Source of the DNA: Pomacea canaliculata | Lineage: Eukaryota; Mollusca; Gastropoda; Architaenioglossa; Ampullariidae | Assembly (NCBI RefSeq): GCF_003073045.1 | Contig: NC_037594.1 | Span: forward strand, 24,930,927 to 24,994,926 | Direction: 5' to 3' | DNA length: 64,000 nt | In this document: piece by piece, positions 1 to 64,000 of the stretch | Layout of the letters: each line of letters begins with the position of its first letter | Numbering within the stretch: position 1 is the first letter of the stretch | Made by a program: the position numbers and the translations under genes | Notes under the pieces: model-generated | Seen by the model: only the letters and a program-made list of their open reading frames with translations | Database searches by the model: none | Told to the model about the DNA's origin: nothing

Positions 1-1049
1 CATACCAGTTGAACAAAAGGAATTACGGTAACAAACGGTACATAACCTTTAAAATTTATGATGTTCAGACTACAGCGCTTCCAATGAGGTTTTGTGTTCA
101 CAACGTGAACGGTCCGTGTCCTCGACCGTCTCTGCCTGCCGACTCAATACGAGCCAGCGTGAGAGAGACTGCGCCAATCGACTCGGGAGACTAGCCTTGC
201 ACAGCACAGCACCAAGTCGCTATGACCTCAATACTCGACAGCCCAGTCCTTCCCCTTCACCTCCCACCCTTAGCACAAGAAGCAATAGAGTAAAATAGTT
301 ATAGTGAATACATACCAAAAGTGTAAGGAAAGAAGAATGGTTAAAACACAAAACGAAGATACATTGTTGGTTGTATCGAATGTTGTAATGAGTCAAAAGT
401 TGGTCGTGCCTGCAGGCAGCAGATGATAATCAAATAAAGGATTCCCCGCCTACAGGCTGACGTCATATCCGTAGGAAATACCTGTTGATCTCAGCCGACA
501 AACATTCACTAATTTTGTTTTTTTTTTCTTAATGAGACAGACAGAGTGATACAAATTGCAGAATAAATTAATTTTGGTACTATAATTTTACTTAATATAC
601 TATAACATTTAAAATAGCTTGTAGGTGACGAGACTAGACCAAAAATAAAAGACCAGCGATTGGTTGGGCATGTCCTCGTGACCTGAAAGGCTACAGAGTT
701 TGTAAATAGTCCTGGGAGGAGAGTGCGTAGTACATGTAGTTCTTTGTGCTGATGGACTGAATAGTTCCGACCTCTTATACAGCAACATTTCTTTTGTGAA
801 TTGATGTCGAAAGAGGTAAACTTGTTGAGCAATAGGATTTGATGTGAGTTATGGTGTGGAAATCTTCCTAGTAAGTTTCTCGTTTCCTCGAAACTGTACG
901 GAACTTATCTATGTCTTAATCCAAATAGGACATCTTTGATTTTGCACAAAGTTTTCAAGGCCTTTGTTTTGAAATAGTTTGGAAGCTCTGCATCGGGCTT
1001 TACCTAGCACCGCCGGTGCCTTTGTGACCTCAAATATACTGGGAAACCA
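1..1049. other. Upstream region of the PNRC-type gene
   Basis: No convincing coding exon was found. Short open frames at 9-298 have no recognisable domain and overlap each other. A full palindromic CRE (TGACGTCA) lies at 458-465 and an inverted CCAAT box (ATTGG) near 657-662. The stretch just before 1050 could be 5' UTR. A possible untranslated exon ending near 815 (AG|GTAAAC) cannot be confirmed from sequence alone. Confidence 0.5.
458..465. promoter_or_regulatory. Palindromic CRE upstream of PNRC-type gene
   Basis: TGACGTCA is the full cAMP-response-element palindrome bound by CREB/ATF factors. It sits about 590 bases before the start codon of the gene at 1050. Whether it is used is inference; a chance 8-mer is possible in a window of this size. 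Confidence 0.35.
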
Positions 1050-1556
1050 ATGGTTGCTTTAAGCATGGCAGAAAACCTCAAGGAAAGTAAAAAGGCAACA
1101 CCCAAAAGCAAGAGAGCAGCAGGGACAGGAGATAAGAGCCCAAGAGAAAAAATGCTACTCAGTAGCCCTCGACAGAGAAATTACCAATTCAAGAACTGTC
1201 CGAACAGCCCAACAATCGAGTGTGTCGCGGATGTGGCATTTGCTCGATTCCTGGAAACATTGAAAAGTCCCAAATCTCAGGTGATATTTTATAATCAACG
1301 AATGCAGAGGGAAATTCAAGATGGCGGCTTGGGTCCTGTTCCGTCCAAGGTCGACAGCTCGTGCCACGATAGCAGCGACTCCGAGGATATGTTCGCAGGC
1401 TCTAAGTATGAACATCCTCCTGCGGCAGACGTCTTGCCTAAGCCTCCAACTAGCTGGATGGTAAATGGAAATGAAGAAACTACTGCTTTTGATTTTGGTG
1501 ATAAAGGGACTGTTGTGTCAGACTATTTGAAGATGCTGCTTAAAGTGCAGGCCTGA
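1050..1556 (+). CDS. PNRC2: PNRC1/PNRC2-type proline-rich nuclear receptor coactivator
   Basis: This is an uninterrupted reading frame of 168 codons. The C-terminal third matches the PNRC family in order: AGSKYEHPP, then VLPKPPTSW (the proline-rich motif that in vertebrate PNRC2 contacts DCP1A and SH3 or receptor partners), then a terminal LKMLLKVQ containing an LXXLL nuclear-receptor box. Vertebrate PNRC2 ends almost identically (LLKVQV). The N-terminal half is basic, rich in K, S and P, and not conserved. Family members link nuclear receptors and the Upf1 / decapping machinery to mRNA decay, acting in nucleus and P-bodies. Two starts are possible: 1050, or the ATG at 1065, which has the better Kozak context (A at -3, G at +4). 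The length (163-168 aa) is close to that of human PNRC2 (139 aa). The symbol is by family resemblance; PNRC1 and PNRC2 are probably not separated in molluscs. Confidence 0.88.
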   Translation: MVALSMAENLKESKKATPKSKRAAGTGDKSPREKMLLSSPRQRNYQFKNCPNSPTIECVADVAFARFLETLKSPKSQVIFYNQRMQREIQDGGLGPVPSKVDSSCHDSSDSEDMFAGSKYEHPPAADVLPKPPTSWMVNGNEETTAFDFGDKGTVVSDYLKMLLKVQA

Positions 1557-3382
1557 CCTTAATAGGTCGCCAGACTTTTTTTTCACAGTATTAGATGACT
1601 CTATGGACAAAATGGACAGCCCACTGCCAGAGCATTCCAGTGATATTTTGTACTTTGTACTTGACCAATTTTAAATGATCATGATGAGTAACTTTTTTCA
1701 TGTTCTGTCTAGATATTACTGGTTTAGGTCTTTATCTGTCTTCCATTGTTTGTGTCCTGCAAATCACATTGAATATATTTGAAAGAAAAGTAAGTCTATT
1801 TTGGCATGATTTTTAAATGAAATATTTTCATTAAAGTATGAAAATATTTCAAAAGATATTGTCTACGGACAGCTATTTCAAATGGCAACTTCTTTCTAGC
1901 CATTTGCATGGGAAATTTGAAGCACTTTGGCTTCATTCTAACGAGTGATGACAGGACCAAACAACATAAACCATAATCATCCATCTTTATTTGTGCTATT
2001 GACAAGCTAAATCATACACTTTTTCAAGGGCAGTTGCCATTATTTCATCACTGTATGAAAGATTTCAATGAGTGTGTGTGTTGTGTAAATTTTAAATCCA
2101 CTTAGTCCAGATAAAATGTCATAATTTGAGCTGTTATGTGAACATATCAATATCATATCATCATAGTATTCCATTGTGATAACTTTCTGCCAGCATACCA
2201 ATATAAGAAATTATAAACCCTGCCAAGGAGGTCTGTAAAAAATTTATTAAAATGTTTAATCAATTATAAATCTAGGTCAGAAGCTGTTTGGTTTAACACA
2301 TCCCATTTTGAAAACAGTAATGAGCTTATCATGTATAGTCTTGCATTTAATCAAAAGTTGAAATGTCGTTATGTTGATGACAACATAGCATTAGAGATCA
2401 GTTCATCTCGAAGCAAACATTTTTATGGTTTTGTCTTTTAGAATTAGCCTACTGTTCATATTGTGCAAAACATTTAGATTATTTAATAGGAAATTTTATT
2501 TGTACCAGAAGGTATTTTAGTATTGCAGAAGAATTTTTTGTTGATGCAGAGATTTGGGGAGAGTGTGTGCAAAGATTATAATAGCTGTTGTTTTTGGGGG
2601 AAGGAGGGAGTTGGTTAGTTTAATTTCATACTCAACCAAGAACAATATTACACGTTAGGTAAAGAGATTTTTAGTTAATTCAGCTAGAAAATGGTGTGTG
2701 CAGAGTTCTTCACAAAGAAATTGTTGTGGACTTAAGCATCATGCTACTTTTTTTATGCAATGCAGCATGTGTTGCTACCTAAACTGAGGAGCCACGATGC
2801 CATTCCCAGAACTAGAACCTGCACATTTCCAAGTGATTTTATCCACATTTAAATCTACTCCACTTCACCTCTCGTGGATGTTTTCCTGCCTGTAAACAGT
2901 GTTTGTTGGACCAAATTTGTTCAACAACTATTTGGTGGTGAAACCTGATCTGTCAGCATGTAGTGACACTGATACTACTTCTGTGTTTTTTTGCAAAATT
3001 GTATGAACTGATTAACCATCACCTTGCCTTCATCATACAACTGCCCTTGGATCATCAGTTCTTGTTCATCTGTCAGCTATCCCTCATCCTCCGGGTCCTT
3101 TTTAGGGCCCACATATGTTCCAGGAGGAGACCTTGCAAAGTCTTACAGTGGTGTTTGTTTTTGTCTGTATGTCTTGTCATGTAATGCAGTTATGCTGCTG
3201 TCTGCATGTGTTTGTGAAAGAGACGTGAGCTATTCGTCCTATCCTATCAAGACCAGAGATCAGGACTGAGTGCTTACTGGTATATGAAGAAATCAGCTTT
3301 GACAGACTGTAACACCCCAGTTGATCAAAAAGTAAGCAGCAATGTGTGTGCTACTTGAATGGTGTATATTTAAGTAGATGTA
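1557..3382. other. 3' UTR and intergenic DNA
   Basis: AT-rich sequence following the PNRC-type stop codon, probably holding its 3' UTR. The reading frames at 2963-3269 have no domain resemblance and overlap in two frames, so I do not call them genes. No repeat structure was recognised. Confidence 0.5.
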
Positions 3383-5368
3383 CAGTGTTCCCTCGCTACT
3401 TCGCGGTTCATATATCGCGGATTCACTACTTCGCGGTTGTTTTTTTTTAGTTAAGTATCGATCGATACTTCGGCGCTAGGAATTATCGTTCTACAAAATA
3501 CCATAGATATTTCAACAGGTAAAAGACGAAAAATGTAGCTATATTTGTATTTCTATTAAAATACCATGGTTATTGAGATGTTGAAAGCAGACGTGAATGT
3601 GACAGCTCCCAAGCTGACTGAAATCTTCAGGCAAATTTGGGAATCAGGGCAGCTCCCTGTTGCATGGAAGACAGGGCTCATCTTCAAGTTACCCAAGAAA
3701 GGAGATCTTGGAGACTGCAATAATTGGAGGGGCATAACACTTCTTTCCCTCACCAGCAAGGTCTTCAGCAAGATTGTTTTGTCAAGACTGACGGCAACTC
3801 TTGAGAAAGACCTCCGACCACAGCAAGCAGGATTTCGCCCTGGGCGATCCTGCTCCGAACACATCTTCATTCTGCGACAGATTCTGGAGCAGAGCAACGA
3901 GTGGAACACACCGCTGTACATCAATTTCATCGACCTGGAGAAGGCTTTTGACAGCATCCACCGCGAGTCCTTATGGAAGATCCTGAGGCATTACGGAGTC
4001 CCTGCAAAACTTGTTCAGGTCATTGCAATGCTGTACAGCGATTTCAAATCCCAGGTTGTCTGTGACACAGAGCTCACAGACCCCTTCAACGTCAGTACTG
4101 GGGTGAAGCAGGGCTGCATTCTGTCGCCGTTCCTCTTCATCCTGGCCATGGACTGGATCATGAAGACTTCCACCGACAGCGAGAGGAGAGGGCTCAGATG
4201 GACCATGACTATGACAGCAACAACAGCACTGGAAGACTTGGACTTTGCTGATGACATTGCCCTGCTGTCACACCGCCACCAAGACATGCAGGAAAAAACA
4301 AAGGCCTTCTCAGAAACAGCTGGAAACCTTGGCTTGAAGGTCAGCACCAAAAAGACTAACAGCATGAGAGTGAACGCCAGAGTCCAAGACAGCATCAAAC
4401 TAAATGGAGAAGAGATTAAGGAAGTTGACAGTTTCACCTATCTTGGGTCCAAAATGTCAAACACTGGGGATGCGGAGGTGGAGATTCGAGCCCGACTGGC
4501 GAAAGCCAGCCAGGCCTTCGCCTCGCTCAGGAGCACATGGAAGGCAAAAAACATCAGCCAGAAGATCAAGCTGAGAATCTTCAAGTCAAATGTGATCAGC
4601 ACCCTCCTTTACGGATCAGAATCTTGGAAGATGACCAAAACCATCAGTAACAAGCTTGACGTCTTCCAAAACAGATGCCTCAGGCGCATACTTAACATCT
4701 TTTGGCCAAACACCATCACCAACGAAGAACTCCACCGAAGAACTGAAACCGAGTCCATCACCACGCAGGTTCAACGAAGGCGTTGGCGATGGATTGGACA
4801 TGTGCTCCGCCAGCAGACAGCAGACCTTTCCAGAGTCGCCCTACGATGGACTCCAGACGGCCGAAGAAAACGAGGCCGCCCAAAGGAAACTTGGAGAAGA
4901 ACAGTGGAAAGGGAGATGAAGGGAAAGGGCTGGACATGGGGTCACCTAGAGCGGGTTTCAGCCGATCGACATCGGTGGCGGACTCTGGTTGAGGCCTTAT
5001 GTGCAACCTGATGCACGAAGAGGAATAGATAGATAGATAGACCATGGTTATTTTGCAGATAGAAAGAAAAAAATAATTGTGTAACAGAAATCCATTGCTA
5101 TGCGTAAGCGACAAGCCATGATTGTTATCTCCCATCTCGCAGCCAGTTAGCATCAGTTTGTTGGGTTTCTCTGAGTAAAGTTATAATTTTTTTTACACTA
5201 ATTTGTTATTGTACTGTACTAATACCATGAATAATATATTACTTTACACTCACATGATATTGTTTTACATGTATATATTATTATTGCATGTATGTCCCTA
5301 TTTCGCGGAAATTCGTTTATCGCAGCTGATCATGGCACCTATCCCCCGCGATAAACGAGGGAACACTG
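3383..5368. mobile_element. Tigger/pogo-like MITE (copy 1), split by a LINE insertion
   Basis: The outer ends are terminal inverted repeats starting CAGTGTTCCCTCG on both sides, bounded by TA dinucleotides (3381-3382 and 5369-5370), as expected for pogo/Tigger elements of the Tc1/mariner superfamily. Removing the internal LINE and one copy of its 12-bp duplication leaves about 508 bp, which aligns end to end with the uninterrupted copy at 10722-11225. There is no transposase frame, so the element is non-autonomous. Superfamily assignment rests on the TA duplication and end sequence only. Confidence 0.88.
3575..5040 (+). mobile_element. 5'-truncated RTE-clade LINE inserted in the MITE
   Basis: A reverse-transcriptase frame open from the insertion point to 5011. 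It has the finger motif LPKKGDL..CNNWRGI, GFRPGRS, the palm KQGCILSPFLF, the catalytic FADDIALL, and the RTE-type tail RRRWRWIGHVL...GRPKETWRR. The endonuclease half is absent, so the copy is 5'-truncated, as is common after target-primed reverse transcription. The 3' end is a short (ATAG)n tract. A 12-bp duplication (ACCATGGTTATT, at 3563-3574 and 5041-5052) flanks it exactly. The ATG at 3566 lies in the duplicated target, so it is not a native start. The intact reading frame suggests recent insertion. The protein is not expected to be active without the endonuclease. Confidence 0.93.
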
Positions 5369-7260
5369 TACACCTTTGCAGCTGAGACCCAGGCCATTCA
5401 TCTGGCAATTGCTGCCATTGAGGCAGAATATGCTTATCAACTGCAACAAGACAGAACAGTTTTGTTGTTTGCAAAGATGCATTAATGGTTTTTATAAGGC
5501 TAAATAGTAGCACCTTGAAATTCCAGCCAGAGAAATATGTGCTGGGTCATTCACGCTGTTAGCTGCTGATCAAAAGATCATCTTTTTCTCCTTTCACAAT
5601 GATAGTTGTTATAATACTTCCCCACCACCACTACTCTCTAAGAAAAAATTATGACATAGTTGTGTTACATGACAAAATCTTGAAATATCGATCTAAAATA
5701 TCTTTTCTGTGCTTTAACTTTGTTGACCTCAAAATAATTGGAAAGTGCTTCATTTCATCAATGTTGCTTCTCACTGATGCACTTTGAATTTTGTGAATGT
5801 TAATTAGGTTTTGGCTTTGAGAACATCTGAAGAATAATAAGGTATGTATTATTTTTATTAGGTGGTGAACTGTACCAAAGTAAGGAATGGGCAACTACAT
5901 TTTCAGTTTTCCTGCTTTGTCCTCACCAATAAGAAATTTTATGCTATAGATATCTATTATGTAACATGGATATGATATTACATCTTCACATTTATTGTAC
6001 AGTGGCTGTTTTGGGATAATTTCCATGGAAGTCAATGGATCATCCATTCATGTTGTGACTAATACCAACTGACCACCAGTTAAGGTGGTCTTCTGGCAAA
6101 GCTCACCAATTATCTTCAGCATCAAGCAAGTTTTGCCTGTTCTACCTCTGCCTATCTCAGCGCCAACCACTACACCATGAGGGGGCAATGCCTACCATTT
6201 GGCCTGGCATAACCAAAGTAGCTGTAACAGGACACGAAATTCAGCAAATGTAGGTTTTTTTTCATAGCAACACAAATTTATACTAAGTGAAAATATTATG
6301 GAAGGGACTCTGTTATACACATATACAGCTTCCTCTGGGAGCTAATTATACACACATTTTACAGACTCAATGGTTGCTTGAATATACTTTTGCTAATTTT
6401 AGTGAGAAAATTTACACCGTCACTAACTTGGAGTGTGTGGAACTATGTGTATGAGGTGTAGCACCCACATGCTGCTTAGCAACCACCCTTATAAGAATCA
6501 CAAATACATGTGCACATAGAGGACGCCACTCTTGTTGCCTTGACCCTGTTGAGAGAGATCTGGCTTTTTTTCTACTTTATCTTAGCGAGTAGTTTGAATA
6601 GTAGCTGGTAGTGTAAGATTGCAAGAATGGACAGTTTCTCATATATATATATGGAGTCATGTGCTTCTTTAACAGATTCTGGCCTTTCCATGCTTGATCA
6701 CTGTCAACATCATGGAGGACATCTAACTGCCTTTGTTGCGTAAGTATTTGCTTATACTTTAGCCTAGAGTTTTGAGTACACATGGCACCTGACAGACATG
6801 AAGACAGCAATTAAAAGCGAGGTTCTAAAGGAGCTCTTGGGGTTTTTTTCCTGTATGCTTAATGTCATACTTGAGGTATCATGTAATGTCTGTGTGTGTG
6901 ATGAATGCCATTGTGTTGCAATTATGTCGTCACTGATGTAATTAAAATTGGTGCCAATGAACATTCACCAAAACATTTATCCCATCACTGCACTCTGGGT
7001 ACAATGCCATCTTGTTCACATAGATACAGACACTCAGGAAAACTTGCAACATGAGAGCATTCCCTCTTTAATGCTTCTCCATCCTTCACTAAGCAAGGCC
7101 AGAATCCAAGAGATTTTAAAAAATAGGTTAGGGCTTAAGAAAACTGTACATATACAGAGGAATACACTGCAACTTCAAAACTTTTGCGATAATGACATGA
7201 AAATTGATGCTAAAACTACTGTGGTTAACATTCTAGTATAAACAGAATTTACAATAACTG
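5369..7260. other. Intergenic DNA, nothing recognised
   Basis: AT-rich, with only short open frames lacking domains. A TA microsatellite lies near 6639-6650. No gene, RNA or element boundary was found. Confidence 0.45.
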
Positions 7261-7261
7261 G

Positions 7262-7525
7262 CACATTTTGAACAGTGAAGAGAGCAGTATTTATGTTAGA
7301 GAGATAAATATTGTATACAGCATTCTGAACAGTGAAAAGAGCAGTATGAGGTGTGTACATGTGTGTGTTAGAGAGATGAATAGTGTATACAACATTTTGA
7401 ACAGTGAAAAGAAGAGTATGCAAGTGTGTATGCAATGGTAAGAGAAGGTAAACATAAAACATTTTTAACAGTGAAAAGAGCAGCATAAGAAGTATGTTTA
7501 TAAGAGATAAATATTGTACAAAACA
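7262..7525. repeat. Degenerate minisatellite, unit about 60-65 bp, about 4 copies
   Basis: The core ACATTTTGAACAGTGAA followed by AGAGCAGTAT recurs near 7263, 7320, 7391 and 7460, each followed by a GTTAGAGAGAT-like and AATATTGTATA-like segment. The copies have diverged in the middle. The overlapping minus-strand frame here is an artefact of the repeat. Confidence 0.75.
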
Positions 7526-10480
7526 GTATAGTTCTGCTGTAGGTGGCATTCCTGCCTATGGAGAGAACCTGAGAACAAATGCCTCAAAACATTGCATTGT
7601 ACAGTAATATACAACCACAGACAAACGGGGAATAGTGAACATTGTCAGAAACAGTTACAAAGAAAAGTCAACCATTTATCACAAAGTCTGTTGATTCAAC
7701 TCCTGTATAAGCGTTTGTGAACAACTTTTATCTGAAACATTATGAGACTATACTTCTTGCTGTCAAATCAGGAAAATACAGGCTTTTTTAAAATTGGAGC
7801 ATGGGATTCTTTCCTTATGGCTGTGGTTTCTTCTAGAGCTAAATGTGAAATGCTATTACATACATCTCTATTTCATTGGCATAAGATTGTGAAAAACACA
7901 TTGCAAGATTCATCGCGCTACTAAAAAAGAAACAAAACTGCAATGAAAGATGTTATTTGTCAAGATAATGGTCTGCCATAAAATGTGCATCATTCAAAAG
8001 AACTCAACCACAAACACATACCATGTAACCAAATTTAGTGAGGGGCTGTTTGAAACGTCCAGGAAATGTACTAGTATGCGTTGTTTTGACTGTTGTATCT
8101 CACAAATAAAGCTGAGCAGTGGTTATGCATGTTTGTGGTGTGTGTGGTGGTTGATTATGCACAAATATGCTGTTTGTCTGCTCCCAGCCAAATTTGGCAG
8201 GAATATTTGCTTTATGGCTGGCTAATGGGCTATGTGTTTAGTTGGCATAAGTTGCCCTGGAGCATGTTTTTGTGTGTGTGTGTGTTCTGTTACCAGTAGG
8301 TCCAGACGAAGCAATAATGCACAGGTAAACTATTCAGAACAAATATGGACAATGTTCTAATTTGAGATGTACCAATGGAAGAGAGGATGAACCAGCAAGT
8401 TACAGAGAAAATAAAAGAACAAAAATTAGGAGGGGGTGAGTAAGCAAGACAGTCATAGAGAGGAAGGATAGAGAGGTAGAAAGAAAAAGAAAAGAGAGCT
8501 AGATGTGTGCAGTGAATAGCACCAGAATTCTTTTCTTTTCGCTTAAAATTGTGTCCTTGTTACTGAACATAAGCAAGCTGGACAATATTGTTGCAGCTGA
8601 AAGAGTAAGCAGCAGAAATTAAGCCTGGTGTCTCATTGCATGGGCTAATGTTAGTGAATGTTGTGTATGTGTAAACAGTTAAAATCAACATTTAACACTT
8701 GTTGGTACCTCTTGGTTCACTTAAATCACAAAGTTTTGCTTGGAAAGGTACTCAAAGATAAGCTCCTAGCAATTTTTTTTATCTATTTACTCTATGTAGC
8801 CATAACTTTTCTCTCCAGCTCTTGTTAGAAAACTAAGCATCAATTTTGAGTCTTCTCAGACAGAAGCAGATTCATCTGAGTATTATTATTGTTTCATTAT
8901 TTTTGTTCGATGGTGTATTACACGGCAATGTAGAACATTTGTGCAAACATGTGCACATCTGGGACATTTTGTGTGCTGGCAGCAAGATACATGGCCACTG
9001 ACCTCAAATCTGGTGTCAGCTACTTTCTCACTAATCTGAGCTTTTTGCTTGCTTTGTAATGTGACCAGCAAAATTGTCCCAGACTCTACACTCTTCCACA
9101 ACACATTGCATCCTTGTATGCTACAGGACATATTACAGACAACAGATGTGGAAATCTACTAGTGGCAACTAGTCTGCTGCTGAAAGTGTGACAATAGACA
9201 TAGTACATGAACTAATACAGGTTTGCAATGTCACCAAAATAGGTTGATCAAGTCTTAGCAGCAATGGCTAAATGGCCATCACAAATGTCTACAGCAAGAA
9301 ATGCAGAAATATAAATATATTCAAATGATGCGATAGCATGACATGATCCGTAATTAACTGCACTGACAATTTAATATATTTTATACAGCATTTAGGGGCT
9401 TATCTAACATGTAGCCTTTGTACAGGGAATGAACACTTTTACTTAGACTGGGCAAAATAACCATTTGTTAAGCTGATAATATGAAGCAAGATCTATTAGA
9501 CAAGGAACTATCATTCTACATTCTCTCCTGTTGACCACCAGCATGAAGCATCTCGTAAAATGTAATCTGCAACAATACTGAGACAGGTCTACCAGTGGTT
9601 CATTTTGATGTGGAATTACACAAAAAGATGACACAAGTAAAATTGAAAGATTATGTCTGTTTTGTAAAACATTAAAGAATTTAAAACATATTAAAGTACT
9701 GCTTGTTGATGAGAAGATTGTTTCTGGTGTGGCCTTTTACCCATAATTATTTAACATTCTACATCTACCCATCTTTTTTTTGGGTCACACACCCTTTTTC
9801 ACAAAGATTTGCTGAAAGAATACACAGTAAAGGGATCCACAAAGGACTTTAGCGGCAAAACATGGCCTCAAAACACAATGCATATTGTAGCCACAGAGTC
9901 CATGTCACCTTCGTGTGTATCGATAATTAAGGCTGGTGTCAGATTTGTGTCTTCACCTGACAACCGCAAAGTTGACTCAATGTGGCAGATCACTTTCAAC
10001 AGATCTTTGTGATTTTATTTATGATATGATCCATGTCGGTCTGCATAATCCATGTCTTGTCTACTGTACAGGCTGTCCTGATTTCCTACCACTCCTGCTT
10101 CATCCTCATCGGATGACAGATAGTGTTACTTCATTTTCTGCCATTCCCATCTTCTCACCATCGCTTTAAGGGACTGCAACCAATGGATGGTGCTACACTG
10201 CTTCGGCAATTTGGTCTTGCAGTTTGACTCAAGCCTTTCTGAAAGGAAACAAAATATCTTAGTTTAGGGTTGTTTTCCTGGAACGGGACAATGTGTAATA
10301 CTTTTATGAAACTCTAAAGCCAAAACCCATGAGATGTCTGGAGTTTAAAAAAAACTGAAGTTTAGAGTGGGCTTCATATTATAGCCCTCTTCAAACAGTT
10401 CCAAACTACTGACTACTTAAATGGTTCCTGACCCCAACCTACTTAAACACATTTATAGTGTAATATGTGCCATCTTCAGC
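7526..10480. other. Intergenic DNA, nothing recognised
   Basis: About 3 kb without a supported gene. Simple sequence only (GT-rich near 8265-8290, an A/G-rich run near 8395-8500). The short frames have no domain resemblance. Confidence 0.45.
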
Positions 10481-10486
10481 AATCAA

Positions 10487-10720
10487 AGATAGCATGCAAC
10501 AGGTATATATCCACCATATAAACAATCAAAGAAAGCAGGAATACACACATTCATCAAATCAGCAATCAAAGAAAGCAGGCCAAACATACAAATCTGCCAT
10601 ATCAATAATCAAAGAAAGCAGGCAACAGGTACACATCCGCCATATCAACAATCAAATAAAGCAGGCAAAAGGTACACATCCACAATATCAACTATCAAAT
10701 AAAGCAGGCAAAAGGTACAT
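10487..10720. repeat. Minisatellite, unit about 45 bp, about 5 copies, interrupted by MITE copy 2
   Basis: The core CAATCAAAGAAAGCAGG (later copies CAAATAAAGCAGG) recurs near 10522, 10563, 10605, 10650 and 10693, joined by a segment like AGGTACACATCCACAATATC. The array resumes as ATCCACCATATTCAA just after the MITE ends (11226 onward), so the MITE inserted into a repeat unit. Confidence 0.8.
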
Positions 10721-10721
10721 A

Positions 10722-11225
10722 CAGTCTTCCCTCGCTACTTCGCGGTTCATCTATCGCGGATTCACTACTTTGCGTTTTTTTTTGAGTGAAGTATCGATCG
10801 ACACTTCCGTGCTGGGAATTATCGTTCTACAAAATACCATAGATATTTCAACAGGAAAAAGATGAAAAATTTAGCTATATTTGTATTTCTATTAAAATAC
10901 CATGTTTATTTTGTTGATAGAAAGAAAGAAATAATTGTGTATGAGAAATCCATTGCTATGCGTAAGCGACGAGCCATGATTGGTATCTCGCATCTCGCAG
11001 CCAGTTCGCATCAGTTTTTTGGGTTTCTCTGAGTACAGTTATAATTTTTTTACACTAATTTGTTATTGTACTGTATTAATACCATGATTAATATATTACG
11101 TTACACTCACATGATATTGTTTTACATGTACATATTATTATTGCATGTATGTCCCTATTTCGCGCAAATTCGTTTATCGTGGCTGATCATAGCACCTATC
11201 CCCCGCGATAAACGAGGGAACACTG
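10722..11225. mobile_element. Tigger/pogo-like MITE (copy 2), uninterrupted
   Basis: 504 bp with terminal inverted repeats (CAGTCTTCCCTCG at the left; the right end reads CAGTGTTCCCTCG on the minus strand) and TA duplications at 10720-10721 and 11226-11227. It is closely similar along its whole length to the two halves of the copy at 3383-5368 and preserves the LINE-free target site (near ACCATGTTTATT). It has no coding capacity. Confidence 0.9.
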
Positions 11226-12717
11226 TATCCACCATATTCAATAAATTTTGCTCGAAATCTAATCTGTCATGCCTTTCTTACAGTTTTGAAAATGATTGAA
11301 ATTCATGTGTATCTGGGCATCAGGATGTGTAAAAACTATGTAACTAATGGGTTAAGTGTATAGCTGGCAGTTAGAAGCAAGGCTGGGTGTAAAGAGAAGT
11401 TTGAAATGAAAAAAATTTTGATATTCAGTCATACAAAAATAATAAAAGTGGTTGCAGTACAAAGCTGGGACAGCAGATGAATAACTGGATCCATTGTACC
11501 TTACAGAAGAGACGTGTTTATTCTTCTGATTTACAGACAACAGAACAACTTGAGCCTGGCAGCTAGTGAAGTGAATAATGTTTAGGGCTGAACTGGTGCC
11601 CATGTTGCACAATGGTGAACTGTCTAAACCCTTTATACTAGTTTTGTACAGCATCACAAATGAGCATTTTAGCCAATGACTTAAAACGGATATGGATTCA
11701 GGGAATGGCATGATACCACATCGTCATCTAAAGTCCAAATATGAATGAAAGTGGATTTAAACAGGCTTGCATAAGGAGGATTTGTGGTCATGTTTTGTCG
11801 ACAGCATATGGAAAATCATCATCCTTCATTCCTTGAGTGGGACCGGCTGACCACCTGTTAATCTGGCCGAGCAGCCAATCAGTACCAGTTGTTGGTTGTG
11901 AGGGAGGGGAGGAACAAGGTAATCTTTTTAGTGTCAAAACCAAAGATAAATGCGACTTGTTAAATCTACTAAAGAAATGAAATACTGTTAAATACTCTTT
12001 TGAAATACTCTTTTTGTCTTTCAGAAAAGAGAACTATTGAAAACCTTTAGTTAAAAGAATTGTGACAACTCAGTGCAGCACACCTTGTATCACCAGGCAT
12101 CCTCACGCGAACACTAATACCAAAGCGTATCAACTTTGCTGATACTTATCAAAAGAGGGTGTGGCCGCAGATACATCTGGGTCAGCGCGGCTTCACTTTT
12201 CCACCTAAGTGGTCACTCTTGCTATCCTTTTTGGTCCAATTTTGTTCTAAAACTTGATGCAAAACATTAACATGCAATAGCAAAGCATGGTGCCCATGAA
12301 AGGCTGACCAAGCACAGAACTTGACATTGTTGATGTGAAACTGCACAGCAAAGACCACAACTTCAAGCACACCTCTCTCCTGTTATAACAGCCAACATGC
12401 AAGACAGTAGAAGGCAAACTAGTCAGATGATCTGTGGCAAGAACTAGAAAGATTACATGCAGCAGAGGTCATTATTTCATGCACACTTTCTCTTTCTTGT
12501 TATCACAGAACCAGAGTACAAGATAAAACACTTGACATGATTTGTGCAGCATTTGTAAAATGCCAGTGCAAGTGTTGAAGTCACAATGAAAACCAGCACA
12601 TGCATGCATACACACAGGTTAAGTGGAAATGAGAAAAATATCAAAACTCAGGGAGGGAGAACGGCGATAGAAGTGTCTCAAAGGAGGAAAGTTCTGAGGA
12701 ATGATTATCTGTGGTGG
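11226..12717. other. Region downstream of PRC1, possibly its 3' UTR or a last exon
   Basis: No confident exon. If the PRC1 exon at 12784-13002 is spliced at its GTGTGT donor, a terminal exon and 3' UTR must lie in this stretch. A short frame on the minus strand at 12182-12256 (ending KKDSKSDHLGG) is faintly like the human PRC1 C-terminus, but it is not flanked by a strong acceptor in the right phase. Confidence 0.35.
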
Positions 12718-15700
12718 TCAGAGAACGATGGAAGTGAAGTGGAAATGGGGAAAAAAAAAAACTTTTTTAAAAAAGATACACACTGCAAAATCTTGGTAGG
12801 ATCCTGTGGTTGCAAGTGAGATGTTGCCGGCAGATGCTCCACTGCTTACCGTGGTCTGGGAAAACAGGTCACCTTGACCAGCATTCACATGCTGATCATT
12901 CTTGGCGGTTGCTCCAACTTTTCCGCGTTGTATGCTCTCTTGAAGAACTTTGCGCGCCCGTCGGAGAGAACGACGACGCATAGTGTGATTCATGTTGGGT
13001 GTCTGAAAAGAAAGAAATTGATCGTGGACTTAAGTGTTCAATAAGGAAAGTCTAGTGACATTCTAAGCATTTTACCTTGAAACTAATACACACTTTTACA
13101 TTTTGTGATGACCATATGCTATAAAAGTCTGATAGACTGCATACTATATCTAGGTGTCAAGCTATATGTTCAGATATCAGAGATGTTCAATCTATAGTTG
13201 TTATTTTGCCAACTTAAAATTTTGTGACTCTCATACACTAGTGGAGTCTTATGGATTGTGTACTACGTCACTGTGAAAATATATAGGTCACAGTTCTAGC
13301 TTGCCAACTGTGCCTCTTGGCCCCAGTTATTACAGAAGTCATTTCTACTGAATAGTCATCAAACCTATCTCATCTTTGCCACACATAAAATTTGTCCATG
13401 CTTGTTCTAGATGACCTGTGATGGTTGATGGTTACAAATTTTACATGCGGATCATACATACCTCTTGCCAAAATTGTCTTATGAAATAGTGGCAAAATAA
13501 AGCCTTGACTATATTCCCAACATTGGTTGTAGAAACTATTTATAAAGGTTCCTACAACCTTCACAAATTATCCACAAAATTTTAGATGAAGTTTAAAAAA
13601 TGTATCAATGATAAAAGGACAGACATTTTGCAAATCAATTGGTCAGAACTACATTTTGTGATCAAATACAGTGTGCAGTTGAAAGATTTAATCCATGACT
13701 GTTGATCAATAAACATTTAACAGGGTTAACACAAGTCTGACCACAATGAAAATAAAGACCTTCAAAGAACCTGAAAGACTGTTCTAAGGACCATTCGAGG
13801 ACATTTGCATAATGTGCATACCAAACTATTTACGTCATATTTCATTTATTACAGACTAAAGAAGGAAGATATAACTTGGAGCACAATTTATGTTTACTGT
13901 TGAAACCTGCAAGCTGCAATGCACTAAAACATAAGTGTTTTCACATGCATGCACCTAAGCAATTGCTCACCTTGGATGATAAGGTAACCCTGGAATATGG
14001 TGAAGGAAACACAGAACTGTGCTGTATGCGGCTAACTGAAGCTGGTGTTCTAGGGGTTTCATTCAACTTTGATGGAGACAGCACATGCAAACAAAATGGT
14101 TAGTAAAAAAATTAGAGCTCATAAAAAAGATTAAACAAAAATGAGCAACAAATCATGCTTTTTCTGTAGCCATTTTTAGCTTTTCAGCACAGGTCATTGC
14201 CATCTTTGCAATATTGTAAATGTTCCAACCACTCATAGATAGGCTTGCATTGACTGTTATGCCTTGATTGGCTAGTTAAAGACCATGTACTCGCCGCTAC
14301 CGCCGTTTTTCCATCTGCCAGCAAGGGGAAGCAGTCGATCCAGACATCCATCACTATCACCATTTTTGCACTAGAATCCTAGCCAAGGAAAAATGGCCGC
14401 ACTGCCTTGAGGGAAAGATAAGGGCTAAGGGAGTAAAGCCCTACAGAAAATCTTGATGCTAACATGGATCAGGGGGCGAAAACTTTCCAAGATGAGAGTA
14501 CTGGCCATGGCCCAGCATCTACGTGTTCACGACCAGGTCTACAAAGGTTCACTTGGAGAGGAGTTGGGGTACCCAGTGTATAATGCTCAATGTAAGGACC
14601 ATGGATATACACCACAAAAGAGACAATATGCCGGATCAGTCAAGGCCCGCATCAACGACAACCATGCTCCCTATCAGCAGCTCAGAGTGGGGTCAGCAAG
14701 AAGTATAGAAGTGTGTCAAAACAGAGACCAAGCTGAGAGGGAACATTCATAGGCATGTGGAATACATGCACGTTACACCAGTGCGACAAAGTTCAACAGC
14801 TTATCCACGAGCTTAAAACGGTACTACTGGGACGTTATGGGACCGGTGGAGGTCAGATGGACAGGATTTGGGGAAACAACAATGGACGACAGCCACAAAC
14901 TGTGGTACAGTGGAGAGGATGCCAGACATGAGTACGGCGTGGGATTTTTCGTGCACAAGCAGGGGATGTCATCAGCTGTATACCCATAACCAGCAGGCTG
15001 ACCTCCATACTCAGCTAAGCCACAAAATATCACCATTGTCCAAGTATACGCTCCAACCTCCACTCACAGAGACCACGAAGCGGAGTTTTATCAAAAACTT
15101 AATAAGGTTGTGAAGGCAGTACCTAAAAAGGACATTTTCGTTGTACTACTGGATTGCCAAGGCACCTAGGAGGGTAGTGGACACCACTGTGGTCAGATGA
15201 AGAACTGACTTACAAAGGTCAAAGACTGGACTGGTCGTCCTGTATAGGAGCTGCTATCACCCACAATAGGCAAGAGTGGCAGGCCCTGTAAGCTGCTGCG
15301 TCTATCCATGTCATCCCCCCAACAAGTGCTGGTCAAGTGACAACTGACTTTCTGATGCCATGAGAGTAGCCCACCCCTTTGACACATCTCAGTGAAGGGA
15401 GATTAGGTTTGCTTGAGAATTACCTGCTCTTGTAGCAAGTTGATCATCTCATTTTGCTACGTCTATTGCAACACAGCAGACTCAAAAATCCACAAATATG
15501 TTTACACTTAATGATTACTAATCAACCACAAATCCATTTGTATAATATAGAAGCTGTGATGATTTACACACCAATAAAACTCTTAAAACCCTTAATTATT
15601 TGCACATGCTCATAGCCTGCTATAGTTTTAAAAACATATGGACCATAAATTGGTACACTGTCAGAGTAATTTCAAATTTTCTACATTCAGTGTTTCCATG

Positions 15701-18700
15701 TTTGAACAAACTTTCCAAATACAGTAAAACCTCAATTTTGTAGATCCTTGATGCAATGATTTCTTCAATATAACATTCATTTTTTGGAGGTCCTGGCAAA
15801 AGCCCCACATACCCAATGCTTTTCAACCTTCGATCATACATTCCGTGAATTCTTGTTTTCTTCTGTATTTTTCCTTGGATTTAACGTTTTCACTAAGAAA
15901 ATGCCCCAACACTGCTCACGGCTGCATTTTATTATAGTATGCTGTGCATGTACCGGCACTCCATACAGCGAATGTGTTTTCATCCTGCCAGCCATTGTTC
16001 CACTTTTACAACATAATATATTTAGACAGGATTGTAATTTGTGGTACCTATCGTACTTTCTCCATGTTTGAATGTAATCTGAAGCAAATAAAAGTGTTTT
16101 CTTGATGTAACGTTTTCCTCGATTTAATATTTATTTTTGGCGGTCCCTTGAGAAACATAAAATTGAGGTTTTACTGTACCTGTCTACTGCAAGAACACAA
16201 ACAGCGATGGGCCATACCACAGTATGTACACCTCCAACAAATCATGCGTATTGTGAAAACATGGCAAACTGTGATTTCTTTCCAAATGCAGTTAAGAGCT
16301 AATATGAGGTGCAGCCAAAGTTGAGCTCTAAATCAAGTAGTCAATGCCTAGTTGAAATGAGGCAGCTACATCATCAGACAAAATAGGAGACTGTAAAAAA
16401 GTTTGAATGATTTTAGTGGGTACCTTCAGCTTTACCTGAACTTGAACTGACACTGAACTATCAGCCTAGAATAACAAAAGAAAGAATATAAACATGTGCT
16501 TATATGCATAAATGTTAATTAGTAGCAAAAAAAAAAAAAAAAAAAAAAAAAAATAAAATAAAAAAAAGCCAGGAAAAATCTTGAGTAAAGTATAAATAAA
16601 CTTTTCTAGCTTGCAGAATAATTGGCGAAACTAAAAGATCCCAACAGTAAAATTATTTTAAATGACTGCAGACACTATAATGCTTCAAGTACAAGGTAAG
16701 TGCAAGTCATATGCAATCTTCTACCTTGCGAGCCTTCAGTGGTGTTCTGCCAGGAGTGTTGACAATTCGCCGCTTTGCAGGTGTGTTAGAGGTTGGCTTG
16801 CTGCCAAAAATCATTTCTTCTTCCATTTGTTTGGCTTTACTTTTGAGCTAGAAAAAAATTACGAAAAAGGAAGGAATATAGTTATCCTATTAGGGCACCA
16901 AAGACTAGAAATTGCTCACATCAGTAGCAAATAGTTATGAGTGAAATCACAAGAGATATTTAAATAAAACTTTTTTCATTATCTGAATGAAAAATACTTG
17001 TTTTTAAAAACGACACCAAAAGTCAAAACTAGATGCTATCTGAGACTGCAACAAGGACTAGACAATGTAAACACAGTACAAGACAGTATAGAGATCCTGG
17101 ACACAAGATACCAGTGAATACTGTATAATGTCATAAGAAATCCTGGACACTTTGTGAGGATAGTTTACCATATATTATGTCATAAGAGATCCTGGATACC
17201 ACACGAGCCCATAAGAGAACAGTAGATACTATGTGATGAGATCCTGGACACCAAGTACACAAAAGTGGACACAATGTGAGGAGAGAATGGGGCACCCCAG
17301 GGTGCAAGAGTAAAGCATGGGTGCCATAAGAGACCACTGGACACAATGTGAAAAAAGAACAGGTACTATAAAAGATCACTGGATACATAAGGACATGAAG
17401 CCGCTTAACACAAACATCAGAACATGAGACTACTTGACATAATGAATATGTGGACGGTAAGAGACTACTGGACAATGTGAGGACCTACAAGACTAATGGA
17501 TGCAATGTAAGGAAATAGACGTATCACCAGTCAGATATAATGTGGACAGATTGGAGAAACATAACAGACCACTGGACACAATATTAGATCATAACAGCTC
17601 AACACAATCTAGTATCATAGAAGTTTATTAAACAAAGAGAAAGAACATCATAGACAATAGTACAATGGTACAGAAACAAGAACATATAAAATTAACCAGA
17701 ACAAGAGGCCAGCATGAAGTGGTTCAGGGCTATCCTGTATGGTTCACTTTCTACTCCATTATGCAGTGATCTTATCAGATACAAATTAACCACCTCACTA
17801 TGTGACCTCACTATATCATCTACGAAGTAAAGCATATTAACTACCACACTCATCAGCTACAAAGCATATTAACCACCTAACTATTGTACCTCACTTTAGC
17901 ATATACAAACCCTTGCTTGTTTTTCCTGTTCTTTCTGTTCATGAAAGCTGTTCCACTGCTTTTCCACATATTCCGCAAAAAGAACACCCTCAATGAGAAA
18001 CTTCTTCTCATTCTGCTTTTCCCAAGCATCAATTTTTTCTTTTGTATCTTCTTCAATCTGGAAAATGAGAACAGAGATCTGGAAAACATGTGTCTTCCAC
18101 AGGATTGTTATCTTTCTGCCTGCACTGTTGCATTCATCTTTTAGCTTACTCGGGCATGTTTCTTAATGTGTTCCTGCCTGCTGTGACTATACATCACCCA
18201 GCGTTTTATGCATACTTCTCTCACATTTACTACTTTATATACACATGCTCGAAGAAAATGTATAGTTGTGCAAAAAAAAAGAAAGCCATATGTTCCCTCA
18301 TAGTCCTTATTATTTAACATTTTCATCAAGTTAAAATTTTGAGAATCAGGATCACAGGGTTCCCAGGGACAGGGATGGTGCCAAGTAAGGACCTTATAAG
18401 GACCTTTCGTGCATTCGTAAGGACCTAAGTGACAGTCATCAATGCTTAAGTTTTTCTCTTGTATGGTCGGAAAAATGTATTATTTATGAATCTGTGGTCT
18501 TCTCTATGTTCTCAAATACATGTATTTCTAGTAATAAATAATCAAAGAGTTAATTTTGATGCCTGTCTGCCATATTTAGATTAGATAACTTAAAAAGTGT
18601 CCTTAGCGCGCTGATAACATACACCATTAATGTTCCAAGTTTTCTAGAAATCTAAGTAATAATAATTGCAAAACCTGAAAGCCATTCTTTGGTGTAATAC

Positions 18701-21700
18701 AAAAGTCAGTTCATGTCTCTCTCTCGCACACACACTCTAATGGGAAGAGAGAAATAGAGTTATGCACAGTAGTACTAGAAGATCAAGGTTCAAGAAAGAG
18801 TAAGTTTCTAAAGACCTTTTGAAAAAAGAGCGTTTTTTTGCGAATATGGAAGGGCAACTAGTGTTGTACAGATGTGTAGACCAAACATTTTCTTGTGACT
18901 ACAAGGAATGCCAGGGCTTGGAGGATCAGATGAGGAATGAAACGAGTGTGATCCTAATGCTAAACCAAAGATGGAATGAGTCGAGACTGTCAAGCATTAC
19001 AGCCCATTTATTTTTGTTAACCTTGTCGTCGGTATTTTGCGCCAAAGTCGACTCCGAAAATAAATTTGTGGTAATATTTTATCGATATAAGGACTTGTAA
19101 GGGTCACAGAGAAAATGTAAGGACCTGTGTGAGAATTTGTAAGGACCGCATGGCAAATATAAGGACTTATAAGGCCTTACGGCGAAAATTCAATATGTAA
19201 GGACTTATAAGGACCTTGTAAGGACCTGGGAACCCTGGGATCATCTTATGTTGTAGGTTTATCGGCATATATATATATATCTGAATATAGGAAACACCAA
19301 CTAAGAGATGTTGCTGTACAATCAAAAGTTACGTATTACCATCAGGCGCTCTGAAAGATTTATCATACACACTCTAAATTCTAAAATAACTGCATAAAAT
19401 ACAAACCCGTGGAAGTTCCTTCATCAGCTTCTTCCTAGCTTTTTCTTCTCGTAGCAGTTTCCCTCCCCTGTCATTGAAGAAACGATTAGGGTCACTGGCC
19501 TTTTTCTGCAAAGATAAAACATTAACCCCTGACCCAATGGTGTTACCCACACCTTTCATAAATTCTCAGTCTTTAGCTATACCATGCAGGTAGTTATATC
19601 AATAATAAATGCATGATTTAATGATGTATGATCATAAAGTAGCTAGCTCTCAGTGCTTGAGACAAGAATGAGAGATGGACAACATACAAAGAACAGGATT
19701 TAGCATACCAGGGACCGTGTCTGTTAGACTTCAATCTTTTCTGTCTTTCATGACGTGACCTGTTATTTCTAAGTTCTTAGGTGTCTCACTCTGATGTCAT
19801 ACAAGACCAATAGAAGATGGAACTGGGTGGGGGGGGGGGGGGGCGCATTGGTGTTTTACGCCGTGCCAGCAACTGAGGCTATATTACGGCAAGCAGCCAG
19901 CCCTGTAAACAGATGTCACGTGCAGAGAAAGAACAGAGTGCCCGAGACGAGAAATGAACTCTGGGCAGCCAACCTTCACTGTATTGGTGACAGGCGCTAA
20001 CAGCGCTAACCGTTGCACCACCGGGCCGCTCGATGGAACTGGGTAACAAAAAGGAAGGATTGAGAGTTTCCTGAATCTGCAGAGGGAGACAAGCAGGTGG
20101 ACTAGTCAACAAATGAAAAAAAAAAAAAATGTTAGAAGATGGATTAGCATTATGCAGACTGTTGTTAAAAGTAATGCTCAAGGAATTTTTAGTGCACGTT
20201 TAAAGGATTTGATAGTGGGTAGATAGCAGATATGGAAGGGGAGATAGTTCCACTGTTTTGCTGCATAGTAATTAAAATCCTGTGACTATATTTTGTTGTT
20301 CTGGTGGCAGGGATAGTTAGCATACGGTCATCAGATGAAGTACAGAATTGTCTGGCTGGGATGTAGGTGAAAATAAGTTCAGAGAAATAGTCAGGGCAGG
20401 AGCCTGCAAAGAAATTAAAACACAGAACAGAAATGTACTGGATGAAAGAACAGTTGGGTAGCCAGTACAAAAAATGAAGGAGAGGAGTGACATAGTCCCG
20501 TTTCATAGCTCTCAGTACCAGATGTGTAGGAAAGTTCTGTACTTTCTGGAGTTTATAAATACACCACCTTGACATCATGACTGCACTACCAGGGAGCTAG
20601 ATACAATAAAAATGGAGACAACGGCTTTAATTTTCATGAGGCAGGAAAAGCAGTTACAAAGACTGCACCAGTTTTCACTGAATTTTCTTCTGAAGGCAAC
20701 AGTATTAATAAGGGTTAATTTTCAAACTAGACAGAATGAAGGCAGATCTACTAAAGGAATCTGAGCACATTCTCTTGTACGACTGGCTGTCCATGGACAA
20801 AATTTCTTGGACTTCTTTTGGAAAACAAATTATGGTGACAAGAGAAAAGTGAAAGGCAAAAAACAGCAAATACCTCAAATTCTAGCATTTCTTCCCACAG
20901 CCTTTCTCGCTTGGCGATCAGCTCCAGAATATCCTTGTGCATTTCAAAATAAGATCTCATTTTTTCTAGTTCTTGCTCATGTACTTCCAGCAGTTCCTCT
21001 GTATAATTCTCTGCAAGTTTAACAACAGAAACAGCCACATTTAATAAAGTTCTCTTCAAGTATACAATATTAACCACAAGTTTTGGAGCAAGTGGATTTC
21101 TCTAAACTTTAAAGTATATTTCCATTCCTAAAACCTAATCTCCCACCAACTCACCCAAGGAAAGAAAAAAAGAAAATTAGCCTTATAAGAAGTTTAAAAC
21201 TAATGCTGGCTGTACTTTATGTCAGTTTTTCAGAAAAAGCTGCCTGTTCTCTTTCCATTCTTCCCAATTTAAGGATGATTTCCATCCCTATATATATAGT
21301 TTATGTGACTAACAATCATCTGGAAACAGATCATTTAGTTGTATAAATATGTAGCCACCATTTCCAGCAAGCTCAACATCAAAAAGTTTTCTATTATTAT
21401 GTTTAAGATCTGGCAAAAGAATTAAAGAAGCAAGTTCTAGTTGGGTTTTTTTTTCCCCCCAAAGGAAAGCTGCATTCTGCTCAGAACTTCTTAGGTTCTC
21501 CTGGCAGGAGCAAGGCACTCTAAAGATTCCTTTTATAACACTATGGACAAACTCAGAATCACAACTAGTTTTCCAAAAATGTATTGCAAATAGGTCTCAC
21601 CATTCTAAACCCCTGATTGTCAAAATGCATTTAATCAAAGCCTAGGCAAGAAATCCACTGTTGTCCTCAAAAAGATGCCTGCTCACCGTGGAATCAGCGG

Positions 21701-24700
21701 CAATGAGAAACACGAGTTAGCAAAGAAGGAATCACTATGGAACAGCCCCATACTAATCTGTCTTTTCTGAAGGTCAAAACCCCCATCCAACATAAATGAA
21801 ACAAAACTTTGTGAGCAAGAATTTTGGTCAATTTAAGTTTCAGGTCTTATTTAAAGCTACAAAAAATGCCTTTAGACAGACAGGATGTTCTTGCAGTCTG
21901 GCAGGTCTATTTTAGTTGTTTATTAACAAATGTTCATGAAGTGTGATCAAATTTATATTTTTCACACACAAACACAAAAAAATTATGGGGTACTCCAACA
22001 TTAAACTATCATTTTTTAAAGAAAGGGAAGAATAATAATCTCTACTGACCTTCTAAGTAAGGGAGGAAGGTATCCCTTTGCTCTTTACTGAAGTAACAAC
22101 GTTTCCACCAGTCCACCAGCTCACGACGCATCCCCTCCACAAAATGCTGAAGATTGTCATACTTGAGTTGCTCACAACGTAGGATCTCTTCACGTAAGCT
22201 AGCAGCCACACTGTTTTTATGACCTGGGTGTTTGGACTCAAACTCAGCTCTCTCTGACTGAGGGATGCCCAGTCTTTCCCAGAGAGCCCGCACCCGTGTC
22301 CACAAGTCTTGCACTGTCTGATGTAGCTCTCGATTCTTCTTTTCAAGCTGTTAACATGAATATCTCTAACTATACTAATTATACACTTTAATACACGTAC
22401 ATAAATTCTACCTGTAATTACATTTATCTTTCTTAACTGCAAATCCACTTTCAATTGCTTTCAAGACTTTCAAGCCCCATTAAGAGGCAGGATACACTAG
22501 TCAACACTGAAATTATTACTGGTAGCCTCATCCTTATGTTGGACTATTTCATTGCCTATACTATACATGACTTTCAACTTGATTGCCATTCTTCTCCACT
22601 TAAAGCCATAGTGGCCACCTTTCTGTGACTTTACCGTGACAGAGAGCAGCCAATGGTACCCTTTGTGAAACTACCAATCTATTTGACTTTACTGGCCTCA
22701 CATTACGGATTTTTTCCCAACCCCAGATGCCAAGACTGGGGATGATGACATAACAACAGATTACCTCCTGCAACAGTGTAGCCAGGGAACGCATGTTGTC
22801 TGTAGATAGCTGAAACATTTCGTCATCTTCACATATGAGGTCTCGTTCGAAAGATGTCTCTGGGTCATGGTCCATCTCATTGCAAAGGTCAACTATCCTT
22901 TTCTTGATACAGACAAACTCCCCGTGGCGTTTCTCCTGGTGAAATTAATTAGTTATTATTAATCATAAGGCAGTCTGCAGTGCTTATTTATAAGACTTCA
23001 ACAGATGTCAGCCAAAAATCAAGTAAACAAATAATATATAAAATCTTAAAAGATAGCAAAAAAGATGCACAGTGTGCCTTGTGGGATAATGTAAGCTCTT
23101 GTAAAAGTAGCATTACATGCAACATGAAAGTCTTGTTTAGTAGAATTTATTATTGTTGATCAGCGCAGAGAGTGTCACCTGATTTGGTTGTAATGCTATG
23201 CAATAAATGTGCTCTATAATTATTACTATTGATGGTGATGTTTGGTCCCTTTCCCCCATCTTTACCACAGATGGTACTTATTAAAACCTCAATGTGCTTG
23301 AAACAGAGTGGGAAAAAGAAGTATTACTGTAGAAGTGCAAACTCAAAAAAATTACACAAAAATTTAACTTATTTTTTTTAACAGATCACCTACTAGCTTT
23401 CTGGTGGACATTGTGAAGGAAATAGTCAAAAAATGATTCAACTGACCCTCTCAGCCTCCAGACTCTTGACATGGGTCTCCAACTCCTGCAACTGGTGACG
23501 TGATGGCACCACACCTGAAGGGATGTAATAAGGAGCAGAGCACAGCATCTCACACAGTCGCTGGTCTTCCTCGTGCAGCTTTTTTAATGTCCTCATGCGT
23601 TCCTGCTTTTCCCGATTCAATGTTTCTAAACGGCACCGCAGCTCTTTTTCACGTTGAACCATGGACACATTTTCAAGGACCTAGTACAAGACAAATACTG
23701 ACATAAGCAAATTTTTTTACTGTTTATATCTAGGGAAATTGCTATACCTGGCCAGGATTATAGAACCTATGTTACTGAGTAAATGATCTCATGAAGCAAA
23801 GCAACTTTAGTCTTCAATAGTTTCAGGAAAGTCATTAACTCTTTTTAGATTTCTTTTAGCTGTGTGCAGAGGGCACTTGACTTTGGAGCAGACTGGCTAA
23901 GGCCTTAGACCAGCAACTCCCCCTCCCCCATCCCACTTCCCAACCCAGCAGATCAAATAAAATAAAAAGGTGACAGGAGAGGGCTGGGCTCTAGATGTGA
24001 TGAAACTTACAGGTTACTGCCCAAATCCTTTTGTTTTAGCATTTCCACACTAGTCACAAAAGTTTAGTAAGAGATGTGCTGACAATAGAAGGCAAGACAG
24101 AAAAAAGGTCACAAAAATCATACTATAATTTTTTTTAAATGTACTTTCCCTTTATGCCTGATTTCATGTTAAGAAAAAGAGAAAAACATTGTACAGGTAA
24201 ATGACTCACATGTGTTTTGCAAAATACTTACTTTAGGAAGAGGTAAGGAGAGCTCCAGGCAAAGCTGAGACAAATCATCAACATAGTGCTGGATGTTGAG
24301 TGCCATCTGATCTCGCAGCTGCTCCTCCTCACTGACCATTTCTTTCATCAGGTTACACAGATGCATGGACACTGTACTGGCCCTGTTGCCCACTTGTGTC
24401 TCATCTATACCGATTTCTTGCCAGATAAGGTACAGCTTGTCCAGCGAAATGTCCAGTTTGCTGGTCACTTCATCTTTTATTTGTTTCTTGCTGAAGAAGT
24501 AGACAGAATCTTTTACTCATATGTGTATACAGCTGATGTGCAAGAAGGTATCTGTGTAAATAATTACTCTAATAGTAAGCACAAATCTACAGTTCAGGAT
24601 CTGGGTGAAAACCAAGACTGACAGTGCTATTTTATCTTGATGCTAAGAGATTAAATGTGTGTTAGAAATAAAATAAAATTTAGACATTATTGCTAAAATC

Positions 24701-26983
24701 AACCCATACAGTACCTTATACAGTATAGATGTGAGTTAACTAATATGAAAAACAGACAATTCCCAGTTGTCAGAACTTTTGTATGCAGTAAATAACTCGG
24801 CAGGTATGAGTTGACTGCTAACTCCTATAAATCTGTAAATATCCTTGTTAAGTTAATATCTACCACTCTCTTACTGGTATCTTTGATGTCATAAAGATGG
24901 CAAATCATATTACTGCAGAAACCCTACACATCCTTGCTAATCCAGCTTTCAGCTACAATCTTTTGGCAATAAAAGTACCACTTGCATGTAGAAATGGGAG
25001 AAATATGAGAGTGCCTTCAACATCATCAGTAGGAAACAAAAGGACTCCTAGAATAATTTATTAATTTTTCGTTCTCAGTATTGGTGGTGTGTGTATGTTC
25101 TGGTGTAAACTGGACAAATTTGTTCTGGACTTGTGCCTTATACAATATTGCTTGATTGATAATCTCTTACAATTTGCAATCCCCAGATGCTGATTACTGG
25201 GATTTTAAAACTGACTTAAGAAGGCTGCTGGTTTAGGGACTTTCTTGAACCATCCCATCATTGTTTCATATTAGTTATTGGTCTCATCTGGCATGCTCAA
25301 TAATAATAACAACAGCAATAAAAAAAATCAACACAGAGAGAGCAGGTAGATCTAACTGGGCCTCTCAGGTTAGAATTTTACTGTGTCCCCATGGCTTCGG
25401 GTATGTACAGGAATTTTCCCTTATTCGTTACCACAGTAAAAGAAAGATTCAAGCATTGTCATAAAAAATGTCACAATTCAGCATCTACTTCTGATTATTG
25501 TGACTATCACCCAGACCTAACCTGAACAACATACATAAACCAGGTATCACAACACGAACACTGGGATCACTCGTTTTTACCAAACCAGGGGGGTGGGGGT
25601 GGATTGGTGTTTTATGCAATGCCAGCCAGCAACTATGGCTACATCACCTTAAGGAAGCCAGCCTGTAAACAGATGCCACATGCAGAGAAAGAATAGCGTG
25701 CCCGTAACAAGAGTTGAACCCAGGACAGCCAACCTTCACTGTATTGGTGACAGGCGCTAACTGTTGCGCCACACCAAACCCTAGTGTGATAGTCAATATG
25801 TAGAAGACCTGTGCCATTAATCTTTTGCTAATATGTCCTAAATATACAGCCCTACGTAGTAGATATAAAGGCAGTCCTCAACTTACAGCGCTGTTCCTTT
25901 CCTATGTCGCGTCGTAAACCGATTTTCGCTGTAAGTTGGAACATATGTATATACTGTACGTAAATAACATACTGTAAGCACTTATCCTATCCTAACGCAG
26001 TAATTATCAAAAAACACATATAAAATACATTTAATTCTTCCGCTGCACACACCAACCACAAAGTTCGCGTTACGACGTTTATGATGCAAAACCACTTAAG
26101 TTGAAACAAGGCTTTATACAGTAAATGGGAGATGTGCTGTAACCATGAAACATCGTAACTCGGGGCTGACTTAGCCCGAGGACCACCTGTATCCTACTAT
26201 TTGATCACACATTCCCTTTCCCCTCTAAGGTTCATCTTTTGTGTAAGAACCTTAAGAGAAAGATATATAATAGTTACTAATGTTGCCTAATACATAACAG
26301 AATGTCTGAAAATGAGGAAACCAAGACAGTGTACATATAATCGCGAAATGTCATTGTATTGTTTATTATTAAGTTGAAGCTTCAAAGACAATGGAAATGT
26401 TGATCTTGTACAGCCACCCACTGTTAACATGCATGTAACCATCAGTCTGTGATGTTGATGGCCTCTAAAAAAAAGAGATCAAACCAACGACACAAGATTC
26501 TTCCATGTGACAGGTTTTAGCCACTGCACCAACAACTGCTCAAAATTTTAGTCATCAGACCAACAGATTATTAAACTTTGTTTGGCTTAGCTGTTTATTT
26601 TTTTATACATTAGTCTTCTTCATGTCTGGTCTTATTATCCCGGAAGAACTATTCAGCCACCTAATCGAGTTCGGCTCTATCCCGATTAGGTCTCCTTTTC
26701 AAATAGTAAAATAAGTACCTCATTTGTTTTCATACAAACAGCACTCATTTATCGAGATCTTAACAAAAGCGGCCATGACTTATTCTTAATCAACATAAAA
26801 TCCTACACGACTTGGAGTAATCCGTTTACAGCTAGCTAGAGTCGCTGATGCTAATGTTCGTCATTGACTGTTGCTACGAATGCGAATGTGATAGGATTAC
26901 TATTAGCGACAAACATTATAAACAGATGCCCACAACATTATATTACGTAAGGTAGGAAGACCATCTCACCTTTTAGAAGCCAT
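12718..26983 (-). CDS. PRC1: PRC1 homologue (protein regulator of cytokinesis 1, MAP65/Ase1 family)
   Basis: PRC1 dimers cross-link antiparallel microtubules in the spindle midzone and recruit kinesins for cytokinesis. Coding exons, 5' to 3' on the minus strand: 26970-26983, 24232-24490, 23447-23680, 22765-22935, 22050-22347, 20874-21010, 19407-19505, 17911-18057, 16725-16847, 16436-16465, and 12784-13002 (or to the stop at 12718). Phases agree at every junction and give 577-598 residues (human 620). Recognisable segments are [10 protein letters not shown] (start of the dimerising N-terminus), [15 protein letters not shown] (rod), [15 protein letters not shown] (rod), and [22 protein letters not shown] (the signature of the microtubule-binding spectrin-like domain). 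The basic tail has TPAKRR and NTPGR, matching the CDK1 sites / NLS of human PRC1. The end SYQDFA matches the conserved SxYxEFA. The terminal exon is uncertain. Confidence 0.94.
14730..15345 (+). pseudogene. RTE-type LINE relic: endonuclease start joined to 3' tail
   Basis: With frameshifts, the plus strand encodes an APE endonuclease opening ([21 protein letters not shown], then [38 protein letters not shown] and [14 protein letters not shown]), then jumps at about 15190 to a C-terminal RTE tail ([16 protein letters not shown]). The whole reverse transcriptase is missing, so this is an internally deleted copy. It lies in the intron before the last mapped PRC1 exon, antisense to that gene. Confidence 0.75.
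15722..16176. mobile_element. Pogo/Tigger-like MITE
   Basis: 455 bp with inverted ends CAGTAAAACCTCAATTT (left) and the matching complement at 16160-16176, bounded by TA on both sides. The end sequence is typical of pogo-like elements. There is no transposase frame; the 95-codon frame at 15784 has no domain. It lies in a PRC1 intron. Confidence 0.82.
16525..16567. repeat. Poly(A) tract
   Basis: About 28 A residues followed by AAATAAAATAAAAAAA, in the PRC1 intron next to the 30-nt exon at 16436-16465. It may be the tail of an unrecognised retroelement or a simple homopolymer. Confidence 0.8.
17040..17600. repeat. Degenerate minisatellite in a PRC1 intron
   Basis: Irregular repeats about 35-45 bp long around cores such as CATAAGAGATCCTGGA and ACCACTGGACACAATGTGA recur more than ten times. 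They are strongly diverged. The minus-strand frame of 114 codons here is made of these repeats and is not a gene. Confidence 0.7.
18355..19237. mobile_element. Non-autonomous DNA transposon with CAGGGTTCCCAGG ends, hAT-like
   Basis: 883 bp. Inverted ends read CAGGGTTCCCAGG (18355 onward) and CCTGGGAACCCTG (to 19237), flanked by the 6-bp duplication GGATCA (18349-18354 and 19238-19243). Inside both ends are many TAAGGAC motifs, about 12 in all, in the same orientation at left (18388-18428) and right (19085-19230). There is no transposase. A 6-bp duplication is known in some hAT groups; the assignment is tentative. Confidence 0.78.
19829..20031 (-). mobile_element. tRNA-headed SINE, copy 1
   Basis: Read on the minus strand, it begins GCGGCCCGGTGGTGCAACGG with an A-box-like TGGTGCAACGGTTAGCGC and a B-box-like GAGTTCATTTC. 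A body segment CTGTTTACAGGGCTGGCTGC follows, then GGCACGGCGTAAAACACCAA and a C-rich tail (seen as a G run at 19829-19843 on the plus strand). The 13-bp duplication GATGGAACTGGGT flanks it (19816-19828, 20032-20044). A 9-bp internal duplication (GCGCTAACA) distinguishes this copy. Confidence 0.88.
25587..25772 (-). mobile_element. tRNA-headed SINE, copy 2
   Basis: The same element as at 19829-20031, more diverged, in the first PRC1 intron. The tail on the plus strand reads GGGGGTGGGGGTGG. Target duplication ACCAAACC at 25579-25586 and 25773-25780. Orientation is the same as PRC1. Confidence 0.85.
25868..26189. mobile_element. Tigger-like MITE
   Basis: 322 bp between TA dinucleotides. The ends are imperfect inverted repeats (left AAGGCAGTCCTC; right, on the minus strand, CAGGTGGTCCTC). 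The interior has GTAAGTTGGAACATATG, typical of vertebrate and invertebrate Tigger derivatives. It is non-coding and lies in PRC1 intron 1. Confidence 0.7.
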
Positions 26984-27065
26984 TTCTCTGCAGGACTGTA
27001 TATGCTAAATTAGTATCCTTTCATAGTCTTACATATCGTCTACAGCCTTTACACCACATCAGACT

Positions 27066-27120
27066 TCCGCCGCCATTTGAACTGCGCGCTGACAACAGCC
27101 CTCTGATTGGACGGTTCAAA
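27066..27120 (-). promoter_or_regulatory. Predicted PRC1 core promoter: CCAAT box, CHR-like and YY1-like motifs
   Basis: Within 140 bp upstream of the PRC1 start codon (26983), in gene sense, are TTTGAA (27120-27115), CCAAT within GTCCAATCAG (27110-27106), a reversed CHR TTCAAA (27081-27076), and AAATGGCGGCGG (YY1-like, about 27078-27067). NF-Y CCAAT boxes about 30 bp from a CHR are the hallmark of G2/M genes repressed by DREAM in vertebrates, PRC1 among them. The motifs are visible; their use is inference. Confidence 0.5.
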
Positions 27121-28299
27121 AACTCCCGTCATGCCTTCCGCTGCCGCTGGGGGAACGACAGGGGTGGGATGTTGTTGTTGTTGATTTTGGAGGGAAAGTG
27201 CTTCCACCCCACGGCAATTTCGCACTGTTGGGGGTGGGGATCTTTAGGGGGTGGGGTGTGGGTGTAGGGAGGGGTCGCTGTTCTTGTGACGGCGCAGGTG
27301 TTGTTTATTTTGTCTCTGATTGGGTTTGCCGAGTCTGTTTTGGTGGAGTACTGCGCCTGCCCTCGATTTTTTTTTTTTGCTTTACCACTTGCTGCTTTTC
27401 CTTAACCACATGCACGCACTTTGGTACATATTTACCTTCTACTCTCATTTGATATCTTACCTTATGTTTACTACTAATTATTATTATAGTACTTAACTAT
27501 AGTTGATTCTTTCCCTGTAAAGGGCGAGGGCTAAATGTAAGAAAACATTTTACCTCTCGTTAATAAAGATAATTGTGATTGTTTGTGCACTAGCTGTGCC
27601 TATAGGAGTCTGGTCCGTCGTGGTGGTGTACTATGGTTTTAATTTTTACTCTTTAGTCTGGATTTTAGACGGTTGGTTCCTCTTTCCTGTGGGTATATAT
27701 ATAATAATTATTTAGTTGTTATCTAGTTATCATCTAATTAATTTGTCTTAGATCAGTCTATACAAAAAATATATTAAAAAAGCGGCTTCGGATAAGTTCG
27801 TGCCGAAATGTTCGGGTCCGGTGCAGGAGTGAAAAGAAAAAGTTGTGTTGTCCGAAACTACAAAGTACGGAAAGTGCCGAAAAGGGCCGGGAAACTGTTC
27901 AGCTTTCATCGGAATTGAATATCGGAAATGAAACAATGCGTGGCATTGTTGGGAAGAAAGAAGAACTCTGCAAGATCGTAATTTCATCAGATTCATTGAA
28001 CGGGACGAGTGTGCGCAAGACAACAAAGGGTTCAAAATTTGACGACCTGGGATAGAACTTTATTCAAAATGGTTCAAGCAAAAACGCGCCGAGGGATGTC
28101 CGCGCTGCCTCTGACCCCATCAGTAGATGTTTATATATGCTCCAGCACGCTCAGGTGCAGTCCTGACCCTGCTTGCATGCACCCCGTGATCATTATAGCA
28201 GTTGGTATAGTAGTATGTACAAGAATATATTTGCTTACCCTTATGTACATCGATCAGTATTTGTACTAGGAGGAATATATAATAGGGAAGTGTATAGGC
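27121..28299. other. Intergenic DNA between PRC1 and a hAT-like MITE
   Basis: This holds G-rich sequence (27145-27290), and at 27808-28050 a broken frame that could be a THAP-type zinc-finger relic (see findings). No intact gene was found. Confidence 0.4.
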
Positions 28300-28489
28300 C
28301 AGACCTGGGCAAACGCCGGCCCGCGGGCTCCTGTCTCTGACCGGCCCGCCCGCTGGCCCGCCCGCAAGTATATACTGTATACTACATATACAGTATTGGG
28401 TAACACTGAGTTAACTATATTAGTCCGGCCCTCTAGGACCATCTCAGTTTCTCATGCGGCCCCTTGGGAAAATTAATTGCCCACTCCTG
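28300..28489. mobile_element. hAT-like MITE
   Basis: 190 bp with short inverted ends (CAGACCTGGGCAA at left; CAGGAGTGGGCAA on the minus strand at right) and an exact 8-bp duplication GTATAGGC (28292-28299, 28490-28497), the size expected for hAT elements. The interior is rich in GGCCCGCC and CGGCCC. Non-coding. Confidence 0.85.
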
Positions 28490-28639
28490 GTATAGGCCCT
28501 AAGACAGAACCATGGACATTCGGCGCAAAAGAACATGCCGGATGAGTTGAGACTGCTTCAGCAACGACTGTGTACCCCAAAGCATGCTCCAGGATGGGAA
28601 CAGCGAAAACTTTGCTACTGAAATCAAAGCAGATATTAA

Positions 28640-28960
28640 GCTGAGAGAAGGAACGTCCATTGGTATGTCCGCACATTAGTACGTGAGCAACAAAGTGAAT
28701 CGACTCACCCATGAGCTACAACGGCACTGGTGGGACTGTGGGACTGGCTGAGGTCAGATGGCCAGGATTTGAGGAGACAACAACACACAGAGGCCGTAAA
28801 CCCTGGTACAGTGTGGAAGACGCCAGACATGAGCATGGCGTGCACGTCCTCGTACATAGGGAGGAGGTCAGAGCCGTCTTCGGGTGTACATATAGGGAGG
28901 AGGTCAGAGCCATACTCAACAGGCTGTCTTGTACTCGGTGACTGGAATAGGGATGACATT
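28640..28960 (+). pseudogene. RTE-type LINE endonuclease relic
   Basis: Decayed copy of the same endonuclease as at 14730: VNRLTHEL, then a frame with LAEVRWPGFEETTT, WYSVEDARHEHGVHVLVH and, after a break, VLGDWN. A 25-bp segment (TAGGGAGGAGGTCAGAGCC with flanks) is tandemly duplicated at about 28856 and 28893. Frameshifts rule out function. Confidence 0.7.
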
Positions 28961-30455
28961 ATTTCCTTACTCTCAAATTTCATGACCATACATACCTTAT
29001 TTCAGCAGTCAGTGGCGATAGATTTATTTTCACCCACTCGCTTACCGCTCAACAGATCACTAAAGTGTTGGTGACCAGATGTTCACCCAAGCTCGTGTGT
29101 TGTCAGGTGTTGTAGCGATGCTTCCACACAAGGTTGTTCTCTCAAGACATGTTACGTAAAAGGGGGGGGGGTAAGTTTCCGATCCACTTTAGTTTGGTTA
29201 TAAGTGTCATAGAGGCACAGGTGATGTACTTGGACACTGTACACCTATCCTAAAGCCACTCAGAGAAGCCTGTTGATATCACGTTTATTGGTTTTTCTTC
29301 AGCAGTCATTACAACTCAACTGCACCTCATGGCATTAAAACTCGCGGCGTATAAATTTAATTCAAAGTTAATATGTTGGATTATGAATTTTATATACACC
29401 AGAGCAGTCAGTATTCTAAAATGATGTTAACAAAATAAGTGCTATTTACAAGACAGAGTGGTTCATCTTAGCCGATCTCTATCAGGAGGCTGTTTCCTCT
29501 TCTAAATGAAGCACTGCTGCTCCAGAAAGTGCAGTCTAATCACCAGTATTATTTATATTATATACAAGAGATTGAAAGCCTTTGATGTCACCGCATGCCT
29601 TAAAGGGTACCACTAGCGAAAATCGCTGGAAATAGAGCATCAAGTATCACAAAAAATATTCCAGTGGTATTTCATGACAAAGAGGCACGAGAAATATTAG
29701 ATTAAATTTTATACTCTCAATCACATCTGGAGTACATGTATTCGAGAAAATATGAAGTGACGAAAGGGAAGTATATATTTGTTAAAATAGCCTCGTCTGC
29801 ATGAGCTCAATTCGACGAGAAAAGAATTCATCAGTAAAATCATCAGTAAAAGAAAGCAGACCAGGACACGACATGCTTTTGCTCAATGTTCTCTTCGACA
29901 CTCAGATGGACAGAGTGGCTAAAGATACTGGCTGCAAACATCAGTAGATTAACTTTGTCCAGACATTTGTATTATTATACACATCTCTGTTTTGTTGATA
30001 CGTGCCGTGCAAATTTCGTCCCCACATTGACTCAAGAATTTGCTGAAAAGCATTTCAAAACATCCATAAAAGCACCCTGTTTATGCTAGGGTGCCACACC
30101 ATCAACTCTGTTGACATCTTTCTGCACACTGCAAGTATCCCTTGCTTCTTGCAGAACTGCTAGCAGCATCCCAGCGTCACGTGACTTTATTGTTTGTTGC
30201 AATCATGACTCACACATGAAAGTCCGTTTTCTTCTTTCCATAAAGAGTTCTGCAAATATGGTGATCTTTGTGATTCGTTTCAAAGTGTGTATTAGACTTT
30301 GTCTTCTCTGACCTCATTGTTTATATGTATGACATGGATGACAGACCATCTCTGTTATCTTGAGCAATACCCCTATCATCCAACACCTGTAACAAACTTT
30401 GTAAATGACATTTTAGCGTGCGGTGAGAAGTTATTTAGGGATCTGAAAACTTTCG
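28961..30455. other. Intergenic DNA downstream of the BTB-NPH3 gene
   Basis: No coding region or element was recognised. A run of G residues lies at 29162-29170. A minus-strand AATAAA at 30191-30186 is about 530 bases after the BTB-NPH3 stop and could be its polyadenylation signal. Confidence 0.4.
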
Positions 30456-30635
30456 ATATTCTATAATATCTATTTCCAGTATTCTGTATTACATATTTCC
30501 AGTGTTCTGTATATTCTGTATCATTTCCAGTATTCTGTAAAATATATTTACAATATTCTCTATTCTGTAAAATATATTTTCAGTATTCTGTATTATTTCC
30601 AATATTCTGTAAAACATATTTCCAGTATTTTATAT
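30456..30635. repeat. AT-rich minisatellite, unit about 23-30 bp
   Basis: Seven or so degenerate copies of ATATTTCCAGTATTCTGTA, about 90 bases beyond the BTB-NPH3 stop codon. It is probably transcribed as part of that gene's 3' UTR. Confidence 0.78.
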
Positions 30636-30722
30636 TTGGCTGAACAGCTCCACGAGCAACATGCGAACCGGATGTCGGTGTATTGCAGGAAAATTCTGTC
30701 TGTGACCTTTAGGCCTCCAGGT

Positions 30723-33700
30723 CTAATATTTGGGAGAATATGGGAAGTATGTGGAGCGATAATGAGGTTGATGGTGATGATAGGACGACGATGAGTTATA
30801 GCTGCTGTAAGTGCCAAGGGGTCGCGAGCGGGCACGGGGGTCAAGACTGCGGAAAGAGCGGTCAAACTTGAAGTCCAGCTCGTCTTGCAGGCTGAAGTCG
30901 TGCTCAGTGGTCATGTGACTGGTGTGCGGGTGCAGCAGACTGGAGGACGGGTAGGAGTGTGGATGCGACTGAGACGACGGCCCTGACGAAGGCGAGTGCA
31001 GTTGCATGGCCAGCTTGGTGCGGGCAGAGGTCAGCACACTGTGTGACCCGCGCATCAGTCCTGAGGTCGAGTCGGGGGTCAGCTTCACGCTGTCTCGTGA
31101 GTCGGAGAAGCCTGCAACAATCCCGTGTAGTTAGTGTGTTGGTTATGAGAATGTCACTGAAAACATAGTTTAGTTTTGTTGCTATAGTAATGTCAGGACA
31201 GTGTGTTGACTAGAGTGTTGTTAAGTGGTGTGTTGACTGCGGTAATGTCAGTCAGAAGGGTGCACTGGACAAGTCTGAGTCCCACCCACTGACCTGAATC
31301 AGAGTTGGTTGAGGGGACGACTGGTGCGACCCTGGGTGATGCTTGGGGAGTGGCAGCTGACTGGTACTTCTGAAGTTCCTCTTCCTGCATCTCCGCAATG
31401 TACTTCACCGACTGCAGCTCCGACCTCAGGCGCGCGCACAGTCGTAACGATGCACCTGCCAGGAGTTCGGGAGGCACCAACTGAGAGTCCAGTGCACGCT
31501 GGAGTGTGTCCTCCGTCAGCAGGTCAAAGTTGACGATGCTCACCAGCTGGTGGCGCTGCTCGCTGCTGACATCGTCCTCTTTTATGAGAAGGTAAACAGG
31601 GTGAGGGTTAAGAAAAGTGGTGAAGCAAAGACGTTTGAAGAAGCTTCATCATTTGTTTTTAAGATGCTTTCAGCTGCATGCAATTCGAAACACACAGAAA
31701 TCTGTCTTTTGTAACTTCCGAAACAGTGAACATTCAAACACGTGTATCAATTGTTTTAATTAGATTTCTGTAACATCTACTACTTCCAAAATAACAAAGG
31801 TAGAAGCATGTATGAACTGGCCTCTCAGAACACTAAACATGAAGAAACGCCTAGTAACGTCCTCTTCTATATGAAAAGGTAAGGATGGAACGATATGTGG
31901 GAAAGGTTAATTGTTAATCTTAAGAGGTCAAGGTGGAACTGTGTGTGAGAGTGAGACTTGGTTCATTGTATCGCACAATGTTAGACAGGTAACTGTGTGT
32001 GAGTGATCTGTTTTTATTGTTATACAATGTTATACCTCACAATGTTTGGCACATAAGCGGGTGGCGGAGCGGGAAGGAAGCAGGTCGAGAGGATGAGATT
32101 CTCACCATTTTTGAGTACATACTCCAGTATGTCGTACAATTTGTCATGGCAACGTCTGGCATCAGATGGCACTGCTGTGGCCAGCAGTCGAAATGTGTCT
32201 GCTGTCAGCACCCCTTTCCGCGCCATTTCGCTCAGGTAGGTGTCGACAAGAGTGCATGCACGCTGCACGTGACCGTGCTCTTCACGTGCCTCTAACACCA
32301 CGTCGTGCAACATGGAGGGCGAGACGAGACACAAGTCGGAGGCGTTGAGCTGCTGCAGTTTGTCCGCCGCCAGCTGCACCAGCAATCGTCTGCAACTACA
32401 TCCTCGGGTACTGGCCACTCGTAACACCTGTTGCCAGACAAAGGGTAGTTGTTACAGAAGGTAGGTGTCCAGAAACACACCCACGGAAACAATCTGGCAC
32501 CCACAGAGCAACAGATAAACACGAACACACAAAGAAGCTGTGACAAAAACACAAGCAAGGACAGGTGAGAGGAACTGACCGTTGTCAGGCACTCCATGGA
32601 CACAGACTGCACGTTGTAGGCTTCCTCTGGCAGCACCATCAGCACAGCGTCCAGAATATGCTCTAGTTCTGTGTGATGCTCGCTGATACGCAGCCCACCC
32701 ACACCAGTGGAAACCTGTGCTGAGTCCTTGCCTGCCACATCGCCCTCAAGGTTGCTAGAGGAGTCTTCCTTCCCTCTGCTTCTCTCCTCTCTGTTGTCTT
32801 TGGCACTCAAAGTGTCTTCGGCGTTGCTGCTCTGCTCGACATCCTTGTCAACAAAGGTTTTATAGACGTAGCGCATGGCCAGGTCAGCAAGTGGGGACAA
32901 GCGGACTCCTCTCTCTCGAGCTTGCGAGAGTAGTCTGACCAACCAGTCCTGAGGCAGACCGCACAGGCGCTGCAGTGAAGCCTCATCCAGCAGCTCTGCG
33001 CCGGCGGAAGTGACGCCAGGTGACGCTGCCAGCGGTTTGAGGGGCGCGAAAGCGCTGCCCAGAGCAGGTGGGGTGCTGGTGGTCGGGGAGAGCTTGGATG
33101 GCGTCTTGAGCCACGTGTCCACCAGGGCGTCGATCAGCACGTCTACTATCCCGGCCTCAGCCGCCAGCTCGCCCACCTTGACGCACTCCATCAGCAACAT
33201 CACCAACGGCTGTGGGGCGCGACTGAGCTTACAGGAAGTCACGGTGTCCTTCAAATATTATCACATTAACACATCATTATCTCACCATCCTCATCCATCC
33301 GACAGAGATTCTGGGCCAAATGCAAAGTTTGTGACACAGAGTAGAAAATAATGCGGTTTGTACAGCATGTGCATTATAAAATAAACAAAATATGATATGA
33401 AATAAACTCAATACAATATCAAACAAACGCCTTTGGGGGTAGAATTTTAGGACTCGGTTACAGACACAATCCTGCAATATTCTTACGGTTCATTACGTGA
33501 AGAAATGGTTTTTTTTTTAATATAAACGCAAGATAATACATTTATGTGTAAAGATCCAAGCCCTTAGCTAGATGACTGACTGACCACCAGACACTTGTCA
33601 GCAATGTCGGCCAGGTTGCCAGGCCCGAACATCCGCAGCTTCTGAGCTGCACTGCGCAGCTGTACGACGTTATGACGACCCACGTCCAGCGCCATGTTGT

Positions 33701-34444
33701 AGCAGAAGTCCGCCACCTGGCTGAAAACGGCCTGGCCACCTGGAAAGTCCGATAGCTCCACACGCTCACTAAGCAACAGCACACACACAAGCTGGCATCA
33801 GGATAGGTCAGAGGGCAAGTATGAACGTCTTTCCATAGGTCCCAGTCAAAACCTTTTCCAATGTGTCATAAAAACACATCTTTTCCGTGAACATGCTACT
33901 AAAAAAAAATAAGCTATTCTTTATCCACCCTTCTCTAACTTTTGATTAGTCTGTCCTGCCAGATATCCCTCCATTGATTACTTTTTAGATAACTCTTTGT
34001 CGTTACTGTCCGTTACCTCTGAGTCTTCTCTGTCTTTGATACATCATCATTATCACTTTGTGCTCCAACAGATTAACTCAGCTTTTGTAGTCATCGTTTA
34101 GTTCATGTTGCTATATGAGCCTGATACTGCGTTATGTACATTGCACGTCGACGACGACGACGACGACGATGATGATGATGTCATGATGATGATGTAATCC
34201 TATTTATTTTTAAAAAGCATTGGTCTTTCTCTTCTTTTGCAACTGGTGGTCCTAGCGAAAGTACTAACCTGTTCCCTTTGAGGGCGGGAGTTTGAGGCTC
34301 TCCACAGCCATTGTGTCTGGCCAGACTCTCGAAGAAACTTGACCGAGCGAAGAGAGGAAATCGATGCAAATGATTTTCGTTGCCTTCAACAACAATCACT
34401 ATGTCGGACAGGTCCCCTGAGGCGCGGAACTTGGACAAATCCAT
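30723..34444 (-). CDS. BTB domain protein with plant-type NPH3-like region
   Basis: Six coding exons: 34269-34444, 33585-33768, 32580-33248, 32106-32427, 31294-31578, 30723-31111. All junctions are GT-AG and phase-consistent; 674 residues. BTB (about 1-110): LSDIVIVVEG...HLHRFPLFARSS, then VELSDFPGG..VFSQVADFCYNM and LRSAAQKLRM. These are the signatures of plant NPH3/RPT2 BTB domains (SDI.VEV..FHLHKFPLLSRS; LPDFPGG.E.FE..AKFCYG; LRCAAEYLEM). NPH3-like region (about 213-505): LPQDWLVRLLSQARERGVR, then LEHILDAVLMVLPEE, LVDTYLSEMA, FRLLATAVPSDAR...DKLYDILEYVLK, EQRHQLVSIVNFDLL and a terminal LRLCARLR, colinear with plant NPH3. A charged linker (256-308) splits the domain. A short coiled coil (about 505-525) and a Ser/His/Tyr-rich tail follow. 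BTB proteins of this type are CUL3 adaptors; the substrate here is unknown. Start at 34444 by BTB alignment. Confidence 0.9.
34145..34196. repeat. GAC/GAT trinucleotide microsatellite
   Basis: (GAC)n followed by (GAT)n, in the intron between the first two BTB-NPH3 coding exons. Confidence 0.9.
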
Positions 34445-34609
34445 TGTACACTCCCTAACCCTATGTGGTGACAAGGCAGAAGCAAAGTGAGGAATAGACA
34501 GTGGTAGTCACACACACAGAACAATAAATATAGAATACTATCTAGCATTAAACACATGAGTTAGCGGGTATGATCGAAAACAATCTCCATAAAACACTTC
34601 TAAACAGTT

Positions 34610-34940
34610 TTAGTTTAGTTTATTTCTTGATATTCCTAGAGAGCAAAGGGCCGCAACAACACCTCGCCAGCGGACCTGGTTTTGGGTAGCCCTTCCCCCC
34701 CCTCAGGTGGGCCCATGTGGATCCGATGTCCTTTGCCTCACTTTCTACTGTTTTTTCCCGTCTGCTTTGGTCTCCCAACTCTCCTCTTCCCCTGAGGGTT
34801 CCAGTCAAGTGCCTGCCTGGCATTGGTGTCAGCTGGTTTGCGCAGGGTGTGTCCTATCCAGCCCCTTTAGCGCTTTGTGATGTCCTGCTAGTGGCATTCT
34901 GGTTGGTTCTTTTCCAAGTCTGTCCACTGGAGTAATTTCT
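34610..34940 (-). pseudogene. RTE-type LINE 3'-end relic in the BTB-NPH3 5' intron
   Basis: The minus strand reads [21 protein letters not shown], then [18 protein letters not shown], the C-terminal tail typical of RTE-clade polymerases (compare GRRKRGRPKETWRR in the copy at 3575-5040), with a frameshift before it. It ends in an A-rich ATAAACTAAAC tail at about 34612. It lies between the coding start of the BTB-NPH3 gene and its predicted 5' UTR exons, in the same orientation as that gene. Confidence 0.75.
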
Positions 34941-35205
34941 ATTACATTTTTATGCGGCCCACTGGTAGCCAGTCTGTCCATTCCTGTAAACATTTGGCAC
35001 ACACCCCGAGACGGTTTCTCTATTGTCACAAGAGCTGTAGCTCAGTCAAGAATGTGAGTAGCTGATCAGTCAAACCATTCCGACAGAAAATACATTTGAA
35101 ACCAAGGCCGTGCCTTTAGCAGCGAGCACTTTGTATCTACAATATAAATGGTCTAATCTAATGTAAACACGATGTATCAGATAAATGTTTAAACAAAATG
35201 TATCT

Positions 35206-35365
35206 GACAAACACAATCAGCTGTGTCAGTAATCATCATCCCCATGTCTGTAGTAAACACAATCAGACTTATCAGGTAATCATCATCCCCATGTCTGTGG
35301 TAAACATGATCACCTGTGTTAGGTAAACATCATCCCCATGTCTGTGGTAAACATGATCACGATAC
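35206..35365. repeat. Minisatellite, unit about 58-60 bp, 2-3 copies
   Basis: ATCATCATCCCCATGTCTGT followed by (A/G)GTAAACA recurs near 35232, 35280 and 35328. It lies in the 5' intron region of the BTB-NPH3 gene. Confidence 0.75.
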
Positions 35366-35478
35366 TGGTACTGTAAACACAAACACTAACAATGGTTCCC
35401 TAAATTTGTAGACTTGACAAGAAAACGGCCGGGAGGTACAGTGCGAAACAGAAAGAGAGGGTGACACACTCGTCTTAC

Positions 35479-36118
35479 CTCAATAAAAGGCCAACAGTTG
35501 CACTACACAGACCGGCAGGAGAGAAAGTGAGACCATGAGACAGGAAACAGCAGATTGGCTCATAGATGAACACAAGTAGTCTGGTGTCTGGTCAAGGTAA
35601 TCATAGACCAGGGTAAATACTTTAATTTTGGACGAGGTTATCGTAGATTATCACAACTACTATGGACGAGGTAATCACAGTCTTTGGCAAGTACTCTGTA
35701 TTAGTTGATCCTCTACTGATGTAAACAAAAGGACTTTTTTTGTTGTTGAGGAAACCTGGTAACCGATATAATTAGGGTTCGAACGTTAGGAAGTCACTGC
35801 TGAAAACGGTGGTCTTCAGAACACAAGGTAGTATTAGAGACCACTGTGTTTGACAGGACACCATGCAGGCAATCAGAAAAAGTTGTCTATGACATAAGAA
35901 TAGCTACACGCAATTAATAGTAATCGCTGACAAACACGATCGAGAGACTAAACTAGAGATCTGGTGATTAAATGTTTTCCCCAAAATAGCTGCTGTTCGA
36001 AGAGAGAATAAACAATAAATCATCAAAAATTAAGAATCAATAGGATAGTAGGGATGAAACCATGCAGCCAATCAAAGTTTACATTTCTCTAGTAATACTT
36101 CTGTAGACTGAACTTACC
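35479..36118 (-). other. Predicted untranslated first exons (donors only) of the BTB-NPH3 gene
   Basis: Two excellent minus-strand donor sites, CAG|GTAAGTT (exon end 36118) and GAG|GTAAGAC (exon end 35479), lie upstream of the first coding exon, which itself starts just after possible acceptors (ACATAG, GTTAG near 34455-34465). This is the pattern of non-coding or alternative first exons. Upstream exon limits cannot be placed from sequence. Confidence 0.4.
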
Positions 36119-36560
36119 TGAAGTCAGTAATGAATGTGTATTATTAACGTGTAGCCGCTGGGCAAAGGTGAGTTTTGTCCTTTGTCGTCGTCAGTCCAAG
36201 ACACAGGGATACTATAGTATATATATGATGTTCCTACAGACAGCTTGTCACTCTAATAGTCTTTTGCCAAGTACAGAGTGACAGTGTTGACGACAGGTAA
36301 GGACGAGGAATTGTCTTTGCCAGTCCCATGTAAGTAGAGTGTGAGTACATCCACAGGTATGGCCGCTCACAAAGGCACTGGGAGACGCAAGTCAAGACAA
36401 GTTCTGAGGGGCGCGAGCTGGCCGAGGAAAATTTCAGTCTGATCGAAGTCGACTGTGTGCGGTGATTGGCACAAACGACGGCCTTCAAAGGCGACCTAGT
36501 GACTTGACACACAGGTAGAACTAACGGCACCTTAACGGTGCTGGGCTTTGACAAAAGGAT

Positions 36561-36572
36561 CACGTGACGTCA
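36561..36572. promoter_or_regulatory. Overlapping E-box and CRE upstream of BTB-NPH3
   Basis: CACGTG (36561-36566) overlaps the full CRE palindrome TGACGTCA (36565-36572). It lies about 440 bp above the donor at 36118, a plausible proximal promoter position for the BTB-NPH3 gene. E-box plus CRE pairs occur in clock- and cAMP-responsive promoters; function here is inference. Confidence 0.4.
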
Positions 36573-36895
36573 TGTGCCCCACCCCCCAGCAGTCTGCCAC
36601 GAAGGAAAACACTGTACACACAATTAGTGTGATCCTTGCCAATGTAAAAACTATTCCTCTCCAAAATGACAGTACCAGGGTATTTATCAGCCTCACAAAT
36701 AGGGGAAGAGATAGTGGGTGCGCGGACTGAAGTGTCATGTCTACATATGCTGCTTCAATGACAGTCAAGCCCCGTCTCTCCGTTTTTCTAGGTGAGGGAC
36801 CAGGCGCTAGTGGCATCATGCTTCCGCCCAAAGGCTCAACAGCAACCGAGGCAATCTCAGAATGTGCATGAGGCATGCTCAGACAAATGACAAAT

Positions 36896-37330
36896 ACACA
36901 GTGTTGTATAAGTATCAGAGCTTACAGCTGTCGTCTGCTTCACACTATTCTAGAGGTGTGTACACACACACAGCGTTGTATAAATATCACAGCTTACTGC
37001 TGTGGTCTCCTGCACACTGTTCTAGAAGTGTGTGTACACACACAGTGCTGTATACATATTAGAGCTTACTGTTACTGTCTGCTGCACACTGTTCTAGAAG
37101 TATATAATATGTATGTACACACAGTGTTGTAAAAATATCACAGCTTACTGCTGTGGTCTGCTGCACACTGTTCTAGAAGTGTATATATATATACACACAC
37201 ACAGTTGTATGCATATCAGAGCTTACTGTTGCGGTCTGCTGCACACTGTTCTATAAGTATATATGTATATGTACACACAGTGTTGTATAAATATCAGAGC
37301 TTACTACTGTTGTCTGCTGCATATAGTTCT
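36896..37330. repeat. Minisatellite, unit about 72-80 bp, 6 copies
   Basis: Each unit contains CAGTGTTGTATAAATATCAG, AGCTTACTGCTG, TCTGCTGCACACTGTTCTAG and an alternating TG/TA stretch. Copies start near 36901, 36973, 37047, 37123, 37203 and 37279. It sits between the BTB-NPH3 and GALC genes. The overlapping plus frames (36862-37546) are translations of this repeat. Confidence 0.88.
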
Positions 37331-37854
37331 CAACCCTTGTTTGTTGGCTTTCAACCATCTCTCTCCCTTTCACCCAGCAAAGTCCACAGCAGCACAGCTT
37401 TCCTGAGAGGTGTTGGCAAGGCTTATGCATACTTCCAACCTGCAGTCTATAGCAGTGCAGCTCTTCAGAGAAGTGATTACATCATTTTATATGCCTACTT
37501 TCCCTTGATTTTATCTGAAATCATATTCTTATTTCTTGATCCTTAGTTTATTGTTGACCAGTTTCCAATGTCATGTCAATAATGAAATCCAGCACTTGTA
37601 AGATTTGGATATATATGACAAATACTTTTTTTTTAAAATTAGAAATATAAGAATATGAATCAAAATTGTGAGGATTTTACTGAGAAACAATTGTCTTTCA
37701 TACTGACATTTACGTATTTATTGATGGTCTGTGATTAGGTAGTTGTTTGGACACTGTGACTAAGAATAAGCATCACTGACAGCACAATGTTTCCTTTGTC
37801 ATCATAGTTTAAATGTACATATAAATTTATATTTAGACACCAGATGAAGGTCAG

Positions 37855-37982
37855 TTTGTTGTCAGTGCTGATTGGTGGCAAGTTTGTTGTCAGTGCTGAT
37901 TGGTGGCAAGTTTGTTGTCAGTGCTGATTGGTGGCAAGTTTGTGTTGTCAGTACTAATTGATGGCAAGTTTGTGTTGTCAAG
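37855..37982. repeat. Minisatellite, unit 31-34 bp, about 4-5 copies
   Basis: TTTGTTGTCAGTGCTGATTG followed by GTGGCAAG is repeated in tandem. The first three copies are nearly identical and the later ones have diverged. Confidence 0.88.
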
Positions 37983-38919
37983 AGGGAAAGGAGAGGACCA
38001 TGGGGTGAAATCGAGGACTACACCTAACCTCCCACTAGGCCGACCCCAATCTGCAAGTCCTGTTAGCAATAGATTCCTCTATTTCCAGTGCATCATGTTC
38101 TTAATGTTAAAAACCCTTAAGTCATGGCTTCTAGACAAGAGTTCCACAATATGTTGTTGACAAGTTGACCTCCTTATTGGATTGGCATTGTCACACACAC
38201 ACACACACATAAATGATACAACACAAATCAAACTGTTATTTTTTAATATTTATTTGTGCAAATTTCAATCCTCCCCCCCCCCCAAACAAATACATTCACA
38301 TGCACACAGATACACACACATCCTAAATACATATCCATAAATAAATATGTGTGAATATATTCCCTTCTATGCATGCACAAAAACATTTACAAAGCCATTG
38401 CTTTGTGACAATACATCTTCTGGAAGATCATCAAAGCAGGCTTTCAGCAAAAATCTCAAAAGGATTTCAAGACTGGAACCTATTTCTGGAATGTTCACAA
38501 GACATCACAAATAGTCTCAGACAGTATTCACAATACAAATGTTTGTAGCACAATTGCTTGTAAACAATGCTCATTATTATTAATTATACAAAATAGAAAA
38601 TGGCTGTTCATTATTATTAATTATTTAAAGAATAAAACTCACTGTAATGTCTGATAATTAGGCTGCTTATCATCCATATGATACCAGCTGCATATTAATT
38701 TGAATACACTGACTGTACAATATATGTGTAGTCGGCTTTTGTTATCAATGATGTTCCATCTTCCTCTGCATCTGCAACCAGTATGGCTACATGTCCCCTC
38801 TGTCCTGAGATCAAAACGAGGGTCCCTAAACAAGCCCACTTCCCCAATTGATATGGGTGTAAATATACTGTACAAGTTCTGTTGTTGACAAGGAAACCTA
38901 TGTACATATCACTCTATAG
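37983..38919. other. GALC 3' UTR and intergenic spacer
   Basis: No coding exon. A minus-strand AATAAA at 38254-38249 is about 670 bases after the GALC stop and is a plausible polyadenylation signal. A (CA)n tract lies at 38192-38208 and a C run at 38272-38283. Confidence 0.5.
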
Positions 38920-41900
38920 TTAGTGGTGTTTCTTAATTTCAGGTGAAAAATATAGACTGCTGCCTTTTCTGGTGCCTGTCTGTGCAGGCACCTGCATTCG
39001 ACGTAGACCCTCTTCTTGTGATGTTATTAAGAAGTTGTCAAAATCTGCTATGCCATATGATTCTGTGCCCAGAGCTGCAAAACCATTTGCTGGTGAATTT
39101 GGGATCGAAACATTAAACAGTACGTTGTTGTTGACTGATCCAATGGCTCCTGTTTTCTGGTGAAAGAAACAGTAATATTGTTTGATTGATGGAAAGAACA
39201 GCTCATAATCATGCATGCACGTACGTGTGCATGAATGCACGCACATGTGCATGCGCACACACATAGTTCATTGAAACAGGTTCCAGTAAAATATAATGCA
39301 TCCTACTGACTCATGGTAAAAAATAGCAAATGAGCTGTCAAATAATTGAAAATAGTTCAACTTACTGTAATGAGAAGAGAAAGTTTATTCCAGACTGACA
39401 GTGATGTGTTGATATTGCCGGACACCACATTCTGAGTGTGAGCTGTTAACAAATAACACCTGGTGTAAGGGTAATTGATCTTGGTCATGAAAGACCCAAC
39501 ACACACACACACAATACAGTGTCATGAAAATCTGTAGAGATAATGTATAATTAACTTCTGATCAACCAATCTACTGCAATTTTAACCATTTAGACATTAA
39601 ATGCATAGGCAGATGTGGCAGGCTTAGGACTTTCTAGAGCTGGAACATGTTATCTATGCTCATTCATCCCACCTTCAGTCCAGAGACACAATCAGCTTAA
39701 ACACACACGACTGCTGCTTTCTTCCAATCTTGAGCATGGTGTTTATTTCATACTTGTATCTGGAGCATGGTGTTCATTGAATACTTTTTTTACTTTTGTC
39801 CCATATTGACGTACATAGGGCGTGCCCTATTATCTGTGCTGTTTAATATTTTTCTGGAGAACATCATGCATTAAACCCATTACACATTTATTTCCATTGG
39901 TGGTAGGCCGATTTGCAGCCTATACTTTGCAGACAATTTTGATATGATAGCAGGTTCTAGCAGAAAACCTTATCAGCAGACTGTCAGTTTGAACCCATAT
40001 GGAATAGAGACCATCATTGACAACAGTAAAGTCCCGGCCATTGGCAATGGGAAAGCAGATTTGACTGGTAAGATGAGAACAAATATCTGGCCGTTACTTC
40101 CTAGATCTACAAGCCTGCTGTAGTGCTGCAGAACAAATGTTAACTACTCTCTTGTAAGCTGGCACATTCAGGACTTTCTATTCTAAGTGACTTAAGTCAA
40201 AATGTTCCTAATGAATGAGCATACAGGCCACAAATCAGGATGTTGCAAGAAGAGGGAAACTAAATGTTTTTCCATTACTAACCATTTTGCCTGAACTTGT
40301 CTGCAAATGAGATTTCTATTTTATTTCTGCACAGCACATCCTAATACTACTGAAAATGTGCTAAGAGCATGAGCCATCAAGCACAAACTCTGGTGACACA
40401 CACATACCCAAATCATAGGAAACAATGTAGCGCTTGGTTTGAGGGAACAGGAAGAAAAAGATGCCTTTGGCTTCATATGCATCACACCCTCCATTCTGCA
40501 CTCTGGCTGCAACGAAGACTCCATTAGTGCCGTTGACCGCTCCAACTGCTGCATCTACTTCTACATAGATGTCAGTCCTGCCAAACAGTAACAAAACATT
40601 GTTATATCCACCTCAACATATATGTCAGTTATATAGTAACAGCACAGTGTCATATCCACTTCAAAAAAGATACCAGATGCTATGACAAACATAAACAGCA
40701 GCACAGTGAGCAATGTTACATTAACTGTATTACAATCTGACATACTAAATAAAAGCAATAAAATTAATTTAGTAAAAGTAATTTTACAACCAGATGAACT
40801 AATTAAGTATCATAACCTGAGACAGTGACAAAGTTATCATCTGATGTTCTCTACAATGGTGCCAAGCATAAAAAACTATCTCAGCAAAAGTCAATAAAAC
40901 TGAAAATAAGTAGTGCACACACTAACGCTAAGCAGAACAGTAGATGGCAAACTTATGACTCATGAATCTTTCATTACATCAAGTTGAGGCCAGGGACTTG
41001 TGATACAGTAAAAATAGTCCCGATGCTCTTGCATTGAATATTCTGAAGAAAGTATATCAAAATATATCTGCAGACACTCTAGCCAGCAGACTCTCCCATG
41101 TCCTGAATTTTTAGGTCTGCACAGATTGGTTTTCAACATAAAATGACCTCTGACTGGCAGAGATCTTCTAAATGCAGACACAGATATTTTAAGGACAAAT
41201 TCATCCCTTTACCTGTCACAAGCATACAGTGTTTAGTTCCTGGCAATGTCACCCATATTCAATAGTGCATATGAATGGTGCAGCCCAGGGATTTACAGTT
41301 TCTCCCATCTCCCATACTCATAAGAATTATGGGTTTCCAATTGCACCTCTTCCTGTTATCAAGTAACAAGTATGATAATTTTTTGAAAGAAAAGCTGTTT
41401 GCAGTCTGAAGGAGAAGAATCATCTCTTTACAACAGCAGATAAAGTGGGTTGGAGAAGAAATAAAGTACTTAACTGTACTATGGAAGATGAGATAGGAAA
41501 GAATGTCCTCAAGAAACAGTCACAAGTGATATCCTTCTCCAAAAAAGGAAACATGAGAACACCAAAGCTTAGAAACATGAGTATCATTAGCAGCCCAGGC
41601 AAAGTGATGCTGACAGAAGCCCTCAGTTATTCCAATTCAGTACATGGGACTTTGTAGAAAACCTGACTGGCAGAATCTCGAAAAGAAGTTCAAATGTTGC
41701 ACCCTAAAAGAAAAGTATTTGCAGCATCAGCAGAATGTATGACATGATGGGCTGTGAGAAATGAGAAGGGTCTGATGCCAATGAGGCATAGTTTTACAAC
41801 TTGCAGTTTGCAGATGATATGATCTCATAAAAGGTTGTAACGATGAATGTCAAGTCCCACAGACTGACAAAGCAGAGGGAATGGAACCTCACACTCAACG

Positions 41901-44900
41901 AAGCAATATGTGAGGGATAGGCACTGCTCTAACAACAAAGCTGATCTTGAGAAAATTATGGTCTCTAATATCTCACACAAAGGTCACAAGACTCTTTTCA
42001 GCTTTGATTTTCTGTCAGCACAAAATATACAAATCTCTCAGTTTCCATCCCATTGCCAGAAACTCCAGAGATGGACAATGCTTGTTCACACACCTAGGAC
42101 CAAGCATCAGATGAAGCTACACAGGATTTCCTCCCATGAATAAAGCAACAAGCATGTATGGAGCACAGATGCCTCTCTGTTTGCCTCTGACTTACCAAAC
42201 ATGGGCAAGATCTGATTAGAGTCCACTCTTAGTTCTCCTTGGCTACCGGTTAATGATTATTTACAACTCATGTGGCCTTCATCAATGAGCTTTTTATTTG
42301 GCTGATTTGGTTTGGGTAGATGTGTTTTATTTTTAAGGATTATGGTCTAGCTTTGCAGGTGTGTTTCACTTGTCAAGGATCTGTGTCTAGCTTGGTTGGG
42401 CTGTGTTTCACTTGTCAAAGATCAGGGACTGGCTGGAAGTTTCTTGTTCTTGTCCTAACCCTTAGCTCCATTCTTGCAACATGTGTAATGTTTTATAACT
42501 CGTCTGATGGTTATTTTTTTTTTTCTCTTTAAGTAGAAATGAAGGTGGAAATGAGAATGTTAAGTATCCTCTTAGATGACCACTACCTGTGAAATATATC
42601 TGCACATAGAACATGCACACACACACAAACAGTAACATCAACAAAATATACAAGCACATAGCACACACACACACACACACAAACTATAGCACCACCAAAA
42701 TATATAAACATATAGGACACATACAAACACAAATACACGCACCAGAATAAAGGTGAAAAGACATGATGGACATGTGAAGCCACGACCAACCTACCAGTTG
42801 CTGTTTCCCCCAAGTGTAATGGGAAAGACGAGCCTGATGGGGCACCATTGTATGGGGTTGTGCAGTACTACCTGTCTCAGTACCTTGCCATGACCAGGAT
42901 CTCCTGTGGCTAGCACCTCAAACGCCCCAATCTGTTGGGCTAAGTTATACGGCTCTGCATGCTCCGTGTAGTCTGACAAGAGGCAAAGGGCAGGAAACTG
43001 TAATCTTTCTATGGGGTGCATCATCCCTCCTGTTTATCTGCTCTTCTTCTCTACCTCTTCTGCCTATAAGCACTCTCTCATTTTCTACTGTGATGATAGC
43101 ATGTGTCTATCAGCAAACTGCTGCAAATCTAATTTTACCACTCTGACAATTGCACCTCTCTACCAGTAATTAGATGTGATCTCATGTCTCCTGCTATTCA
43201 ACTGCCTAACTCTTTCAGAGATAAACCACCCATAGCTTTAGTGGTTTAACATGCTTTGCCCATGGTCCTTTAGGAACTGACCCTACTTATGATGACTGTT
43301 CCCAGCTTGAACTGCATCTACCTAGTCTCCCTCCTCCCCTGATGACTAGTACAGGCAGTGACCAACAAGTGGATGACGATGATGCACTGCTCACTGTTAT
43401 TTTCTCCTGTCACCTAAAATGCTTCGTTTCTCTACTGTTGGGTTAAGTCTATGATACTGATCATTTTTTTTTTATATTCCCAGTTCTATGATTATGATCA
43501 AATTCTCATAATATTCCTCTATTCCTATTTCCCTCCTGCTGTTACACATCTCCCCTGATACTCACTGCCCAAACAGCTACTAGTTAACGGACACTATGCA
43601 TCATTGCAGGAAATACATTACAGCCATCAAGCAGAGATATGAGCAAGCAAGCAAGCAAGCAAAGCAGACATGCAGAAAAGGCAGCTGATGTTTAGCAAAG
43701 CATGCCAAAAGACAAGAAACACCTGTGACAGGTAGAAAAGTACAAACATTGTCATGCATGCTAACAGAAAAACATTATCCTTGACAGCTAGAATGGTATA
43801 CAGACTGTGACTGAAGTTCTACACATTTGCAGTCTGTATACACTTACAGATTGGGACTGGAGTTGTGTATATGATTAGACTGTGACTGGAGTTGTATATA
43901 AGTACAGACTGTGACTGGAATTGAACTTATCAGCAGACTGTGACTGCAGTTGTATATATGTATAGACTGTGACTGGAGTTGCATATATCTACAGCACAGA
44001 ATGCCACACACTTGGTGTACAGACTGACTGGAGTTGTCTGTATCTAAAAAAATGTGACTGGAGTATATATCTGCAGACTGTGCACATTAAATTCTGTCAT
44101 TTCAGTCGGTGTAATCAGAACTTGCTCGGGCTTTTCTCAAATCAAAGTGTGTGATGCTACAGCAAATCCCGACTTCTAATCAATGCATCTCTCTCTAATA
44201 ATGAAACAGAATTCTGAGATTTAAGCAGCTTCTTCTTCCAACAGACCTGCAGTCCTCTTCCAGCTGTTTGGCACAGAGCAGCCTCTTAGACCTAATAAAC
44301 CTGAAAAGCCTTCTTCTAGCTGTCTGGCATGGAACAACTTGAAACTTACAGAGTTGTGTCACCTTTTTCTAATCTTAATAAAGTTGACCGATACTGAAAG
44401 AACTGCCTCATCTTGTTAACATAATAATAAAGTATACTTGCACAGTGCAATATCCCAGACCAAGAGACAAGCTCATGGAATTTTACAAATTTCTATCAAC
44501 ACCACTGTTCCAGTTATAGAACAGATGAAATAGGCGTGAGTTTTTTTATGTTCATAGGGTTAGCAAAATATCTCTTTGAAAAACCATAATGCATATCTAA
44601 TCTTATTACGGCTGGTGCAGGGACCATAATGCATGTCAGATCTTATAACAGCTGGTGCAGGGAAATCACTGAACCAGCTTCCTGTATAACTCTACAGACC
44701 GTAGCCTGACAAAGCTACCTACATCTGACACATCTACTACTAGATGCTGTATTTAAAACTTTTAAAAAAAGACTAATTATAACTACTGTCTGCAGTTGAC
44801 CTGCTGTACCACAAATACTTGACCACTTGACCACTTGACCAATTGTGAATGTACTGTCTGTAGCTCACCAGCTGTAATTTCCAATCATATTAATGGCAGC

Positions 44901-47900
44901 ACCATATGCATTTTTTTGGTCAGCATCACACCAGGCCACAGGACGCTGCAGCATCATCTGTCGTACCACTTTGCCATGAAGAGCATCTGACTGCACTATC
45001 TCAAATGACCCTGTCTGCTGGGCCAGGTTAAAGGGCTCTTGGCTTAGTTGGTAACCTGGCATTAAAAAAAAATCAGTAATTCTGATGACAATATTCATGG
45101 TAGCTCTACTTGTTCACACAATATGATTCTCCTTTCAGTAAGTTTTTGAAGTTTAGCTCTTTAGGCTCACACTTTCTGTAGGATCAGACTCGGAAGCTTT
45201 GTCCCAAGTTATATTTTCATTGAGTTCTAAACTTCCCTGACTTAAGTTTGGACAACAAACAAGGTACAAATGTCACAAAGGCTATGCTTATGATTTGAAT
45301 GTAAACAGATTAGTTACATTACATGTACATAGGAAATTCATGTTTACTAACATCTGTTTCTGATTTTATAAAGTATGGTTTTTGTCTAGCAAGACTTGCT
45401 CTTAGAGTTTATAGATATGTTTTTTTTTTTGTCTGCCAGCATCCATTTTTAAAGTCAAGACCAGACACTATTCTCAAGTTTATTCTCTGAGAAGATCCTA
45501 TTAATGTAATTGTCTTGACAAGACATACTGCTGGGAAATCAAATGTAGCATGTAATTGATTTGTCTGTTCTTTCCTCCCTTGACTGGTATCTGTTGACCA
45601 ATGGCTATGTTGATCTGATCCACCACCAGTTGGTGCAACTTACTTTGTAGTGGTGTGGTGGCTTGCATGCCTTGTCGATCCACAGAGCTATGTCAGTGGG
45701 AGCCTTGTGCTCCTGGCAGGTCTAACCAAACCAAACAGGTCTGTCAGGGATGAGGCCAGACTAAAATGTTGCACCCTGGCCCTCCAGGTTGGGGGTTTTG
45801 CTTTGGGCTAACAACCCACTCATGTAAAAACAAAAGCTGTTACAGAAACCGCAACAGTACCACAACAAGGGCCTGGTCAGGAAGATTCCTCTCTAGAAGA
45901 GATTATGACACATGCTGGTGAAAGCCTTAGGATAGCCAGCTCACCGACTCATCTTTTGAGGACCAAGGCAAGAACCGGGATAGTGACAATGGAACATCAG
46001 AACCCTCAATGAAAGTGGCAAGTCAGCTCAAGTGGCAAGAGAAATGAGAAAATACAACATCAGGGTTCTCGGGAAACCAGATGGAATGGAAGTGGCCAGA
46101 CCAGACTAACATCAGGAGAAACTATTATTTACTCTGGCCACAAAGACCTGAACAAGACCTAATGTCAACACAGGCAACAAAGGCACTGATGGCCTGGGAA
46201 TCAGTCTCACCACCGCTCATGTCAGCAAGATTCAACACCAAAACATCATCCAATGCTATGCCCCAACAACTGCAACAGAGGAAGAGGAAAAAGAAGACTT
46301 TTACAGTTCCATGCAGTCTCTGCTTGACCACACACCAAGAAGAGATCATGAGATCATTATGGAAGACCTAAAATGTCCAAGTGGGAGATGATAACACCAA
46401 CAGGGAACTCATTGTGCGTTGGAACCTGCAACAAAAATGGAGAGCTCTTCACAGACTTCTGAGTTTCAATGACCATGTCATAGGTGGGACTGTGTTCCCA
46501 CACAAGAATATACACAAGACAACTTGGACTTCCCCTGTTGGCCAGACGGAAAACCAGACTGACCATATAACAGTTGCTCAAAAGTGGAGAAGGAGTATTC
46601 AAGATGTCCAAGTGAGGAGAGGTGTAGATGTTGCTTCAGACCACCAGCTCCTGGTGGCAGTCTTCAAGACTAAGCTGAAGTCCTTCATTGATCCAGCAGG
46701 CAGACCACACCACAAGTTCAATACTCAATGCCTCAAGAACAAGGAAACAAGGGAAATTTATAGCTGTGAAGTCAAGAATAAGTATGAGGCCCTTTCAGGA
46801 CTGACAGAAGAAATACTGAAAGAACACTGGTAAACACTCAAGAGCATTTAGAAGACAACCTGTACAGATGTTCTAGGGAAGAGGGAAAGAAAACACAAGG
46901 AATGGGTGACTCCAGAATGAAGACTAGCGTAAGACAGGGTTGCATATTATCACCAACAATCTTCATGATGGTGATAGACTGGATTATGCGCAAGACAACC
47001 CAAGACAACAGCACTGGTATCCAGTGGACCTTCACCAAACAGTTAGAGATATTAGATGACATTAGTCTCCAATCTCACCGGCAACAACATGCACAAACCA
47101 AACTGAGTAAGCTAGTAAAAGAAGCAGAGAAAACTGGCTTAAAGGTCAACAGAAAGAAGACCAAAGTGATGAGAATCAACAACAAGCAGGAACTCCCAAT
47201 CCAAATTCAAGGACAGAGCATCCTGGAAACAGACCACTTCACGTATCTGAGGAGCACTGCCAACAAGGCCAAACCAGACCAGCTTATACCACTTCCCTGT
47301 CAAGCAGATTCTACCTTTCACATCCATGCAGAAGAATGGGAACCATGGGGGATTTTGTAAAGTCTGTACTTTACTGTAGGATGATGGACCTTGGTGGCAA
47401 ACTGCTGTGTCTCTGTTCCAATCCTGATGTGGATGTCTGTAGTGCAGGTGTCATCTTTGGAAAGGGTGGCTCCAAAATACTTTAATCTCTTTATCTCCTC
47501 AAACTCTGCCTTGTTGCTGCTGATAGTGTTAACCATGACTTTGGTCTTGTCAGAGCTGGTCTCTGTTCCATATGTGCTTGTACAGTCTCTCAGACAAAGT
47601 GCTGATGATGCTATCAGACTGAGGTCTCCTCCACAGAATAGGTAACATAGAGGTCTCCCACTGATGATACCTATCATCAGATCAATGTTTTCTGTGCAGA
47701 ACAGGTAACTCAGAGGTCTCCCGCTGATGGTATTTGAGATGTGATGTACTGTCTTGCATATTCTCCAAGAAAATGTTAACAGTACTGGCAATAAGGGCAC
47801 CCCTGGCAAATACCCCTTTTTGTCTGAAAGAAGTCTTGAGATCAGTTGTTGAAAAAGTACTGCACATCTTGAGCTCTTGTACAGGGTTTCCATGACTTGA

Positions 47901-50900
47901 ATCCCTCCTCTATCTTGAAGTTTTGCTTTACATGCTATAGCCCCTTGTACCAGACTGCCATTTTGTTGAATTCAGTGAAGCTGTGAAAGATATCTGACAA
48001 GTGCTGCAATGCTTTTCGTTCAATGCGACCTGATCATACAAAAGCCCTACATATCACAACACCAGACTAGATCATGCTAGTGACCCATGTGACAGTAGTC
48101 TAGATCATGAAAAATGTCTGCATTATATTAAACAGGTCATGTATACTAGTCTACAGAAAACTATTACAACAAAAACTAAGCAAGCAGCTGGCAAACAGGC
48201 AAGCAGAGAAGTAAATAAACTAAAACATGTCATAAACCATCATGCAAATGTTGATAAAAAATAATTAGAATGAAACTGTAAAAAACTAAATGATGGTTCC
48301 ACTGATCTTTTTCTCTTTTTCTAGTAAATGAGCAATAATCTGGTATGCAGCAGGGTGGTGAAGTGAATAAATCTGAAAGGTTCTTCCCCACTCCTACCAC
48401 CTCCGCTGTGCTGTGTTTCAAGGCTTACCGTCCCTACACCTGCTCAGCAAAATTTTCATCTAAAGTTTTGCCAGGTGGAGCCATGGCTTCTACACAGCTC
48501 TACATAGTGGCTACAATACTAAACTTGGTGTCTACAGAACTCTTCAATGTAACATCCCACTTTCTATCTACATCGCACTTAACTAGCGGCTACAACTTGC
48601 TGAGGACTTTTTTGTAATTATGTGCACAAAAGCAATCAAGGTCTAATCTGTTCCAAGCACAAATGTACATGTTTTCTGAAGGTTGTCAAAATTTACTATC
48701 TATTCTGAGTATTTAATTTACAGAGGAGGTTCAGCATAATTTTAAAATGTCAGGTATTAAAATACAAATATGACAGTTCAAAAAGTACAACTGCATTTAA
48801 AATTTTCTTTTTAGTGACATCTTGTTAAATTATGATACTGGTTATAAACAAATATTTTTCGTTTGCAGATGCCAACATGTATTGATCAAAAGATAACATA
48901 ATATTAATGTGCCATTTATTTGTATCAATCATATTTATTTTTTTAATAATAACTAATTTTTATTCTTTAATGTAAAGCCTTTTCCAATGGTTACAATGCT
49001 CCAGAAATGTGCATATTAGTAAACGATCTTAGACATGGACTATCTGCCAAACAAGACATGACCTTGACATCTCTTCAGGAAAATCTATGTGTTGTACACA
49101 CACCCAGCCACTTACAGACATTACCCACCCACGGTAAGATATTTTGGGGCAACTGATCAGAAGACTTTAATCATTTACCCTGAAGCAGAAAATAGGTTTA
49201 ATACTTTCCCCCTTCCCTCATGTACCAGGGCTTCTGCTTACGCAAAATATTGCGTACTGTATGCATTAAAAGTTCGGAGGACCCCTTCAATTTTCGTCAA
49301 TGGGGTCCCCTTCAAATTTGGGCAAAGAACAGGGACCCCTTAAAATCTGAACAAGGGGTCCCTGGGACCCCAAAGAATTTAGCCTTAACAGAAGCCCTGT
49401 GTACATATTTTATTTTTTATTGTCTTCAGAACTTGTTCTTTTACATGTGTGCTCCTTGCTTGTGTGTTCCTACCTTGTTCTATCCAAAAACAAACAAAAA
49501 CAAACTCTAAAGCAAAACAGCTTAGAGGATTAATGTCTAAAGTACAAGAAAGCGGGACAACATAAATGTCAAGTTTGCAAGTTAAGGAAGTCCAGTTAGT
49601 CTAGTGTTACTACTGAAGTGAGCAGAAAGTGTGGAACATAAATAAATTACTGAGTGTGTCACTAGTAAAAAAAAAAACAGAAAAAACTGCTTACTTTGTG
49701 ACAATAAAGTGTAATTTCTACACAAGATATGTTAACATGCACACCTGTGGAACAATGCTACTGAGCTGTACTCACTTTCAAAGTTGTCTGAATATGGCAG
49801 TGGGAAAGGCTGGGATGGAGGCGAAGGGTTGTACTGTCCCTTCTGACCAGTGCTAAGAGTGGTCAGCGTGTAGACTTCATCAATGCCCAGTGACAGTGTT
49901 ACCTGACTGTTAACCACCTGCACAAAATTAACACCCTCAGACTTTTGAAATGGAACTTTTTTTGTTTGTTTGCTGAAGATTTGTGCCTTCAGTCTTAAAA
50001 TGTACTAAAATGTAGATATTCTATATAAACAGATATCTAAGTTTACATCAAGTGAAGCTATATCACAGCCTGTAAGCAGGTGCTACATTTAGAGAGAATA
50101 TATTTACATTGTCAGCAACTGAGGCCATATCACAGCCTGTAAGCAGGTGCTACATTTAAAGAGAATATATTTCTATACAACACTTAAAGATCACACTCTA
50201 CAAGAGAAGCAACACTTTACCTGCCACAGAAACTGAGAGATAACTACTTCCTGGCATTGTTTTCTTCTATAACCTGCCATTCACAGGCACCAATTCTTTT
50301 ACTCCTAGTTATACTCTAAGCCTTAAACATTGTCTACGCAATGTAGGGCTCTGCAGACATGCAGTGACGATGGAACTATCTACATTTAATTATCCTAGTG
50401 TGACTTCTAATGTGGTCTTGAGAATATCTTGCTACATAGTTTTACCACTGCATTTGATAGCATGGTAATATGGCGCTAACTGCTTGAGAGGTCAACTGCT
50501 CAGCTGTTTGTTTAGCTTTGTTTGATCTCTTAACAGGCTTAGAAATCATGCTGCAAATCTGTTCCTGGATGTATTTTCTCATTTACAGTGGATTTTCCAT
50601 GTGTTTTTGCTTCTCCAGTCTGCAGTTTTGCATTCTCAATGACCTTTAGAATTTGACTACGATAAGAGAGATTACAGAGATCATACATTCTTATTCTGTG
50701 GAAGCACATCAGAACAAAAGATAATATTTCATATTCCACTTTTAGACTCTGCATAAATAAAAGAAAGCAGTTTGTAGTGACGTGCGATTTACTTGTTCAT
50801 GTTCAAGGCACTTACTTTCAGTGGCTGGAGGTTCTCAAACAAGATTGAAGATCTATTAACAAAATCAAGTTTGCTGTACCATACATTCAGCTGCTGTATA

Positions 50901-53900
50901 GTGGCCTGCATGAAAGAAAGAATTTTTCAGAAATAAAAAAAATAAACTTGACCTTTAACTAGGTTACAGATACAGAGCCAGTAACAACATACACTGAGGA
51001 ACAATTTTTGAGGCATAACACAGAGAATTATGTTTTAAACATAGGAACACTTAAGGGAATATATTTAGCATCGCAAGCAGAAATAAAATTTAGGGTTAGG
51101 ATTCGGATTATCAGAAAGGGATATGTCTCGGGTATTTCACAGCACAAATACAGAACTCTACTTTTCATCAACTCATAAAAGTCAAAACTTACAAAGGAAC
51201 CAGCTAGACTGATGGTAGCATTTTGAGCTGTCACACTGTACGCTGGCAGATATGGGCGGATACAGAAAGAGTGATCATGACTCTGAAATAAAAAAATGGT
51301 TTTTCACAGTACACATTTATGGTGCCAGGTCCTTAACTCTCAGCAAGCAGCCATCATGGTGAATACTACTTTGAGCTTAGTAGGGGTGTCTTAGATAAAT
51401 AACACTGAAAATAACAAATAAAAATGTTGCTCAGAAATGTCTCTATCAGAGATCTGAAAATTAACAAAACCCTTAGAATTAACAAACTGGTAACCATCCG
51501 CTGGTCAGGGCAGAAGATTTCCAGTAACAGGACCAAGAGAGGCAACCTTCTGTTATAAAGCTGAGTACTTTGACCATCAGCTTACAACACCTCCCACTTT
51601 CAAGAATAAGAGCACACATTAGTGTACAAGAATATCAACAAGAAGTAGGGAACAAATCGTCAAAGACAAGCTAATGTGAGACTATCTTTGTTGTCAACGT
51701 CTATACTCACCAGCATTTCTATGATGAGAACGAGTCTACATTTACCATAGATTTATGATGACAGCAAGGTCCTTAAATCTACATTTACAATAGATTTATG
51801 ATTAAAGTCTATACTCACCATGGTTTCTATGATGATAGTGAGGTCCTTGCCATCAGGACTGACCAATGCGACGTAACTGCCACCATTTTGAAGCTGTCCA
51901 ACACCAGCCCCATGAGCCAGGTATTTCCAGCCAATCTCAGTAAACTGTGTAGTGTGGGCTGTCAGCACAACAGAACCAGAATCATTATGAAACAAGTCTA
52001 CATCTTTTACAACAATCCCACTTTTTTCCATTTCCACACATACTATTCTAATTCTATAATATTCCTCCCTGTTATTTTGTCTATTCTATAACTGGTAGCC
52101 TGTAAATTAACTCATTTTAATACTTACTATTTCCCATTTCTGCAAGTACTGTTCTATAATTTTCCTGTTTATTTGCCTATTCTACAACTAGTAGTAGCCT
52201 GTAAATTAACCCTTCATAACTGAACTACCTGAAAGCCAGATTGGTGTCTCCACTATGTAGTTTCCACTCCAGGGCTCCACAGCAGTCATCAGACCATCAC
52301 GAAAGAATGGCAGTGGATTATAGTAACTGGCAATCAAATTCCAAGAGATGGTCCTGCAACACAATCAATAGTATGGGAGGTTTACTGTAATAATTACCAT
52401 CCCCAACGGTTCCAAGAAACAGTTTTAACATAATATAGTTTTATAAAACAGTAAAAACTCCAAGCTAAAAGATACTTGTGTAACAGTGAAGGCTGTAAAT
52501 AATGTTCCTGAATGCAATAACGTTAATGTGATATTTTTAACACAAAAAATGTTACTGTCACCAGCATGAATTTCTGTGAATGTGGTCCTATGACACAAGA
52601 ACTGTTGGTATCAGCACAACCTACAGTCAACAGTTAGGGAAGAGATTTCTGCCAGAGTTGGCAGTCCTAGAAGCTGGTAATATCTGCTGATAGCAGATCC
52701 CCATGTGACTCGAGCACCACCAAGAGACAACTACTATATTATTTGCCAACTTCATTTTCTTACAAATTCTTTTGGGAAAATACCATGGAAACCCAGTAAC
52801 TTATTTGTTAAATTACATTTTTGCACATGAAAAATTATACCACTGTCAATTGATGAACATTGAAAGCATCTCCAACTACAATTTATTTTTAAATTGCAAA
52901 CTGGACTGTGCTTTCATAAATAGTTATGGTGATCTCTTCAATAATTCTGGTGACGCTTGTTTGTTAGAATCCAAACCACTGATGCAATTCATTATTGATT
53001 CATAATGAGCGCTCCTGTACACCCTGAGTTTCTCCTTGAAGATGCTTTTAATAACCACAGTCTGATTGTTGATAAAACTATTTCAGCAAATTTATAAGAA
53101 AACCACCCTTAGAATGTTATTACAATGCTTGTGCAACACACCTAAATGACACAGGAGTGGATTTTGAACAAAATATATTTCTGAAAATGATTCTTTAGAA
53201 TTTTTTTTAGGAAATATGTTGAGCAACTGATTCCTGGTTTGGTTGTATGGATGTGGTACACACTGGGTTTGTTGAGACAGTATGATGGTAAACTTTCTTT
53301 GTTCTTTGCATATGGTAAGATGTTAGATTATTAATGTTTTATCCCTTCCTTACTGTATCTGTGACTGTACTGAGGTAAAAGAACTTAACTGTGTGCGAAA
53401 AATGTTTTTGATGAATTACAGACATTAATTGAACAGAAATGGAAGACATAAAGTTTATTAGATACACAAATGCGACATTTCTATTAACTGACATGTCCTT
53501 CATCTTTACTTGTAGTCTCTACCAACAGTCTGGATTGGGGATCTAAAGGTACATTTGCCACACTACTGAATATGTATATAATGTTAATTAGATATACAGA
53601 TCTCTTTGTTTTCTTGTTTACTGAAATGTCCTCTTCATTAGTAATCTTCACGAAGTCTGAACTTGGGATCCAAAGGTACATCTACCACACTACTTAATAT
53701 GTAGATAAAGTTAATTAGATACGCAGATCTCTTTTTCCTTATTTATTGATATGTCCTCTTCCTGGTTCCTGTTCTCTTTCATTCACAACATTACTAAATG
53801 TTGGTAAGATCTTATTCAACCTTATTCACTCTGACATGTCTTTACTTTTACTTTACTCTGATAGGCAACTGATTCAGGGATACTTTGTAGAAATCCAGCA

Positions 53901-56900
53901 AGGCATCCAGCCATCATCAAATAATCTCTGAATTATATTTAAATAAAGAATGTTATACCTGCATTTTCAGTGTATTTTTACTAACCAAAATAAAGCTTTG
54001 CTCGATTTCAAGAGTGATCGATAAAACAGCACTTACCTGAAAAACAATATGGTACATCATTGAAAAAGAAAAGCAGTATGTGTTAAGAAAGCAAGCACAG
54101 TCAAATGTAAATAAAAGAGACACTTAATATATGTAAAAAGTAATCAGCTTCACTCACGAGGTCATGTAGCCAACTGCATAGTTCTGGTTCAAAATCTGCA
54201 CAAGCATGAAGAACTCTTCATTAGAAGCAATGCTAGACAACAAATCACTAAACCACAATAATTGATTCCTCAGCACTTCATATGCTCTTGGTTTGTAGAG
54301 TGCAGAGGAATCAATAATTGTGGTTTAGTGATTCCTTACATAGCCAAAGTAATCTTTAAAACTGCTTAAGTACTAAACTTTCATTTATAATGGATAACTC
54401 TGTATTTTGAGTATTGATGTATGCTGATGTATATTATCAAAATTTTGTAACAAGTACGAGTAAGAGTGAGCATAACTGATGGGAGTTGCAAAGTAGTTTT
54501 ATATAGAATTGATAAAGAAAAATAAATAATTCCCAGGAATCATCCAGGGAAAGTTCACAGCATTCTTTGATGCAGAGATGCAAAATTTTCCCCCTCAAGT
54601 TTACTGCTACACAAGATAGCTGTGTGTGCCTAAGCCACTAGAAGCAATGCAATGGAGACAAGAAGAGTGGGGGGGGGGGCTTTGGTGTTTTACGCCGTGC
54701 CAGCAACTGAGGCTATATTACGGCAAGCAGCCAGCCCTGTAAACAGATGCCACGTGCAGAGAAAGAACAGCGTGCCCGAGACGAGAAATGAACTCTGGGC
54801 AGCCAACCTTCACTGTATTGGTGACAGGCGCTAACCGTTGCGCCACCGGGCAGCTTTTTACAAGAAGAGTGGGGGTGGGGTGGGGATGGGGTTGGTGTTT
54901 TACGCAGAGCCAGCAGCTAAGACTATACATGGCAAGGCAGCCAGCCCTGTAAACAGATGCTACATGGAGAAAACAAACAGCGTGCCCGAGATGAGATGCC
55001 TGGAGACAAGCAGCATCCATCTTAAGTTTGCTGCATGAGATATTTGTGACAACGAGAGGCAATGCACGTTAACTTGAGTTTTTCCTTTAAGCCCAGCCAT
55101 AACACTCTTGGTGAATCCCTGGACGATTAATTTTAGCTGCTTGTTGGTGTTCTCTAGGTTAGGAGTGAGGAATGTCTGGCCCACCAGCTGTGTATGGCCC
55201 TAAAATCGTTTCATCTGACCCGACAAGGCAACCGCAGATTTCAGTAAATCTATAAGCTTTCTTCATAGCAAAATAAATATATATTAAGTGAATAATAGCA
55301 ACAACATAAATTTTGAAGGACAAACAAGGAACTTCTAATGCAGGATAGATAGGACAAACATGAGTACATGCCGGGACACAGACACATATGCTTCTAGTTA
55401 GCTGCCTGTGGCCTATGTGGACAACATTGGAGAATTATGTATGCATGTGACTTTCACTCCAAGCCGAGGGTAGACAACTTCCAATCTGATATCAGCTGTT
55501 GATACGTGTAGTTGATATTACCGACAACTGACTGCTGCTATGCTGACTACAGTAAGGTCAAAACTTGCTTTATGTGTGTGTGTCTGCAGCTCTCACTAGT
55601 TCTGAAAGTGATAAAATAATACTCTGTATCCAACTACAGTCAAATCTCCCTACTATGCCACCTACCGGACCGAGCAAAAGTGGCATAGTAGCGAGAGTGG
55701 CATAATATGGAGGGTTCGTAAAAACGGCTTTATTTGCTCAAGTTACCCGTCAGTCCAAAGCTCTCAAGAATAGTCAGCTGGCGCTATCTGTCTCCTCTCA
55801 TTCTCCCCCTCGCCTCTTCATCCTCCACCCCTCCCAACCACATCTGCACACCTGCATCCTGTCGCTAGTCGACCCCCTCCTGCTCTCCCTCTGTCACGTG
55901 ACTGTCACCCGGCCAGCGACCTACCCCCATCGCCACCCTCCACCCTCCCTGTGTGCGTGCTAGGTTCCATCCACCTAACTGCGATGTCCCACACTACCCT
56001 AGAGTATAATAATCGAGCACTGCGGAATTTCACAACTTGTGCCTTTTAACAATCACACAATAGTGGCATAGTAGCGAGAGTAGGGGGTGGCATAGTAAAT
56101 TTTTTTTTACATTGAATTTATAGTCGGGACCGAGCAAAAGTGGCATAATACCGAGAGTGGCATAGTAGCGGGGTGGCATAGTAGAGAGATTTGACTGTAG
56201 TGTCAAAAGACGCCTCAAGAGACTAAGCTGCAATAAACTGAACTGATGAAGTCAAACACTTACACGTGCCCAGCAGCCTCCCCCTGTTTCATCATTGAAG
56301 GTGCTATAGTCCTCTGAGGCCCAAAGCTGTTTACCGGTCTTCTGAGCATCAGATGAGGATGTGGTGCCTGGATAGTGAGCCCTGATGCACAACAAGGAAG
56401 AGCTGACAGTTTTTGAAAAATCTACACAAAATACACCAGCTTCTTGCTCAACAAAAAAATGACCATACAAGATACCTAAAATCTGTTGCTCTTTACACAT
56501 TATACAGTACTCATGAGAAAAAAGAAATGTCATAGTAATGGATAAGTTGCAATGGTAATAACTTGGCACATGACTCTAATAAGGTTAATCTGGAATAAAG
56601 AGTGAGTGGATGTATGAGAACAAGAAAAAAAAATTGTGTAAATTGTTTTTCTTAGACATTTTTCCAATGACACGACCACAGGAGTGACTCTACTAACATT
56701 TACTCAATGACATGACCACAGGAATGACTCTACTAACAAAGAAAACATCAGCTTCACAATTCGCTCTTTTGCCAAGAACAAACTCAAACCCCAGTGAAGT
56801 GTAGCCTACATAGAAGGTGAACTCCTTCAGTATTCAGCTAGCACTTAAAAGGCTCCTAAGGTGACAATTGGTTCTATATTACAGTCTAAAAGCTGAGGTA

Positions 56901-59900
56901 GTGGAGTAAAGTAAACTTGGTTATGTGTTGGCCACTACAGCAAATACTTTGCACTCATTATGTAACTGACCACATTATTTCCGGATACTGCAAAGAGGGA
57001 GAAAACACTATTTCCGAATTTAGACTGATAAAACTGGTGACACTGGTTGTCATTTTCACTATTTATGCCTTTTCTTCTTCATTACATCCTGTCAGTTCTG
57101 TACAACTATTATAACTGATACGGGTGGAATTGCAATGGATCTAGATATGGTGCCTCATTTCATCTTTGAGAATCAAAGCACAAATGCAGATGAACAAACA
57201 GACACTGGTAACTGCCTTAACTGATTTAGTTTGTAAGAATGCATTGTGTATGCTGCTTTTGTCTTTATTCTGTTTTAAATAAATCTTCTGTATTGTGAAA
57301 AGTTTATGATGCAGACTACATGTAAGATGTGTAAAGAATTATTTCATGCTGTACTTCAAGTTTGGACAAAATATTACTGGAACAGTTGCTTTGTACCCTC
57401 AAATAAAGGCACTATAATAACTACTATAGTTACATTTTGGACAAAATGTTACTGGAACAGTTGGTTTTCCTATTTAAATTTCACAGCTGAAATTCAGAAA
57501 AATCTTCTATAGGAAAGCTAGGTAAGTACACTATGCTTTCTTTTGAGTTTGTTCTATACAAGAAATGGACCTCAACGGCTGACATTTTCATTGGTAGTAA
57601 ACTCCTATGGTCATGTCACTGGGAAATGTAAAGAGAAAAAAGAAAATATAATGAACTTATCCCACTTTGTGTCATTCACAAAAACGCTGTTAAAATATCA
57701 AATTTATAGTCTGAGATATATATATATAAAATACATAATATATGCATTGTTCATTTGTCGTCAAACAAAATATAAAAATCAAGAACATATCTGCTTTCTA
57801 CAAAGTATTTTTCAGCCATTAACATTAATATACCCAATGTAGTCAACTGCAGCAGCTAAGGCAGAGTCCTGAAGAATGTCCCAAGAAATATTCCAGTTAT
57901 CATCAGAAGCTACTATCCTCGTACTGGAAAACCCACGAGAATCCAGCAGAGCCCGCAACGTCTGGAAAAAAAAATTAGAAATATATTTATTCCCTATCTC
58001 TTCCCCCAAGCCCCCACCAAAAAAAAACCTAGCAAAAAAACAAAAAACAAAAACAAAAAAACAAAACAAGAAAAGGTCTAGCAGAGGAAACAATGTCTGG
58101 ACACAAAAGATCATTGCATATGAAGAAAGTGTTCCATTTATGATCAAATACCTAAAATTTGCAGCCAGCTTATCTCCTCTTTCAAAGTACCTCAGTTATG
58201 CAAATACATTTTCAAATAGCCACTGTTAAAGGGGAAAGTAAGGTTAATGACATATTGAGCTTAAACAACAGGTTCTGATGTTTTGAACTGAATTACTAAA
58301 ACACAGCTTAAGAGAGGCTGTCATGTTTGCGTACTCTTTCATGAAAAAAACTGATTGTAATGTCTGACAGAGGTGGCCCAATGAGACAATAATTAAAACA
58401 GAAAATCTTTTAACATACTTTTACTTGAAATATACTAAAAAAGTAAAATTTTCCATGGGTCTTGGGATTTTCTTTAATACACCTAACTAAAAATATAAAA
58501 TATATTTTTAATAGCTTGAGAAAGTGCCCCTCAAAATTGTACTGTAAGTTGTTGGTCCTGCATTTGTTTAATTTGTCTTTGTGCTGGTGTTTCTGATACT
58601 CAGACATTTTTTAATTTATTTTATTTATTATTTATTTTTTTTTTTTTTATTGATCTTGATTCAATCGAGCCTCTTGTTTTTCTGTTAAATCAGGTCTTCT
58701 TTTATCCCAGAGTTCTTCCAATTGCAAAGAATCTTCTTGACTTCCTAATAATTTGATAATTTCTCCTGAAGCTTTTTCTAAGCATCTTTTTTCTTTGCAT
58801 TGGGGATTCACCCATCTGTGTCCTCACTTAAAAGGAAATGATTTAATCTTGCATTTTAGTGAGTTAGAGGGTGGAGTGTCTTCGCAACACGATGGTTGTT
58901 GATTTAGTGTCAAAACTGTTTTATGTTTTACTCGCCAGAAAGATCCACAAACATAAAGCAAGAACTGTGTTAGATCACATTCGTGATTCTAAAGCTCATT
59001 CAAGAACTTTATTATGATTACAACCATGATTTTCATGGCCATTCAAGCAACAAGAGTATGGCAGCAAGAAAGGTTTGCTGAAATATTGAGTAAAATATAT
59101 CAGAGGGGATAGCCATTTTAGCACTGATTCATTGGTATGATTTTATTTGTATCAATCTTTCTTTTCTTAGACTGCAAGGGTTCCTTTCATATTTAGAAAC
59201 AAATGAGGAATGTGAACAAATCAGTTAAGATTATGAAACATTTCCCCATGATAATTAAAAAATATTACTTTGTTATAAAGCCAATGAAACAACAAACCTA
59301 CCTTTATGTAAGTAGAGTCGTAAGCTCGTTCATTCCATACCTGTGACAGAAAAGAACAGCAATCCACAGCTTAGCATCAGCTTAAAATATGATAGGTGCT
59401 TACTGTAAACTTGTCTTTTAAAAAAATAATTCTGGAAACTAAACGTTTTTTACATTTTATTGTGCATTGCTGTCTGCTTTAACCTTATTTATAATACACT
59501 GATTTCTTTTTTAAGTCCTTTAATTTTATTTCATTATGCAGCACAGGGGTTCCCAACCTACGACCCGTGAAGGTGCCTCGTGCGACCCACTCATTTTAAC
59601 CAGACACAACATAATTTCATTTTTAATGTCAGGATTTTGGCAAAACCTTAATGTTTTAGCTCGCAAGATTTTATGTCCAGTGCAGCCCACAGGCAAGAAA
59701 AGGTTGGGCACCACTGATGTAGCACAATGTTGACTTAAAATAAGCAGTGTGTAGCAAGCCATGAAAGTACTCTGATCAGCGTGATGTGTGCTACACTTAC
59801 ATTCTTAAACATGAATGTTATTATATGTAGATCTTATTTCAGCAGTTAATTATAGATTATTAACTTATTGGCTGCATTTCGCATATGCCTGCACTAAGAA

Positions 59901-62154
59901 TTCAACAATGATGTAAAACATGTGGCATGTACGGGTGCAACTAAAGTTACTCTATTCCAATAGTTTGTAAAAAGGAAAAACAGCAGGTAAAAGATCACAA
60001 AACTGCTACATAAAGATTAAACAAATATTCTTGTACTCTTCCTCCTTGACCACTACTAGCACAATAAAGCTAGCTTTAGGTTTGAAAACCAATCATGGAT
60101 TATGGTTTTGTCCTGTGCACAGTTCTGTGTGAGCTACTGACTTCATTACAGATTTACACAATGAACCCACTAGAAGACAATTTGCAAATAAGCACAATTC
60201 TAATAGTTGCATTTTAAATAATATTTCTGTTTTCTATTTTTGACATCAATTTATTCCAAGCAAATAAACATCATTCTATTCAATACTATTCAATATTAAT
60301 TTTAAAAGTTGCTCATTATTATAAACTAGTATAAATCAGCATATACCATATTTCATAGATTTTTCAACAAAACAGATATAGGTTTCTGAACAGAGTATAA
60401 AAATGTAGTGACTATACAGAATACATTCATATACAAATAGCTCGGGGAATGAGAAATTACTGCAGGAAATTAGTTAATTATATCTAATGAAATCATGTTT
60501 TTACCTACAGGTCTTGCCCATTATGAACATGAGCTTTTGTTATTACTTTTGATTTTGATTAATCAAATATCCCCAAACTGAACTTTTCATTATGCATTAA
60601 TAAGGGACACATTTTGGTTATTCGTTTTTCTTGAAATATTGTTTTGTGCATAGATATTTGGGTAGCATGCTGTGCAGAAAAAGCTGGGTACAACTTGCCC
60701 CAACAAAATCGATGGTGAGGTTGTAGAAGGTTTTAGCTCCAGCAATCCACCTGACAATGTAGTCAGCGGTGACATTGGGATTACTATAAGGGTTTCCAGT
60801 ACCTTGGCCTATCCAACCAGGGAATCCCCAAGGCAGGCCATACAGTTTGATATCAGGGTTTCTCTGAAAAAAAAGTTAAGCATGTTATATTTACATTTGC
60901 CAATTATATAAACATATTATAGGCACATATTCTGGAATTTACGGCACTTATTAATTTTTAAAAACCCTTAGTGAGACTCACCAGCACACAGAACAGCATG
61001 ATTACACCTTATTCACTCCCTTAAGCAGCACAGATTACAGAGTTCATGAGTTGTGTCACAACAAGACCTGTTGCGTACCATTTTGTATAGGAAGGGAGGG
61101 AATGTAAAGGGCTAAACAAGGGTTTAAAGGAACATTCTCGATTGACTACTATATCCATTACATCAGTGGTTTTCCAAGTATTTTGGATCACAGACCAAAG
61201 TACTAAAGTAAAAAATACGGTGGACCACCAAGGCCTAAAATCATTCTGTACCGTGAAATTTAAATTTCAATTGCCGCATTCATATCATTACAACTCAAAA
61301 CTAAATGTATTTCAGTGGTATAGTAATAAGTTTTCATAAAATCATATACTTTGCAAAGTACATGTAAAAATTAAAAATAAGGATGTGGACTGCATTACTA
61401 AGGGTAACAGATGATATGATTAAATGATGTAATGCCCGATCTGTGATGTCAAGACTTAGTTGGTCAGCCAGCGTTTTATGCCAACAATCAGTTGGGCATT
61501 GAAAAAATTAAAACGTGTGAAATCAATACTGGATTAATTATCGTCTCTGGCCATTTAAACATCACTTTGCTGACATATGATGACTGTCAGCCATGGACCA
61601 CCTGACATGCGTGCAGCCCACAAGTGGTCCGTGGACCATACTTTGAGAACCACTGCATTAAATGCACAACAAAGTCTGTTTTGTAGAATACTAATAACTA
61701 TAATAGCTGATTTTGTAAAGTACATTTTCAGGTGTGGATGCAAGTCCAATGAGCTGTATGTGAAAGTCTAAAAACAAACCAAAAGTCAACCATATAAGAA
61801 ATGTAAGTGTCAGCAAGAACATGACACCATGAATTCAGCACAGAACTGCTACAAAAGACCCTTAGAAAAGTACTTTTACACAGTCTGTCAGAGATCTCCA
61901 GCATATCCACATGACTGTTGGCCTTGAAAAATAATCTGCATGCATGCATGGCATGTCAAGATTCAGTCAGTTTTAGTCCCACACACTCATATGACATTAG
62001 GTCACCAATAATTGATTGCATTTTTCTGACTGAAAACAGTAACTCAAGAAAGTCACTCTTCTGACCTTCTTGGCCTCTGTCATCAACCACCACTCATAAC
62101 CCCGCTGATAGTTCTCCTCCCAGCTGTTGTGCATGTGAGATGCTTCAGTACCAT
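38920..62154 (-). CDS. GALC: Galactocerebrosidase (GH59), 5' part outside the window
   Basis: Lysosomal beta-galactosidase acting on galactosylceramide and psychosine. Exons, 5' to 3': 62066-62154, 60699-60863, 59302-59340, 57834-57961, 56264-56381, 54158-54195, 52229-52353, 51819-51958, 51193-51282, 50816-50905, 49776-49917, then 44869-45055 or 42795-42972, then 40408-40577, 39366-39442, 38920-39156. All phases agree. The first visible exon reads DGTEASHMH; the signal peptide and first barrel strands lie beyond 64000. Both catalytic glutamates are present: acid/base in VWNERAYD (59302-59340) and nucleophile in LWASEDYS (56264-56381). The substrate-contacting Arg is in FCIRPYLP (51193-51282). 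The beta-sandwich covers roughly the exons from 52353 to 49776. The lectin domain covers the last exons, ending [19 protein letters not shown], followed by a lineage-specific tail of about 35 residues. Confidence 0.96.
39820..40070 (+). pseudogene. RTE-type reverse transcriptase fragment
   Basis: The plus strand reads [16 protein letters not shown], a stop, then [20 protein letters not shown], which is the palm segment of an RTE-family reverse transcriptase with the catalytic FADD changed to FADN. It lies in a GALC intron, antisense to the gene. Confidence 0.75.
40577..40680 (-). repeat. Degenerate tandem copies of the start of a GALC exon, in the adjacent intron
   Basis: The exon at 40408-40577 begins ACTGACATCTATGTAGAAG. 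Just upstream in the intron lie ACTGACATATATGTTGAGG (about 40622-40604) and, before that, a third diverged unit containing TTTGAAGTGGATATGACA. The units are about 45-50 bp long and also share TGTTACTRT. Only the last carries the used acceptor. Confidence 0.7.
41440..42130 (+). pseudogene. RTE-type LINE relic, reverse transcriptase region
   Basis: Broken plus-strand frames give [20 protein letters not shown] followed by GKVML (RT finger region), [14 protein letters not shown], and LQFADDMIS (catalytic site). Stops and deletions are frequent. It lies in a GALC intron, antisense to the gene. Confidence 0.72.
42795..42972 (-). CDS. GALC: GALC alternative exon, downstream version
   Basis: 178 nt, acceptor TTGTCAG, donor TG|GTAGGT, phase 1 in and phase 2 out. 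It encodes about 60 residues including [28 protein letters not shown] and GGNSNW. It aligns with the exon at 44869-45055 and with the vertebrate GALC segment running into the lectin domain (human ..QTGVFEYF..DPGEHHFTLRQVL). The frame is open throughout and both splice sites are good, so it looks functional rather than a relic. Confidence 0.85.
43799..44092. repeat. Minisatellite between the two alternative GALC exons
   Basis: About eight degenerate copies of AGACTGTGACTGGAGTTG plus TATATA-rich spacers, 32-45 bp apart, in the intron separating the duplicated exons. Confidence 0.85.
44578..44666. repeat. Two-copy tandem repeat, about 42 bp
   Basis: ACCATAATGCAT, then ATCTTAT and GCTGGTGCAGGGA, occurs twice in a row, about 200 bases downstream (in gene sense) of the alternative exon at 44869-45055. 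Confidence 0.8.
44869..45055 (-). CDS. GALC: GALC alternative exon, upstream version
   Basis: 187 nt, acceptor AATGCCAG after a T-rich tract, donor TG|GTGAGC, phase 1 in and phase 2 out. It encodes [33 protein letters not shown] and INMIGNYSW. The last part is closer to human GALC (ISIIGDYNW) than the downstream version is. It is three codons longer than that version. Confidence 0.88.
45600..47372 (+). pseudogene. RTE-type LINE relic, nearly full length but internally deleted
   Basis: The 5' leader (about 45690-45840: CCTCCAGGTTGGGGGTTT, GGGCTAACAACCC) matches RTE leaders. An endonuclease opening with MEHQNPQ..KWQV and [12 protein letters not shown] segments follows. Next come the endonuclease C-terminus ([19 protein letters not shown], then [25 protein letters not shown]) and, after a deletion of the fingers, the RT palm ([14 protein letters not shown], then LDDISLQSH where FADD is lost, [13 protein letters not shown]). 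It has multiple frameshifts. It lies in a GALC intron, antisense to the gene. Confidence 0.82.
47375..47900 (-). pseudogene. Second RTE-type reverse transcriptase relic, opposite strand
   Basis: The minus strand encodes NIFLENMQD (another frame), [19 protein letters not shown] (FADDIDL decayed), DKTKVMVN, and [20 protein letters not shown], matching the KYLGATLSKDG segment of RTE polymerases. The SGRPL..DL module is duplicated in tandem (about 47640-47720). It abuts the plus-strand relic ending at about 47372, head to head at their 3' sides. Confidence 0.78.
49226..49399. mobile_element. Short inverted-repeat DNA element, CAGGGCTTCTG ends
   Basis: 174 bp with ends CAGGGCTTCTG (left) and CAGAAGCCCTG (right) and a TGTAC duplication (49221-49225, 49400-49404). 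Inside are several GGACCCCTT / GGGGTCC motifs in both orientations. Possibly a hAT-like MITE with a 5-bp duplication. It lies in a GALC intron. Confidence 0.7.
50050..50176. repeat. Degenerate SINE body, tandemly duplicated
   Basis: Two tandem copies of a roughly 68-bp segment (GAGGCCATATCACAGCCTGT, AAGCAGGTGCTACATTTA, GAGAATATATT). It resembles the body of the SINE at 19829-20031 (GAGGCTATATTACGGC...CCTGTAAACAGATG), suggesting an old SINE copy that was later duplicated. Confidence 0.55.
51700..51830 (-). repeat. Degenerate tandem copies of a GALC exon end with its splice donor
   Basis: The exon ending at 51819 reads ATCATAGAAACCATG|GTGAGTATAGAC. Two related units lie downstream in the intron. 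One near 51740-51780 keeps AAGGACCTTGCTGTCATCA but has lost the donor (GGTAAATG). One near 51705-51735 retains an intact decoy donor TG|GTGAGTATAGAC. Confidence 0.72.
53440..53770. repeat. Tandem duplication, unit about 125 bp, about 2.5 copies
   Basis: The order ACTGACATGTCCTTCAT, TGGATTGGGGATC, AAAGGTACATTTGCCACAC and GTTAATTAGATA then CAGATCTCTTT is repeated from about 53465 and again from about 53620, with a partial third copy near 53745. It lies in a GALC intron. Confidence 0.8.
54243..54333. repeat. Near-perfect inverted repeat (hairpin) in a GALC intron
   Basis: Left arm 54243-54277 pairs with right arm 54299-54333, about 35 bp with two mismatches, separated by 21 nt. The arms begin AATCACTAAACCACAA and end TTGTGGTTTAGTGATT. 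In gene sense the structure ends about 48 nt upstream of the 38-nt exon at 54158-54195. No flanking target duplication is evident. Confidence 0.9.
54669..54859 (-). mobile_element. tRNA-headed SINE, copy 3
   Basis: Near-identical to the copy at 19829-20031, suggesting recent activity. The C-rich tail is seen as a G run at 54669-54679. The flanking duplication ACAAGAAGAGT (54658-54668, 54860-54870) shows insertion next to copy 4, at its tail end. It lies in a GALC intron in the same orientation as GALC. Confidence 0.88.
54870..55000 (-). mobile_element. tRNA-headed SINE, copy 4, 5'-truncated
   Basis: Lacks the tRNA-like head; it retains the body and a tail with a GGGGT periodicity (54871-54891). 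TGGAGACAAG occurs at 54653-54662 and 55001-55010, on the outside of copies 3 and 4 together. It is therefore the older target duplication of copy 4, later split from it by copy 3. Confidence 0.82.
55637..56197. mobile_element. Pogo/Tigger-like MITE with GGCATAGTAG repeats
   Basis: 561 bp bounded by TA. The ends are inverted repeats (CAGTCAAATCTCC at left; CAGTCAAATCTCTC on the minus strand at right). Subterminal motifs GACCGAGCAAAAGTGGCATA and GCGAGAGTGGCATA occur at both ends. The centre (55790-55950) is C-rich. Non-coding, in a GALC intron. Confidence 0.85.
59544..59716. mobile_element. hAT-like MITE
   Basis: 173 bp with inverted ends CAGGGGTTCCCAACCT and AGGTTGGGCACCACTG, and an 8-bp duplication with one mismatch (ATGCAGCA at 59536-59543, ATGTAGCA at 59717-59724). 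Non-coding, in a GALC intron. Confidence 0.85.
60693..60698 (-). other. Non-canonical GC splice donor of a GALC intron
   Basis: The exon at 60699-60863 ends GTTGGG|GCAAGT. Only this boundary keeps the residues DFVG-VWNER colinear with human GALC (DYIG-IWNER) and in phase with the next exon at 59302-59340. GCAAGT is the usual form of GC-AG donors. A GT within GATTTT|GTTGGG would drop the glycine and has a poor consensus. Confidence 0.8.
61164..61655. mobile_element. hAT-like MITE, CAGTGGTT ends
   Basis: 492 bp with inverted ends CAGTGGTTTTCCAAGTA and TACTTTGAGAACCACTG. The duplication CATTACAT (61156-61163) / CATTAAAT (61656-61663) has one mismatch. The end sequence is characteristic of hAT (Charlie-like) elements. 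It lies in a GALC intron. Confidence 0.85.
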
Positions 62155-64000
62155 CTGAAGAAAAGTAAAATAAGAAAGGCATCTCATTACTATATAAATA
62201 CAAGTAAAATATGAGCTACCTTGTATCTGAAATGAAATCCCAGTAATTCTTTCATTGTTATTTTTACTTAGTGACAGCTAAATATATTTACAGTTACAAA
62301 GATAAAATGCCAAAATATACACTTTGATATAAGGCTCTATTACTTAAGCTGACAAATTTCAAAGTCTATTCACTACAGTATAGCTCAGAAGAGTCTGCCT
62401 TTCTATCCAATACCATGCAGAAGTGTGTGTCTGTTCACTACAGTAGTATATGTCTGTCTGCTACAGTACAGCTCAAAAAGTGCCATCTGTCCAGTATAGC
62501 AAAGAAGTGTCTGTCCCTTACAGTACAGCACAAAAGTGTCCATCTGTTCACTACAGTACATTACAAGTGCATCTGTCTACTGTAGTGGAGCTCAGAAGTG
62601 TCCATCTGTCCACTACAAGTGTGTCTATTTACTATACTACAGCTCTGAAGTTATCTTGTTCCTGTTATCTCATTGTTTAGTTACTTTCCCTTCCTTTTCT
62701 CTCTTTATGGTGAGGGTCAGACAACAAAATTTTGTTAAAATTTCCTTATTGCTTTGTGAATAATGAATTGTTTATGTCAACTTGTCAACTCTTTCTCTCT
62801 CTCACACACACATAGACTCAAAGTGTTCACACAAGACTAAAAAGTAACAAAAGAGGCAGGGAGATATCACCAAGAAAGCAGAAATTGAGATAAAGTAGAG
62901 ATTTAACCAAGGTCAGATATGGAGTCAGTCAAGACCAACATTGATAATAATATAAAAATGCAACTAAGCAAATGACAGATTAGATTATATTCACTATCTC
63001 CCTGTTGATTCGGTCACATAGTCCCTGCTGCTGAACCTGGCCAGTATGTGTATAATGCTAATAATTTGTTGCGAATTACTACATGCACTAGTATTTTAAT
63101 CCTATATCTTTACTAGTAACACTTTGTACTCATGTCTTCTTTGTTTTGAATAATTTAAAAAAATTACCAAATTGTGATATATTTATACTCAGTCATGACT
63201 ATAAGTACTTCTCAAAAGTTTGTTTTATGATCTAAACAGGTTTAACTTCTGCTAGATATTGTGCAGTAAGTACATAAAGAAATTACTGATGTAAATTTGA
63301 AAATATATCACAAGACAAAATATATAATAAAGATATTTTCAACTGTCCTTGTTAAAAAATCTTGATTCCTTATTAATAGTACAGGGTGACTTACTATAGA
63401 TATAGTTTGCTGATATGAAATACTACACAAAAGAGCCCTGAGTCAGCAACAGCTGAAGATGTCAAGAACAGAAAAAGCTGATCAATTTCAGGCTGAATAA
63501 AGTATACTTATTTATCAAGTCTATGAGACTTTTGAATCTCACACTGGCTGAATGGCTGCACACTATTGCAATTAAAAAGCACCCTTGATGTCTCCCTATC
63601 AATGTCCTCACACAATCTTCTAAAGTTCAATCAATATCTATTTCTATTTTCCTAGACCATCCACAATCTTGGTGTTATCATCAATGCATCATAGTCTCAC
63701 AACAATTGCAGTCTGTAAGTTTATCTTCCTTGAGCTTTATAGGCTAAGTCCTGTTCAACCCTTCCTGTCAGTTTCTGCAATCTAAAAAGTTCATGTCTGC
63801 TTTTGTGTTGTCAACTTTCTACTGGTTGATCTCCCTGGTCACTTGACAAACCAAAGGGCACCCAATTGTTTTTTGTAGGTTTCTCTGGCTGCAGCTTCTA
63901 GCTCATGAACTTAAAGATGGCCACACCATACTATCTTTGTCTTTATGACTTTACCGCAGTAAACCTGTCTGAGCTACTACTCATGGGTTGTAAGATGGCC
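62155..64000. other. GALC intron running off the window
   Basis: No earlier GALC exon (signal peptide, first barrel strands) could be found on the minus strand here, so the intron upstream of 62154 extends past the edge. A short degenerate repeat around CTACAGTA and AAGTGT...CTGT lies at 62415-62640. Confidence 0.6.

Follow-up and report, generated by a model that had tools for sequence, protein, structure and literature searches.

The window analysed here, a stretch of 64,000 nucleotides from the snail Pomacea canaliculata that starts at position 24,930,927 of contig NC_037594.1, raises the question of whether an animal can own a BTB-NPH3 gene and, if so, where the gene came from and what its product might do. 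In plants, growth toward light depends on NPH3 proteins. Three papers describe the NPH3 domain as plant-specific or place its appearance at the origin of plants (PMC1257465, PMC4327156, PMC8112251), and searches of the CC-licensed PMC literature, some of them loosely set, returned no animal member. As detailed below, the domains, the distribution and the separation from the sampled plants place the snail gene in the BTB-NPH3 (NPH3/RPT2-like) family, as one of its animal members. The family is a known one, but its reach across animals contradicts the printed statements of plant specificity.

The gene spans 34444-30723 on the minus strand, where six GT-AG exons join in phase to encode 674 residues followed by a stop codon. 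Re-splicing gave the same length as the initial annotation had proposed for this predicted model, the parts of which are as follows.

34269..34444, minus strand: exon 1, start codon and first half of the BTB domain, residues 1-58 plus two bases; donor AG/GTTAGT; placed by homologue alignment
33585..33768, minus strand: exon 2, second half of the BTB domain, residues 59-120; acceptor CTTAG/T preferred to an upstream CAG
32580..33248, minus strand: exon 3, BACK-like helices after the BTB, first linker, N-terminal part of the NPH3 region and second linker, residues 121-343
32106..32427, minus strand: exon 4, C-terminal core of the NPH3 domain, residues 344-450; contains the one NPH3 match of the genome
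31294..31578, minus strand: exon 5, end of the NPH3 region, probable coiled coil LRSELQSVKYIAEMQEEEL and start of the tail, residues 451-545
30723..31111, minus strand: exon 6, tail with DELDFKFDRSFRSLDPR, terminal YFPYSPKY and stop codon

The helices of exon 3 are called BACK-like on the basis of a model of the Haliotis relative, whose match to CUL3-bound BTB-BACK proteins extends into the part encoded there. The introns fall after residue 58 in phase 2, after residues 120 and 343 in phase 0, and after residues 450 and 545 in phase 1. A second exon model, with an upstream acceptor and a weak donor, also gives an open frame (683 residues before the stop), but was set aside because its nine additional residues at the exon 1/2 boundary have no counterpart in the aligned homologues. 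The predicted snail BTB-NPH3 protein is intact and spliced in the gene model.

That this protein combines BTB and NPH3 domains, as first proposed from the letters of the sequence, was confirmed by a Pfam scan. NPH3 (PF03000) scored 74.2 bits against a cut-off of 27 (E 1.8e-20), with its best stretch at residues 394-474, and the N-terminal BTB domain (PF00651) scored 42.7 bits against a cut-off of 20.5 (E 7.4e-11). Neither BACK nor Kelch was among the four Pfam families listed up to E 10, so that no BTB-BACK family offered a better match. Sequence searches with either the snail or a Brachypodium query found BTB domains and no NPH3 domain among solved structures. A coiled coil behind the NPH3 domain is present in many NRL family members, and in the model of the Haliotis relative a long helix follows the NPH3 domain at residues 438-478, where hhalign aligns animal to plant sequence.

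The surroundings of the gene are those of an ordinary animal locus, again as the initial annotation had it. Galactocerebrosidase exons lie upstream and MAP65/ASE1 exons downstream on the same strand.

20754-24516, minus strand: MAP65/ASE1 (PRC1-type), three ORFs matching in Pfam, likely exons of one gene; PRC1 in animals
38923-58195, minus strand: galactocerebrosidase (GH59), three ORFs with Pfam domain matches over 19 kb
3560-5011, plus strand: reverse transcriptase ORF of 483 aa, RVT_1 at 124.5 bits, apparently a LINE element, farther from the gene

By eye, an ORF at 46788-47360 (plus strand) resembles another reverse transcriptase fragment; the ORF at 46372-46830 that overlaps it has no Pfam match. 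Also by eye, CCAGTATTCTGTA-like units are repeated at 30440-30640 (plus strand), just downstream of the stop codon of the gene. When the NPH3 model was run against the whole genome (440,159,624 bases in 24 contigs), three candidates were scored and a single place matched, exon 4 of the snail gene. Plant contamination or an assembly artefact has a negligible probability. Nothing was found in favour of either, the gene is embedded among animal genes 24.9 Mb into a contig of a 440-Mb genome, and other snails have relatives that match it over their full length, with 55% identity in the nearest one found. Contamination and recent transfer are both excluded.

How far the family extends among animals was addressed by protein searches of increasing reach. 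A search with the full chain found 18 proteins with up to 55% identity, 16 of which cover at least 97% of the chain; those that carry a name come from gastropods and two scallops, and the nearest relative found, in Batillaria, is 55% identical over its full length. Two profile searches were then scored, each on about 8,000 candidates, and are reported here for the best 120 of 482 and the best 120 of 477 matches, many of which are nameless. Among the matches listed, a profile made from five molluscs added oysters, mussels, clams, Solemya, a limpet, a nemertean, two annelids, a hemichordate, octocorals and trematodes, with the first plant (E 3.7e-38) coming after these (best 120 of 482). The second profile added rotifers, a second hemichordate, a second nemertean and, at E 8.4e-58, the sponge Oscarella (best 120 of 477). 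Relatives are thus found, among the matches listed, in eight animal phyla: molluscs, annelids, nemerteans, rotifers, flatworms, hemichordates, octocorals and one sponge. Checked members of five of these (a mollusc, annelids, a nemertean, rotifers and a hemichordate) pass the PF03000 cut-off. The two octocorals that were checked score 22.6 and 23.4 bits, under the cut-off of 27, and the Pfam scan gave no NPH3 match for Oscarella or Schistosoma; because of these low or absent scores, membership of the cnidarians, sponge and flatworms is based on the profile search and shared landmarks. No named vertebrate, arthropod, echinoderm or protist occurs among the matches listed (best 120 of 482 and best 120 of 477), which is weak evidence of absence since these are the best matches only and many are nameless. 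Scans that depend on short patterns gave 88 matches in prokaryotic genome contigs and 35 in viral contigs, none of them confirmed as a relative.

The animal chains were also compared with the plant family. An hhalign comparison of 36 animal with 23 plant proteins (the animal profile leaves out the snail protein, which shares 55% identity with P0001, one of the proteins in the profile) is colinear over 444 columns, with a probability of 100, an E value of 3.8e-59 and 27% identity, and these columns take in the BTB, the NPH3 domain and the helix that follows. Within the BTB, the landmarks LHKFPL, FPGG and NVV.LRCAAE.L.M are common to animals and plants. Trees were built from a minority of the 176 proteins found (P0080 and P0084 being counted as animals), with plants that are top matches of the animal profiles, an unbalanced sample with no recognised moss or charophyte. 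In a tree of 53 proteins, which leaves out the six long-branched ones of a 59-protein set (Oscarella, two rotifers and three trematodes), the 30 animals and 23 plants each stand on one side of a branch with 100/100 support that is recovered in 200 of 200 bootstrap trees. The snail protein groups with Batillaria, Nucella and Littorina (100/99), within gastropods (100/99) and within molluscs (99/99). The animals attach outside all sampled plants save one deep Selaginella protein, and not within a plant subfamily. When the long branches are kept, the 59-protein tree has the same split between animals and plants (SH-aLRT 100), Oscarella being flagged by a warning. When the 53-protein tree is rooted on plants, it departs from the species tree, in that molluscs stand against all other animals and octocorals and hemichordates are sisters (99/99); this could stem from a misplaced root, from hidden paralogy or from old features held in common.

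Two origins had been offered in the initial annotation, an ancient family lost in many animals or a transfer followed by intron gain, and the former fits these data better, because eight animal phyla have relatives and the tree places the gene with caenogastropods, gastropods and molluscs. Ancient inheritance is likelier than ancient transfer. The latter would take the form of an exchange from an early streptophyte to early animals, or the reverse, with subsequent intron gain and vertical spread, and it draws some support from the fact that the named proteins are from animals and plants, with no named protist (best 120 of 482 and best 120 of 477). We nevertheless consider it unlikely. The presence of the gene in a sponge, octocorals, hemichordates and spiralians would make the transfer older than land plants, and the animal proteins lie outside all plants sampled from the top matches but the deep Selaginella one, rather than inside a subfamily. 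An origin of the family before the plant-animal split is left at probable, since there is no named protist among the matches listed.

The common core does not extend to the end of the protein. Residues 601-674 of the snail protein are 52-62% identical to those of P0001, P0002, P0004, P0005, Haliotis and Gigantopelta, identity to the same six gastropod-side proteins is 9-22% in the second linker, and the tail is 29 and 34% identical in the bivalve Mercenaria and in P0014 (gaps not counted throughout). The C-terminus has an [RK]-hydrophobic form in the snail protein and in 27 of the 28 named molluscs (the single exception, P0061, is a 340-aa model), in 3/15 other named animals and in 1/65 plant-side proteins; the plant side here is 65 of 69 proteins, some of them nameless, P0138, P0139, P0143 and P0152 having been dropped as unlike plants although they are among the plant proteins of the profile search. 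Many plant-side proteins have instead serine-rich ends such as HSIS. Of the 28 named molluscs, all 15 gastropods carry a Y[FWL]P[YF] motif in the last 24 residues and all 13 bivalves lack it, and a slightly wider form of the motif is found in 4/15 other animals (two hemichordates and two octocorals) and 0/65 plant-side proteins. Plant NPH3 is described as having at its C-terminus an RxS site that is phosphorylated and recognised by 14-3-3, of the form pS/pT-X1-2-COOH (PMC8531357). The snail protein, which ends in PYSPKY, has no C-terminal RxS or mode III 14-3-3 site; this site is a feature of several plant NRL members and does not define the family. The core is thus common to the two kingdoms and the control end is not. 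The label 'plant-type' given initially is therefore half the story: it holds for the BTB-NPH3 architecture, but the animal proteins form their own side of the tree, have their own C-terminus and, in the snail, do without the plant C-terminal 14-3-3 site.

Two other tail features deserve mention. The sequence DSGFSDS, which we take to be a beta-TrCP-like degron pattern, was considered as a family feature and rejected, being present in the tail of 8/14 gastropods listed (the snail included) and 0/12 bivalves. The hemichordate proteins P0072 and P0123 and the octocoral or octocoral-like P0084-P0089 have in common an extra C-terminal region of about 100 residues, which is beta-rich and poorly folded in the model (block pLDDT 34-61) and carries a [YF]WP[FY]-type motif near its end; no Pfam family matched it in the three proteins scanned.

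As to what such a protein might do, a review describes plant NPH3 as a CUL3 substrate adaptor (PMC13075204). The phi-x-E motif is not recognisable in the snail BTB, whose alpha3-beta4 loop has no phi-x-[ED] CUL3-contact motif. By a loose pattern, phi-x-[ED] occurs at this loop in 3/28 named molluscs, 4/14 other named animals and 13/57 plant-side proteins (the loop being unreadable in P0123, where M-V-D is seen by eye, in eight plant-side proteins and in P0058 and P0092); the four non-mollusc animals, some of them from deep branches, all have D where the published motif has E. The motif is thus absent from 25/28 named molluscs, which carries little weight because 44/57 readable plant-side proteins are without it by the same pattern. 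Models of two relatives have a BTB followed by helical hairpins that match CUL3-bound BTB-BACK chains, a likeness that is no more than suggestive, since these chains tie with BTB-only proteins in the fold lists; for Haliotis, the lists have no match past residue ~314 and are silent on the fold of that part. In P0090, from Schistosoma turkestanicum, residues 442-532 in the NPH3 region score 20.0 bits on Pfam BACK, just below the cut-off of 20.9, and from this score NPH3 and BACK may be distantly related.

The explanation that we put forward, and hold to be fairly probable as a whole, is that the animal BTB-NPH3 gene has been inherited since at least the cnidarian-bilaterian ancestor, and probably since before the plant-animal split (both ages are probable rather than established), that its product is most likely a dimeric BTB scaffold and that the ancestral protein was probably a CUL3 adaptor. 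The BTB domain would dimerise. Partner proteins would be held by the coiled coil and by the helical NPH3 region, the beginning of which would be BACK-like, and regulation or docking would fall to the tail, which is probably disordered and has a conserved C-terminus. Overall, this would amount to a dimeric BTB scaffold or a CUL3-type adaptor with a BACK-like NPH3 body. The ancestral protein of animals probably served CUL3 in the way described for plant NPH3, as a substrate adaptor; for the present snail protein, use of CUL3 would be an even question. A less probable, though still credible, role is that of a CUL3-independent membrane or polarity scaffold that, like plant MAB4/MEL, gathers transporters or kinases and delivers no substrate to an E3 ligase. 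The CUL3-contact motif that is not seen in the snail protein and most molluscs would agree with such a role, as would the tail and coiled-coil region conserved by gastropods, and one study reports that plant MAB4 binds the PIN2 loop via either its BTB or its NPH3 domain and also binds the kinase PID (PMC8112251). However, phi-x-[ED] is kept in some deep animal branches, the helices after the BTB resemble CUL3-bound BACK domains in the models of two relatives, and the missing motif is indecisive, since most plant-side proteins are without it by the loose pattern and KCTD-type BTBs, as described in another paper, bind CUL3 without a phi-x-E motif (PMC13061254). It is very improbable that the animal proteins arose by a separate fusion of a BTB to an NPH3-like helical domain, or by divergence from a BTB-BACK-Kelch protein. 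The BACK-like first helices after the BTB and the near-threshold BACK score of the Schistosoma protein would suit this idea, but the BTB itself bears landmarks shared with plants, the whole chain is colinear with plant proteins and the snail protein has no Kelch or BACK match.

The inherited scaffold or adaptor that we favour can be extended into a broader reading, towards which we lean only slightly: a BTB-NPH3 adaptor that would predate the plant-animal split, that early animals would have used for something unrelated to phototropism, that would have been lost from several well-studied animal groups, and whose control through the C-terminus would have taken an animal form of its own in place of the phosphorylated 14-3-3 site of plants. 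This control code would consist of the [RK]-hydrophobic end in molluscs and, for gastropods, hemichordates and octocorals, of the Y[FWL]P[YF]-type motif. If this is true, plants did not invent the NPH3 proteins. One paper states that the molecular action of the NPH3 domain was unknown and then reports binding to the PIN2 loop (PMC8112251). Residues kept in both kingdoms would mark a shared function, the remainder being kingdom-specific. An animal branch that, to our knowledge, has neither auxin PINs nor phototropins offers a route to the root function of the domain, and a knock-down would be readable in the snail because one NPH3 gene was found in its genome.

With the plant NRL family (NPH3, RPT2, MAB4/NPY and others), the snail protein shares an N-terminal BTB, an NPH3 domain and a probable coiled coil in the same order; we know of no light-sensing partner for it. 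To the CUL3 adaptors of BTB-BACK type (KBTBD2, KLHL3, SPOP and poxvirus A55) it is related by the similar arrangement of a BTB and helical hairpins in the models of two relatives, but it differs from them in that it has no phi-x-E, its NPH3 region is longer and neither the BACK nor the Kelch domain of BTB-BACK-Kelch (KLHL) proteins is matched in it. Finally, records that carry the automatic names 'root phototropism protein 2-like' (Gigantopelta and Xenia), 'DOT3-like' (Mya) and 'At5g48800-like' (Haliotis rubra), on which no papers were found in the CC-licensed PMC literature, are relatives of the snail gene. Their plant-style names were probably copied from plants by similarity, and the three mollusc records (Gigantopelta, Mya and Haliotis rubra) are very likely orthologues of the snail gene.
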